In this document: positions 1 through 48,397 of the stretch, piece after piece
How positions within the stretch are numbered: the stretch's first letter is position 1
How the letters are laid out: every line of letters starts with the position of its first letter
From: Oscillospiraceae bacterium
Lineage (GTDB): Bacteria; Bacillota; Clostridia; Oscillospirales; CAG-272
Length of the DNA: 48,397 bases
Assembly (NCBI GenBank): GCA_015065385.1
Contig: SVQK01000095.1
Location: 1 to 48,397, forward strand
Direction: 5' to 3'
Notes under the pieces: model-generated
What the model saw: the letters and a program-made list of their open reading frames with translations, nothing else
Database searches by the model: none
Told to the model about the DNA's origin: nothing
Program-made: the position numbers and the translations under genes

Positions 1-1002
1 AACGACGACGTGAACATGTCCCAGTCCTCGAACGACACGTTCCCCACTGCGATGCACATTGCCGCAGTTCTCGCTCTGGAGGATAAGCTCATCCCCGCCG
101 TCAACACGCTGATCACCACCTTCCGAAAGCTCGAGGCCATGCACGAGGGGATCGTCAAATCGGGCCGCACCCATCTGCAGGACGCGACGCCCATCCGCTT
201 CTCCCAGGAGATTTCCGGCTGGCGTTCGTCGCTCGAAAAGGATGCGGAGCTAATCAAAAGATCCCTTGAACCGCTCCGTTCCCTCGCGCTGGGCGGAACC
301 GCCGTTGGTACCGGACTGAACGCGCCCGCGGGATTTGACGAAAAGGTCGCCGCCGTCGTATCGGAGATCACCGGGAAGTCCTTCGTCACCGCGGAAAACA
401 AATTCCACGCCCTGACCTCCAAGGACGAGCTGGTCTTCGCCCACGGCGCGGTCAAAGCGCTCGCCGCCGATATGATGAAGATCGCAAACGACGTGCGCTG
501 GCTCGCCTCCGGTCCAAGACTCGGCCTCGGCGAGATCACGATCCCGGAGAACGAGCCCGGCTCCTCCATCATGCCCGGCAAGGTGAATCCCACCCAGTGC
601 GAGGCCGTCACCATGGTGGCCGTGCAGGTGATGGGCAACGACACGGCGGTTTCCATAGCCGCGTCCCAAGGCAATTTCGAGCTGAACGTGTTCATGCCCG
701 TCTGCATCTACAATTTCCTGCAGTCCGTCCGTCTTCTGGCCGAGGCGATCGTGTCCTTCAACGACCACTGCGCCGTCGGGATCCGCGCGAACGGCGAAAA
801 GATGAAGGCTAATCTCTACAACTCTCTCATGCTGGTCACCGCGCTCAATCCCTATATCGGGTACGAAAACGCCGCGAAGACCGCAAAAAAGGCGTTCCGC
901 GACAATATCTCGCTGAAAGAGGCGTGCGTCGAGCTCGGGTTTTTGACCGCCGAACGGTTCGACGAGGTGTTCCATCCCGAGGAAATGGCCGGTCGTTCCT
1001 GA
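1..1002 (+). CDS. fumC: Class II fumarate hydratase, 5'-truncated by the window edge
   Basis: Interconverts L-malate and fumarate in the cytoplasm. The reading frame is open from base 1, so about 130 N-terminal residues lie outside; 333 residues remain. The visible protein has the early [16 protein letters not shown] block, [21 protein letters not shown], and the superfamily signature [16 protein letters not shown]. The GTGLNAP and PTQCEA variants favour fumarase over aspartate ammonia-lyase. It is the first visible gene of the redox operon; hdrB follows after 49 bases with no terminator or promoter in between, so it probably supplies fumarate to the reductase genes at the operon end. Confidence 0.9.
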
Positions 1003-1051
1003 CCGCGCCCGACTTCCTCCGGGAATGATCCGACAGATCGGAGTTTACAGA

Positions 1052-1855
1052 ATGAAAATAGCTTACTACCCAGGCTGTACCTTAAAAAACAAAGCCCGGG
1101 ATCTGGACCGGTACGCACATGAGACAGCCGCCCTTCTGGGAGTGGAACTCGAAGAAATCCCCGAATGGCAGTGCTGCGGCGGCGCGTACACCTCCGCCCG
1201 GGATGAGATCGCCACAAAGCTGGCCTCCGTCCGGGCTCTCGCGGCAGGGCGGGATATGGGCGGCAGGGTCCTCACCGTCTGTTCCGCCTGTCACAATGTG
1301 CTGAAACAGACCAACCACGAGTTCTCCGTCAATCCCGACTTCGACCGGAAGGTCAACAACTATCTGAAGGGCGAGCCGGAATACCACGGGGAAGGCGCGG
1401 TCATCCATTATCTGGAGCTTTTGCGGGACGAGATCGGATTCGACGCCGTAAATGAAAAGGCGGTCCATCCCCTGAAAGGAAAGAAAATCGCCGCGTATTA
1501 CGGATGTCTTCTGCTCCGTCCGTCCGCCGCGCTTGCCTTTGACGATCCGGAGAACCCGTCCGTGATGGAAAATCTCATCCGCGCGCTCGGCGGGGAACCG
1601 GTGATGTATCCCATGCGGAACGAATGCTGCGGCGGATATCTGACGCTCGAAGACCGGGACGCCGCGAAGAAGAGGAGCACCGCCGTCGCGTCCTCCGCAA
1701 AGGAGATGGGCGCGGACTTCATGATCACCGCCTGTCCCCTCTGCCTCTACAATCTGACGAAAAATTCCGACACCGCGATCCCCGTCCGGTATTTCACCGA
1801 AGTGATGGCCGAGGCGATGGGACTGATTCCCGCCGGAGAGGAGGCCCGTTTATGA
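1052..1855 (+). CDS. hdrB: Heterodisulfide reductase subunit B (HdrB), two CCG domains
   Basis: HdrB holds the catalytic noncubane [4Fe-4S] clusters that reduce disulfides in HdrABC complexes. The 267-residue protein has two complete CCG motifs: Cys9, Cys41-Cys42-Gly, Cys77/Cys80, and Cys152, Cys192-Cys193-Gly, Cys228/Cys231. The start at 1052 is chosen because GGAG lies 8 bases upstream; an in-frame ATG at 1025 would add nine unlikely residues. Its stop overlaps the hdrC start (ATGA). All cluster ligands are present, so it should be active. In a non-methanogen the substrate would be a protein or small-molecule disulfide (DsrC-like or unknown), or HdrB may serve as the thiol side of the fumarate reductase encoded downstream. 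Confidence 0.9.
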   Translation: MKIAYYPGCTLKNKARDLDRYAHETAALLGVELEEIPEWQCCGGAYTSARDEIATKLASVRALAAGRDMGGRVLTVCSACHNVLKQTNHEFSVNPDFDRKVNNYLKGEPEYHGEGAVIHYLELLRDEIGFDAVNEKAVHPLKGKKIAAYYGCLLLRPSAALAFDDPENPSVMENLIRALGGEPVMYPMRNECCGGYLTLEDRDAAKKRSTAVASSAKEMGADFMITACPLCLYNLTKNSDTAIPVRYFTEVMAEAMGLIPAGEEARL

Positions 1856-2232
1856 ACGATCTGAAAGACCGGGTGCTCCGCATGAGCGGTTCCGCGGTGA
1901 TCAAATGCATGCGCTGCGGGAAGTGCTCCGCTACCTGCCCCTCCTACGACGAGATGGAATACCATCCCCACGAGTTCGTGTACATCGTGGAGCGCGGCGA
2001 CGTCGAAAAACTGACGGGATCCGAATCCCTGTATAAATGTCTGACCTGCTTCGCCTGTGTGGAACGCTGTCCCAGAGGCGTGGAGCCCGCGAAGGTGGTG
2101 GAGGCCGTCCGTCTGATCGCCGAGCGGGAACAGGGAAAGAACCGGCTGAAACCGGACGATATCCCCGCGCTGCTTGACGCCGATCTTCCGGGACAGGCGC
2201 TCGTCACCGCCCTGAGAAAATACACAAAGTGA
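1852..2232 (+). CDS. hdrC: Heterodisulfide reductase subunit C (HdrC)
   Basis: Small ferredoxin-like subunit that wires electrons from HdrA to HdrB. The 126-residue protein carries two [4Fe-4S] motifs, Cys19-Cys22-Cys25-Cys29 and Cys63-Cys66-Cys69-Cys73, each CxxCxxCxxxCP. Short flanking helices and a charged C-terminus match the family. It overlaps hdrB by four bases and is followed 16 bases later by hdrA, the usual B-C-A order. No transmembrane segment is seen, so it belongs to the soluble HdrABC type rather than membrane HdrDE. Confidence 0.88.
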   Translation: MNDLKDRVLRMSGSAVIKCMRCGKCSATCPSYDEMEYHPHEFVYIVERGDVEKLTGSESLYKCLTCFACVERCPRGVEPAKVVEAVRLIAEREQGKNRLKPDDIPALLDADLPGQALVTALRKYTK

Positions 2233-2248
2233 AAGGAGGGCTTGAACA

Positions 2249-4240
2249 ATGCAGAAAATCGGCGTATTCGTATGCCACTGCGGCACCAACATCGCGGCGA
2301 CCGTCGATGTGAAGGCTGTAGCCGAAGCGCTGGGACGCGAGCCCTCCGTGGTCGTATCTCAGGATTATACCTATATGTGCTCCGAGTCCGGTCAGAACCT
2401 CATCAAGGACTCCATCCGCGACTACGGGCTGACGGGCGTGGTGATCTGTTCCTGCTCCCCCCGGATGCATGAGGCGACCTTCCGCAGGGCAGCGGCTCAG
2501 GCAGGGCTCAACCCCTACATGGTGGAAATCGCCAACATCCGCGAGCAGTGCTCCTGGATCCACAAGGACAAGGCGGAGGCGACGGAGAAGGCTATTATTC
2601 TCGGACGCGCCGCTATCGCCAAAGTTCAGCACAACACGCCGCTGATCGCCGGGGAGAGTTCCGTCACCAAGCGCGCTCTGGTTATCGGCGGCGGTATCGC
2701 CGGGATCCAGACGGCGCTCGACATCGCCGAGGCGGGTTTCCCCGTGGATATCGTGGAACAGAAGCCTACCATCGGCGGCAAAATGGCCCAGCTCGACAAG
2801 ACTTTTCCGACGCTGGACTGCTCCGCGTGCATCCTCACACCGAAAATGGTGGACTGCGCGCAGAATGAAAACATCAAAATCTACTCCTACAGCGAGGTGG
2901 AGTCCGTCTCCGGGTTCGTCGGAAACTTCACGGTGAAGATCCGCCGGAAAGCCCGGTATGTGGACGAGGTCAAATGCACCGGCTGCGGCCTCTGCACCGA
3001 GAAATGCCCTGTGAAGAAGGTGCCGAACGAGTTCAACCTCGGCATGGACAACCGGCGCGCGATCTATATCCCCTTCGCGCAGGCTGTTCCGAAGATCGCC
3101 GTCATCGATCCGGACTGGTGCAACATGCTGAAAAACGGCAAATGCGGCGTCTGCTCGAAAGTCTGCACCGCCGGCGCAATCGACTACAAGCAGAAGGATA
3201 CGGTCATCGAGGAACACTACGGCGCGATCGTGGCCGCGACCGGATTTGAAATCTCCGACGTGAGCCGGTACGACGAGTACGCTTACTCGCAGTCGAAGGA
3301 CGTCATCACCTCCCTCGAATTCGAGCGGCTGACCAACGCGGCGGGACCCACGGGCGGTACGCTGCTCCGGCCCTCAGACGGAAAGCATCCTCACACCATC
3401 GTGTTCATCCAGTGCGTCGGATCGCGCTGCACGCCGGACAAAGGCAAGCCCTACTGCTCCGGGATCTGCTGCATGTACACCGCCAAGCACGCCATGCTGA
3501 CCCGGGAGAAATACCCGGACACCGAGGTCTACGTCTTTTATATCGACGTGCGGACGCCGGGGAAGAACTTCGACGAGTTCTACCGCCGCGCCGTGGAGGA
3601 ATTCGGCGTTCACTACATCAAAGGCGCGGTGGGAAAGGTCTCTCCCAGAGCCGACGGAACCCTCGACGTTCAGGCATCCGATCTGATCATGAACGAACAG
3701 CTCCACATCAGCGCGGATCTGGTCGTGCTGGCGGCGGCGATCGAACCGTCGAAAACGGCGCGTTCTCTTGCCACCATGCTCACCGCGTCCATGGACACCA
3801 ACGATTTCTTCACGGAAGCCCACCCCAAGCTCCGTCCGGTGGAATCTCCCACAGCGGGCATCTTCCTCTCCGGCGTATGTCAGGGACCGAAGGACATTCC
3901 CTCCACGGTATCTCAGGCCTCCGCCTGCGCAGCCAAGGTGGTGGGACTGTTGATCAAAAACAAGCTGACGGGCAACCCCTGCGTAGCGCACTCCGACGAG
4001 CTGATGTGCAACGGATGCTCGAACTGCGCGAATGTCTGCCCCTACGGGGCCATCACCTACAGCGACAAGGAATTCCGCATGCCCGACCGGACCACCAAGA
4101 CCCGGCGCGTGGCGTGGGTGAATCCGGCGGTGTGTCAGGGCTGCGGCGCGTGTACGGTGGCCTGTCCCTCCGGAGCGATGGATCTCTCCGGATTTTCCAA
4201 TTCACAGATCATGGCGGAGGTTGACGCGATATGCAAGTAA
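2249..4240 (+). CDS. hdrA: Heterodisulfide reductase subunit A (HdrA), bifurcating flavoprotein
   Basis: HdrA carries the FAD at which electron pairs are split in flavin-based bifurcation. The 663-residue protein has an N-terminal region with CHCG (about residues 9-12), a Rossmann FAD-binding GGGIAGIQ (about 146-153), a ferredoxin insert CTGCGLCTEKCP (about 243-254), and a C-terminal two-cluster ferredoxin domain (CNGCSNCANVCP near 588 and CQGCGACTVACP near 630). Length and order match canonical HdrA. A good SD (AAAGGAGG) precedes the ATG. The last 10 bases overlap the mvhD-like gene, implying translational coupling. The C-terminal clusters would deliver low-potential electrons to ferredoxin. 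Confidence 0.9.
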   Translation: MQKIGVFVCHCGTNIAATVDVKAVAEALGREPSVVVSQDYTYMCSESGQNLIKDSIRDYGLTGVVICSCSPRMHEATFRRAAAQAGLNPYMVEIANIREQCSWIHKDKAEATEKAIILGRAAIAKVQHNTPLIAGESSVTKRALVIGGGIAGIQTALDIAEAGFPVDIVEQKPTIGGKMAQLDKTFPTLDCSACILTPKMVDCAQNENIKIYSYSEVESVSGFVGNFTVKIRRKARYVDEVKCTGCGLCTEKCPVKKVPNEFNLGMDNRRAIYIPFAQAVPKIAVIDPDWCNMLKNGKCGVCSKVCTAGAIDYKQKDTVIEEHYGAIVAATGFEISDVSRYDEYAYSQSKDVITSLEFERLTNAAGPTGGTLLRPSDGKHPHTIVFIQCVGSRCTPDKGKPYCSGICCMYTAKHAMLTREKYPDTEVYVFYIDVRTPGKNFDEFYRRAVEEFGVHYIKGAVGKVSPRADGTLDVQASDLIMNEQLHISADLVVLAAAIEPSKTARSLATMLTASMDTNDFFTEAHPKLRPVESPTAGIFLSGVCQGPKDIPSTVSQASACAAKVVGLLIKNKLTGNPCVAHSDELMCNGCSNCANVCPYGAITYSDKEFRMPDRTTKTRRVAWVNPAVCQGCGACTVACPSGAMDLSGFSNSQIMAEVDAICK

Positions 4241-4707
4241 ACGAACAGACCGGTTTCGTTCCCACCATCGTGGCCTTCTGCTGCAACTGGTGTTCTTACG
4301 CGGGGGCGGATCTGTCCGGCACGAACCGGCTCTCCTATCCCGCCAATATCAAGATCATCCGCGTCCCCTGCTCCTGCCGGGTCAATCCCATCTTCTTCCT
4401 CCGTGCGTTCCAGCGCGGGGCGGACGGTGTGATCCTCTGCGGATGCCATCCCGGGGACTGCCATTATACCACCGGCAACTACTATACCAGACGGCGCATG
4501 ACGCTGCTCTTCTCCATGCTCGACTTTCTCGGAATCGAGCGGAACCGGACCCGCGTCGAGTGGGTATCCGCCGCGGAGGGGCAGAAGTTCGCCGAAACCA
4601 TGCGGAGCTTTGCCGAGGAAATCGCCGCGCTCGGTCCCAACCGCCGTCTGGCGGATCTGAGATGCCGGGAAGACGCGGAAGAGGGGAGGGACGAACATGC
4701 GGTATAA
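4231..4707 (+). CDS. mvhD: MvhD/FlxD-type [2Fe-2S] subunit
   Basis: MvhD-family proteins (methyl-viologen-reducing hydrogenase delta subunit) pass electrons from a donor module to HdrA. The 158-residue protein shows the conserved cysteine set: CCNWC near residue 18, a PCSCR block near 46, and CGCHPGDCHY near 72. No hydrogenase large or small subunit is nearby. Fe-S and FAD/NAD subunits follow instead, so this copy is best read as FlxD of an NADH-fed FlxABCD-HdrABC complex. It overlaps hdrA by 10 bases and the next gene by 11. Confidence 0.87.
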   Translation: MQVNEQTGFVPTIVAFCCNWCSYAGADLSGTNRLSYPANIKIIRVPCSCRVNPIFFLRAFQRGADGVILCGCHPGDCHYTTGNYYTRRRMTLLFSMLDFLGIERNRTRVEWVSAAEGQKFAETMRSFAEEIAALGPNRRLADLRCREDAEEGRDEHAV

Positions 4708-5686
4708 CGAAATCGCCGCCGCCATGATCGCGCGCGCGAAGGAGCTTCTCTCCGACGGCACGGTCAACCGCGTCATCGGCTGGAAACGCGGAGAATTCTG
4801 CTACGACGTCACCCCCGCCGTGTTCGAAACCGCGGAAGAGCTGGAAAAGGATTTTGTCTACGACGCGTTCTGCGGGGCAAACGTCTCGAAGTATTTGATC
4901 CGGGAGTCCGAAAAGCCCGGAAAGATTCTCTGCTTCCTCAAGCCCTGCGATACCTTCTCCTTCAATCAGTTACTGACGGAGCACCGCATCCGCCGCGAAA
5001 ACGTCCATGTGATCGGCATCCCCTGCGAGGGCATGGCGGACATGAGGCGGATCCGCAAAGCCGGAATCGACGGAGTCACCGGAATCCGGGAAGAGGACGG
5101 GGGATTTACCGTTGAAACGCTTTACGGTGAGGAACGGATCTCCGTATACGACGCGCTTGCGGAACGCTGCCTCTCGTGTAAATCGAAACGGCATGTCGTA
5201 TATGACGAGCTGATCGGCGAGGAGGGCGAGGACCATCCGGACGCTCCCCGGTTCGAACAGGTGGCAAAGCTGGAAGAGATGACGGCGGAGGAACGGTTTG
5301 CGTTCTGGAGAGGTGAGCTCTCACGCTGCATCCGCTGCAATGCCTGCCGGAACGTATGTCCCGCCTGCATCTGCGAAAACTGCGTGTTTGATAATCCGGA
5401 CTCCGGGATCTCCCAGAAGGCCGCCGCCGACACATTTGAAGAGAATATGTACCACATCATCCGTGCATTCCATGTGGCCGGTCGGTGTACCGACTGCGGC
5501 GAGTGCTCCCGGGTCTGCCCTGAGAACATTCCGCTGCATCTGTTGAACCGGAAATTCATCAAGGACATCGACGAACTCTACGGCGTTTACCGGGCCGGAG
5601 AGAAGGCAGACGCGCGCAATCCTCTGGTCGATTTCACCGAGGCAGACGCGGAAGCACGCGTTGTCCACGAAAGGGGGAAGGCCTGA
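4697..5686 (+). CDS. Flx-type Fe-S subunit, FrhB/FdhB-like N-terminus plus ferredoxin domain
   Basis: A 329-residue cytoplasmic iron-sulfur protein. The N-terminal half resembles the F420-hydrogenase beta-subunit family (KPCDTFSFNQL near residue 82, CEGM near 112, CLSCKSK near 159). The C-terminal part has two [4Fe-4S] motifs, CIRCNACRNVCP (about residues 211-222, followed by extra cysteines in ACICENC) and CTDCGECSRVCP (near 264). Position between FlxD and the FlxA-like subunit matches the FlxB/FlxC components of Flx-Hdr operons; I cannot tell which letter applies. Likely role: electron relay between the NADH-oxidising flavoprotein and FlxD/HdrA. It overlaps its neighbours by 11 bases upstream and one base downstream. 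Confidence 0.78.
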   Translation: MRYNEIAAAMIARAKELLSDGTVNRVIGWKRGEFCYDVTPAVFETAEELEKDFVYDAFCGANVSKYLIRESEKPGKILCFLKPCDTFSFNQLLTEHRIRRENVHVIGIPCEGMADMRRIRKAGIDGVTGIREEDGGFTVETLYGEERISVYDALAERCLSCKSKRHVVYDELIGEEGEDHPDAPRFEQVAKLEEMTAEERFAFWRGELSRCIRCNACRNVCPACICENCVFDNPDSGISQKAAADTFEENMYHIIRAFHVAGRCTDCGECSRVCPENIPLHLLNRKFIKDIDELYGVYRAGEKADARNPLVDFTEADAEARVVHERGKA

Positions 5687-6717
5687 TGCTCTATCTTCCA
5701 TCCGTTAAACTCAACGCCTTCCTTGAAAAGACGGCGGAAAAGCGGAAACTCTACGTTCCCGTGGACGAAGAGCCGGGAAAGTCTTCCTATCGGCCGTGGG
5801 AGCCGGGTGTCGTCGTATCCCGCGGCCTGAACACTGTCCGGAGCGCGAAGGATTTCTTCTTCCCGCAGACGGAGAACCTCGCCGGATTCCGGATTCAAAA
5901 CAAGAAGATCGAAGTGCTGGATCCCAGAAAGGAAACGGAGGACTTCGCGGTGTTCGGCGTAAGAGCCTGCGACGCCGCCTCTTTCGGAATCCTTGACAAG
6001 GTCTTTCTCTCGGAACCGGTGGACACTTATTACAAAAACAGACGCGAGCACGGGCTGATCCTTACCGCATCCTGCCGCCGACCTGCCGAAACCTGCTTCT
6101 GCTCCGTCTTCGGCATCGACGCGGCGGAACCGGGCGGGGACGTGAGCTTCACGGACGACGGGAACGGCTGGTTCCTCGCCTCCCATACGGACAAAGGCGC
6201 GGCGTTCCTCGGCGAAGTCGCCTCTCTGCTCGAAGAACGGGACGAATCCGGCGCGGAGGCGGCAAAAGCTAAGACGCGCGAGATCGTGGCGAGACTTCCC
6301 CTGAGCGGCCTGAAAACCGATTCCTTCGGAGGAGGGAAGACCGCGGAGCTGTTTGACCGTCCGGAATGGGCGGAGCTGTCCGAGGCCTGTATCGGCTGCG
6401 GGACCTGTACCTTTGTCTGCCCCACCTGCCAGTGCTACGACATCCGCGACTTTGACACAGGACGCGAAATCCGGCGGTTCCGCTGCTGGGATTCCTGCAT
6501 GTACTCCGATTTCACGAAAATGGCGGGCGGAAATCCCCGGCTGACCCAGAAGGAGCGGTTCCGCCAGCGGTTCATGCACAAGCTGGTGTATTTCCCGGAA
6601 AACAACGGCGGCAAGTTCGGGTGCGTGGGATGCGGACGCTGTCTCAGGTCCTGCCCCATTCACATGAACATCGTCAAGGTTATGAAGCGGCTTTCGGAGG
6701 ACGACAATGAACAGTGA
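5686..6717 (+). CDS. Flx-type 4Fe-4S dicluster subunit, HydB/AsrA-like
   Basis: A 343-residue protein of the sulfhydrogenase-beta / anaerobic sulfite reductase A family, known as an electron-transfer partner of HydG/AsrB-type FAD/NAD subunits. Visible motifs are VRACDAAS near residue 90, a CRRPAETCFCS segment near 128, and two [4Fe-4S] motifs, CIGCGTCTFVCPTC near 234 and CVGCGRCLRSCP near 312. The next gene encodes exactly such a FAD/NAD partner, overlapping by 11 bases. No signal peptide or membrane segment is seen. Together with the preceding gene it completes the FlxB/FlxC pair. Confidence 0.8.
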   Translation: MLYLPSVKLNAFLEKTAEKRKLYVPVDEEPGKSSYRPWEPGVVVSRGLNTVRSAKDFFFPQTENLAGFRIQNKKIEVLDPRKETEDFAVFGVRACDAASFGILDKVFLSEPVDTYYKNRREHGLILTASCRRPAETCFCSVFGIDAAEPGGDVSFTDDGNGWFLASHTDKGAAFLGEVASLLEERDESGAEAAKAKTREIVARLPLSGLKTDSFGGGKTAELFDRPEWAELSEACIGCGTCTFVCPTCQCYDIRDFDTGREIRRFRCWDSCMYSDFTKMAGGNPRLTQKERFRQRFMHKLVYFPENNGGKFGCVGCGRCLRSCPIHMNIVKVMKRLSEDDNEQ

Positions 6718-7534
6718 AACCCTCATTCCGCAGGCGGTCGTCGTGGAGGAGATCCGGCAGGACACACCGGATGTAAAGACCTTCCGCATCCTCACAAGGG
6801 ACGGGAAGAAACCCTTCGAGCATATGCCCGGCCAGTGCGCCATGGTGTCGATCCCCGGCGTGGGAGAAGGAATGTTCTCCATCACGTCAAGCCCCACCAA
6901 CGCCGCTTATATGGAATTCTCCATCAAGAAATGCGGTCATCTCACAAACTGGCTCCACATGTTGGAACCGGGCATGGAGGTGACGATCCGCGGACCGTAC
7001 GGGCGTCCCTTCCCGGTGGAGGACGAGCTGAAAGGCCGGGATCTGCTCTTCATCGCGGGCGGCATCGGACTGGCTCCCCTCCGCTCGGTCATCAACTATG
7101 TGCGCGACAAGCGGGATCAGTACGGTGACGTGCAGATCATCTACGGCGCGCGCTCGAAGGACGATCTGGTGGACTACGCCGAGATCCTCGACGAGTGGTC
7201 CGTGACGCCGGGATTTACCGTCAACCTGACCATCGACCGGGAGCAGGACAGCTGGGACGGCCACGTCGGCTTTGTGCCCAATTATGTGAAGGAGCTGAAT
7301 CCGGATCTCTCAAAGACCGTTCTGGTGTGCGGCCCGCCGATCATGATCAAATTCACGGTGGCGGGGCTGACGGAGCTCGGCTTCACTCCGGAGCAGATCT
7401 ACACCACCATGGAGCTTCGCATGAAGTGCGGCATCGGTAAATGCGGACGCTGCAACATCGGCGCGAAATACGTCTGCAAGGACGGTCCCGTCTTCCGGTA
7501 TGACGAGCTGGGCGAGCTGCCCGACGAATATTGA
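6707..7534 (+). CDS. flxA: FlxA-like NAD(P)H-oxidising FAD/[2Fe-2S] subunit
   Basis: A 275-residue ferredoxin-NADP reductase-fold protein of the HydG/AsrB/dihydroorotate-dehydrogenase-B electron-transfer class. FAD-binding beta-barrel motifs are MPGQCAMVSIPG near residue 44 and FSITSSP near 62. The pyridine-nucleotide domain has FIAGGIGLAPLRS near 115 and LVCGPPIM near 206. The C-terminus has the [2Fe-2S] site CGIGKCGRCNIG plus a fourth Cys in YVCKDGP. It would oxidise NADH (or NADPH) and feed Flx/HdrA, as for FlxA of the Flx-Hdr complex studied in Desulfovibrio. Cofactor choice cannot be read with confidence. Confidence 0.83.
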   Translation: MNSETLIPQAVVVEEIRQDTPDVKTFRILTRDGKKPFEHMPGQCAMVSIPGVGEGMFSITSSPTNAAYMEFSIKKCGHLTNWLHMLEPGMEVTIRGPYGRPFPVEDELKGRDLLFIAGGIGLAPLRSVINYVRDKRDQYGDVQIIYGARSKDDLVDYAEILDEWSVTPGFTVNLTIDREQDSWDGHVGFVPNYVKELNPDLSKTVLVCGPPIMIKFTVAGLTELGFTPEQIYTTMELRMKCGIGKCGRCNIGAKYVCKDGPVFRYDELGELPDEY

Positions 7535-7556
7535 GCGGATCAAACAGGAGAAAAAC

Positions 7557-8231
7557 ATGGAAAACTTTGTCAACGTTTTCCTTTTCGGAAAATGCTACTC
7601 CGTGCCCGACAATCTGACGATCATGGGCGCGATGGAATACGCGGGCTATCAGCTGGTCCGGGGCTGCGGATGCCGGAACGGATTCTGCGGAGCCTGCGCT
7701 ACGATCTACCGCATCAAGGGCGACCGCGAGCTGAAAGTCTGTCTGGCCTGTCAGACCAAGGTCGAGAACGACATGTATGTGGCAACCCTGCCGTTCTTCC
7801 CCCTGATCAAGGAACAGTACGATATCACCAAGGTCTCCCCGGACGTGTCGATCATGATGCAGCTCTACCCGGAGATCTACGCCTGCGTAGGATGCAACGC
7901 CTGCACCAAATCCTGTACGCAGGGACTGAACGTCATGCAGTACATCGCTTACGCCCAGCGCGGGGACTTTGCGAAATGCTCGGAGGAATCCTTCGACTGC
8001 GTCATGTGCGGTGTGTGCTCGTCCCGCTGTCCGGCCGGAATCTCCCACCCGCAGGTCGCGCTGCTCGCAAGACGGCTCAACGGACGGTATCTGGCTCCGG
8101 AATCGGCGCATCTGACCGAACGGGTACAGGAAATCCGTGACGGCAAGTTCGAGGATCTTCTTTCGGCACTCATGCAGAAGCCGGTGGAAGAGCTGAAAGA
8201 GCTCTACAACAACAGGGAAATCGAGGCATAA
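7557..8231 (+). CDS. Fumarate reductase/TfrB-type Fe-S subunit without CCG domain
   Basis: A 224-residue electron-transfer subunit of the SdhB/FrdB/TfrB kind. An N-terminal [2Fe-2S] domain has Cys39, Cys44, Cys47 and Cys62 (Cys37 and Cys65 also present) in a CRNGFCGAC context. A C-terminal ferredoxin domain has two full four-cysteine motifs, Cys110-113-116-120 and Cys148-151-154-158. The HdrD-like CCG domain of methanogen TfrB is absent, while HdrB in the same operon supplies one. ATG 7557 has CAGGAG six bases ahead. It lies 15 bases before the flavoprotein gene. No membrane-anchor subunit is encoded nearby, so the pair should be soluble. Confidence 0.8.
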   Translation: MENFVNVFLFGKCYSVPDNLTIMGAMEYAGYQLVRGCGCRNGFCGACATIYRIKGDRELKVCLACQTKVENDMYVATLPFFPLIKEQYDITKVSPDVSIMMQLYPEIYACVGCNACTKSCTQGLNVMQYIAYAQRGDFAKCSEESFDCVMCGVCSSRCPAGISHPQVALLARRLNGRYLAPESAHLTERVQEIRDGKFEDLLSALMQKPVEELKELYNNREIEA

Positions 8232-8246
8232 GAAAGGAGCCGGGAT

Positions 8247-9866
8247 ATGTACACAGGCGAAATCCTTGAATCGATGAAAAAGGTGGAAGCCGCCCGGGAC
8301 GCCAATCTTGCGCTGGAACCGAGGCGGATGACGGCGGAGGAAAAGGACGCGCTCCTCTCCGCCTATCACCCGGACTATAAGGAATCGGAATTTGAAACCC
8401 TGAAAATGGGCGTCAACCGCGGGGACAAGGTGCCGCACGAGCTGGCCGCCCTTCTGCAGGGAAAGCCCCGGATCGGGGAAGGGGACGCGGATCTTTCGAA
8501 AATCGACTACGATACCGACGTGCTCATTATAGGCGGAGGCGGCGCGGGCGCGTCTGCGGCCATTGAAGCGGACAACAACGGCGTGAAGTGCATGATCGTC
8601 ACCAAGCTCCGGATCGGGGACGCCAACACCATGATGGCGGAGGGCGGCATTCAGGCGGCGGACAAGCCGAACGACAGCCCCGCGGTCCATTATCTCGACG
8701 CATTCGGAGGCGGTCACTTCGCCGCGAAGCCCGAGCTGCTCTACAAGCTGGTGAACGAAGCGCCGGACGCCATTCAGTGGCTGAACCGGCTGGGCGTGGA
8801 GTTCGACAAGGCCCCGGACGGAACGATGATCACCACGCACGGCGGCGGGACCTCACGGAAGAGAATGCACGCGGCGCGGGACTATACCGGAGCCGAAATT
8901 ATGCGGACGCTCCGTGACGAAGTGCTCAACCGCGGGATCCCGGTCATCGACTATACCGCCGCGGTCGAACTGCTCACGGACGAAACCGGACGATGCACGG
9001 GCGCGGTTCTCATGAATATGGAGACCCGGGAACTTCTGGTAGCGCGCGCGAAGACGGTTATCCTTGCGACGGGCGGCGCGGGAAGGCTCCACTATCAGGG
9101 ATTCCCGACGTCCAACCATTACGGCGCGACGGCGGACGGCCTGATCCTCGGCTACCGGATCGGCGCGAAGCTCCTTTACGCGGACACTCTCCAGTACCAT
9201 CCAACGGGCGCGGCCTATCCGGATCAGATTTACGGCGCGCTTGTGACGGAGAAGGTGCGCTCGCTCGGCGCAAAGCTGGTGAACGCGAAAGGCGAGGTGT
9301 TCATGCACCCGCTTGAGACTCGTGACGTCTCCGCGGCATCCATCATACGCGAATGCGGCGACCGGGGCAACGGAGTCTCCACGCCGAACGGAACCGGCGT
9401 CTGGCTGGATACGCCCATGATCGAAAAGATCGGCGGAGAAGGCACGATCCTCGCCCGGATCCCCGCCATGCACCGCATGTTTGCCAAATACGGGATCGAC
9501 ATTCGCAAAGAGCCGATCCTCGTGTATCCCACGCTCCACTATCAGAACGGCGGTCTGGACATCACTCCGGACGGCATGACTGCGGTCGAAAACCTTTACG
9601 CAGCCGGCGAAGTCGTGGGAGGTATCCACGGTCGGAACCGTCTGATGGGGAACTCCCTTCTGGACGTGATCGTCTTCGGACGCAACGCTGGACGGAACGC
9701 CTCAGAGAAGGCAAAGTCCGTGGAACCCGGAGCCCTGACCCTTACCCGCCTCGCCTCGTTCGAAGAAGAACGCGAAAAGGCCGGGATCGACGATGTCACC
9801 GTTTCCCCGAGACTGCTGCCTGTCTACACGCACGGCAATCCCGACGTCAGAAAACTGCCGTTCTGA
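8247..9866 (+). CDS. Soluble fumarate reductase-type flavoprotein (FrdA/TfrA-like)
   Basis: A 539-residue FAD-binding_2 protein expected to reduce fumarate to succinate. An unusual 85-90-residue polar N-terminal extension precedes the dinucleotide-binding GGGGAGASAA (residues 96-105). The MAEGGIQAA segment has Asn127 where SdhA/FrdA carry the His that binds FAD covalently, so FAD is probably non-covalent, as in TfrA and NadB. Other marks are HGGGTSRKR, YHPTGA, TEKVRSLGAKLVNAKGE, and GEVVGGIHGRNRLMGNSLLD. The C-terminal helical domain of SdhA is almost missing. L-aspartate oxidase or another FAD dehydrogenase remains possible, but the Fe-S partner gene and fumC favour fumarate. Confidence 0.78.
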   Translation: MYTGEILESMKKVEAARDANLALEPRRMTAEEKDALLSAYHPDYKESEFETLKMGVNRGDKVPHELAALLQGKPRIGEGDADLSKIDYDTDVLIIGGGGAGASAAIEADNNGVKCMIVTKLRIGDANTMMAEGGIQAADKPNDSPAVHYLDAFGGGHFAAKPELLYKLVNEAPDAIQWLNRLGVEFDKAPDGTMITTHGGGTSRKRMHAARDYTGAEIMRTLRDEVLNRGIPVIDYTAAVELLTDETGRCTGAVLMNMETRELLVARAKTVILATGGAGRLHYQGFPTSNHYGATADGLILGYRIGAKLLYADTLQYHPTGAAYPDQIYGALVTEKVRSLGAKLVNAKGEVFMHPLETRDVSAASIIRECGDRGNGVSTPNGTGVWLDTPMIEKIGGEGTILARIPAMHRMFAKYGIDIRKEPILVYPTLHYQNGGLDITPDGMTAVENLYAAGEVVGGIHGRNRLMGNSLLDVIVFGRNAGRNASEKAKSVEPGALTLTRLASFEEEREKAGIDDVTVSPRLLPVYTHGNPDVRKLPF

Positions 9867-9870
9867 AATC

Positions 9871-9884
9871 GCGGAAAAATCCGC
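9871..9884 (+). repeat. Small perfect hairpin between flavoprotein gene and small ORF
   Basis: GCGGA (9871-9875) and TCCGC (9880-9884) pair around an AAAA loop, with no T-tract after it. It lies directly behind the flavoprotein stop and ahead of the strong ribosome site of the 55-aa gene. It could be an RNA 3'-end stabiliser or processing site within the operon. Confidence 0.4.
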
Positions 9885-9905
9885 CAATGAGAAGGGAGGA
9901 TTCTC

Positions 9906-10073
9906 GTGAATCCGACGATGCTGTATCTTCCGGCATATGCCGAATCTTTGACCGCCTCTCCCGCGACCGGGGATCCCGTGACGATCATCGCGGTTGTGGT
10001 CGGTGTTTCCGTCGTCGCCATGATCGTACTCTCCGTACTCTCAAAGCGCGGCAGGGGCGGGCGGAGGAAATAG
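9906..10073 (+). CDS. 55-residue single-pass membrane peptide with sorting-signal-like tail
   Basis: A GTG-initiated gene not recognised by name. The start is set by AGAAGGGAGGA five bases upstream. The translation runs from MNPTMLYLPAYAES through a SPATGD motif (residues 18-23) to about 22 hydrophobic residues and a basic tail ending KRGRGGRRK. This resembles the C-terminal cell-wall sorting region of Firmicutes surface proteins (xPxTG, membrane span, positive tail) but with no exported domain ahead. By the positive-inside rule the tail is cytoplasmic. It is the last gene of the fumarate/Hdr operon, 39 bases after the flavoprotein and just before the terminator, so it may be a membrane tether for the soluble complex. 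Function unknown. Confidence 0.6.
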   Translation: MNPTMLYLPAYAESLTASPATGDPVTIIAVVVGVSVVAMIVLSVLSKRGRGGRRK

Positions 10074-10090
10074 AATCTTTCCGGACAAAC

Positions 10091-10128
10091 AAAACGCGGA
10101 CAGGCTGGATGGCTTGAACCGCGTTTTT
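10091..10128 (+). terminator. Bidirectional intrinsic terminator
   Basis: AAAACGCGG (10091-10099) pairs with CCGCGTTTT (10119-10127), followed by T-rich sequence on the plus strand and by TTTTGTTTG on the minus strand. It ends the redox operon and the convergent ECF transporter transcript. Confidence 0.8.
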
Positions 10129-10140
10129 CTTTCTGTTTTC

Positions 10141-10671
10141 TTACTCCTTGACTCCGATCCGATCCAGCTTTTTCAGCACACGGGACAGCGGATAGACCAG
10201 AAGTCCCATACCGAGGTTGCAGACCGCGTGAATCACATCCCACGGGAATCCCACAGCGATCCATTTGAGGGTCGTTGCGAAATCGTAGTGAAACATCAGA
10301 GCTTGATAGGGAGCGTACAGGGTTCCGTACATGAGGCCGTGCAGAGCGCATACGACGGGATAGACCACAACCGCCACCGCCGGTTTCATGTTCTTCGGCA
10401 GGAGCATCGTCATGCCCCACAGGACGAGCCAGATGTAAAGGTAGGGATACCACCAGATATTGAATCCGGCGAACGCGCCTTCAATGAAGACAAAGATATA
10501 CAGAGGAATCAGCGCGCGGCTGCGGTAGACCACCGTATAGGTCATAAGCAGCATACCGATCGGATGGAAGTTCGGAAAGGCTTCAAACACCTGTTTCCCG
10601 GCGAACATCAGCGCGCCCAGCATGGCTAAGACCAGCATGTCCCGCAGCTGTCGGTGGGATTTGAGTTTCAT
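10141..10671 (-). CDS. ECF transporter S component, probably for cobalamin or a precursor
   Basis: A 176-residue integral membrane protein with about five to six hydrophobic helices (for example residues 13-30, 50-67, 75-92, 98-118, 145-165) and an N-terminal basic stretch ending in LVLAMLGALMFAGKQV, the early-helix pattern of ECF S components. Such proteins bind the vitamin and pair with EcfA/A'/T, which are not in this window, so the energising module would be shared. It is 58 bases behind the DUF4430 lipoprotein on one transcript led by a cobalamin riboswitch, which is the main reason to propose a corrinoid substrate. SD-like GGAGAAGAAGG precedes the ATG. Confidence 0.75.
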   Translation of the reverse strand: MKLKSHRQLRDMLVLAMLGALMFAGKQVFEAFPNFHPIGMLLMTYTVVYRSRALIPLYIFVFIEGAFAGFNIWWYPYLYIWLVLWGMTMLLPKNMKPAVAVVVYPVVCALHGLMYGTLYAPYQALMFHYDFATTLKWIAVGFPWDVIHAVCNLGMGLLVYPLSRVLKKLDRIGVKE

Positions 10672-10729
10672 GTCCTTCTTCTCCCGCGTTCCCGGATCAT
10701 CGACCCGGCGAGGGAAATCCTCCGATTCG

Positions 10730-11149
10730 TCAGCCCTTCGTGTAGGTCAGCTCGAAGTGGTCTCCGTCGTGGATCTCGGTGTCGGACGCGCCGGTCATGA
10801 GATACTCGCCGTTCTGGGAGAGAGCCCAGTATGACTGGTCCACATTCCAGTCCGCGGTCTCGCCGTCCACGGTAGTGATGTACAGACCGTACTCTTCGAC
10901 TGGGCCTTCGACGAAGCCCGCCTCGAGAAGCGCGTCCGCCAGCTTGGAGGCTTTGGTGGTGATCGTGTGATCGGTGTGCTCGCCGGCGGAGTTGATGACT
11001 TCGACCGTGATGGTGATTTCACCGCTCGCGCTGCCGTCCGTTCCCGTCGCCGCCTCTTCCTTCTTGCCGCAGGACAGGACGAAGAGCGCCGTGACCGCAC
11101 ACAGCATGACAAGGACGGAGATTCTGATGAATGCTTTGAAGTTCTTCAT
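10730..11149 (-). CDS. DUF4430 (transcobalamin-like) lipoprotein
   Basis: A 139-residue lipoprotein. The N-terminus is basic, then a hydrophobic signal ending in the lipobox LFVLSC (Cys27), then a Gly/Ser/Thr linker and a DUF4430 domain (IEVINSAG-type beta start, TTKASKLADALLEAG, YGLYITTVDG, DQSYWALSQNGEYL, DGDHFELTYT). This domain resembles the C-terminal domain of eukaryotic transcobalamin/intrinsic factor. Start 11149 has AAGGAG nine bases upstream; an upstream in-frame ATG at 11182 lacks one. With the riboswitch and the ECF gene it probably forms a surface corrinoid-binding and uptake system. Confidence 0.83.
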   Translation of the reverse strand: MKNFKAFIRISVLVMLCAVTALFVLSCGKKEEAATGTDGSASGEITITVEVINSAGEHTDHTITTKASKLADALLEAGFVEGPVEEYGLYITTVDGETADWNVDQSYWALSQNGEYLMTGASDTEIHDGDHFELTYTKG

Positions 11150-11239
11150 AAATGCGTCTCCTTGCATCAAAAAATGGCGCAAACGCGCGGAGAATGCGGT
11201 TTTCTGATCCGACCGCAGCCGGAGCGCGCGGCTTCTTCT

Positions 11240-11340
11240 CCGCAGACGAGGCAGGTATCCCGGCTTGCGCGTCCTCCGCTGATTCCTGCGTCAAGGACGA
11301 AATGACAATTGACGTCGGATGAACTCCGGCTTCAACTCCC
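11240..11340 (-). promoter_or_regulatory. Second B12-box-like leader segment
   Basis: The 16-mer read on the minus strand at 11250-11265, AGCCGGGATACCTGCC, matches the B12-box consensus better than the one inside the main aptamer. It is preceded by GAAGCCGGAGTTCATCC (complement of about 11317-11333), which looks like a degraded copy of the GGTGnnAATCC core, and by a CGTCAA/TTGACG hairpin. It may be a second compact aptamer, a partial duplication, or an alternative pairing partner in the expression platform. No clear terminator follows; only a weak GCGC hairpin with a T-run near 11169-11190 is seen. Confidence 0.4.
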
Positions 11341-11344
11341 CTGT

Positions 11345-11512
11345 CCCGGCAGAAATCCCGGCTGTCCTCCGCCTCGCCTTCCCGGTCACCCGGTGACTTT
11401 CCGGCATGCGGTTGCCGGCGGTGGAAAACAGGATGATTCAAAACGCGCTCACGGTGGCGGTCCCGCACAGGATTCACACCTGTTTCCGGTTTGAACGACG
11501 GCGCGTACCTCC
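11345..11512 (-). ncRNA. Cobalamin riboswitch
   Basis: The minus-strand leader holds the conserved aptamer core GGAAACAGGTGTGAATCCTG followed by CGGGACCGCCACCGTGAGC (complement of about 11444-11487). Further on come a GTCACCGGGTGACCGGGAAGG block and a B12 box, AGCCGGGATTTCTGCC, at 11348-11363. Order and spacing match the adenosylcobalamin-class riboswitch. Transcription would begin near 11519. It precedes a DUF4430 lipoprotein and an ECF S component, so corrinoid would repress uptake genes. The long 3' leader lacks an obvious terminator, so control may act on translation or through the second box. Confidence 0.88.
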
Positions 11513-11525
11513 CGTTTGCCCTGCC

Positions 11526-11554
11526 ATTATACCACATTCCTCGGCCAGATTCAA
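11526..11554 (-). promoter_or_regulatory. Sigma-A promoter of the cobalamin-riboswitch transcript
   Basis: On the minus strand, TTGAAT (11549-11554), a 17-base spacer and TATAAT (11526-11531). The predicted start near 11519 lies a few bases before the riboswitch 5' stem. Confidence 0.85.
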
Positions 11555-11589
11555 GGCGTACGGGAAAAAGATGACTGCCTCCGGGACAG

Positions 11590-11623
11590 AAAAAGCGTCC
11601 GAACCACGGATCGATCCGGACGC
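11590..11623 (-). terminator. Intrinsic terminator of the GH32 gene
   Basis: Minus-strand GCGTCCG and CGGACGC (11617-11623 with 11595-11601) form a 7-bp stem followed by TTTTT (11590-11594), 18 bases after the GH32 stop codon. Confidence 0.85.
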
Positions 11624-11640
11624 GGGGGATCCCGTTTGTC

Positions 11641-13158
11641 TTACAGCCCCAGTTCCTCGATTTTCAGGTCGAGAGAGGCTTGTTCTCCGTCAAGATAGAC
11701 GCCCTTCGAACGGTCCGCGAGGATGGAGCGGGTGACGTAAATCAACCCTCCGTCCGCGAACATCTCCAGCGACAGGGTGTCGGCAAGAATCAGCAAATTC
11801 CTTTCGCCCGTGTAGGTCAGCTGAGCGGTTACATCCCCCACCCGGAGCTCGTTTTTCTCAGGATCGACTGCGATCGCCTCCCCGAAAACTTCCAGCGTGA
11901 AAGGCCCGTCTTCGATTTCCATCGAAAGAAGCAGGGCGCGGTTTTCGGAAACGCCCGTCCGTGAGAACGACACGCCCTTCCGGATCCTCAGTTGATCGGT
12001 GCGGGATTTTTTCAGCAGGGCGATCTCCGGGACGAGCTTCGAGCCGAGCCGCCAGATCCCGCCGACCTCGTGCAGGAACATCTCCACCGGGAAGCCCATC
12101 TGCGAATGAAAGACCGCGCCGGGAGCCGGAACGTTGTCCCACGCGATCTTGATCCGCCGCTTTCCCGTTCCGGAGAAGGTCTGAGCGGCATAGGAGGGCC
12201 CGGGTCCGATCATATAGCGGAGCGGCTCCTGCGAAGGCACGAACCCGTCCTTTGTCAGATCGCCGACAATATAGGTGTCATGCGCGCCGGAAAAGACCCA
12301 TTTCACGCCGTCCTTTGCCGGAAAGGGATAGAAATCCGGGCATTCGTTGTCCATCGGCATCCTGACGTCGCAGAAGCGCGTCCAGTCCAGCAGGTTGTCC
12401 GAGGTGAAGACGGTATAATCGCATCCGTCCAGATAGAGGGAAAGGGTGTACTTCCCGAGCTCGTCCGACCACTGAACTTTGGGATCCCGGTTCGCCCCGA
12501 CGATGTGGGGGATAATGGGATTTTTATCGTACTTCGTAAAGCTTTCGCCCCCGTCTGTGGAGTATGCGAGGCACTGCGTGAACGGTACGCCCGCCGACAT
12601 CTTGCTGCTGTCCCCGGCCGCCGTATAGAAGAGCAGCATCGCGTCCTTTCCGAACCCGGCGACATTCCTCTCGTCGATCACCGCGGATCCGGAAAACATC
12701 GTTCCGCGCTCGTCCGGGAAGAGCACGTCTCCGAGGTCGGTCCAGTGGAGCAGATCGGGGGATACGGCGTGTCCCCACGTCATATTGCCCCATTCCGTGC
12801 TCATCGGGTTGTGCTGGCTGAACATATGATAGATGCCGTCCGCGAACACAAGACCGTTCGGGTCGTTGGTCCATCCGAGCGTGGTCGTGAAATGGACCGC
12901 AGGACGGAGATAGGTTCCGCCGGGGATCTCGCCGATCTTCGGAAGACGTTCCGAGGGCTCGGCGGGAAGGACGCGTCCCTCTCCGTCCACGATGGAGCAC
13001 TCCCCGAACCGGGTCACGTCCACATGGGCGTAAAACGCAGGGTAGTCGGGATCATAGGATGCGGTAAAATCGGAGACGGTTTTTCCGTCGGGCGTGCGAA
13101 TGAAGAACGTCTGCTTCGGTTTCGCATCGTTGACAGGGAAGAGAAGATAGCGCGGCAT
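11641..13158 (-). CDS. GH32 beta-fructosidase (sucrase/levanase-like)
   Basis: A 505-residue glycoside hydrolase of family 32, which releases fructose from sucrose or fructans. Catalytic signatures are complete: WTNDPNGL with nucleophile Asp99, RDP (Arg224-Asp225) and ECPD with acid/base Glu272. The N-terminal 85 residues form an extra beta-rich segment before the five-bladed propeller, and a beta-sandwich follows after about residue 400. There is no signal peptide, so it is cytoplasmic and suited to imported sucrose, phosphorylated sucrose or short fructo-oligosaccharides. It has its own promoter and terminator and no transporter or kinase beside it. An AAGGAGG site precedes the ATG. Confidence 0.88.
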   Translation of the reverse strand: MPRYLLFPVNDAKPKQTFFIRTPDGKTVSDFTASYDPDYPAFYAHVDVTRFGECSIVDGEGRVLPAEPSERLPKIGEIPGGTYLRPAVHFTTTLGWTNDPNGLVFADGIYHMFSQHNPMSTEWGNMTWGHAVSPDLLHWTDLGDVLFPDERGTMFSGSAVIDERNVAGFGKDAMLLFYTAAGDSSKMSAGVPFTQCLAYSTDGGESFTKYDKNPIIPHIVGANRDPKVQWSDELGKYTLSLYLDGCDYTVFTSDNLLDWTRFCDVRMPMDNECPDFYPFPAKDGVKWVFSGAHDTYIVGDLTKDGFVPSQEPLRYMIGPGPSYAAQTFSGTGKRRIKIAWDNVPAPGAVFHSQMGFPVEMFLHEVGGIWRLGSKLVPEIALLKKSRTDQLRIRKGVSFSRTGVSENRALLLSMEIEDGPFTLEVFGEAIAVDPEKNELRVGDVTAQLTYTGERNLLILADTLSLEMFADGGLIYVTRSILADRSKGVYLDGEQASLDLKIEELGL

Positions 13159-13196
13159 GGGGGAAAACCTCCTTGATGCGTATTCGGATCGATCTG

Positions 13197-13225
13197 ATTA
13201 TACCATGTCAAAGGGCTTTTTGCAA
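13197..13225 (-). promoter_or_regulatory. Promoter of the GH32 gene
   Basis: Minus-strand TTGCAA (13220-13225), 17-base spacer, TATAAT (13197-13202). A short leader of about 30 bases with AAGGAGG leads to the GH32 start. No operator-like inverted repeat was seen. Confidence 0.8.
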
Positions 13226-13243
13226 GTGCAGGTTCCCTCTTCG

Positions 13244-13296
13244 AACAAAAGAACCGTCTCCCGCGCTCCCGGATAACAGGAGAACGGAAGACGGTC
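13244..13296 (-). terminator. Intrinsic terminator of the purine operon
   Basis: On the minus strand, GACCGTCTTCC pairs with GGGAGACGGTTC (arms about 13286-13296 and 13252-13262), followed by a CTTTTGT run at 13244-13249. It starts nine bases after the purL stop. Confidence 0.7.
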
Positions 13297-13304
13297 AAAT
13301 CTGT

Positions 13305-16300
13305 TTATCTGAAATACTCCGTAGCGGAGGAGAAGAGCTTCATGTCGTAGTTCCCGGGAACGTTGACGTAAAGGCCCTCGTTCCAGCGTTCGCTGTGGCC
13401 CATCTTGCCGAGCACTCTGCCGTCGGGGGAGGTGATCCCTTCGATGGCCAGCACGGAACCGTTCGGGTTGCAGTCGATATCCATCGTCGCGCGGCCTTCG
13501 AGATCCACATACTGAGTGGCGATCTGGCCGTTCTCGACGAGCTGTTTCAGCATGGTGTCGGAGGCGATGAAGCGTCCTTCGCCGTGTGAAATCGGAACGT
13601 TGTACACCTCACCGATTTCGCATCCCGCCAGCCACGGGGATTTGTTGGAGGCGATCCGGGTGCGGACAATGCGGGACTGGTGACGGCCGATCTTGTTGAA
13701 GGTCAGCGTCGGGCAGGTCTCATCGGTGTCCAGAATCTCGCCGAACGGAACGAGCCCCAGCTTGACGATCGCTTGAAAACCGTTGCAGACGCCGCACATG
13801 AGGCCGCCGCGGGTCTTCAATAGTTCGTTCGTCCCCTCCTTGACCGCGCCGCTGCGGAAGAAGGCTGTGATGAACTTTCCGCTGCCGTCCGGTTCATCGC
13901 CGCCCGAGAATCCGCCGGGGATGAACACCGCCTGAGCCTGTTTCAGCTCCCGCGCGAAGGCGTCCACAGATTCGGCAACCGCAGAGGAGGTGAGGTTGCG
14001 CAGAACCATGATCTTTGCGTCAAAGCCCGCCGCGGAGAGCGCTTTCGCCGTGTCGTACTCGCAGTTGGTTCCGGGGAAGGCCGGGATCAGTACGCGCGGC
14101 TTGGCGAAATGCTCCGTCGTCCGGACACGGGTAAAGCTCTTCGCCGTGACGGTTTCCACCTGCTCCGCGTCGTTCTGAGAGCGAGCATGAACGGGATAGA
14201 CGCCTTCGAGGACACTGTTCCACGTCTTCTCAAGGGAGGAGAGGCAGACGCGCTCGTCACCGAACGTCAGGGCGTATTCATTCGCAGTCTCGCCGATGAT
14301 CCGGGCACCGGGCAGCTCGCCGTCGGCCAGCTCGATCACAAAGGAGCCGTACCGATAGCCGAACAGCTCGTCAAGCGCGATCCCGGAGAGCTTCGCGCCG
14401 ATCCGGTTGCCGACGGCCATCTTGAAGACCGCCTCCGCAACGCCGCCGTAAGAGGGCGTCCAGACGGAGAGGATCCTGCTTGAATCGATCCCTGCGCGGA
14501 TCGCGTTGAAATTCAGAATCAGGGAATCCGGCGTGGGAAGGCCGCGTCCGTCCGTCTCCGGATCGAGCAGGGCGATCTTGTGTCCGGCTGCCTTGAACTC
14601 GGGGGAAATCACCGCAGACACGGGATCCACCGTGACGGCGAAGGAAACGAGCGTCGGGGGAACGTCCAGCTTTTCAAAGGATCCGCTCATGGAGTCCTTG
14701 CCGCCGATGGACGCGATTCCGAGATCCATCTGTGCTTCGAACGCACCGAGAAGGGCAGACAGAGGCTTGCCCCAGCGCACGGGATCCCGGAGCGGCTTTT
14801 CAAAGTACTCCTGGAAGGTGAGATAGACCTCACGGAAAGACGCGCCGGACGCGATCAGACGGGCGACGGATTCCACCACGGCGAGGTAGGAGGCGTGATA
14901 GGGACTCTTCTCCGCGATCATGGGATTGTAGCCCCATGCCATCAGAGACGCGGTGGAGGCGTTGCGGTCGGACACCGAGATCTTGTGCGCCATCGCCTGA
15001 GCAGGGGTGGTCTGATACTTCCCGCCGAAGGGCATGAGCACGGATCCCGCGCCGATGGTGGAGTCGAACCGCTCCGAAAGCCCTCTCTGGGACGCCACAT
15101 TCAGATCGGACACGAGCGCGTTCATCCCGTCCGCAAAGTCCGCGGGAATTACCTTGTCCCACGGCTCGGGATTCAGGGGAGCGATATCGATGTGCTTTTC
15201 CGCGCCGTTTGAGGAGAGGAAGTCCCGGGACAGATCCACGATCGTTTTCCCTCTCCACGTCATGGTGAGGCGGGGCGTTTCGGTCACGACGGCTACGACG
15301 GTAGATTCGAGGTTTTCGGCGTCCGCCAGAGCGCAGAAGCGATCCGCGTCTTCCTTCGCCACTACGACCGCCATGCGCTCCTGAGATTCGCTGATGGCAA
15401 GCTCGGTGCCGTCAAGACCGTCGTATTTCTTCGGAACCCTGTCGAGATCGATCGCAAGTCCGTCCGCCAGCTCGCCGATCGCCACGGACACGCCGCCCGC
15501 GCCGAAGTCGTTGCACCGTTTGATGAGCAGGGAGGCCTCCGGATTCCGGAACAGCCGCTGGAGCTTTCTCTCCTCGGGCGCGTTGCCCTTCTGGACCTCC
15601 GCGCCGCAGCTTTCGAGCGAATGGAGGTTGTGGGACTTGGAGGAACCGGTGGCGCCGCCGCATCCGTCCCGTCCTGTCCGACCGCCGAGCAGGATCACAA
15701 GATCGCCGGGAACGGGTCTTTCGCGCCGAACGGTCTCTTCGGGAGCAGCCGCGATGACCGCGCCGATCTCCATGCGCTTCGCCACATACCCCGGATGGTA
15801 GAGCTCGCTGACCTGACCGGTTGCAAGGCCGATCTGGTTGCCGTAGGAGGAATAACCGGCCGCGGCTGTGGTCACAAGCTTCTTCTGAGGGAGCTTGCCT
15901 TCGAGCGTCTTTTCGACAGGCTGGGTGGGATCCCCGGCTCCGGTGACACGCATCGCGGCATAGACGTAGCTTCTGCCGGAAAGCGGATCCCGGATCGCGC
16001 CGCCGATGCAGGTTGCCGCGCCGCCGAACGGCTCAATTTCCGTCGGATGGTTGTGCGTTTCATTCTTGAAGAGAAGGAGCCACGGTTCGGTCTTTCCCGC
16101 GATCTCCACGTCGATCTTCACCGTGCAGGCGTTGATTTCCTCGGATTCGTCCAACCGCGGGAGCTTTCCCTCCGCTTTGAGTGCGCGAACGGCAACGGTG
16201 GCAAGATCCATGAGGTTCACGGGCTTCTTGTCCCTGCCGAGCGCGTGACGGGTCGCCGTGTACCGGTTCCACGCGGAATCGAGCACCGGATCCTCGAATT

Positions 16301-17006
16301 TCACGCTGTCCACGGTCGTGAGGAAGGTGGTGTGGCGGCAGTGGTCGGACCAGTAGGTGTCGATCATGCGGATCTCGGTGAGCGTGGGATCACGGTCCTC
16401 GCCGCGGAAGTAGCTCCTTGTAAAGGCAAGATCCGCCTCGTCCATCGCCAGCCCCCACTTTGCGATAAACGGAGCGAGCGAATCGTCCGCCATATCGCGG
16501 AACCCGTCCAGCACCGCCACGTCGGCGGGAACGTCATAGGTCTGGGCAAGGGTGGACTTCTCCGCAAGGGAGGCCTCGCGCGCTTCGACCGGGTTGATGA
16601 CGTATTTCTTCACCGCGGCAAGATCGTCCTCCGACAGATCCCCGGAGAGGATATAGACCTTCGCAGAAAGAACGGCGGGACGGACGCCGCGGGAAATGAT
16701 CTGAATGCACTGGGAAGCGGAATCCGCTCTCTGATCGTACTGGCCGGGCAGATACTCCACGGCGAAGACGAAATCCCCTTCGGGAACGTCCAGCGCGTCG
16801 TAGGTCAGATCCACCTGAGGTTCGGAAAAGACGGTGTTTTTCGCGTAAAGGAACAGATCCTCGTCCAGCCCCTCCGCGTCGTAACGGTTGAGGATCCGGA
16901 CGCGCTCCAGTCCCCGGATCCCGAGGAAGGAGACCAGATCGTTTTTCAAAGCGTCCGCCTCGACGGTCAGTCCCGGACGCTTTTCCACATATACTCTGTA
17001 AACCAA
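13305..17006 (-). CDS. purL: Phosphoribosylformylglycinamidine synthase, single-chain
   Basis: Converts FGAR, glutamine and ATP to FGAM. The 1233-residue protein is a large single-chain enzyme: a PurS-like N-terminal domain (VYVEKRPG...), tandem AIRS-like halves (DHCRHTTF near 220, ETHNHPTEIEPFGGAATCIGG near 310, GGKDSMSGS near 770), and a C-terminal glutaminase with nucleophile Cys1074 in CGVCNGFQ and SHGEGRF. The start codon is TTG at 17006: AAAAGGAG lies seven bases upstream and the PurS-like sequence begins right there. It sits one base after the purD stop and closes the pur operon. Confidence 0.93.
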   Translation of the reverse strand: MVYRVYVEKRPGLTVEADALKNDLVSFLGIRGLERVRILNRYDAEGLDEDLFLYAKNTVFSEPQVDLTYDALDVPEGDFVFAVEYLPGQYDQRADSASQCIQIISRGVRPAVLSAKVYILSGDLSEDDLAAVKKYVINPVEAREASLAEKSTLAQTYDVPADVAVLDGFRDMADDSLAPFIAKWGLAMDEADLAFTRSYFRGEDRDPTLTEIRMIDTYWSDHCRHTTFLTTVDSVKFEDPVLDSAWNRYTATRHALGRDKKPVNLMDLATVAVRALKAEGKLPRLDESEEINACTVKIDVEIAGKTEPWLLLFKNETHNHPTEIEPFGGAATCIGGAIRDPLSGRSYVYAAMRVTGAGDPTQPVEKTLEGKLPQKKLVTTAAAGYSSYGNQIGLATGQVSELYHPGYVAKRMEIGAVIAAAPEETVRRERPVPGDLVILLGGRTGRDGCGGATGSSKSHNLHSLESCGAEVQKGNAPEERKLQRLFRNPEASLLIKRCNDFGAGGVSVAIGELADGLAIDLDRVPKKYDGLDGTELAISESQERMAVVVAKEDADRFCALADAENLESTVVAVVTETPRLTMTWRGKTIVDLSRDFLSSNGAEKHIDIAPLNPEPWDKVIPADFADGMNALVSDLNVASQRGLSERFDSTIGAGSVLMPFGGKYQTTPAQAMAHKISVSDRNASTASLMAWGYNPMIAEKSPYHASYLAVVESVARLIASGASFREVYLTFQEYFEKPLRDPVRWGKPLSALLGAFEAQMDLGIASIGGKDSMSGSFEKLDVPPTLVSFAVTVDPVSAVISPEFKAAGHKIALLDPETDGRGLPTPDSLILNFNAIRAGIDSSRILSVWTPSYGGVAEAVFKMAVGNRIGAKLSGIALDELFGYRYGSFVIELADGELPGARIIGETANEYALTFGDERVCLSSLEKTWNSVLEGVYPVHARSQNDAEQVETVTAKSFTRVRTTEHFAKPRVLIPAFPGTNCEYDTAKALSAAGFDAKIMVLRNLTSSAVAESVDAFARELKQAQAVFIPGGFSGGDEPDGSGKFITAFFRSGAVKEGTNELLKTRGGLMCGVCNGFQAIVKLGLVPFGEILDTDETCPTLTFNKIGRHQSRIVRTRIASNKSPWLAGCEIGEVYNVPISHGEGRFIASDTMLKQLVENGQIATQYVDLEGRATMDIDCNPNGSVLAIEGITSPDGRVLGKMGHSERWNEGLYVNVPGNYDMKLFSSATEYFR

Positions 17007-17007
17007 T

Positions 17008-18279
17008 TTATTCTCCTTTTGCGGCGAGGGCTCTTTTGCCGATATCGTGTCTCATGAACGCGTTCTCAAAGTGCACGTCCCCCGCGGCGTCGTAGGCGTT
17101 CCGGATCGCTTCTTCGAGCGTGGGCGCGACCGCAGTCACACCGAGGACCCGGCCGCCGCCCGTGACGACCGCTCCGTCCTTGAGTTTTGCTCCGGCGACA
17201 TAGATTTCGGCTCCATGCTTCGGATGCTCGGGCAGATCGATAGAGAACCCCGTTTCGTACTTCTTCGGATAGCCGGAAGAGGCGAGGATCACGCAGCAGG
17301 CGGAGGCGTTCTTCCAGCGGATTTCACACTCGGCGAGCGTTCCTTCGCGCACGGCCTTCATGATCGTGAAGAGATCTGAGTCAAGGAGGGGCAGAACCAC
17401 CTGTGTCTCGGGATCGCCGAAGCGGCAGTTGTATTCGATCACCTTCGGGCCGTCCTTCGTGATCATGAGCCCGAAGTAGAGGCAGCCGCGGAAGGTGCGT
17501 CCCTCTTCGTTCATGGCGCGGATTGTGGGGAGGAAAATCTCCTTCATGCAGCGATCGGCCACATCGGATGTATAATACGGATTCGGCGCGACGGTTCCCA
17601 TGCCGCCCGTGTTGAGACCGGTGTCGCCGTTGCCCGCTCTCTTGTGGTCCATGGAGGAGACCATGGGGATCACGGTCTTCCCGTCGGTGAAGGACAGGAC
17701 GGAGACCTCGGGGCCTTCGAGAAATTCCTCGATCACCACGCGGGATCCGCTGTCGCCGAACATGCGGTCCTCCATGATTTCCCGGAGAGCCTCGTCCGCC
17801 TCCTCCGCCGTCTGACAGATCAGCACGCCCTTTCCGAGCGCGAGTCCGTCCGCCTTCACGACGATGGGCGTTTTCGCGCTCCGGCAGTAAGCGCGCGCCT
17901 CTTGTACGGAATCGAAAACGGCGTAATCCGCCGTGGGAATGCCGTATTTCTTCATGAGGTTCTTGGCGAATACCTTCGACCCCTCGATCTGAGCGGCGGC
18001 GGCGGTGGGACCGAAGCAGGGAATCCCCGCCTCTTCCAGCGCGTCCACCATGCCCAGCACCAGAGGATCGTCCGGCGCGACCACGGCAAACCCGATCTCA
18101 TTGGTCTTTGCGAACTCCACAACGGCGGGAATGTCCTTCGCGCCGATGGAGACGCACTCTGCCTCCTTCATGCCGGCGTTGCCCGGAAGAGCGTAAATGC
18201 GGTCGATCTCCGGATTTTCCCGGAGCTTTTTGATGATGGCGTGCTCTCTGCCGCCGGAACCGATGACAATGATATTCAT
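17008..18279 (-). CDS. purD: Phosphoribosylamine-glycine ligase
   Basis: Joins glycine to phosphoribosylamine using ATP (GAR synthetase). The 423-residue ATP-grasp protein has the N-terminal GSGGREHAI motif, VVAPDDPLVLG, VVKADGLALGKGV (about residues 141-153), and the family signature RFGDPETQV near 285. Standard length. It follows the AICAR formyltransferase by 25 bases, and its TAA is one base from the purL TTG start, so the two are translationally coupled. Confidence 0.95.
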   Translation of the reverse strand: MNIIVIGSGGREHAIIKKLRENPEIDRIYALPGNAGMKEAECVSIGAKDIPAVVEFAKTNEIGFAVVAPDDPLVLGMVDALEEAGIPCFGPTAAAAQIEGSKVFAKNLMKKYGIPTADYAVFDSVQEARAYCRSAKTPIVVKADGLALGKGVLICQTAEEADEALREIMEDRMFGDSGSRVVIEEFLEGPEVSVLSFTDGKTVIPMVSSMDHKRAGNGDTGLNTGGMGTVAPNPYYTSDVADRCMKEIFLPTIRAMNEEGRTFRGCLYFGLMITKDGPKVIEYNCRFGDPETQVVLPLLDSDLFTIMKAVREGTLAECEIRWKNASACCVILASSGYPKKYETGFSIDLPEHPKHGAEIYVAGAKLKDGAVVTGGGRVLGVTAVAPTLEEAIRNAYDAAGDVHFENAFMRHDIGKRALAAKGE

Positions 18280-18304
18280 GGGACGCTCCCTTTTGGAATG
18301 AAAA

Positions 18305-19489
18305 TCAGTGGTGGAAGAGACGCATGCCGGTGAAGGCCATGGCGATGCCGTATTTGTCGCAGGTTTCGATCACCTGATCGTCGCGGATGGATCCGCCGGG
18401 CTCCGCGATGCAGCTGACACCGGAGCGGCGGGCTCTCTCGATGTTGTCGCCGAACGGGAAGAACGCGTCGGAGGCCAGCGCGACGCCGGTCACGGAATCG
18501 AGGTACGCTCTCTTCTCCTCCTTGGTCAGCTCCTCGGGACGGGTGGTGAAGTACTGCGCCCAGACATCGTCGCCGAGCACGTCTTCGTTCTGATCGGAGA
18601 TATAGACGTCGATCACATTGTCGCGGTCCGGTCTGCCGAGCGTGGGCAGGAAGGGAAGGGCGAGAACCTTCGGATGGCGGCGGAGATGCCAGATATCGGC
18701 CTTGTTTCCGGCCAGTCTGGTGCAGTGGATCCGGGACTGCTGCCCCGCGCCGACGCCGATCGCCTGTCCGTCCACCGCGAAGCAGACGCTGTTGGACTGG
18801 GTGTATTTCAGCGTGATGAGGGCGACGACGAGATCCCGTTTCGAAGCCTCCGGGATTTCCTTGTTGGCGGTCACCACATTGCCGAGAACGTCCGCGGAGA
18901 TCTTATAATTATTGTGCCCCTGCTCGAAGGTGATGCCGAAGACCTCTTTGGTCTCCTGCTCGGCTGGAACATACTCCGGGTCGATTTTGACGATGTTGTA
19001 CGCGCCCTTCTTTTTGGATTTCAGGATTTCAAGGGCGTCCGGTTCGTACCCGGGCGCGATGATGCCGTCGGACACTTCTCGCTTGATCAGCTTCGCCGTT
19101 GTCACGTCGCAAACGTCGGACAGAGCGATCCAGTCGCCGAACGAGGACATGCGGTCCGTTCCGCGGGCTCTGGCGTAGGCGCAGGCGAGGGGAGAATCGT
19201 CCAGCCCCTCCACGTCGTCCACAAAGCACATCTTCTTGAGATCGTCGCTCAGCGGATAGCCGAGGGCGGCGGAGGTGGGGGAGACGTGCTTGAAGGAGGT
19301 CGCGCAGACGATGCCGGTCGCCTCTTTCAGCTCCTTCACGAGCTGCCAGGAGTTGAAGGCGTCGAGGAAATTGATATAGCCCGGGCGTCCGTTGAGGATT
19401 TCGATCGGCAGATCGCCGCCGTCCTTCATGTAGATCTTCGCAGGCTTCTGATTGGGGTTGCAGCCGTATTTCAGTTCGAATTCTTTCAT
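18305..19489 (-). CDS. purH: Stand-alone AICAR formyltransferase (PurH C-terminal domain type)
   Basis: Formylates AICAR to FAICAR with 10-formyltetrahydrofolate. The 394-residue protein corresponds only to the formyltransferase half of classic PurH: FELKYGCNPNQKPAKIY at the N-terminus, SFKHVSPTSAALG near 65, SNSVCFAVDGQAIGVGAGQQSRIHCTRLAG-type block near 230-260, and DAFFPFGDNIERA near 340. The IMP cyclohydrolase domain is missing and its activity is supplied by the purO gene just upstream (16 bases). This separate arrangement is known from Clostridia and archaea. Confidence 0.92.
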   Translation of the reverse strand: MKEFELKYGCNPNQKPAKIYMKDGGDLPIEILNGRPGYINFLDAFNSWQLVKELKEATGIVCATSFKHVSPTSAALGYPLSDDLKKMCFVDDVEGLDDSPLACAYARARGTDRMSSFGDWIALSDVCDVTTAKLIKREVSDGIIAPGYEPDALEILKSKKKGAYNIVKIDPEYVPAEQETKEVFGITFEQGHNNYKISADVLGNVVTANKEIPEASKRDLVVALITLKYTQSNSVCFAVDGQAIGVGAGQQSRIHCTRLAGNKADIWHLRRHPKVLALPFLPTLGRPDRDNVIDVYISDQNEDVLGDDVWAQYFTTRPEELTKEEKRAYLDSVTGVALASDAFFPFGDNIERARRSGVSCIAEPGGSIRDDQVIETCDKYGIAMAFTGMRLFHH

Positions 19490-19505
19490 GACTCTCCTCC
19501 GTTAC

Positions 19506-20225
19506 TCATTCGTATTTGTTGATGAGGCGTTCGGCGATCTCGCCGGTTTCGAGGTCGGTGGTGCGCACATACAGGGAAATGCGGTTGTCGGGATCGAGGT
19601 TGTCCCAGATCTCGTTCGTCAGGCAGTTGACGCAGGCGGGGATTTCGATCCTCTCCGGCTCGCCCTGGAAGGTCGGGATGGGGCTGCCGTCCGTGACGTA
19701 GGTGTGAAGGAAGTGTCCGAGTCCGGCCTTGGCGGGATAGGAGAAGGTCTCGCGGACACAGTCGGAGCCTTCGGCGTCGAGGGATTTCAGGATGCTCATC
19801 TTGTAGCGGAACGTGCCCTCGCCGTAATAGAGAATGCCGGAGATACGGGGCGTCCAGTTCGGTCCGTCAGGCTCGAAGCAGCGGGTGTCGAGCGCGTTTT
19901 CGAATGTGGAGCCGTTCAGGATGTAGTCGCGGACCGTGTCGGTTTGATCCCCGTTTGTGACGACGACGATCTTGCCGAGGTCGCGGATGGGATAATAGAT
20001 GATGAGGGAGGGATCCTTCACTTTCGAAGCGTCAAAGGGAGCGGTTCTGAGATCGCGGCCCTCGGGGATGAAGACCCTGTTGCGGCTGTTTTCGCTCCGG
20101 CCCATGATGAAATAGGCGAAAGCGGCTTTCTTGGCGTCGGGCGTCATGCCGATCATGATCCCGCGGCCCACATAGGGATTGCCGTTCAGGACGTCGCGGA
20201 TCGGGGAAACGGAATAGATGTTCAT
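19506..20225 (-). CDS. purO: IMP cyclohydrolase, PurO type
   Basis: Closes the purine ring of FAICAR to give IMP. The 239-residue protein begins MNIYSVSPIRDVLNGNPYVGRG and has YFIMGRSENSRNRVF near 34-50, YPIRDLGKIVVVTNGDQTD near 75-95, and GPNWTPRISGI, all typical of the archaeal-type IMP cyclohydrolase family rather than the MGS-like domain of PurH. Start 20225 has CGGAGG seven bases upstream; a longer in-frame extension lacks family similarity. It lies between purN and AICARFT, completing the last two steps as separate proteins. Confidence 0.87.
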   Translation of the reverse strand: MNIYSVSPIRDVLNGNPYVGRGIMIGMTPDAKKAAFAYFIMGRSENSRNRVFIPEGRDLRTAPFDASKVKDPSLIIYYPIRDLGKIVVVTNGDQTDTVRDYILNGSTFENALDTRCFEPDGPNWTPRISGILYYGEGTFRYKMSILKSLDAEGSDCVRETFSYPAKAGLGHFLHTYVTDGSPIPTFQGEPERIEIPACVNCLTNEIWDNLDPDNRISLYVRTTDLETGEIAERLINKYE

Positions 20226-20295
20226 GTGAGTTCCTCCGGACTGGATGATGGATTTATTTTGAACTGTTTCTTGACGAAATAAATGCAGGTTCCGG

Positions 20296-20895
20296 TCATT
20301 CCCCGCAAAGGGAAGCGGCGACAAGCTCGACGGCGCGCGGGAGGATTTCCCACTCCGCCTGTTCCATGACGCGCCTCTGCAAGATCTCGGGGGTGTCGCC
20401 GTCTTCGATATACACGGCCTTCTGCAGAATGATCTTCCCGCCGTCGGGAACGGAGTTGACGAAATGGACGGTGGCTCCGGTGACCTTCACGCCGTAGGAG
20501 AGGGCCGCCTCGTGCACCTTCAGACCGTAAAATCCCTTTCCGCAGAAGGAGGGAATCAGGGAGGGATGGACGTTGATGATCCGCCCGTCCCAGCGATCGG
20601 TGAAGTCCGCGGAGAGGATCGAGAGGAATCCGGCGAGCACGATCATATCGATCCGGTATTCCGCCAGCGCTTCGCTGATCCGGGATTCAAAGGTGTCGGG
20701 ATCGTCCTTCCGTGAGACCGCGACGGAGGGGATGCCGTGGTTCTTCGCCCTCTCCAGCGCATAGACGCCGGGCTTCGAGGCCAGAACAAGCGCGATCTCT
20801 CCGTGCGGGATGCGTCCCGCCTCGGCTTCCTTGAGGATGGCCTCGAGGTTCGTACCGCCGCCGGAGACAAATACGGCGATTCTTGTTTTTCTCAT
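20296..20895 (-). CDS. purN: Phosphoribosylglycinamide formyltransferase
   Basis: Transfers a formyl group from 10-formyl-THF to GAR. The 199-residue protein has the N-terminal VFVSGGGTNLEAI nucleotide-binding loop, AGFLSILS near 90, the catalytic NVHPSLIPSFCGKGFYGLKVHEAAL block (Asn, His) near 108-130, and GATVHFV with later DGDTPE. Normal family length. It lies 12 bases after purM and 70 bases before purO. Confidence 0.94.
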   Translation of the reverse strand: MRKTRIAVFVSGGGTNLEAILKEAEAGRIPHGEIALVLASKPGVYALERAKNHGIPSVAVSRKDDPDTFESRISEALAEYRIDMIVLAGFLSILSADFTDRWDGRIINVHPSLIPSFCGKGFYGLKVHEAALSYGVKVTGATVHFVNSVPDGGKIILQKAVYIEDGDTPEILQRRVMEQAEWEILPRAVELVAASLCGE

Positions 20896-20907
20896 CTTCC
20901 GGTCTCC

Positions 20908-21957
20908 TTACGCCAAAATCACGCCTTCGTCGCCGGATACGACCTCGCCCATGGGGTACGCGTCCTCTCCGTTTTCTCTCAGGATCGTGAGGGCGCGATC
21001 CGCGTCTTCCTTCGCCACGGTGACCGCCATTCCGACGCCCATGTTGTAGGTGTTGAACATGTCGTGCTCGGAGATCCCGCCCACCTTGGCGATCAGATCG
21101 AAGATCGGAAGGACCTTCACCGCGCTCTTGTCGATCTTCGCCGCGCATCCTTCGGGGAGGGAACGCGGGATGTTCTCATAGAACCCGCCGCCCGTGATGT
21201 GGGAGACGCCCTTGACCTTCACCTTCTCCATCAGGGCGAGCATGGGCTTGACGTAGATCTTCGTGGGCGTGAGCAGGGTTTCGCCGAGGGACTTTCCGCC
21301 GAGCTCCGCCACGGGCGTTTTGATGTCCGCGTGTTCGATGTCAAAGACCTTGCGCACGAGGGAGAAGCCGTTGGAATGGACGCCGGAGGAGGGCAGGGCG
21401 ATGATCGCGTCGCCGGGGGTCACGGTTTCCTTGTCGATCACCCGGTCACGGTCCACGATGCCGCAGGCGTATCCGGCCAGATCGTATTCGTCCTTGGGAT
21501 AGAATCCGGGCATTTCCGCGGTCTCCCCGCCGACGAGCGCGCATTCGCCCATGACGCAGCCGTCCGCCACGCCGGCGACAATGGACGCGATCTTTTCCGG
21601 GACGTTCTTTCCGCAGGCGATGTAGTCGAGGAAGACGATGGGCCGCGCGCCGCAGCAGATAATGTCGTTGACGCACATCGCAACGCAGTCGATCCCGACC
21701 GTGTCGTGCTTGTCCATCAGGAAGGCGATGCGGAGCTTGGTTCCCACGCCGTCGGTGCCGGAGACCAGCAGGGGATGACGGACGGCGTATTTCTCCATGA
21801 CGGTCCCCAGATCGAAGATGCCGCCGAATCCGCCGATCTTGTCGCAGACGCCGTCAATCACGGTTCTGGCGATGTGCTTTTTCATAAGCTCGACGGCGGT
21901 ATATCCGGCGGTAATATCCACGCCTGCGTTTTTATAGGCTTCGCTGTAGCTTTTCAT
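20908..21957 (-). CDS. purM: Phosphoribosylformylglycinamidine cyclo-ligase (AIR synthase)
   Basis: Closes FGAM to AIR with ATP. The 349-residue protein starts MKSYSEAYKNAGVDITAG and has the glycine-rich LLVSGTDGVGTKLRIAF (near 62-78), VDCVAMCVNDI-like GIDCVAMCVNDIICCGARP near 93, ALVGGETAEMPGFY near 142, and HITGGGFYENIPR near 236. Full length. RBS GAAAGGATCC precedes the ATG; purE lies 71 bases upstream. Confidence 0.95.
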   Translation of the reverse strand: MKSYSEAYKNAGVDITAGYTAVELMKKHIARTVIDGVCDKIGGFGGIFDLGTVMEKYAVRHPLLVSGTDGVGTKLRIAFLMDKHDTVGIDCVAMCVNDIICCGARPIVFLDYIACGKNVPEKIASIVAGVADGCVMGECALVGGETAEMPGFYPKDEYDLAGYACGIVDRDRVIDKETVTPGDAIIALPSSGVHSNGFSLVRKVFDIEHADIKTPVAELGGKSLGETLLTPTKIYVKPMLALMEKVKVKGVSHITGGGFYENIPRSLPEGCAAKIDKSAVKVLPIFDLIAKVGGISEHDMFNTYNMGVGMAVTVAKEDADRALTILRENGEDAYPMGEVVSGDEGVILA

Positions 21958-22028
21958 GGTCGGATCCTTTCGGTGTTAAGAATGATCGGTGGCGAAAAAC
22001 AGAGAAGGCCTTCGATGGGGAAGACCTC

Positions 22029-22526
22029 TCACTGGGATACCAGATTCTCCTGAAGCGCGGCGTCCTTGCGGAGCACTTTTTCCGCTCCGGCAGCTCTGGC
22101 GTCGGCAAGGGCTCCGGCGAGGGATTCGTCGGAGAGCGCGAGGATTTCAACAGCGAGAATGGCAGCGTTGGCGGCTCCGTTCATGGCGACGGTGGCAACG
22201 GGAATGCCCGTCGGCATCTGTACCGTTGACAGAAGGGCGTCCAGGCCGTCCAGCATTCCCCCCTTGACGGGTACGCCGATGACGGGCAGCGTCGTGGCGG
22301 CGGCGCACACACCCGCGAGATGGGCGGCCATTCCGGCACAGGCGATGATTACGCCGAATCCGTTCTCCCGCGCGGAACCCACATAGATCTGCACAGCCTC
22401 CGGGGTGCGGTGCGCGCTGAGAACGCGGGCTTCAAAAGGAACCCCGTATTCTCTGAGAACGGCGAACGTTTTTTCCACAACGGGCAGATCGCTGTCCGAG
22501 CCCATGATGACGGCAACTTTTTTCAT
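22029..22526 (-). CDS. purE: N5-carboxyaminoimidazole ribonucleotide mutase
   Basis: Rearranges N5-CAIR to CAIR (class I) in purine synthesis. The 165-residue protein starts [17 protein letters not shown] and carries VLSAHRTPE near 40 with the catalytic His, [13 protein letters not shown] near 70, and [20 protein letters not shown] near 90. Start 22526 is preferred over 22541 because GGAG lies nine bases upstream of it. It is the first gene of the pur operon, about 75 bases after the riboswitch terminator. No purK is present in the window. Confidence 0.95.
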
Positions 22527-22595
22527 CCGGATCAACTCCATTCTCCGCCGGTCGGAGCAGGGGGGCGGCGGTCCCGGAATCCCTGCGCACAATTC

Positions 22596-22630
22596 AAAAA
22601 GGCATACGTCCCCAAAGGAATCGTATGCCC
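22596..22630 (-). terminator. Attenuator hairpin of the purine leader
   Basis: On the minus strand, GGGCATACGATTCC and the facing arm ending CGTATGCC pair (outer 8 bp at 22601-22608 and 22622-22629), followed by TTTTT (22596-22600). The 5' arm overlaps the conserved CTGGGC of the aptamer, so ligand binding would compete with termination and switch the operon on. Confidence 0.82.
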
Positions 22631-22727
22631 AGACGGTCGGCTTGCCCGCTCTTGCGCGGTGGCTTTCTGCTTCACGCGGTCGATTCCGCCGGGACGAGAA
22701 CGCCCCACCCGTCAGTCGCAGAAAGCT
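22627..22727 (-). ncRNA. Probable ZTP/ZMP (pfl) riboswitch
   Basis: The minus-strand RNA has a P1 stem (22718-22727 pairing with 22661-22670, nine of ten pairs). Inside it is the conserved GACTGACG with GGTGGGG (22702-22717). After P1 come GCCACCGCGC and the 3' element CCGTCTGGGC (complement of 22627-22636), the pseudoknot half typical of pfl RNAs. An attenuator overlaps the 3' element. ZTP/AICAR signals folate shortage and activates purine and one-carbon genes, which fits purE-purL with two 10-formyl-THF steps. Identification is from memory of the consensus, without covariance scoring. Confidence 0.75.
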
Positions 22728-22736
22728 GTCTCTCTT

Positions 22737-22765
22737 ATTATACCGGATTCTCGCCGATTCGTCAA
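22737..22765 (-). promoter_or_regulatory. Sigma-A promoter of the purine operon
   Basis: Minus-strand TTGACG (22760-22765), 17-base spacer, TATAAT (22737-22742). The predicted start near 22730 sits immediately before the riboswitch P1 stem. No PurR-box pair was evident. Confidence 0.88.
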
Positions 22766-22871
22766 CCCCTGAACCGGCAAAATTGACGTCCGGTTTCCGT
22801 GCGGTTTTGGTGTAAATCGCCGTCTCCCCGTCCTCACTTGCTTCCAATCTCGCCGATGACCACAAATCGGC

Positions 22872-22900
22872 TTGACATTATCGCCCGGTCATGGTACAAT
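22872..22900 (+). promoter_or_regulatory. Promoter of the LarA-family/PHP operon
   Basis: TTGACA (22872-22877), 17-base spacer, TACAAT (22895-22900), with a start near 22907 and a leader of about 60 bases. It is divergent from the purine promoter about 105 bases away. Confidence 0.85.
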
Positions 22901-22966
22901 ACGCACAGACAGAGCGTTTTCCGGGACACGCATGAAGTGATCCCGGGGAGGGGAGTGACAGGCATC

Positions 22967-24217
22967 ATGTACTACAGAAGCGAGGCCGGACTAACGGACG
23001 ACAGTCTGCGGCAGGCTCTGAACGAACAGCTCGGACAAACGGAGGCAAAGCGCATCCTGATCGTCCCGCCGGATTTCACACGGATGTATTCCGGAGCGGG
23101 AAAGATCACGGCTTTCCTCATCGATCTTCTGGGAGACCGGTGTGAGATCGACGTTATGCCCGCGCTCGGGACGCATGCCCCGATGTCGGAGGAGGAATGC
23201 GAGACCTTCTTTATGGGCCGTGTGAAGCATGAGGATCTTATCGTTCACCGCTGGCGGGACGACGTGATCAAACTGGGAGAAGTTCCGGCGTCGTTCGTGT
23301 CCGAGGTATCCGAAGGACTGGTCAACGAGAAGATCGACGTGGAGGTCAACCACAGGCTGATCGACGGCGGGTACGATCTGATCGTATCCGTGGGGCAGGT
23401 GGTTCCGCACGAGGTGGTGGGCATGGCCAACTACTCGAAGAACATCTTCGTGGGCTGCGGCGGTTCCTCCATGATCAATTCCTCCCACATGCTCGGAGCG
23501 TTTTACGGGCTCGAGCGGATCATGGGGCGGGATTTCTCCCCGGTCAGAAAGGTGTTCGACTACGCTGAGGAACATTTTCTCAAGAATGTCCCGATCCTCT
23601 ATTTTCTGACCACCACCACGAACACCGGGGATCGCACCAACATCCATGGCCTCTACGTCGGACGCGAGCGGTCGAATTTTGAAGCGGCGGTCGCGGACAG
23701 CCAGAAGCGGAATCTCATCACGGTGGACGAACCGTTCCGGAAAGTCGTGGTCTATCTCGATCCGAGGGAATTCAAGTCTACTTGGCTCGGCAACAAGGCC
23801 GTTTACCGGACCCGCATAGCAATTGCGGACGGAGGAGAGCTGATCGTGCTGGCCCCCGGCGTCGTCCGCTTCGGCGAGGACGCGGAAAACGACCGGCTCA
23901 TCCGGAAATACGGATATGCGGGCCGCGAGAAGGTTCTGGAGCTGGTAAAGGAGCACGAGGATCTTGCGGCCAATCTGTCCGTGGCGGCTCATCTGATCCA
24001 CGGCTCGTCCGACGGGCGGTTTTCCATCACCTACTGCACGGAACATCTGACCCGCGAAGAGGTGGAAGGCGTCAACTTCAAATGGAGAGCCTACCGGGAA
24101 GCCGCCGCCGAATACGATCCCGCGGTGCTGACCGACGGCTGGCACGAGCAGAACGGGGAGCGGTTCTTCTATGTGAGCAATCCCGCCCTCGGGCTCTGGA
24201 AGAGAAGGGACGACTGA
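22967..24217 (+). CDS. LarA-family (DUF2088) nickel-pincer racemase/epimerase homologue
   Basis: LarA-family enzymes racemise or epimerise 2-hydroxyacids using a nickel-pincer nucleotide. The 416-residue protein has PPDFTR (Asp36-Arg39, matching LarA DxTR), ALGTH (His70), and His148-x9-Lys158-x15-His174, the same spacing as LarA His174/Lys184/His200, where Lys carries the cofactor and the last His binds nickel. Cofactor genes larB, larC and larE are not in the window. The downstream 6-phosphogluconate dehydrogenase and KDG-kinase-like genes hint at a sugar acid such as gluconate. ATG 22967 is chosen; an in-frame GTG at 22955 nearer GGGGAGG is a real alternative. Confidence 0.77.
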   Translation: MYYRSEAGLTDDSLRQALNEQLGQTEAKRILIVPPDFTRMYSGAGKITAFLIDLLGDRCEIDVMPALGTHAPMSEEECETFFMGRVKHEDLIVHRWRDDVIKLGEVPASFVSEVSEGLVNEKIDVEVNHRLIDGGYDLIVSVGQVVPHEVVGMANYSKNIFVGCGGSSMINSSHMLGAFYGLERIMGRDFSPVRKVFDYAEEHFLKNVPILYFLTTTTNTGDRTNIHGLYVGRERSNFEAAVADSQKRNLITVDEPFRKVVVYLDPREFKSTWLGNKAVYRTRIAIADGGELIVLAPGVVRFGEDAENDRLIRKYGYAGREKVLELVKEHEDLAANLSVAAHLIHGSSDGRFSITYCTEHLTREEVEGVNFKWRAYREAAAEYDPAVLTDGWHEQNGERFFYVSNPALGLWKRRDD

Positions 24218-24227
24218 GAGGCGCGGC

Positions 24228-25103
24228 ATGACGGAAGAACGGTATTCTTTTCCGGAAGACGGTCGGCGGATCGATCTTCACACCCACACGACCATGTCCG
24301 ACGGCTCTATGACGCCTGCGGAACTGGTAAAGCACGCGAAGGCTTCCGGTTTATCGGCTGTCGCGGTTTCGGACCACGATACGGCGGACGGCGTGAACGA
24401 AGCGGTCCGGACGGGGGAGGAGATCGGGATCGAGGTGATCCCCGCGATCGAGCTGTCCGCTCAATCCGACACGGAAACGCATATCCTCGGCTATTTCATC
24501 GACCCGGATTCTCCCGTGCTGCGGGACGCGGTGGATGAGATCCGGCGGGTGCGGACGGAGCGGATCGAGGAGACCTGCGGCATGCTGCGCGAGCACGGGA
24601 TTTCGGTGACGCTCGACGAAGTAAAGGCGGTCGCGGGAGGTGGGATCCTCTGCCGGGCTCATATCGCGCGGATCATGACGGACAAGGGCTATTCCTCCTC
24701 GCCGAAAGAGGCTTTCGCGGAATGGCTGAACGTCGGACGCCCCTGTTATTCCGAGGCGCAGGCACTGACCGACACCGAAGCCGTCCGTCTGATCCGGTAC
24801 GCGGGCGGTGACGCCTATCTTGCCCATCTCCATCTGACGAAAAAGCCGCCGGAAGTCCTCGACGCCTTTGTGAAAAGACTGGCCGGGGAAGGGCTGAGCG
24901 GAATAGAGGGGTATTACACCGACTACACGCCGGAGATGGAGGCCGAATTCCGCGGACTTGCCCGGAAATACGGGCTGAAAATCTCCGGAGGAACGGATTT
25001 TCACGGCACCTTCAAGCCCCACATCACGATCGGCCGCGGACTCGGTTCGCTGACGATCCCATACGCGGTGCTCGAACAGATGAAAGACAGAGCGCGCGCC
25101 TGA
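24228..25103 (+). CDS. PHP-domain phosphoesterase (RNase AM/TrpH-like)
   Basis: A 291-residue polymerase-and-histidinol-phosphatase-domain protein of the YciV/TrpH group, metal-dependent enzymes acting on 5'-RNA ends or 3',5'-nucleotide bisphosphates. Metal ligands are visible: DLHTHTTMSDG (residues 17-27), SDHDT near 48, the Glu in IPAIELSA near 80, RAHIAR near 142, LAHLH near 206, and GGTDFHG near 256. It follows the LarA-like gene by ten bases. Substrate cannot be told from sequence. Confidence 0.85.
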   Translation: MTEERYSFPEDGRRIDLHTHTTMSDGSMTPAELVKHAKASGLSAVAVSDHDTADGVNEAVRTGEEIGIEVIPAIELSAQSDTETHILGYFIDPDSPVLRDAVDEIRRVRTERIEETCGMLREHGISVTLDEVKAVAGGGILCRAHIARIMTDKGYSSSPKEAFAEWLNVGRPCYSEAQALTDTEAVRLIRYAGGDAYLAHLHLTKKPPEVLDAFVKRLAGEGLSGIEGYYTDYTPEMEAEFRGLARKYGLKISGGTDFHGTFKPHITIGRGLGSLTIPYAVLEQMKDRARA

Positions 25104-25155
25104 CGCACAGCTCTGAACAACCTCCCGAGACGGGAGAAGAAAGGTCGGACGATCA

Positions 25156-26613
25156 ATGAAGAACAAAGCGGATATCGGCATGATCGGAATGGCGGTCATG
25201 GGAGAAAACCTGTCCATGAACATGGAGCGGCACGGCTACACCGTCGCGGTCTATGACATTTGGGACGGCGTTGTGGACAAATTCATGAACGGACGCGGAA
25301 AGGGAAAGAACTTTATCCCGGCGGATTCCTTCGAGGATCTGGTGAGCAAGCTCGAGACGCCCCGCGTGGTCATGATGATGATCCGGGCCGGCGCGCCTGT
25401 GGATGAAACCATCGGAAAGCTCCTGCCCCTGCTCTCTCCCGGTGATATCATCATCGACGGAGGCAACTCCCACTTTCCCGACACCGACCGCCGCTGCAAG
25501 CTGGTTGAGGAGCATGGGATGCTCTACATCGGGACGGGCGTGTCCGGCGGCGCGGAAGGGGCTTATATCGGTCCTTCCATGATGCCCGGCGGTTCTCCCG
25601 AAGCGTGGCCGCGGGTCAAGCCCATCCTTCAGGATATCTGCGCGAAGGTGGACGACGGCTCCCCCTGCTGCGACTGGGTCGGAGAGGGCGGCGCGGGCCA
25701 CTTTGTGAAGATGGTCCACAACGGGATCGAATACGGCGATATGCAGCTGATCTGCGAAGCCTACCAGGTCATGCGGGATTACCTCGGCATGACGGCGGAA
25801 GAAATGCACGCCGTTTTCGCCGACTGGAACGAAGGGGTTCTGGATTCCTACCTCATCGGCATTACGGCGGACATTCTGACGCGGAAGGACGAGGACGGCT
25901 CTCCTCTGCTCGACAAGATTCTCGACACCGCGGGTCAGAAGGGAACCGGCAAGTGGACGGCGATCTCCGCGCTGGACGAAGGGATCCCGCTCACCCTTAT
26001 CGGCGAGGCTGTTTTCGCGCGCTGCCTCTCCGCCGTGAAAGAAGAACGCGTTGCGGCGTCGAAGATCCTCTCCGGTCCGTCGGTCAAATTCGAAGGGGAC
26101 CGGGGTGCGTTCCTTGCGGATCTGAAAAACGCGCTCTACGCCTCGAAGATCGTCTCCTATGCGCAGGGCTATTCCCTCATGCGGCAGGCGGCGGTCACCT
26201 ATGGCTGGAATCTGAATTACGGCGGGATCGCGCTCATGTGGCGGGGCGGCTGCATCATCCGTTCCGTCTTCCTCGGAAAGATCAAGGAGGCGTTCGATCA
26301 GGATCCGGACATCACCAACCTCATGCTCGCCCCCTATTTCAAAGACGCTCTGACGAACGCGGAGGACGGATGGAGACGGGTCGCCGCGGCCGGAATCCTC
26401 GCCGGGATCCCCATGCCCGCCATGACCTCCGCTCTCGCCTATTTCGACGGCTACCGGACGGAAAGACTCCCCGCCAATCTCCTGCAGGCGCAGCGGGATT
26501 ATTTCGGAGCGCACACCTACGAGCGCGTGGACGCCCCAAGAGGCCAGTTTTTCCACACGGACTGGATGAACGGGGAAGTCGGCGACACCGCGTCCACTCA
26601 GTACAACGCCTGA
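25156..26613 (+). CDS. gnd: 6-phosphogluconate dehydrogenase (decarboxylating), probably NAD-type
   Basis: Oxidatively decarboxylates 6-phosphogluconate to ribulose 5-phosphate. The 485-residue protein has the family GMAVMG loop (11-16), IIDGGNSHFPDT near 97, SGGAEGA near 129, and the catalytic GAGHFVKMVHNGIEYGDMQ near 180-198, and it is full length. The second beta-strand ends in YDIW (Asp34) rather than the usual (F/Y)NR(S/T) that binds the NADP 2'-phosphate, so NAD is the likely cofactor. It lies 52 bases after the PHP gene and 38 bases before the sugar kinase. Confidence 0.93.
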   Translation: MKNKADIGMIGMAVMGENLSMNMERHGYTVAVYDIWDGVVDKFMNGRGKGKNFIPADSFEDLVSKLETPRVVMMMIRAGAPVDETIGKLLPLLSPGDIIIDGGNSHFPDTDRRCKLVEEHGMLYIGTGVSGGAEGAYIGPSMMPGGSPEAWPRVKPILQDICAKVDDGSPCCDWVGEGGAGHFVKMVHNGIEYGDMQLICEAYQVMRDYLGMTAEEMHAVFADWNEGVLDSYLIGITADILTRKDEDGSPLLDKILDTAGQKGTGKWTAISALDEGIPLTLIGEAVFARCLSAVKEERVAASKILSGPSVKFEGDRGAFLADLKNALYASKIVSYAQGYSLMRQAAVTYGWNLNYGGIALMWRGGCIIRSVFLGKIKEAFDQDPDITNLMLAPYFKDALTNAEDGWRRVAAAGILAGIPMPAMTSALAYFDGYRTERLPANLLQAQRDYFGAHTYERVDAPRGQFFHTDWMNGEVGDTASTQYNA

Positions 26614-26651
26614 ACAGATTCTGACCGATCATACCAACGGAGGGTTTACAC

Positions 26652-27725
26652 ATGGAATTCAGAAAGAACTGTAAATACGCCATCGTAGTCCCCACTTCCA
26701 TGGGCGTGCGCATCTGCCCCATGAACGGACAGCCGGTGCAGTCGTCCGACACCTTCTTCATGCAGGCTACGAGCGCGGAATCGAACGTCGTTTCCATCGC
26801 GTCCTATCTCGGCATGCGGACCAAGGTGCTGACGACCTTCGTGAAGGACAGCCCGATCGCTGATTTCATCAAGCGCAATCTGAGATCCCGCGGGATCGAA
26901 TACGAAGGCGCGGAGATTGAGCAGGGCGGCCCGTGGGGCTATCGTCATCAGTTCAACATCGGCGACAGCGGCTACGGCTCCCGCGGCCCGAGAGTCGCAA
27001 ACGACCGCGCCGGAGAGGTCGGCCGGACGCTGAACGTAAAGGACTTTGACGTTGATCGGATCTTCGGCGAGGAGGGCGTGCAGATCCTTCATCTCTCCGG
27101 CCTGATCGGCGCGCTGTCCCCGGAGACGTCGGAATTCTGCCTTGCGCTGGCAAGAGCGGCCAAGAAGTACGGCACCAAGGTCTCGTTCGATTTGAACTAC
27201 CGCGCTTCCTTCTGGAAGGGCCGCGAAAAGGAACTGCGTGAAGCGTTCACCGAAATCGCGTCCGCAGCGGATATTCTCGTAGGCAACGAGGAGGACTTCC
27301 AGCTCGCTCTGGGCATTGAGGGACCGGAGGCAGGCGGAAAGGATCTTGCGGCGAAGATCGACAGCTTCAAGGGCATGATCGGCGTGGTGAAGAAGACCTT
27401 CCCGAACGCGGAGGTTTTCGCCACGACCCTCAGACAGGTGGTGAACGTCAACGAGCATATCTGGGGTGCGATCACGCTGTGCGGGGACGAATGGCATATC
27501 GCCGAACCCCGACCGATCCATGTGCTCGACCGGATCGGCGGCGGAGACGGATTTGTCGGCGGCCTGCTCTACGCCATGCTCAAGGGCTGGGAGCCCGAAA
27601 AATGGGTTCAGTTCGGATGGGCGACCGGCGCGCTTGCCACCACCTTCCTCACCGACTACGCGCAGCCGGCGGACGAAGAGCAGGTCTGGTCCGTCTGGGG
27701 CGGCAACGCAAGAGTGAAGAGATAA
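26652..27725 (+). CDS. kdgK: PfkB-family sugar kinase, 2-keto-3-deoxygluconate kinase-like
   Basis: Phosphorylates a sugar or keto-acid with ATP; closest in look to 2-dehydro-3-deoxygluconate kinases. The 357-residue protein has SAESNVVSIASYLG near 40 (substrate lid region), VSFDLNYRASFWKG near 177, VGNEEDF near 213, and the anion-hole/catalytic DRIGGGDGFVGG near 289-300 (GGD instead of the common GAGD). The gene follows gnd, pointing to gluconate or uronate catabolism, but no KDPG aldolase is in the window. AACGGAGGG precedes the ATG. Confidence 0.8.
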   Translation: MEFRKNCKYAIVVPTSMGVRICPMNGQPVQSSDTFFMQATSAESNVVSIASYLGMRTKVLTTFVKDSPIADFIKRNLRSRGIEYEGAEIEQGGPWGYRHQFNIGDSGYGSRGPRVANDRAGEVGRTLNVKDFDVDRIFGEEGVQILHLSGLIGALSPETSEFCLALARAAKKYGTKVSFDLNYRASFWKGREKELREAFTEIASAADILVGNEEDFQLALGIEGPEAGGKDLAAKIDSFKGMIGVVKKTFPNAEVFATTLRQVVNVNEHIWGAITLCGDEWHIAEPRPIHVLDRIGGGDGFVGGLLYAMLKGWEPEKWVQFGWATGALATTFLTDYAQPADEEQVWSVWGGNARVKR

Positions 27726-27785
27726 GGCGTTTGACGACCTGCGCATAAGCATTTGCCGAACAACCGTCTTTTACTGCTCATTCTT

Positions 27786-28727
27786 ATGGAATATCTGCTG
27801 CTATTCGGCGCGTGTACGTTTTTCTCCCTCCAGTTCGTCTTTCAAAAGCTCTTTGAACGGCGGGCACGGGAGGGTGTCGCGGTCTGTCTTTGGAATATCG
27901 CCGTTTCCGGTGCGGTCGCGGTTCTGTTTCTCATAGCCAAATCCGGCCTTCCGGAGGATATGAACGGCACATCCTTTCTGATTGCGGCTCTGTATGCTGC
28001 TTCCGGGCTGATCTGTTCGGTAGCCTCGATCTCCGCCATGAACTGCGGTTCCGTGGCGGGGGTCGGGATCTTCTGTCTGGCTGGGGGAATGATCCTGCCG
28101 TTTCTATACGGCGTCTTCGCCCTTTCCGAATCCTCCGGTCTGTTCAAATGGCTCGGAATGCTGCTTTTGACCGTCTCCCTGTTCCCGGCCGTGATGACGA
28201 AGAACGGAGAGGAGCGGACGGGAAAACGGCTTCGGTACGCAGTCCTTTGTTCCGCAGTTTTTCTGACAAACGGACTGGTGAGTATCTTTTCCAAAATGCA
28301 TCAGATCTCCCCCCGCGCAGTGGACGAGGACTCCTTCGTGCTGACGGGGGCCCTTCTTCGGTGCGGCGCGGCAGTTCTTTTGATGCTTTTCCTCGCGGCA
28401 GCCTCGAATCGGAAGCGCGGAACGCGGCCTTTCCGGGAGATGTTTATCGAAATCGGGCGGGAGCCGATGACGCGCCGCCTGTTTCTTGTACTGCTTCTGT
28501 CCGCGGCTGCCTATTCGGTGATGAACACCCTCGGAAATCTTCTGTCCCTCAGATGTATGAACCTGATGGAGGCGTCCGTTCAGTTCCCGCTGCTCTCGGC
28601 GACGGTGACGGTGCTGACGGCACTCTTCGGAGCGGTCTTTTTCCGGGAAAAGCTCCGCGCCGGGACGATCGTCTCCCTTTTGCTGACGGTGGCCGGAGCC
28701 GTCCTCGTCGCCGTGCAGCCATTCTAA
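27786..28727 (+). CDS. DMT-superfamily (EamA-like) transporter
   Basis: A 313-residue integral membrane protein with about ten hydrophobic segments in two similar halves, the fold of drug/metabolite transporters. The N-terminal MEYLLLFGACTFFSLQFVFQK and the C-terminal FFREKLRAGTIVSLLLTVAGAVLVA segment match EamA repeats. ATG 27786 is chosen although its SD is weak; a TTG at 27753 would add 11 residues. It sits 60 bases after the sugar kinase and 39 before the NAT-like gene, so it may carry a metabolite of this cluster. Substrate unknown. Confidence 0.78.
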   Translation: MEYLLLFGACTFFSLQFVFQKLFERRAREGVAVCLWNIAVSGAVAVLFLIAKSGLPEDMNGTSFLIAALYAASGLICSVASISAMNCGSVAGVGIFCLAGGMILPFLYGVFALSESSGLFKWLGMLLLTVSLFPAVMTKNGEERTGKRLRYAVLCSAVFLTNGLVSIFSKMHQISPRAVDEDSFVLTGALLRCGAAVLLMLFLAAASNRKRGTRPFREMFIEIGREPMTRRLFLVLLLSAAAYSVMNTLGNLLSLRCMNLMEASVQFPLLSATVTVLTALFGAVFFREKLRAGTIVSLLLTVAGAVLVAVQPF

Positions 28728-28766
28728 CCCCGACGAATCGGATCGATTCAATCAACGGAGACAACA

Positions 28767-29669
28767 ATGGAAAACAGGAAAAACTGGCTGACGGATCCGG
28801 TAAACGGAAACGGACTCTCCGCGTTTGCCGCATCGATCGGACTTCCGGACAGCTATCTCAAAGCGGCGGAGCCCGTCGCGCAGATCCTCGCCGAACGCTG
28901 CCCTGATCCTCTCGAGTCCTTCGCCGAAGATCCCGGAAACACCGCGTTCATCCGCACAGCCGCGGGTGAGCTCGGGGAGGAGCCGGATCTCGTTATGCTC
29001 GCGGGCGGGCTTCTGCTCGGTCTCAACGCCCACAAGCTCTATCGGGAACGAGGGATCGACGACGGAATATACACCGCCTCCATGCGGGAGCTGACCGTCT
29101 GGTCGAAAACCTGCGAACGGGAGCGCGGACACATCGGCTTTTACGAATGGGGCTGGTTTGTCAACTTTCTCGACGCCTCCATCGTGCGGCTCGGGCGGCT
29201 GGAATTCCATGAAGTCCGGTTCCGCGACGGCCTGACTTGGGAAAAGAACGGGTTCACGGTGAAGGGCGGCGACCTCGTGATCAACATGCACATTCCGGAG
29301 GACGGCCCGCTCGATCCGGAGGCAGTTCAGGAGTCGTTCCGGCGGGCTTACCGCTACTTCGGGCGGACCGGTCCCGCGTTCTTTGTGTGCGATTCGTGGC
29401 TCCTCTGGCCTGGCAACTACGACTTCCTCGGAGAGGATTCCCGGATCCGCGCGTTTATGGACAACTTCCACATCCTCGCGCGGCACGACGTGAAAAACTG
29501 CGGGGATCTCTGGCGCGTCTTCGGTCATCGGGATTCATGGGATCCCGCGGGACTTCCGCGGAATACGGAGCTTCAGCGAAGAATGGCGGACTATCTTGCA
29601 AAAAACGGAAACGTCACGGGGAGCGGCTACGGCGTGTTCCTGTTTGACGGAGAAAGGATCAACCCATGA
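28767..29669 (+). CDS. NAT_N/GNAT_C-type acyltransferase-domain protein (DUF5596-like)
   Basis: A 300-residue cytoplasmic protein resembling Firmicutes proteins annotated as acyltransferase-domain or DUF5596. A helical N-terminal half is followed by a beta-rich half (FYEWGWFVNFLDAS, RLGRLEFHEVRF, VINMHIPEDGPLD near 170-183, DSWLLWP near 211). The His-rich INMHIPEDGPL block and SWLLWP are the most family-like parts. Function is not established. Its TGA overlaps the ATG of the dehydrogenase gene, so they are made together. GGAGACAACA precedes the ATG. Confidence 0.6.
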   Translation: MENRKNWLTDPVNGNGLSAFAASIGLPDSYLKAAEPVAQILAERCPDPLESFAEDPGNTAFIRTAAGELGEEPDLVMLAGGLLLGLNAHKLYRERGIDDGIYTASMRELTVWSKTCERERGHIGFYEWGWFVNFLDASIVRLGRLEFHEVRFRDGLTWEKNGFTVKGGDLVINMHIPEDGPLDPEAVQESFRRAYRYFGRTGPAFFVCDSWLLWPGNYDFLGEDSRIRAFMDNFHILARHDVKNCGDLWRVFGHRDSWDPAGLPRNTELQRRMADYLAKNGNVTGSGYGVFLFDGERINP

Positions 29670-30625
29670 AAATCGTGATTACGGACGGATTTGCGGTCAA
29701 TCCGGGGGATCTGTCCTGGGAATGGCTGGAGCAGTTCGGCAACGTGGCGGTGTATGATAAGCTTTCCGACGCAGCGGCCCCCGCCCGGATCGGTAACGCC
29801 GAAATCGTCTTCACCAACCGGGTCCGGATCGGCGAGGCGGTTTTGAAGAACTGCTCGAATCTGCGCTATGTGTCCGCGCTCGGGACAGGGTACGACATGA
29901 TCGATGTCAAGGCGTGCCGGGAAAAGGGGATCGAGATATGCAACGTTCCCGGATATTCCACGGATTCGGTTGCTCAGGTCGCGTTCTCCCTGCTTCTCGC
30001 CAACGCCTTTGATCTGGCTGGATATGCGCAGATGGTCAGGGACGGGAACTGGACCGGTATACCGGGATTCCATTACGAGCTGACCCGTTTCACGGAGCTG
30101 GCCGGAAAGACCGCGGGCGTGTACGGATGCGGCGCGATCGGAAAGAAGTTCGCCGCGATATGTCTGGCTTTCGGAATGCGCGTCCTTGCCACAAGGAGAT
30201 CGAAAACCGAAGGGAAAGAGGAGGGGATCCTTTATGTAACGCCGGAAGAACTGCTTGCGCAGAGCGATTTCCTCTCCATTCACTGCCCCCTGACCGACGA
30301 GACGCGCGGCATGGTGAACAAGGACTTTCTCGAAAAAATGAAGGACGGGGCGGTGCTGATCAACACCTCGCGCGGAGCCGTTCTGAATGAAGCGGACGTT
30401 GCGGATGCGCTCCGATCCGGAAAGCTCTCCGGAGCCGGGATGGACGTGCTGGCAAAGGAGCCCGCCGACCCGAGCAATCCGCTCCTGACCGCTCCGCACT
30501 GCATCATTACGCCTCACTGCGCGTGGACTTCGAAAGAAGCGCGGCTCAGGCTGATGGACATTTTGGAAAAGAACCTCCGCTCCTTTGTGGAAACCGGCGT
30601 CGGGATCAACCGCGTGGGAGTCTGA
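29666..30625 (+). CDS. D-2-hydroxyacid dehydrogenase (glyoxylate/hydroxypyruvate reductase type)
   Basis: A 319-residue D-isomer 2-hydroxyacid dehydrogenase. The nucleotide loop is G154-C-G-A-I-G159 and strand beta-2 ends in ATRRSK (Arg177, Arg178) instead of an acidic residue, which favours NADPH. Catalytic residues are Arg in NTSRGAVLN, Glu in LAKEPAD, and His in TPHCAWTS. Likely reduces a 2-keto acid such as hydroxypyruvate or glyoxylate, or a 2-keto sugar acid in this neighbourhood. It is the last gene before a bidirectional terminator. Confidence 0.88.
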   Translation: MKIVITDGFAVNPGDLSWEWLEQFGNVAVYDKLSDAAAPARIGNAEIVFTNRVRIGEAVLKNCSNLRYVSALGTGYDMIDVKACREKGIEICNVPGYSTDSVAQVAFSLLLANAFDLAGYAQMVRDGNWTGIPGFHYELTRFTELAGKTAGVYGCGAIGKKFAAICLAFGMRVLATRRSKTEGKEEGILYVTPEELLAQSDFLSIHCPLTDETRGMVNKDFLEKMKDGAVLINTSRGAVLNEADVADALRSGKLSGAGMDVLAKEPADPSNPLLTAPHCIITPHCAWTSKEARLRLMDILEKNLRSFVETGVGINRVGV

Positions 30626-30657
30626 AGGTTTGAAAGGCAGTCCTATCTGCATCATAC

Positions 30658-30698
30658 AAAAAACAGGACGGGAGTCACACAGCTTTCGTCCTGTTTTG
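30658..30698 (+). terminator. Bidirectional terminator
   Basis: AAAAACAGGACG (about 30659-30670) pairs with CGTCCTGTTTT (30687-30697); T-rich flanks lie on both strands. It separates the plus-strand dehydrogenase operon from the minus-strand FkbM gene. Confidence 0.85.
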
Positions 30699-30713
30699 TC
30701 GTCGTTGGTATTG

Positions 30714-31776
30714 TCAAGGCCGCACCGCCCAGAGTGTCAGGTCCCACATTGGAACGCACAGTACGCGGCGGAGAAAGAATCGGTGCTCCGGCAGAAGCGA
30801 ACGGATCCTGAGCGGAAGGAGCCACAGATCATCCGTCCTGTGATATAAAGAGACGGCCATGGACGGCAAATCCCGGCGGATCACCGCTTCACCCCCGGAC
30901 AGAACCAACTCTTCCGCCCCCTCCACATCCAGCTTGATGAAATCAGCCGGAGTATCCCGCAAGAGAGAGTCGAGCGTCATGGAGGGAAGCTGCACGATCC
31001 GTCTCCGTCTGGACCGCCCGTCCGCGCCCGATCCGCGGCTGCCTCCGTTCGAGAAGGAAACCGTTCCGTCCGCGTCCCAGAGAACCGCGTGAACGGGGAG
31101 GATCCGGCATCGTTTTTCCTCCTCGGCATAGGCCGCCAGCTTTCCGAGATTATGGGAATCCGCCTCCACGGCGAGGATGCTTTCGGGATGAAGCGTATCC
31201 GCGATCTGACGCGCCGTATCTCCGCGAAACGCCCCTCCGTCCACGGCACAGCGGATGTTCGCGCCGCGCAGAAGGCTGGCACAGGTAACGTCAAAGGACT
31301 CAGTGTCGGAAATAAACCGAAGCTGTCCGGTTAATCGGAAGGAAACCGCGTCGTCGAAAAGCGTTCGGGATCGCTCGTCGCAGAACAGAGAGCGGGCATG
31401 TTCGAGCTTATCCCGATGCCCGGCGGCGTACCGGCTGTCGAAAAGCTCCCCTCCGTAGAGCGGAACCTCCGGAATGATGAGGCTGTGGCGGCTGTCCAGC
31501 TCCAGGATCCGTTCAATCACCTCGGGCCGGTCGGTACCGAACGCAAGAAGCACGACGAAATCCTCGCCGCACCGTTCCCGCACCTCGGCAAGACTCAGAA
31601 CGGGAAATCCCCGAAAAAACCTGTTCCGTACAAATCCGTCGGACGCAAACACTCCGGCGATCCGGATGCCGAACCGCTCCGCCGAGTCGAGGATCTTGTC
31701 AGCTCCGTTTCCCGTCCCATACAGCCAGATCGGACGTTTTTCCTCTGTCAGCATATCCCAGAGGGACGGAGGGAAC

Positions 31777-31784
<8 letters not shown>
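30714..31784 (-). CDS. FkbM-family methyltransferase with N-terminal nucleotide-binding-like domain
   Basis: A 356-residue protein. The N-terminal third (RPIWLYGTGNGADKIL, IAGVFASDG, FRGFPVLSL) looks like the small Rossmann domain found ahead of FkbM or acyltransferase domains. The C-terminal part is an FkbM SAM-dependent methyltransferase: CAVDGGAFRGDTARQI near 182 (SAM loop), ILAVEAD near 207, and FIKLDVEGAEELVLSGG near 288, the family signature. Such enzymes O-methylate sugars or natural products. Start 31784 overlaps the upstream amidohydrolase end by eight bases, so the two are co-translated. Substrate unknown. Confidence 0.82.
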
Positions 31785-33017
<1,233 letters not shown>

Positions 33018-33033
33018 GATCCCCGGAAAGATC

Positions 33034-33061
33034 AAAAGAGAGGCGCGAACCTCTCTTTTTT
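33034..33061 (+). terminator. Bidirectional terminator
   Basis: AAAAGAGAGG (33034-33043) and CCTCTCTTTT (33050-33059) pair around CGCGAA, with T-runs on both strands. It ends the HIT gene and the convergent aspartokinase gene. Confidence 0.9.
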
Positions 33062-33109
33062 CATGCGTAAACTCGGGTGAGGGGAACAGTGAGGACCGCT
33101 TCGTGAGGT

Positions 33110-34441
33110 TCAGGAGACAAATTCCGCGTAAATGGCGCGCATGGCCTTTTCAAAATCCGCTTCGTCCACACCGATGATGATATTCAGCTCGGAGGATCCC
33201 TGGTCGATCATGCGGATGTTGATCCCGGCGTCCGCCACAGCCTTGAAGACGCGGACTGCGGTTCCCTTGGATTTTACCATGCCGCGTCCGACCACGGCAA
33301 TGAGGGCGAGTCCCTCTTCCACGGACACCGCGTCCGGCTCCACCATGGCGCAGATCCGGTTGATGATCCGGTCACGGCTCCCGGCCAATTCCGCGCGGTT
33401 CAGCACCACGCTCATGGTGTCGATGCCGGAGGGAAGGTGTTCGAAGGAGATGTTCTCCTTTTCGATGGCCTCGAGGACCTTCCGCCCGAAGCCCTTTTCC
33501 GCGTTCATCATCGCCTTCTCGATCGTGATGACGCAGAAGCCCTTCTTTCCCGCGATCCCGGTGATGATGCTCGAAGGATCGTAGCTGTCCGTATGGGAAA
33601 GAATGATCGTCCCCGGATCTTCCGGAGCGTTGGTATTGCGGATGTTGATCGGGATCCCGGCAAAACGAACGGGGAAGATGGCGTCCTCGTGCAGAACGGT
33701 CGCGCCCATATAGGAAAGCTCTCTGAGCTCGCGGTAGGTGATGAAGGAGATCCCCTGCGGATGATCCACGATCCGGGGATCGGCCATCAAAAAACCGCTC
33801 ACGTCTGTCCAGTTCTCGTACAGATCGGCCTCTGCCGCCCGGGCCACGATGGAACCTGTGACGTCGCTTCCGCCGCGGGAGAACGTGCGGATGGTCCCGT
33901 TGGGCATGGATCCGTAGAAGCCCGGAATCACGCCGTTTTCGTGCTTTTTCAGCTCTTCGGAGAGCAGGGTGTTGGTGGTCTCGGAGTCGAAGGTTCCGTC
34001 GTCGAAGAACTTGACGAATCGGGCGGGATCGATGAAATCGTATTTCAGATACGCCGCAAGCACCAGCCCGTTCAGGTATTCGCCCCGGCTCGCCGCGTAG
34101 TCCCGTCCTGCGGAATGGGCGATCGCCCAGCGGATGTGGGTGTACTCCTCAGTCAGATCCAATTCGATCCCAAGGCCACGGATAATGTCGTTATACCGCT
34201 CCTCGATCTTCGAGAACACCTCGGCGAGATCCCCGCCCGCCGCCGAAACGTTGTAGCATTCGTACAGCATGTCGGTGACTTTGGTATCCCCGGAGAAACG
34301 CTTGCCGGGAGCGGAGGGAACGACAAAAACGCGCGTAGGATCGGCGCGGATGATATCGCCCACTTTCTTCACATGTTCGGCGTCGGCCAGTGAACTGCCG
34401 CCGAATTTTACAACCTTGATATGAAACGTATGAAAATTCAC
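33110..34441 (-). CDS. lysC: Aspartate kinase, monofunctional with ACT domains
   Basis: Phosphorylates aspartate, the first step to lysine, threonine and methionine. The 443-residue protein has KVVKFGGSSLAD at the start, VVPSAPGKRF near 40, SRGEYLNG near 115, TFSRGGSDVTGS near 188, and two C-terminal ACT-type regulatory domains (GIAGKKGFCVITI near 280, IAVVGRGM near 370, INIRMIDQGSSELNIIIGV near 405). No homoserine dehydrogenase is fused. GTG 34441 is chosen: AGAGG lies upstream and the N-terminus fits the family, while an earlier GTG at 34492 adds 17 poorly fitting residues. Confidence 0.92.
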   Translation of the reverse strand: MNFHTFHIKVVKFGGSSLADAEHVKKVGDIIRADPTRVFVVPSAPGKRFSGDTKVTDMLYECYNVSAAGGDLAEVFSKIEERYNDIIRGLGIELDLTEEYTHIRWAIAHSAGRDYAASRGEYLNGLVLAAYLKYDFIDPARFVKFFDDGTFDSETTNTLLSEELKKHENGVIPGFYGSMPNGTIRTFSRGGSDVTGSIVARAAEADLYENWTDVSGFLMADPRIVDHPQGISFITYRELRELSYMGATVLHEDAIFPVRFAGIPINIRNTNAPEDPGTIILSHTDSYDPSSIITGIAGKKGFCVITIEKAMMNAEKGFGRKVLEAIEKENISFEHLPSGIDTMSVVLNRAELAGSRDRIINRICAMVEPDAVSVEEGLALIAVVGRGMVKSKGTAVRVFKAVADAGINIRMIDQGSSELNIIIGVDEADFEKAMRAIYAEFVS

Positions 34442-34503
34442 TGTTTTGACCTCTGTGTTTCTGTGCCTTGATTCCGCGGCGACGGGCTGCACCGCCCCTA
34501 TAC

Positions 34504-34532
34504 ATTATAGAGAAACGCGCGCTTTTTGTCAA
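34504..34532 (-). promoter_or_regulatory. Consensus promoter of the aspartokinase gene
   Basis: Minus-strand TTGACA (34527-34532), 17-base spacer, TATAAT (34504-34509): perfect sigma-A hexamers. It is divergent from the DUF1015 promoter 32 bases away. Confidence 0.9.
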
Positions 34533-34564
34533 TAGAAAGCGGAGCGTATTTCTGTACAAACTTC

Positions 34565-34593
34565 TTGACAGAAACCCGCCCTTCATGTATAAT
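34565..34593 (+). promoter_or_regulatory. Consensus promoter of the DUF1015 gene
   Basis: TTGACA (34565-34570), 17-base spacer, TATAAT (34588-34593): perfect hexamers 43 bases before the start codon. Confidence 0.9.
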
Positions 34594-34636
34594 TAGTTGA
34601 AATTCCCCCGTACCGTCCGAAAGGAACTGCACACAC

Positions 34637-35860
34637 ATGAATAAATATAATACAGTCTTTTCTTCCGCGGACATTCTGCTGCCCGCTTTTTCTTCCGATC
34701 CCGGGAAGATGCGGAAGTGGTCCGTCATCGCCTGCGATCAGTTCACGTCGGAGCCGGCCTACTGGTCCGCCTGCCGGGAAGAGATCGGCGGGGCGCCTTC
34801 CACTCTCCGTTTCATCATGCCGGAGGCCTATCTCGGAACGCCGGACGAAGCCGCGCAATCGGAGACGGTCCGGGAGGCTATGGAGAGCTTTGATCCCCGG
34901 AATATGCGGCGGATCGACGGGTTTGTCTATACGGAGAGATCCCTCCCCGACGGTTCCGTGCGGCGCGGAATCGTAGGCGCGGTGGATCTTGAGGGATACG
35001 ATTACGCCGCGGATTCGTCCTCACCGGTGCGCGCCACGGAAGGGACCGTACTCGAACGCATACCGCCGAGGCAGAGGATCCGCGCGGAGGCGAAAGCGGA
35101 GTTTCCGCACGTCCTCGTTCTGGCTGACGACCGGATCGGACTCTTCGACGAAGCTCATGCTGTCGCGGGATCCCTTCTGTACGATTTCGATCTGATGCAG
35201 GGGGGCGGCCACATCCGCGGATATGCCGTGAACGGATTTGCAGCGGAGCGTTTGTCCCGCAGAATCGCGGAGTACGAGCGCTCCATGGACGGACTTGTCT
35301 ATGCGGTCGGAGACGGAAACCACTCCCTCGCCGCCGCCAAAGCCCACTGGGAAACGGTGAAGCGGGAAATCGGATCGCAGGATCATCCCGCCCGGTACGC
35401 TCTCTGCGAGATCACGCCCATCGGGGATGAATCCCTCCGGTTCGAGCCGATCTACCGGATCGTACGCGGTTGCGGCACGGAAGAACTCATGGAGGAACTT
35501 CGAAGCGTTTCCTCCCCGGACGGCGCAGGGCAGCCCTTTACCGTCGTCACGGCGAAGGGAAGAGCAGAACTCCGGTTTTCCGATCCGGCAGACGGGCTGA
35601 CGGTCCGGTCGGTCCAGCGGTTCATCGACCGCTTCCTTGCCGCCCATCCTGGAACGTCATGCGACTATATCCACGGCGAACGCTCTCTCCTGACGCTCGC
35701 GTCGGAACCGGATACCGCGGGTTTCCTCTTCGGCGGCATGGACAAGAACGAGTTGTTTCCCTATGTGAAGGCATACGGGAAACTGCCCCGCAAGACCTTC
35801 TCCATGGGAGAGGCGGAGAGCAAGCGGTATTATCTCGAGGCGAGAAGCATCGTCCGCTGA
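34637..35860 (+). CDS. DUF1015-family protein, candidate serine-metabolism enzyme
   Basis: A 407-residue protein of the DUF1015 family. It has the N-terminal SADILLPAF, FTSEPAYW and FRFIMPE-like blocks, and a VGDGNHSLAAAKAHW motif (near residues 228-242) that resembles the DGHHR motif of ParB-fold serine kinases such as SerK. It converges on serA, with serC beyond, an association I recall in other Clostridia. No phosphoserine phosphatase (serB) is in the window, so it could supply the serine/phosphoserine conversion. The exact reaction is not established. Confidence 0.75.
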   Translation: MNKYNTVFSSADILLPAFSSDPGKMRKWSVIACDQFTSEPAYWSACREEIGGAPSTLRFIMPEAYLGTPDEAAQSETVREAMESFDPRNMRRIDGFVYTERSLPDGSVRRGIVGAVDLEGYDYAADSSSPVRATEGTVLERIPPRQRIRAEAKAEFPHVLVLADDRIGLFDEAHAVAGSLLYDFDLMQGGGHIRGYAVNGFAAERLSRRIAEYERSMDGLVYAVGDGNHSLAAAKAHWETVKREIGSQDHPARYALCEITPIGDESLRFEPIYRIVRGCGTEELMEELRSVSSPDGAGQPFTVVTAKGRAELRFSDPADGLTVRSVQRFIDRFLAAHPGTSCDYIHGERSLLTLASEPDTAGFLFGGMDKNELFPYVKAYGKLPRKTFSMGEAESKRYYLEARSIVR

Positions 35861-35885
35861 GCTCAGAATCCGGATCCACCAAACA

Positions 35886-35927
35886 AGTACAGGACTGCGG
35901 TCGGTCTGAATCCGCAGTCCTGTTTCT
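35886..35927 (+). terminator. Bidirectional terminator
   Basis: ACAGGACTGCGG (35889-35900) pairs perfectly with CCGCAGTCCTGT (35912-35923), followed by TTTC on the plus strand. It separates the convergent DUF1015 and serA genes. Confidence 0.83.
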
Positions 35928-35947
35928 CTATCGGGATGGGAACCGGA

Positions 35948-37120
35948 TCAGAGGACGATGACCCGGATGATGCCTTCCATCGCTTCAATGGAGGACTCGA
36001 TTTCGGAGTGGATATCCGCGTAGGTGTCCACCAGACAAACCGCGTATTCGCCGCGGGAATGGTCCACGAAGTTCTCGATATTGATCCCGCGCTCCGCCAG
36101 AGTCGAGCTGATGTGAGAGATCATATTGGGAATATTCTTGTGAAGGATCACGAGGCGTCCGGCGTCGGTGCGGGGCATTTCCACGGCGGGATAGTTCACG
36201 CTGTTCCGGATCGTGCCGTTTTCCAGAAAGTCTTTCAGTTCCTCGGCGGCCATCACGGCGCAGTTCTCTTCGGATTCCTCCGTGGACGCGCCGAGGTGGG
36301 GAATGGCGACGATGCCGGGGACGTTGACCACTTCCTCGGTCGGGAAGTCCGTCACATAGGCCGCGACCCGACCGTCCGCCAGAGCCGCTTTCAGATCGGC
36401 CGCGTTGACCAGATCCGCGCGGGAGAGGTTGACGATGCGGACGCCCGGCTTCATGAGGGAGATGGACTTTTCCGAGATCATACCCTTGGTATCTTTGGTG
36501 GCGGGCACATGGAGAGTGATATAATCGCTGACCGCATAGACCTCTTCGTAAGTCGCCGCGCGCTTGACGGAGCTGGACAGGCCCCACGCTGCCTCAACGG
36601 TCAGGAAGGGGTCGCAGCCGACTACGTCCATACCGAGGGACTTCGCCGCGTTGGCGACCAGTCCGCCGATTGCTCCGAGTCCGATCACGCCGAGGGTCTT
36701 TCCTTTCAGCTCCACGCCGCCGTACGCGCTCTTTCCGGCCTCGACCGCTTTCGCAACGCCTCCGGTCACCGCGCCGTCCGCCACAAGGGAATTGGCCCAC
36801 TCCACGCCGCCGATGATGTTCCGGGAGGCGAGGAGAAGCGCGGCGAGAGTCAGTTCCTTGACGCCGTTCGCATTCGCGCCGGGGGTGTTGAAGACGACGA
36901 TGCCGTTTTCCGCGCACTTATCGACCGGAATGTTGTTCACGCCCGCTCCGCACCGTGCGATGGCCTTGAGGGAAGCAGGGAACTCCATGTCGTGCATGGC
37001 GGCGGAGCGGACCATGATCCCGTCCGGAGCGGCTGCGTCCGCGGATACGGTATAAGCGGCGGGATCGAAGCGGTCCGTGCCGGCCTTGGCGATTTTATTG
37101 AGCAGTTTGATTTCTTTCAT
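35948..37120 (-). CDS. serA: D-3-phosphoglycerate dehydrogenase with ACT domain
   Basis: Oxidises 3-phosphoglycerate to 3-phosphohydroxypyruvate, the first step of serine synthesis. The 390-residue protein has ARCGAGVNNIPVD near 56, VIGLGAIGGLVANAAKSLGM near 144, YITLHVPAT near 201, NLSRADLVN near 230, IPHLGASTEESEENC near 274-288, and a C-terminal ACT domain (ISSTLAERGINIENF near 343), typical of the short serA type with possible serine feedback. It lies three bases behind serC. Confidence 0.94.
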   Translation of the reverse strand: MKEIKLLNKIAKAGTDRFDPAAYTVSADAAAPDGIMVRSAAMHDMEFPASLKAIARCGAGVNNIPVDKCAENGIVVFNTPGANANGVKELTLAALLLASRNIIGGVEWANSLVADGAVTGGVAKAVEAGKSAYGGVELKGKTLGVIGLGAIGGLVANAAKSLGMDVVGCDPFLTVEAAWGLSSSVKRAATYEEVYAVSDYITLHVPATKDTKGMISEKSISLMKPGVRIVNLSRADLVNAADLKAALADGRVAAYVTDFPTEEVVNVPGIVAIPHLGASTEESEENCAVMAAEELKDFLENGTIRNSVNYPAVEMPRTDAGRLVILHKNIPNMISHISSTLAERGINIENFVDHSRGEYAVCLVDTYADIHSEIESSIEAMEGIIRVIVL

Positions 37121-37123
37121 CGT

Positions 37124-38215
<1,092 letters not shown>

Positions 38216-38303
38216 AAAAAATCCTCCTGAGTTACGCGGGTCAGAACCTGAGAATGGCGCTGCGCATTAAAACAGATTATAACCGGCTATAGAAATTATG
38301 AGA

Positions 38304-38332
38304 ATTATACACCATATACATGGATTTGTCAA
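38304..38332 (-). promoter_or_regulatory. Consensus promoter of serC-serA
   Basis: Minus-strand TTGACA (38327-38332), 17-base spacer, TATAAT (38304-38309). The leader before serC is about 80 bases; no T-box or riboswitch fold was recognised in it. Confidence 0.9.
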
Positions 38333-38379
38333 GGAGACAGGCTCCGTGCCTTTGCATGAAAAACCAATATAAATCCCGT

Positions 38380-38449
38380 CCGTATTCGGATAAAGCAACC
38401 AAAGCGCAATGAGAGCGGGGGGCGGGCAGTTCGATTCTTCCGAATACGG
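38380..38449. repeat. Perfect 11-bp inverted repeat in the serC upstream region
   Basis: CCGTATTCGGA (38380-38390) and TCCGAATACGG (38439-38449) are exact inverse copies 48 bases apart. They sit between the serC promoter and the 3' end of the deacetylase gene. There is no T-tract directly after the 3' arm, so it is not a standard terminator. A two-site operator or RNA structure is possible. Confidence 0.6.
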
Positions 38450-38475
38450 CAATGATTCAGATTCGGGAAAAGCGC

Positions 38476-39150
38476 TTACTTCACAGTTCTGTCAAAAAAC
38501 TGCATATTTGTGACATACGCAATCTCCGGATGACCGGCCAGCGCGTCGAGGACCTTTTCGATGTGCTCCCAGCTGTTGAATTCTTCGTTTCTGTCGAATT
38601 CGAAGGAATGCCCCCAGAGATAGAAGAGCAGATCCCCGTCCTCCGGTTCCGCCGCGAGAAACCGCTCGATCAGGTCAAACACGGCGGGATCCCGGTGATG
38701 GCAGGTGGGATGGAGCAGAAGGGGATTCTCCGGAGGCAGGAACGCGCCGGTGGACCTTGTCGTTCTGGCATACCGTATGCCGTTGTGTTTCAGCACGTCG
38801 ATCACCGTGTCGCTGTACGTTCCGAACGGGTAAGCGTGACCGAGAACGGGGTATCCGGCGATGGCGGAGAGATTCCGGATGTCCTCGGAAATCTGAAAAT
38901 CGATCTCCTCGGGAGAGAGCTGCTCGAGGTGGGGATGATTCAGTGAGTGTGCGGCGATTTCGTGTCCGCGGTACAGCTCCGCCGCCTCTGCTTTGGAAAT
39001 ATACCATGAATCCGGATCGTTCTCCGGCATGGATCCGGAGATCAGGTTGAATGTGGCTTTCAGACCGCGCTCGTTCAGCATGGCGACAAATCTCCGGTCG
39101 TGCTTCGGTCCGTCGTCGTAGCTCAGGGTGACGTATTTCTTAGCTTTCAT
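38476..39150 (-). CDS. Polysaccharide deacetylase (NodB-like)
   Basis: A 224-residue carbohydrate esterase family 4 protein. It has SYDDGPKHD near residue 10 (metal and catalytic Asp pair), HEIAAHSLNHPHLEQL near 62-77 (HxxxH-type metal ligands), YPFGTYSD near 107, and a C-terminal LWGHSFEF near 183 supplying the last His. No signal peptide is visible, so it may act on cytoplasmic or small-molecule N-acetyl sugars. Start 39150 has GGAGGAGG upstream; an in-frame extension to 39210 overlaps the promoter and was not used. Confidence 0.86.
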   Translation of the reverse strand: MKAKKYVTLSYDDGPKHDRRFVAMLNERGLKATFNLISGSMPENDPDSWYISKAEAAELYRGHEIAAHSLNHPHLEQLSPEEIDFQISEDIRNLSAIAGYPVLGHAYPFGTYSDTVIDVLKHNGIRYARTTRSTGAFLPPENPLLLHPTCHHRDPAVFDLIERFLAAEPEDGDLLFYLWGHSFEFDRNEEFNSWEHIEKVLDALAGHPEIAYVTNMQFFDRTVK

Positions 39151-39218
39151 GATCCTCCTCCGCAGGGTTCCGCAATCCGAACGCGCCGTTTCGTGAGCGT
39201 CCGTTTTCAATCGGGATC

Positions 39219-39247
39219 ATTATAGCGAAGTGCGCGCCGGAATGCAA
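39219..39247 (-). promoter_or_regulatory. Promoter of the polysaccharide deacetylase gene
   Basis: Minus-strand TTGCAT (39242-39247), 17-base spacer, TATAAT (39219-39224), about 70 bases before the chosen start codon. Confidence 0.8.
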
Positions 39248-39350
39248 CTGTTCCCCCGAAAAATCAGGAAACTTTTTTCTCCGATGCGGGAACTTTCCCG
39301 GCCTCCGCGCCGTCTAACTTACAAATCTATTCTATACGCGGGAGGTTCCC

Positions 39351-40379
39351 ATGAAAAGCAGCCGGCTTTCAGTATTTGTCCTTTGTCTTGCGGCGGCAAT
39401 GCTCCTGACATCCTGTTCCTCCTCGTCCTACAGTTCCCAGAACTCTGCGAAGGACTCGTTTGCCTCATCCTATTCTCCCGCCGGTGATTATAACGGCGAT
39501 TGGGGAATGGCGGAAGAAGCCTATATGGAAGAGCCGGAGTACGACGCCGGAACCGGATCGTCGGGCGATTCCCTGAACGCCGGGCAGAACGACCTCTCCG
39601 CGCGGAAGATCATCATGACGGCTTCGGTCCAGTTCGAGACCACCGCATACGATGAATTCATGTCGGAGATGAACGCCTGCGTCGCACGGTTCGGCGGATA
39701 TGCGGAATCGACCGAGACCCACGGAGGCGGTGTTTGGTCAAGCGCCGCCTACAACCGCAGCGCGGATCTGACGATCCGGGTTCCCGCCGACCGGTACGAC
39801 GAGTTCATGTCCGCCGTTTCCGGTCTGGGCGCTCTGACGTATCGTTCCGAGAGCCGGGAAGACGTGACCATGAGCTATGTGGATATCGAGAGCCACATCC
39901 GCGCGCTGGAGACGGAGTACGACGCGCTGCTCGAGATCCTGTCGAAAGCGGAGTCCCTCGACGATGTGATCCTTCTGCAGAGCCGCATCTCCGAGCTCAA
40001 CTACCAGATGGATTCCTACAAATCCCAGCTCCGGAAGTACGACGACCTCATCTCCTACTGCACGGTTCACATATACGTCAATGAGGTGTGGCGCGAATCC
40101 GTTCCCAACGCCAGAACCATCACCTTCGGCGAGCGGATCGTCCTCGGGCTGAAGGACAACCTCAAGGATATCGGCGAAGGATTTGAGAATTTCGCAGTGT
40201 GGTTCGTCACCTCGCTGCCCTACCTTCTGATCTGGGCTGTGGTGATCGCCGCCGCCGTCCTCATCATCCGCGCCATCGTGAAACGGCATAAAAAGAAGAA
40301 GGAACAAAAGCTGATAGACGCCTACATCCGGAGCCGGGAGAATGAAAACAACACACAGAAAACTGACGAAAACACTTAA
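39351..40379 (+). CDS. DUF4349 lipoprotein with C-terminal membrane anchor
   Basis: A 342-residue surface protein. Signal peptide and lipobox LLTSC (Cys22), a Ser/Tyr/Gly-rich acidic linker, then a DUF4349 domain: KIIMTASVQFETTAYDEF near 86, GGYAESTETHGGG near 113, LTIRVPADRYDEFM near 138, a coiled-coil stretch from about 178 to 230 (IESHIRALETEYDALLEIL...LRKYDDLISYCTVHI), and a transmembrane helix near 285-308 with a basic tail. GCGGGAGG precedes the ATG. Role unknown; envelope-associated. It overlaps the next gene by 38 bases. Confidence 0.85.
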   Translation: MKSSRLSVFVLCLAAAMLLTSCSSSSYSSQNSAKDSFASSYSPAGDYNGDWGMAEEAYMEEPEYDAGTGSSGDSLNAGQNDLSARKIIMTASVQFETTAYDEFMSEMNACVARFGGYAESTETHGGGVWSSAAYNRSADLTIRVPADRYDEFMSAVSGLGALTYRSESREDVTMSYVDIESHIRALETEYDALLEILSKAESLDDVILLQSRISELNYQMDSYKSQLRKYDDLISYCTVHIYVNEVWRESVPNARTITFGERIVLGLKDNLKDIGEGFENFAVWFVTSLPYLLIWAVVIAAAVLIIRAIVKRHKKKKEQKLIDAYIRSRENENNTQKTDENT

Positions 40380-41034
40380 AATCATCGGCATCCTGATGCT
40401 GACCGCCGTAGCCGCCGCCGCCGGGATCAACTGCGCCATGCTCCTGAAAACGCGCGACCGGATCCTCGAGGAGAACAAGGCCAAACTCCGGGACGCGGAC
40501 TGCATCCTTGTCCTCGGCGCGGGCGTGCGGGACGACGGCTCTCCCAGCCATATGCTGACGGACCGGCTGATCGTCGGAATCCGCCTGTATGAGAATGGCG
40601 CGGCGCCGAAGCTGCTCATGAGCGGCGACCATGGGCGGGAAGACTACGACGAGGTGAACACCATGAAAGCCTACGCCGTTTCCTCGGGCATACCGGGAGA
40701 GGACGTCTTCATGGATCACGCCGGTTTTTCCACCTATGAATCGCTGATCCGCGCCCGGGATGTTTTCGGCGTGAAGCGGGTGATCATCGTGACGCAGGAG
40801 TATCACCTCTACCGCGCGCTGTGGCTGGCCGAAGAGTTAGGAATGGAGGCGGTCGGCGTCTCGGCGGACCTCAGGACTTACATCAGCCAGAGCGTGCGCG
40901 AGACAAGGGAAGTGCTCGCCCGGTGCAAGGACTTCGTCATCGGAATGATCCAGCCGGATCCGACCTACCGCGGTTCGTTCATCGACATTCACGGGGACGG
41001 CGGCGTAACGGACGACCGGAGGGTCTACGGCTGA
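40342..41034 (+). CDS. SanA/YdcF-like (DUF218) membrane-anchored protein
   Basis: A 230-residue protein with a basic N-terminus, one membrane helix (about residues 13-32) and an extracytoplasmic DUF218 domain: ADCILVLGAGV near 51, LTDRLIVGIRLY near 70, LLMSGDH near 90, MKAYAVSSGIP near 106, and TYESLIRARDVFGVKRVIIVTQEYHLYRAL near 130-160. SanA homologues affect envelope permeability. The 38-base overlap with the DUF4349 gene is large but the start has GGGAG nearby and the membrane segment begins right there. Confidence 0.83.
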   Translation: MKTTHRKLTKTLKIIGILMLTAVAAAAGINCAMLLKTRDRILEENKAKLRDADCILVLGAGVRDDGSPSHMLTDRLIVGIRLYENGAAPKLLMSGDHGREDYDEVNTMKAYAVSSGIPGEDVFMDHAGFSTYESLIRARDVFGVKRVIIVTQEYHLYRALWLAEELGMEAVGVSADLRTYISQSVRETREVLARCKDFVIGMIQPDPTYRGSFIDIHGDGGVTDDRRVYG

Positions 41035-41126
41035 GAGACCGGACGGAACGGTTAGCCGCAAAATAAAGAAGGAACGCTCCATGAACTCCTGGACCGAGAG
41101 AAATGAAGTGCTCCTTTTCCTTTTCC

Positions 41127-41155
41127 TTGCAAAAACCGGACGGATATGATATACT
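41127..41155 (+). promoter_or_regulatory. Promoter of the glycosidase operon
   Basis: TTGCAA (41127-41132), 17-base spacer, TATACT (41150-41155), 31 bases before the GH36-like start codon. Confidence 0.8.
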
Positions 41156-41186
41156 GGATCCAGATAAAAATGCCGGAGGTGTTCAT

Positions 41187-43118
41187 ATGGAATTCACGGC
41201 GGTAAAGCGGTTTTCGACCGGAGCTGAGGCCCCGATCCAGCTTTTGACGGAGGAAATCGACGGCGTTACGGCAATCCGTCCCTATATCGAGGTCAACGGA
41301 GCGCGCGATCTGACGCCTCTCGATCCGGAGTGCGGCGTACGGATCCGCATCGATCCCGGCAAAGAAGTGCGGTATATGGCCGACTGGCGGTATTCGGAAT
41401 TCTGGTGCGCTCCCTTTTTCGGGAACGATCTGAAGGAAGTTCCGCGGGACACGCAGTTCCTTTTGTACCGGGATCCCGACGGCTTATGGGGCGTGATCGT
41501 TCCGACCGTCGGAAAAGACTATAAGTGCGTGCTCGAGGGAGGCGCGGACGGGCTCGAAGCGAAACAGTTCAGCTGGGCGCATCCGAACTGCGGCCGCGGC
41601 GGGCTCTGGAACTGCGATGATCTCGCCTTCGTCTGGGCGGAGGGGGAAGATCCCTTCGAGCTGACGGAACGGGCGGTTCGTGCCGCCGCCTCCCTTCTCG
41701 GTACCGTTCTGAGGGGGGACAGACGCTACCCGGAGGTCTTCGAATACCTCGGCTGGTGCTCCTGGGACGCGCTGCAGATCCGCGTATCGGAGGAAGGCCT
41801 GCTCGAAAAGTGCGGGGAATTCCGTGAAAAGGGGATCCCGGTGAAATGGGCGATCCTTGACGATATGTGGGCGGAGATCGGGAACTTCCGAGGAAAAACC
41901 TACGAAACGCGTCAGGAGATGTTTCGGCTCATGCACGCCTCCTCCATGACGGATTTTGAGGCGGCCTACGACCGGTTCCCCGAAGGACTGGCTCATACGG
42001 TCGAAATGATTCATGAGTACGGGATGAAGGTCGGGATCTGGCATCCCTCCACCGGGTACTGGTTCGGGCTGGATCCCGCCGGGGAGGCCTATCGGAAGCT
42101 GAGCCCATACGCGGTCACGACAGCCGACGGGCGGATCGTGTCCGACTGGCACGAGGAGAAGGCATTCGGGTGGTTCAACACCATGCACCGCTTCTTCAAG
42201 TCCTGCGGAGCGGATTTTCTCAAGGTGGACAATCAGAGCATGACCCGGCGCTTTTATAAAGGGATGGACACCGTGGGCCGCGTCACCCGGGAATGGCATC
42301 GCGGACTCGAAGCGTCGGCCGGTCTGAACTTCGACAGCGCGATGATCAACTGCATGGGCATGGCCTCCGAGGATATGTGGAACCGGGGCTATTCCGCCGT
42401 CTCCCGGTGCAGCGACGATTTCCAGCCGGAAGACCGCCCGTGGTTCACCAAGCACATCCTCCAGTGCGCCTACAACTCCGTCTTACAGGGGCAGTTCTTC
42501 TGGAACGACTACGACATGTGGTGGACGGACGACACGCAGGCGGTGAAAAACAGTGTTCTGCGGGCCATTTCCGGAGGTCCGGTCTATGTCAGCGACGAAA
42601 TCGGGCGGAGCCGTCCCGAAATCTTAAGGCCGCTCTGCTTTGACGACGGACGGATCCTGCGCTGCGACCGGAGCGGCATGCCCACAGCCGACTGTCTCGT
42701 TGAGGATCCCCGGACCTCCGGGAAACCCTTCAAGGTACAGAACAGGATCGGAAAAGCGGGCGTTGTCGCGGCGTTCCACATTTCTGAGAAGGAAGGGCCT
42801 CTGGAAGGCATTCTCTCCCCGTCCGACGTGCCGGGGCTGGAAGGGGAGGAATTTGTCGTCTACGAATACTTCACGGAAAACCGGCACCGGATCCCGAAGG
42901 ACGGACACCTTCGCTTTATCCTCAGCGATCAGGACGACGTTCGCCTCTTTACGCTGATCCCGTACGAGAACGGCTTCGCACCGATCGGGAGGACCGACAA
43001 ATATCTTTCCTACGCGGCCATCACGGCGCAGATCGGAGAGCGGGTGACGCTGTACGAGCCCGGTCCGTACGCCTATGACAAGAACGGCGCGTTCTACACG
43101 GAGGATTTCCATGAGTGA
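41187..43118 (+). CDS. GH36-type alpha-galactosidase/raffinose synthase-like glycosidase
   Basis: A 643-residue protein of the raffinose-synthase/Sip1 branch of GH36. An N-terminal beta-sandwich (to about 190) is followed by a TIM barrel starting YLGWCSWDALQ near 187 and PVKWAILDDMW near 225, with the nucleophile Asp in LKVDNQS (about 348) and acid/base region SRCSDDF near 409, then a short C-terminal beta domain. No signal peptide, so it acts on imported oligosaccharides. ATG 41187 has GGAGG seven bases upstream. It overlaps the next gene by eight bases. Confidence 0.83.
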   Translation: MEFTAVKRFSTGAEAPIQLLTEEIDGVTAIRPYIEVNGARDLTPLDPECGVRIRIDPGKEVRYMADWRYSEFWCAPFFGNDLKEVPRDTQFLLYRDPDGLWGVIVPTVGKDYKCVLEGGADGLEAKQFSWAHPNCGRGGLWNCDDLAFVWAEGEDPFELTERAVRAAASLLGTVLRGDRRYPEVFEYLGWCSWDALQIRVSEEGLLEKCGEFREKGIPVKWAILDDMWAEIGNFRGKTYETRQEMFRLMHASSMTDFEAAYDRFPEGLAHTVEMIHEYGMKVGIWHPSTGYWFGLDPAGEAYRKLSPYAVTTADGRIVSDWHEEKAFGWFNTMHRFFKSCGADFLKVDNQSMTRRFYKGMDTVGRVTREWHRGLEASAGLNFDSAMINCMGMASEDMWNRGYSAVSRCSDDFQPEDRPWFTKHILQCAYNSVLQGQFFWNDYDMWWTDDTQAVKNSVLRAISGGPVYVSDEIGRSRPEILRPLCFDDGRILRCDRSGMPTADCLVEDPRTSGKPFKVQNRIGKAGVVAAFHISEKEGPLEGILSPSDVPGLEGEEFVVYEYFTENRHRIPKDGHLRFILSDQDDVRLFTLIPYENGFAPIGRTDKYLSYAAITAQIGERVTLYEPGPYAYDKNGAFYTEDFHE

Positions 43119-44694
43119 AGCGATTCTGACCTCGTTCGAAGGCAGCAACGACACGGAACGGTTCGCGTCGGCTATGGCGTACTGCCGGGAGCATCCGGGC
43201 ACAACGCTGACCGTCCCGCCCGGGAATTATATCGTGACGGGAGAGTTGGCCCGGGCGGCTCAGGAGCATGTGATGCGGGGCGATTGGGGCCGGAATCCGC
43301 AGCGGATCATGTTCAATCCGAAATACGAATTCGACCGGGGCATCGACTTTGCCGGACAGCGCGGCACACGGGTACTGGCCAAGGGGGCGGCTCTTCTCAT
43401 CGACGGCTTCATGGAGCCCGTATCCCTCCGGGACTGCGAAGACGTGGAGATCGTCGGGCTGACGATCGATCACATCCGGAGGCCGTTCAGTCAGGGAACC
43501 GTCCGCACGGTCGATCCGGCGTCGGGCAGGGCGGTCATCGAATTTGATATGGACTGCCCGGTGGAGAAGGGAACGCCGCTCACGCTCCGCTATCTTTTCT
43601 GGGATCCGCTGACCGGAACGGTACTTTCTGCTTCTGTCCGCTCCTGCACCGTACTCGATTCCCACACGGCGGAGGCCGAGCTGTCCTCTTCCATACCCGA
43701 CGGAACGCGGTTCTGCACGATCCACACCTACCACTCCCGTCCTGCGATTCTGATCGAGCAGGCGAAGGACATCCGGCTGACGGACGTGACGATCCACTCC
43801 CAACCGGGGATGGGCGTCGTCGGGAACCGAAGCCGGGACATTGTCCTGACGCGCCTGCGGGTCGTTCCTGCGGTCGGGCAGATGTGGTCAACGAACACGG
43901 ACGCCACCCATTTTACCGCGATCCGGGGGCTTCTGCGCTTTGAAAACTGCGAATTCGAAGGGCAGGGCGACGACTTCACCAACGTCCACGGATATTATCA
44001 AGCCATCGTGGAGCGGGAGGACGACCGGACGGTCCGGATCCGTGAAAAGACGCCGGACGGAACGCACGCGCAGACACTCGACTATCCCGATCCCGGTGAC
44101 ATACTGGAGCTGACGTCCTACGATACCCTCGAAGTGAAGGACTCCTTCCGCGTCACAGACTGCGAACCGATGCCTGAGGAATGGATGTGCAGGGTGACCC
44201 TCGACCGCCCGCTCCCGGAGAATACGGACGGATGGATGCTGGCGGACGTGACGGCCCTGCCGCGCCTCGAGGTGATCGGCTGCCATGCGTCCTCGCACTT
44301 CGCCCGGAGCGTGCTCATCAAAACAAGATCCGCTCTGATCGAAGGAAACACCTTCCGGAATGTTCAGGGGCCGGCCATCGTCGCCGCGGCGGAATCCTGG
44401 TGGTATGAAGGCGTCTGTCCTGCCAACGTGATCATCCGGAACAACCGGATTCTGAACTGCGGCTGGGCATGGGGCGAGGCGGCGGGAATCGTCGTCAAGG
44501 CGGATTCGGAGCACCCGTCCGGACAGAGCATCCGGAATATCCTGATCGAAGACAATCTCATCGACGCGCCGAGGCAGGAGCACGCGGTCTTTTGCCGGAA
44601 TGCGGAAGGCTTGACGATCCGGCGAAACCGCATGAACGTCCGCGGAAAACCCGTTGTGATCGAAGACTGCACGGAGGTGGAAACAGACGGATGA
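43111..44694 (+). CDS. Right-handed beta-helix protein, GH110-like alpha-galactosidase candidate
   Basis: A 527-residue right-handed parallel beta-helix protein. VPPGNYIV near 37, DGFMEPVSLRDCEDVEIVGLTIDHIRRPFSQGTV near 100-130, and NTDATHFTAIRGLLRFENCEFEGQGDDFTNVHGYY near 258-295 match what I recall of GH110 alpha-1,3-galactosidases, including the DATHF and DDxTNVHG blocks. No signal peptide. Overlap with the GH36-like gene supports shared work on alpha-galactosides. Assignment to GH110 is from memory of motifs; another beta-helix hydrolase or lyase is possible. Confidence 0.65.
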   Translation: MSEAILTSFEGSNDTERFASAMAYCREHPGTTLTVPPGNYIVTGELARAAQEHVMRGDWGRNPQRIMFNPKYEFDRGIDFAGQRGTRVLAKGAALLIDGFMEPVSLRDCEDVEIVGLTIDHIRRPFSQGTVRTVDPASGRAVIEFDMDCPVEKGTPLTLRYLFWDPLTGTVLSASVRSCTVLDSHTAEAELSSSIPDGTRFCTIHTYHSRPAILIEQAKDIRLTDVTIHSQPGMGVVGNRSRDIVLTRLRVVPAVGQMWSTNTDATHFTAIRGLLRFENCEFEGQGDDFTNVHGYYQAIVEREDDRTVRIREKTPDGTHAQTLDYPDPGDILELTSYDTLEVKDSFRVTDCEPMPEEWMCRVTLDRPLPENTDGWMLADVTALPRLEVIGCHASSHFARSVLIKTRSALIEGNTFRNVQGPAIVAAAESWWYEGVCPANVIIRNNRILNCGWAWGEAAGIVVKADSEHPSGQSIRNILIEDNLIDAPRQEHAVFCRNAEGLTIRRNRMNVRGKPVVIEDCTEVETDG

Positions 44695-45578
44695 TCTATC
44701 TGAAATCGTACACGATCCCTACACTCGAGGAGGAAGAGGATCATGCGGAACGGTATTGGGGCCACGGAAATCCCCATCCCCGCGAATACCCCTATGGGAT
44801 CTTCCCCTATAAGGGACTGCGCCGGATCGAGTTCTCCGAGGTGACGATCTTCTGCGGCGGGAACGGGAGCGGGAAGTCAACCCTTTTGAACCTGATCGCG
44901 GAATCCCTGAACCTGCCGAGAATCACCCCGTTCAACACAAGTCTGTATTTTCACGAATACATCGAACGCATGTGCAGATGGGAAACCGTCGGCGACCGCG
45001 GCATAACCCCCGGAAGCGCGATCTACACAAGCGATGACGTTTTCTACGGACTGATCGACCGAAGGGTGGAGAACTTCGAGACGGAAAAGCGGCGGGACGA
45101 AACGGCGGCGGATTATATCTCCGAAAAGGCGGCGGCACACAGGGGAGAGCTGGCTTACCGGACGCTTGCGGACTACGACAAGCTGGTGAAGCGTCTGGAA
45201 GTCCGGCACAAGACCATGTCGAAGTATGTCACCGCCCACGCCGGACAGCTTGCGACGCCGGACTCCAACGGACAGTACGCGCTGAACTTCTTCCGGACGC
45301 ACTTCCGGGACGACTGCCTCTTTCTGCTGGATGAGCCGGAGAACAGCCTCAGCCCGAAATATCAGACCGAGGTCGCGGAGCTGATCGAACAGTACGCCCG
45401 CTTTTTCGGCTGCCAGTTTGTGATTTCCACGCACAGCCCGTTCTTCCTCTCCATGAAGGGCGCATTGATCTACGATCTCGATTCCGTTCCGGTTTCGACA
45501 AAAGCATGGTGGGAACTCGAGAACATGAGGGCTTATTTTGCGCTGTTTGAAGCGAACCGGGGCCGTTTCGGGGACTGA
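44691..45578 (+). CDS. Stand-alone AAA/ABC-type ATPase (COG3910-like)
   Basis: A 295-residue soluble ATPase. Walker A GGNGSGKS (residues 56-63), a Q-loop-like region, a helical insertion (about 100-215), Walker B LFLLDEPENSLSP near 219, and the switch histidine in VISTHSPF near 247. The LSGGQ signature is absent, so it is closer to the AAA_21/RecF-like predicted ATPases than to transporters. Its ATG overlaps the stop of the GH110-like gene (ATGA), yet its biochemical role is unknown. It ends the glycosidase transcript. Confidence 0.75.
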   Translation: MIYLKSYTIPTLEEEEDHAERYWGHGNPHPREYPYGIFPYKGLRRIEFSEVTIFCGGNGSGKSTLLNLIAESLNLPRITPFNTSLYFHEYIERMCRWETVGDRGITPGSAIYTSDDVFYGLIDRRVENFETEKRRDETAADYISEKAAAHRGELAYRTLADYDKLVKRLEVRHKTMSKYVTAHAGQLATPDSNGQYALNFFRTHFRDDCLFLLDEPENSLSPKYQTEVAELIEQYARFFGCQFVISTHSPFFLSMKGALIYDLDSVPVSTKAWWELENMRAYFALFEANRGRFGD

Positions 45579-45612
45579 TCTAAAAATTATTTTTTCGCTT
45601 TCCGAAAACATC

Positions 45613-45641
45613 TTGACAAACAGAAAGATTTCCGTTATACT
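45613..45641 (+). promoter_or_regulatory. Promoter of the ABC exporter operon
   Basis: TTGACA (45613-45618), 17-base spacer, TATACT (45636-45641), 39 bases before the permease start codon. Confidence 0.85.
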
Positions 45642-45679
45642 GAACTACAGAAATCAATTTTACGGAAAGCGAGACGGAT

Positions 45680-47167
45680 ATGGGAACGGTTCGGTTTTAC
45701 GCAAAAAGGGAACTGCGACAGAAGTTCGGTCAGTTTCTTCCGATTCTTCTGGTCTGCGCCGCGCTGTCCTTTGCGGGCGTGAGCATCCTGATCCTCGGCG
45801 CAAGCCTGACGCGCGGGGCGCTGGACGAAACCCTCGCCTATTTTGAAGCGGGGATCTACGACCTCGAGCACCACGCGGATTATCTGAACGAGAATTTCCT
45901 CATGGAGCCGATGTATCTCAGCATCAGCATCTTTCTCGTGTTCATGTTCTTCATCTCGTCCGCCGTGCTGTTCGCCATCCGGAACGAGGAAGACGCGCGG
46001 GAACTCGGGATCCTCCGGACACTCGGTCTGAAACGGCGCGATCTTTTGCGTCTCCGGTTGCTCGAAGCCCTGTTCTGCTACGGAGCCGGGACTGCCCTCG
46101 GCCTGATTCTCGGAACGCTGACCATGAAGGGCTACTCCGTTTATATGTTGGCGCGCTATGAGGGGACGTTTTTCGTTGCGCTGAAATTCTCGTTCCCCCT
46201 TCCTTACGTCCTCTTCTGGACGCTGGTTTATGCCGGAGCGGTCCTCGTCGGCGTCCTGATCGCGCATCCCATAAAGACGGACGTCAACGACCTGATCCAC
46301 GCCGGAATCGCTGTGCGGAGAGCGGGACAAGAGCTGAAGGGATCGATCGACGGCACGGAGGAGCTTCCGGCCTACGGCGCGCTTTACGTCCGCAGAGCAA
46401 GACGCCGGATCGTGAAGAACAACCTTGCGGCGGCGCTCGGACTGGTCCTTCCGATGTTCTTTGTCCTCGGCGGCGCAACGCTTCACGCGACGGTCGCCAG
46501 TACGGCGGATTTCTCGCTCAGCACCATCGGGATTCACGCGGCGCGGGACGCGTTCATTCCGCAGTCGCTCGTGCGGGAGGTGAGAAATCTGCCCGGCGTG
46601 AAGGACTTAAATACTTACGAGACGGGCAGTATCATCTGGGATATCGAGGTTTGGGCCGAGGGACCGGAGGTGCACGAAGAGATCGGGACGGCACTGGAAA
46701 CGATCGCGGAAACCTACCGGCTCGAGTTCACGGATGTTGCCGTGCAGCGGGAGAAGGATAACGCCATCGGAACCATGTACCGCATTTTCCTCTATCTGAA
46801 CGGCGGGATGCTCTTCTGCGCAGCGGTCATTCTGAATTTCGCCTCCGTCCGCGCGAATCTGCGGGTCAGGCGGCGGGAAATCGCGGTTCTGCGCGCGCTG
46901 GGAGCCAAGCGGGAACAGATCCATCGGACGCTCGCACCGGAGACAGTGGCCAATTTCGCCGTCGGATCGGGGCTTTCCGTTCTGATCGGCGTGGGCGGAT
47001 TCCTGATTCTGACGACGGACGCGTGCGTACAGCTCGGAGCGCTTCTCGGCGTTGTCTGCTCGCTGCTGATGCTCGGAGCGTCGTCCGCGGCGCAGGTCGC
47101 ATTCACGCGAAGGATCACGGAAACCATGATGGACGAAGAGATTGCCATATCGGCGCGGAGGGCTTGA
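45680..47167 (+). CDS. FtsX-like ABC transporter permease
   Basis: A 495-residue membrane protein with two FtsX units: hydrophobic segments near residues 18-42, 75-98, 130-150, 172-200, 247-268, 365-392, 425-446 and 450-475. A loop of about 100 residues between segments five and six (residues 268-365) would be outside. The EREL-like dimer motif RNEEDARELGILRTLGLKRRDLLRLRLLEAL near 98-128 contacts the ATPase, and a second copy RRREIAVLRALGAKREQI lies near 395. Partner ATPase follows one base later. Such pairs export peptides or lipoproteins or confer peptide-antibiotic resistance. Confidence 0.85.
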   Translation: MGTVRFYAKRELRQKFGQFLPILLVCAALSFAGVSILILGASLTRGALDETLAYFEAGIYDLEHHADYLNENFLMEPMYLSISIFLVFMFFISSAVLFAIRNEEDARELGILRTLGLKRRDLLRLRLLEALFCYGAGTALGLILGTLTMKGYSVYMLARYEGTFFVALKFSFPLPYVLFWTLVYAGAVLVGVLIAHPIKTDVNDLIHAGIAVRRAGQELKGSIDGTEELPAYGALYVRRARRRIVKNNLAAALGLVLPMFFVLGGATLHATVASTADFSLSTIGIHAARDAFIPQSLVREVRNLPGVKDLNTYETGSIIWDIEVWAEGPEVHEEIGTALETIAETYRLEFTDVAVQREKDNAIGTMYRIFLYLNGGMLFCAAVILNFASVRANLRVRRREIAVLRALGAKREQIHRTLAPETVANFAVGSGLSVLIGVGGFLILTTDACVQLGALLGVVCSLLMLGASSAAQVAFTRRITETMMDEEIAISARRA

Positions 47168-47168
47168 C

Positions 47169-47849
47169 ATGATTTTACAGGCGAACAAGCTGTGCAAGGA
47201 ATACGACCAGGGAGAAAAGCGGATCTTTGCGGTCCGGAATGCGACGTTCTCCATGGAAGAGGGAGAATTTGCCGCCATTGTCGGGACGTCCGGAAGCGGG
47301 AAATCGACTTTGCTCTCCATGCTCGGCGGGATCGAGAAGCCCACGTCGGGCGAGGTGATCCTAGACGGGGAAAACCTCTACGAAGCGAGGGACGACAGGC
47401 TCTCCGAGATCCGGAACCGTCAGATCGGATTTGTCTTCCAGAGCTATCAGCTTCTCCCGGTGCTGACGCTCAGGGAAAACATCCTGATCCCGCAGATGAT
47501 CGCGGGCGGAGGATCGAAGTACTACATGGAGGAGCTCTGCGACCTGCTCGGGATCCGGGACCGGCTCGACCACCTTCCGTCCGAGGCGTCGGGAGGCCAG
47601 CAGCAGCGGGCGGCGGTGGCAAGAGCGCTCGTAAACAAGCCGAAGATCCTGTTCGCCGACGAGCCGACCGGGAACCTCGACAAGCAGTCGGCGAAGGAAC
47701 TGTTGGACCTGCTGATGAAAACCCGTGAAAAGCTCGGCCAGACGATCCTGCTTGTGACCCATGATCCCGAAATCGCGGCGCGGGCGGACACGATCTGGAG
47801 AATGGACGGCGGCGTGCTGGAGAAGGAAGGGGGAACAGCCCGATGCTGA
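47169..47849 (+). CDS. ABC transporter ATP-binding protein (MacB/LolD type)
   Basis: A 226-residue ATPase that powers the preceding FtsX-like permease. Walker A GTSGSGKST (residues 40-48), Q-loop VFQSYQLLP near 89, signature SGGQQQRAAVARAL near 139, Walker B ILFADEPTGNLD near 159, and H-loop VTHDPEIA near 196. The start at 47169 has GGAGGG nine bases upstream and follows the permease stop by one base. It overlaps the acetyltransferase gene by seven bases. No two-component system is visible. Confidence 0.93.
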   Translation: MILQANKLCKEYDQGEKRIFAVRNATFSMEEGEFAAIVGTSGSGKSTLLSMLGGIEKPTSGEVILDGENLYEARDDRLSEIRNRQIGFVFQSYQLLPVLTLRENILIPQMIAGGGSKYYMEELCDLLGIRDRLDHLPSEASGGQQQRAAVARALVNKPKILFADEPTGNLDKQSAKELLDLLMKTREKLGQTILLVTHDPEIAARADTIWRMDGGVLEKEGGTARC

Positions 47850-48280
47850 CGCTCTGCAAGCCCAAGCGTGAGGATTTGTGGTTTCGGCAAATGATGCTTG
47901 CGGATGAAGAAACCATGTCCTACAACCATGCCTGGGGCGGAACAATTCCATGGCCTGAACCTGAATGGGAAGCCTGGTACGACTATTGGATCATAAACCA
48001 TGAAGACAGGCGGTTTTACAGATACCTGAAAAACCAGGACGGTGACTTTGTCGGCGAAATTGCGTACCGCTTCGATGACAGTATGCAGCAGTACGCTGTC
48101 AATGTCATCATTCATTCACGTTACAGGAGGAACGGCTATGGCAGTGAAGCGTTGGATTTGCTTTGCTGTGCGGCGAAGAACAACGGGATTTCAGTGCTTT
48201 ACGACGAACTTGCCATAGACAATCCCGCTATCCGTCTATTCCTGAAAAAAGGCTTTAGGCAACCCCGCACAAATCATTAG
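47843..48280 (+). CDS. GNAT-family N-acetyltransferase, C-terminus apparently replaced at an IS edge
   Basis: A 145-residue acetyltransferase with a GNAT core: VGEIAYRFDDSMQQYAVNVIIHSRYRRNGYGSEALDLL (residues 72-109, with the acetyl-CoA R-x-x-G-x-G/S loop YRRNGYGSEAL) and ELAIDNPAIRLFLKKGF near 122-138. After KKGF one expects a short strand with several more residues; instead the frame reads RQPRTNH and stops exactly where insertion-sequence-like sequence begins. Base composition is clearly lower in G+C than its neighbours, a sign of recent acquisition. The start overlaps the ABC ATPase stop by seven bases. Confidence 0.72.
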   Translation: MLTLCKPKREDLWFRQMMLADEETMSYNHAWGGTIPWPEPEWEAWYDYWIINHEDRRFYRYLKNQDGDFVGEIAYRFDDSMQQYAVNVIIHSRYRRNGYGSEALDLLCCAAKNNGISVLYDELAIDNPAIRLFLKKGFRQPRTNH

Positions 48281-48397
48281 GCCGATAAAAGCTGGACTTT
48301 TCAGCCAATCTGTGGTATAATATACGCATGAACAAACAGCTGAACATGTCCTTCCTGAGCGACGAGCTGAAGGAAGCAAAGACGCACAAGAAAGAAT
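48258..48397 (+). mobile_element. Left end of an insertion sequence, cut by the window edge
   Basis: From about 48258 the sequence changes to an AT-richer leader (GGCAACCCCGCACAAATC...), followed by a promoter-like TATAAT (48316-48321) and a short transposase N-terminus. The exact left inverted repeat cannot be fixed because the right end is outside. It interrupts the acetyltransferase gene. Confidence 0.55.
48328..48397 (+). CDS. Transposase N-terminus, partial (IS5-like or related)
   Basis: The last 70 bases encode MNKQLNMSFLSDELKEAKTH and a few more residues, cut by the window end. The start resembles IS5-type transposases common in gut Clostridia (MSFLSDEL..AKTHKKEF). ATG lies six bases after the TATAAT box, so the true -10 may belong to a transcript starting inside the gene or the start may be further downstream. 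Family assignment rests on only 23 residues. Confidence 0.6.
   Translation, partial: MNKQLNMSFLSDELKEAKTHKKE

What the first reader, a model, noticed from the sequence alone, without database searches (positions are those of the whole stretch)
1..10128. Candidate soluble electron-bifurcating fumarate reductase: fumC + HdrABC + FlxABCD-type + Frd/Tfr-type pair in one operon
Seen: a gapless plus-strand run of fumC, hdrBCA, mvhD/flxD, two Fe-S Flx-like genes, an FlxA-like NAD(P)H subunit, a fumarate-reductase Fe-S subunit and its flavoprotein, with overlaps and no internal terminator before 10091. Known: FlxABCD-HdrABC couples NADH oxidation to ferredoxin and a disulfide acceptor; methanogen TfrAB couples thiols to fumarate. 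Inference: here fumarate is the high-potential acceptor, giving 2 NADH + Fd(ox) + fumarate to 2 NAD + Fd(red) + succinate without a membrane. I do not know of a described enzyme with this full gene set.
Basis: partly seen in the sequence, partly recalled or inferred. Interest (0 to 1): 0.78.

Follow-up and report, generated by a model that had tools for sequence, protein, structure and literature searches.

The report
Bifurcating fumarate reductase operon, already proposed
A Clostridia genome, probably from a gut, carries a ten-gene operon that most likely uses NADH to make succinate and charge ferredoxin in the same step; the same gene set was already proposed for this role in another Clostridium, but it looks more widespread and more modular than I found described.

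Summary
In detail: fumC (cut by the contig start), hdrBCA, flxDCBA and a Frd Fe-S/flavoprotein pair lie on one strand, closed by a terminator at 10091-10127. The linkage is not chance: hdrB-to-frdA order is intact in all 84 related loci long enough to show it (78 distinct contigs), and in 147 genomes of the order all 27 with FrdB also have HdrA. The flavoprotein keeps seven fumarate-reductase catalytic positions in 130-131 of 131 sequences; FrdB's second half is HdrC-like. The genome shows RnfC but no menA or complex-II-type flavoprotein. Best reading: a soluble electron-bifurcating NADH:ferredoxin/fumarate reductase.

The gene set is not new: the Pseudoclostridium thermosuccinogenes 'succinate operon' has the same 1+7+2 genes and the same mechanism was proposed (PMC7282089). 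I found no biochemical proof. Added here: wide distribution among Clostridia, and frdBA as a cartridge found beside four different Hdr layouts, or none, often near fumarate- or succinate-handling genes.

The parts
1..1002 (+). fumC, class II fumarate hydratase, 3' part (5' end off the contig)
   Evidence: fumC_II TIGR00979 533 bits over profile 128-457/458; under its whole-protein cut-off of 664.75, as expected for a part
1052..1855 (+). hdrB: two CCG domains, ligands for two non-cubane [4Fe-4S] clusters
   Evidence: PF02754; PDB HdrB 8rvv_B E 1.1e-35, 5odc_B E 9.7e-26; 10 cysteines conserved 102/102
1852..2232 (+). hdrC: dicluster ferredoxin-like subunit
   Evidence: TIGR03290 63 bits, cut-off 160; 8 Cys 105/105
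2249..4240 (+). hdrA: FAD subunit of the bifurcating HdrA type, full length, not fused to MvhD
   Evidence: 5odc_A E 4.6e-208 over 3-660; HdrA2 model 797 bits, cut-off 1100
4231..4707 (+). flxD (MvhD/FlpD): electron entry to HdrA
   Evidence: PF02662 183 bits; matches the C-terminal part 641-774 of the HdrA2 model
4697..5686 (+). flxC-like Fe-S protein
   Evidence: Fe-S cluster domain matches only; the name FlxC is by position and recall
5686..6717 (+). flxB-like Fe-S protein, sulfhydrogenase-beta type
   Evidence: ShyB 179.5 bits, cut-off 690; 9nez_B E 1.6e-49
6707..7534 (+). flxA-like FAD/NAD(P)H subunit with an iron-sulfur domain
   Evidence: PF00175, PF10418, PF00970
7557..8231 (+). frdB: N-terminal [2Fe-2S] domain plus HdrC/RnfC-like dicluster domain
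   Evidence: Cys 39,44,47,65 and 110,113,116,120,148,151,154,158 in 144/144
8247..9866 (+). frdA: fumarate-reductase flavoprotein without a Succ_DH_flav_C match, with an N-terminal segment of about 87 residues before the FAD domain
   Evidence: PF00890; TfrA model 346 bits, cut-off 718; catalytic residues 130-131 of 131; fold
9906..10073 (+). 55-codon ORF, one predicted TM segment, role unknown, not conserved
   Evidence: no match in 144 loci
10091..10127 (+). intrinsic terminator closing the operon

Best explanation
A soluble electron-bifurcating NADH:ferredoxin/fumarate reductase. NADH reduces FlxA (inferred from its domains). Electrons pass through the FlxB/FlxC/FlxD Fe-S chain to the HdrA flavin (inferred from the homology of HdrA and FlxD). 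HdrA splits each pair: one electron goes to ferredoxin, the other through HdrC and HdrB to FrdB and then to the FrdA flavin, where fumarate made by FumC becomes succinate. Net: 2 NADH + fumarate + Fd(ox) to 2 NAD+ + succinate + Fd(red). Ferredoxin can then be reoxidised by Rnf. Shown: gene content, conserved linkage, conserved catalytic and cluster residues, and no match to menA or to a complex-II-type flavoprotein domain in a 94%-complete genome. Inferred: complex formation, bifurcation, direction and electron path.
Against: No activity measured in anything I read. HdrB keeps all ten ligands of both non-cubane clusters (102/102), so it could still reduce a disulfide. frdBA has no hdr match in the stretch read in 17 of 38 phylum loci (three of these stretches reach under 3 kb upstream), so it does not always sit beside Hdr. 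FlxB relatives (E <= 1e-20) are in 168 of 398 phylum genomes against 39 with FrdB, so Flx-type modules mostly serve other partners. fumC is missing upstream in 9 of 82. Neither PEP carboxykinase family was found in the own genome, and the route to oxaloacetate is known only from a partial pyruvate-carboxylase-type domain near a contig start.
Confidence: 0.74

Rival explanations
1. Disulfide shuttle: Flx-Hdr bifurcates NADH to ferredoxin and a small or protein disulfide at HdrB, and FrdBA is a separate thiol:fumarate-type reductase fed by the resulting dithiol. The net reaction is the same, with a diffusible carrier in between.
For: HdrB has both intact CCG motifs; thiols are named as a Flx-Hdr product in PMC7282089 (passages); a part of TfrB resembles HdrB (38 bits).
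Against: FrdB has no CCG-type site of its own; its second half is HdrC-like, which would suit docking to HdrB. Strict linkage. No candidate carrier gene in the operon.
Confidence: 0.13
2. Plain NADH:fumarate reductase: the Flx-Hdr-Frd chain passes all electrons to fumarate without reducing ferredoxin.
For: The downhill step needs no coupling (potentials).
Against: HdrA is full length and matches the HdrA of the methanogen complex 5odc end to end; a plain reductase would not obviously need hdrA and flxD.
Confidence: 0.06
3. Reverse (confurcating) succinate dehydrogenase making NADH from succinate and reduced ferredoxin.
For: Flavoproteins of this fold can run both ways (recalled).
Against: Mean donor potential (+33 and about -420 mV, the latter recalled) is about -194 mV, too high to reduce NAD at -320 mV without strong product removal; no methylmalonyl-CoA mutase match in the genome.
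Confidence: 0.03
4. FrdA acts on another substrate (aspartate oxidase, urocanate or other enoate reductase).
Against: Residue set and fumarase, aspartase-type and succinyl-CoA ligase neighbours point to fumarate/succinate. L-aspartate oxidase shares much of that residue set (recalled), so the neighbours weigh more.
Confidence: 0.04

Closest known systems
Pseudoclostridium thermosuccinogenes 'succinate operon' (CDQ83_RS03365-03315; PMC7282089, passages seen)
   Same: Fumarate hydratase, 7-gene Flx-Hdr, 2-gene fumarate reductase in one operon, with the same bifurcation proposal
FlxABCD-HdrABC of Desulfovibrio vulgaris (Ramos et al. 2015, seen only as a reference; details recalled)
   Same: HdrABC plus FlxABCD-type NADH module
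   Different: There tied to ethanol metabolism with a disulfide acceptor, no frdBA or fumC (recalled)
Methanogen thiol:fumarate reductase TfrAB (Heim et al. 1998, seen only as a reference)
   Same: TfrA is the best NCBIfam match of FrdA; FrdB, HdrC and HdrB weakly match (30-38 bits) successive parts 19-93, 132-220 and 414-486 of TfrB
   Different: Not fused; scores far below the TfrA and TfrB cut-offs; NADH and HdrA modules added
tfrAB-korABCD-flxABCD-hdrABC cluster of tubeworm symbionts (PMC6315080, PMC11636981, passages seen)
   Same: Fumarate reductase interspersed with Flx-Hdr; direct electron delivery suggested there
   Different: Part of a reductive TCA cluster with 2-oxoglutarate:ferredoxin oxidoreductase; sequences not compared here

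Membership tests
FlxABCD-HdrABC complex | hdrA, hdrB, hdrC plus four flx-type genes together | tested here: met
   FlxC named by position
FlxABCD-HdrABC complex | NADH-dependent ferredoxin reduction by bifurcation | not testable with these tools
   needs biochemistry
P. thermosuccinogenes-type succinate operon | fumarate hydratase + 7 Flx-Hdr genes + 2 Frd genes | tested here: met
   gene counts agree with the published text
P. thermosuccinogenes-type succinate operon | sequence homology of each protein | not tested
   its sequence was not reached
Thiol:fumarate reductase TfrAB | TfrB fused to an HdrB-like domain | tested here: not met
   FrdB is 224 aa without a CCG match; HdrB is separate
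Thiol:fumarate reductase TfrAB | TfrA score over curated cut-off | tested here: not met
   346 of 718 bits
Complex II (quinol:fumarate reductase) | Succ_DH_flav_C domain and covalent-FAD histidine in the flavoprotein | tested here: not met
   No PF02910 match in FrdA; the position is Asn in 131/131 (role of that position recalled)
Complex II (quinol:fumarate reductase) | quinone made by the cell | tested here: inconclusive
   no menA match in own genome, but the genome is 94% complete and no other quinone gene was searched
Fumarate reductase flavoprotein fold | fold and substrate-binding/proton-transfer residues | tested here: met

The most novel reading that the evidence does not exclude
frdBA is an exchangeable soluble fumarate-reductase cartridge whose HdrC-like FrdB plugs directly onto HdrB, so that the non-cubane clusters of HdrB serve as a wire, not a disulfide-reducing site. 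Clostridia have joined it several times to different donors (Flx-Hdr for NADH, HdrCB alone, HdrCBA-MvhD beside a 2-oxoacid:ferredoxin oxidoreductase, a cytochrome b/Fe-S protein), building unfused Tfr-like enzymes.
Probability: 0.45. Interest if true: 0.62.

Novelty: new member of a known kind. Interest (0 to 1): 0.45.

Why it matters
Succinate formation in Clostridia without an evident quinone-linked fumarate reductase would then yield reduced ferredoxin, hence H2 or an Rnf ion gradient, and not only dispose of NADH. That changes ATP and hydrogen budgets for these fermentations, many of them in guts and rumens by the titles of the nearest relatives. The FrdB gene is common: 27 of 147 genomes of the order and 39 of 398 of the phylum, own genome included, so one biochemical test would apply widely.

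Tried and rejected
Complex II and aspartate oxidase readings were set aside on domains, residues and neighbours. A second Sdh/Frd of complex-II type in the genome: no PF02910 match. The small TM ORF as a conserved membrane anchor: no match in 144 loci. A conserved downstream transporter: a SemiSWEET-like protein (name recalled) matches in 22 of 106 window-type loci, 15 of them about 2.3-2.5 kb after the frdB start, and in none of 38 distant ones, so it is not general. Papers: 8 answered searches; 'bifurcating fumarate reductase' had no hit; no passage that I saw reports an assay of this enzyme. A CRISPRi paper on P. thermosuccinogenes silenced malic enzyme, not frd (PMC9044749, passages). PMC12918512 (passages) did not bear on the operon; PMC12887300 (passages) ties its Hdr-Flx to sulfite, not fumarate. 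The first 67 residues of FrdA were barely covered by the fold comparison, so nothing is claimed about their fold. No chance rate was computed for the 12 of 38 fumarase/aspartase neighbours.

Full report
What is there. Ten genes run on the + strand from the contig start to 9866, closed by a terminator at 10091-10127. They encode fumarase C (3' part), HdrB, HdrC, HdrA, FlxD/MvhD, two Fe-S proteins in the FlxC and FlxB positions, a FlxA-like FAD/NAD subunit, a small Fe-S protein (FrdB) and a flavoprotein (FrdA). HdrA matches methanogen HdrA over its whole length (5odc_A, E 4.6e-208), HdrB matches HdrB, and the FlxB-like protein matches a sulfhydrogenase beta subunit.

Is the linkage more than chance? 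In 147 genomes of the same order (an even draw, own included), 27 have FrdB at E <= 1e-15 and 29 have HdrA at E <= 1e-60. All 27 are among the 29. The two others are G142, whose HdrA (80% identical) lies at a contig end, and G096, whose HdrA is only 50% identical. Of the 106 loci L023-L128, 84 had room to show the operon, and all 84 had hdrB-hdrC-hdrA-flxD-flxC-flxB-flxA-frdB-frdA in order on one strand; 22 were too short. Six contigs occur in both sets, so 78 are distinct. fumC sat upstream in 73 of 82 with room.

Beyond the order. In 398 genomes of the phylum (own included), 39 have FrdB. I read the surroundings of the 38 others. frdA follows frdB in 37; the remaining one, L142, ends at a contig edge. 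The donor side varies: Hdr-Flx upstream in 1 (L140); hdrBCA downstream in 4, with flxB about 7 kb downstream of frdB on the same strand (positions; the other flx genes there lie outside the stretches read); hdrC-hdrB only in 5 (L142 reaches only 3 kb upstream); hdr genes or their remains plus an MvhD-like gene in 11 (L152 and L161 cut about 4 kb upstream); and no hdr match in 17, apart from weak hits to Fe-S dicluster proteins, mostly FrdB itself; three of these 17 reach less than 3 kb upstream. In L132, L134 and L136 a protein of 514-541 residues falls loosely into the HdrA-like similarity cluster without being hit by the HdrA query. On an FrdA tree of 70 rows (quick method; 4 of 74 rows dropped as incomplete; 9 of the 80 named loci used) the five contexts need 6 changes, where 4 is the least possible, and L140 lies outside the window clade. 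Repeated joining and old ancestry with losses both remain possible. FlxB relatives are far commoner than FrdB, 168 against 39 of 398 genomes, so Flx modules serve other partners too.

What FrdBA acts on. Class I fumarase or aspartase-type genes lie in the stretch read in 12 of 38 distant loci, malic enzyme in 10 and pyruvate carboxylase in 4 (counted from similarity clusters of which one member each was identified; the lyase of L135 passes a subfamily cut-off for aspartate ammonia-lyase and falls just short of the aspA cut-off). A succinyl-CoA ligase beta gene lies just after frdA in L143, and its cluster recurs in L160. FrdA aligns with E. coli FrdA over residues 88-495. The seven catalytic positions checked are unchanged in 131 of 131 sequences except one Thr that is Ser in one (window plus 130 complete of 142 ORFs found; residue roles recalled, partly echoed by mutant entries listed). 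The position of the covalent-FAD histidine is Asn in all 131.

Cell context. The own genome (94.45% complete) has one full RnfC, no match to PF02910, menA, either PEP carboxykinase family or methylmalonyl-CoA mutase, and one partial pyruvate-carboxylase-type domain near a contig start. Absence in an incomplete draft is not proof. No other quinone gene was searched.

Prior art. PMC7282089 (passages) describes the P. [quoted passage not shown] It reports a roughly 4-fold rise of the operon at low CO2, not significant for every subunit, and recalls that high H2 nearly abolished succinate, which its authors take to fit a ferredoxin link, while Na2S had the opposite effect. PMC6315080 and PMC11636981 (passages) discuss tfrAB with flxABCD-hdrABC in tubeworm symbionts. 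The finding is therefore a new member of a published kind for which my eight searches showed no enzyme assay. What is added is the breadth of conservation and the exchange of donor modules.

Noticed in passing
9906-10073 (+): 55-codon ORF with a strong predicted TM segment and a basic tail between frdA and the terminator; no match in 144 related loci.
   Followed up: partly
L030, L037, L041 and 19 other loci, in 15 of 22 about 2.3-2.5 kb after the frdB start: A SemiSWEET-like small membrane protein (name recalled) matches in 22 of 106 window-type loci, mostly just after frdA; it may be the counterpart of the hypothetical, perhaps transporter, gene reported in P. thermosuccinogenes.
   Followed up: partly
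L137, L142, L148, L150, L162: hdrC-hdrB directly upstream of frdBA with no hdrA or flx match in the stretch (L142 only 3 kb upstream); in L162 preceded by class I fumarase genes and TRAP transporter genes: an apparent unfused Tfr-like unit.
   Followed up: partly
L144, L145, L147, L149, L151, L154, L157, L158: hdrCBA, a second very long HdrA-like protein (1053-1098 aa; in L145 with FAD/NAD-type matches near its start and in its second half), MvhD and frdBA followed by 2-oxoacid:ferredoxin oxidoreductase genes (one scanned, L145).
   Followed up: partly
L165, L166, L167: A 328-335 aa protein follows frdA; in L166 it has Fe-S dicluster and cytochrome b561 matches, suggesting a membrane donor for frdBA there.
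   Followed up: partly
10730-21957 (-): Opposite strand holds a DUF4430 protein, a GH32 enzyme and a purine synthesis run (a PurL-like ORF named by eye, then GARS, AICARFT/IMPCHase and AIR-synthase domains by Pfam).
   Followed up: no
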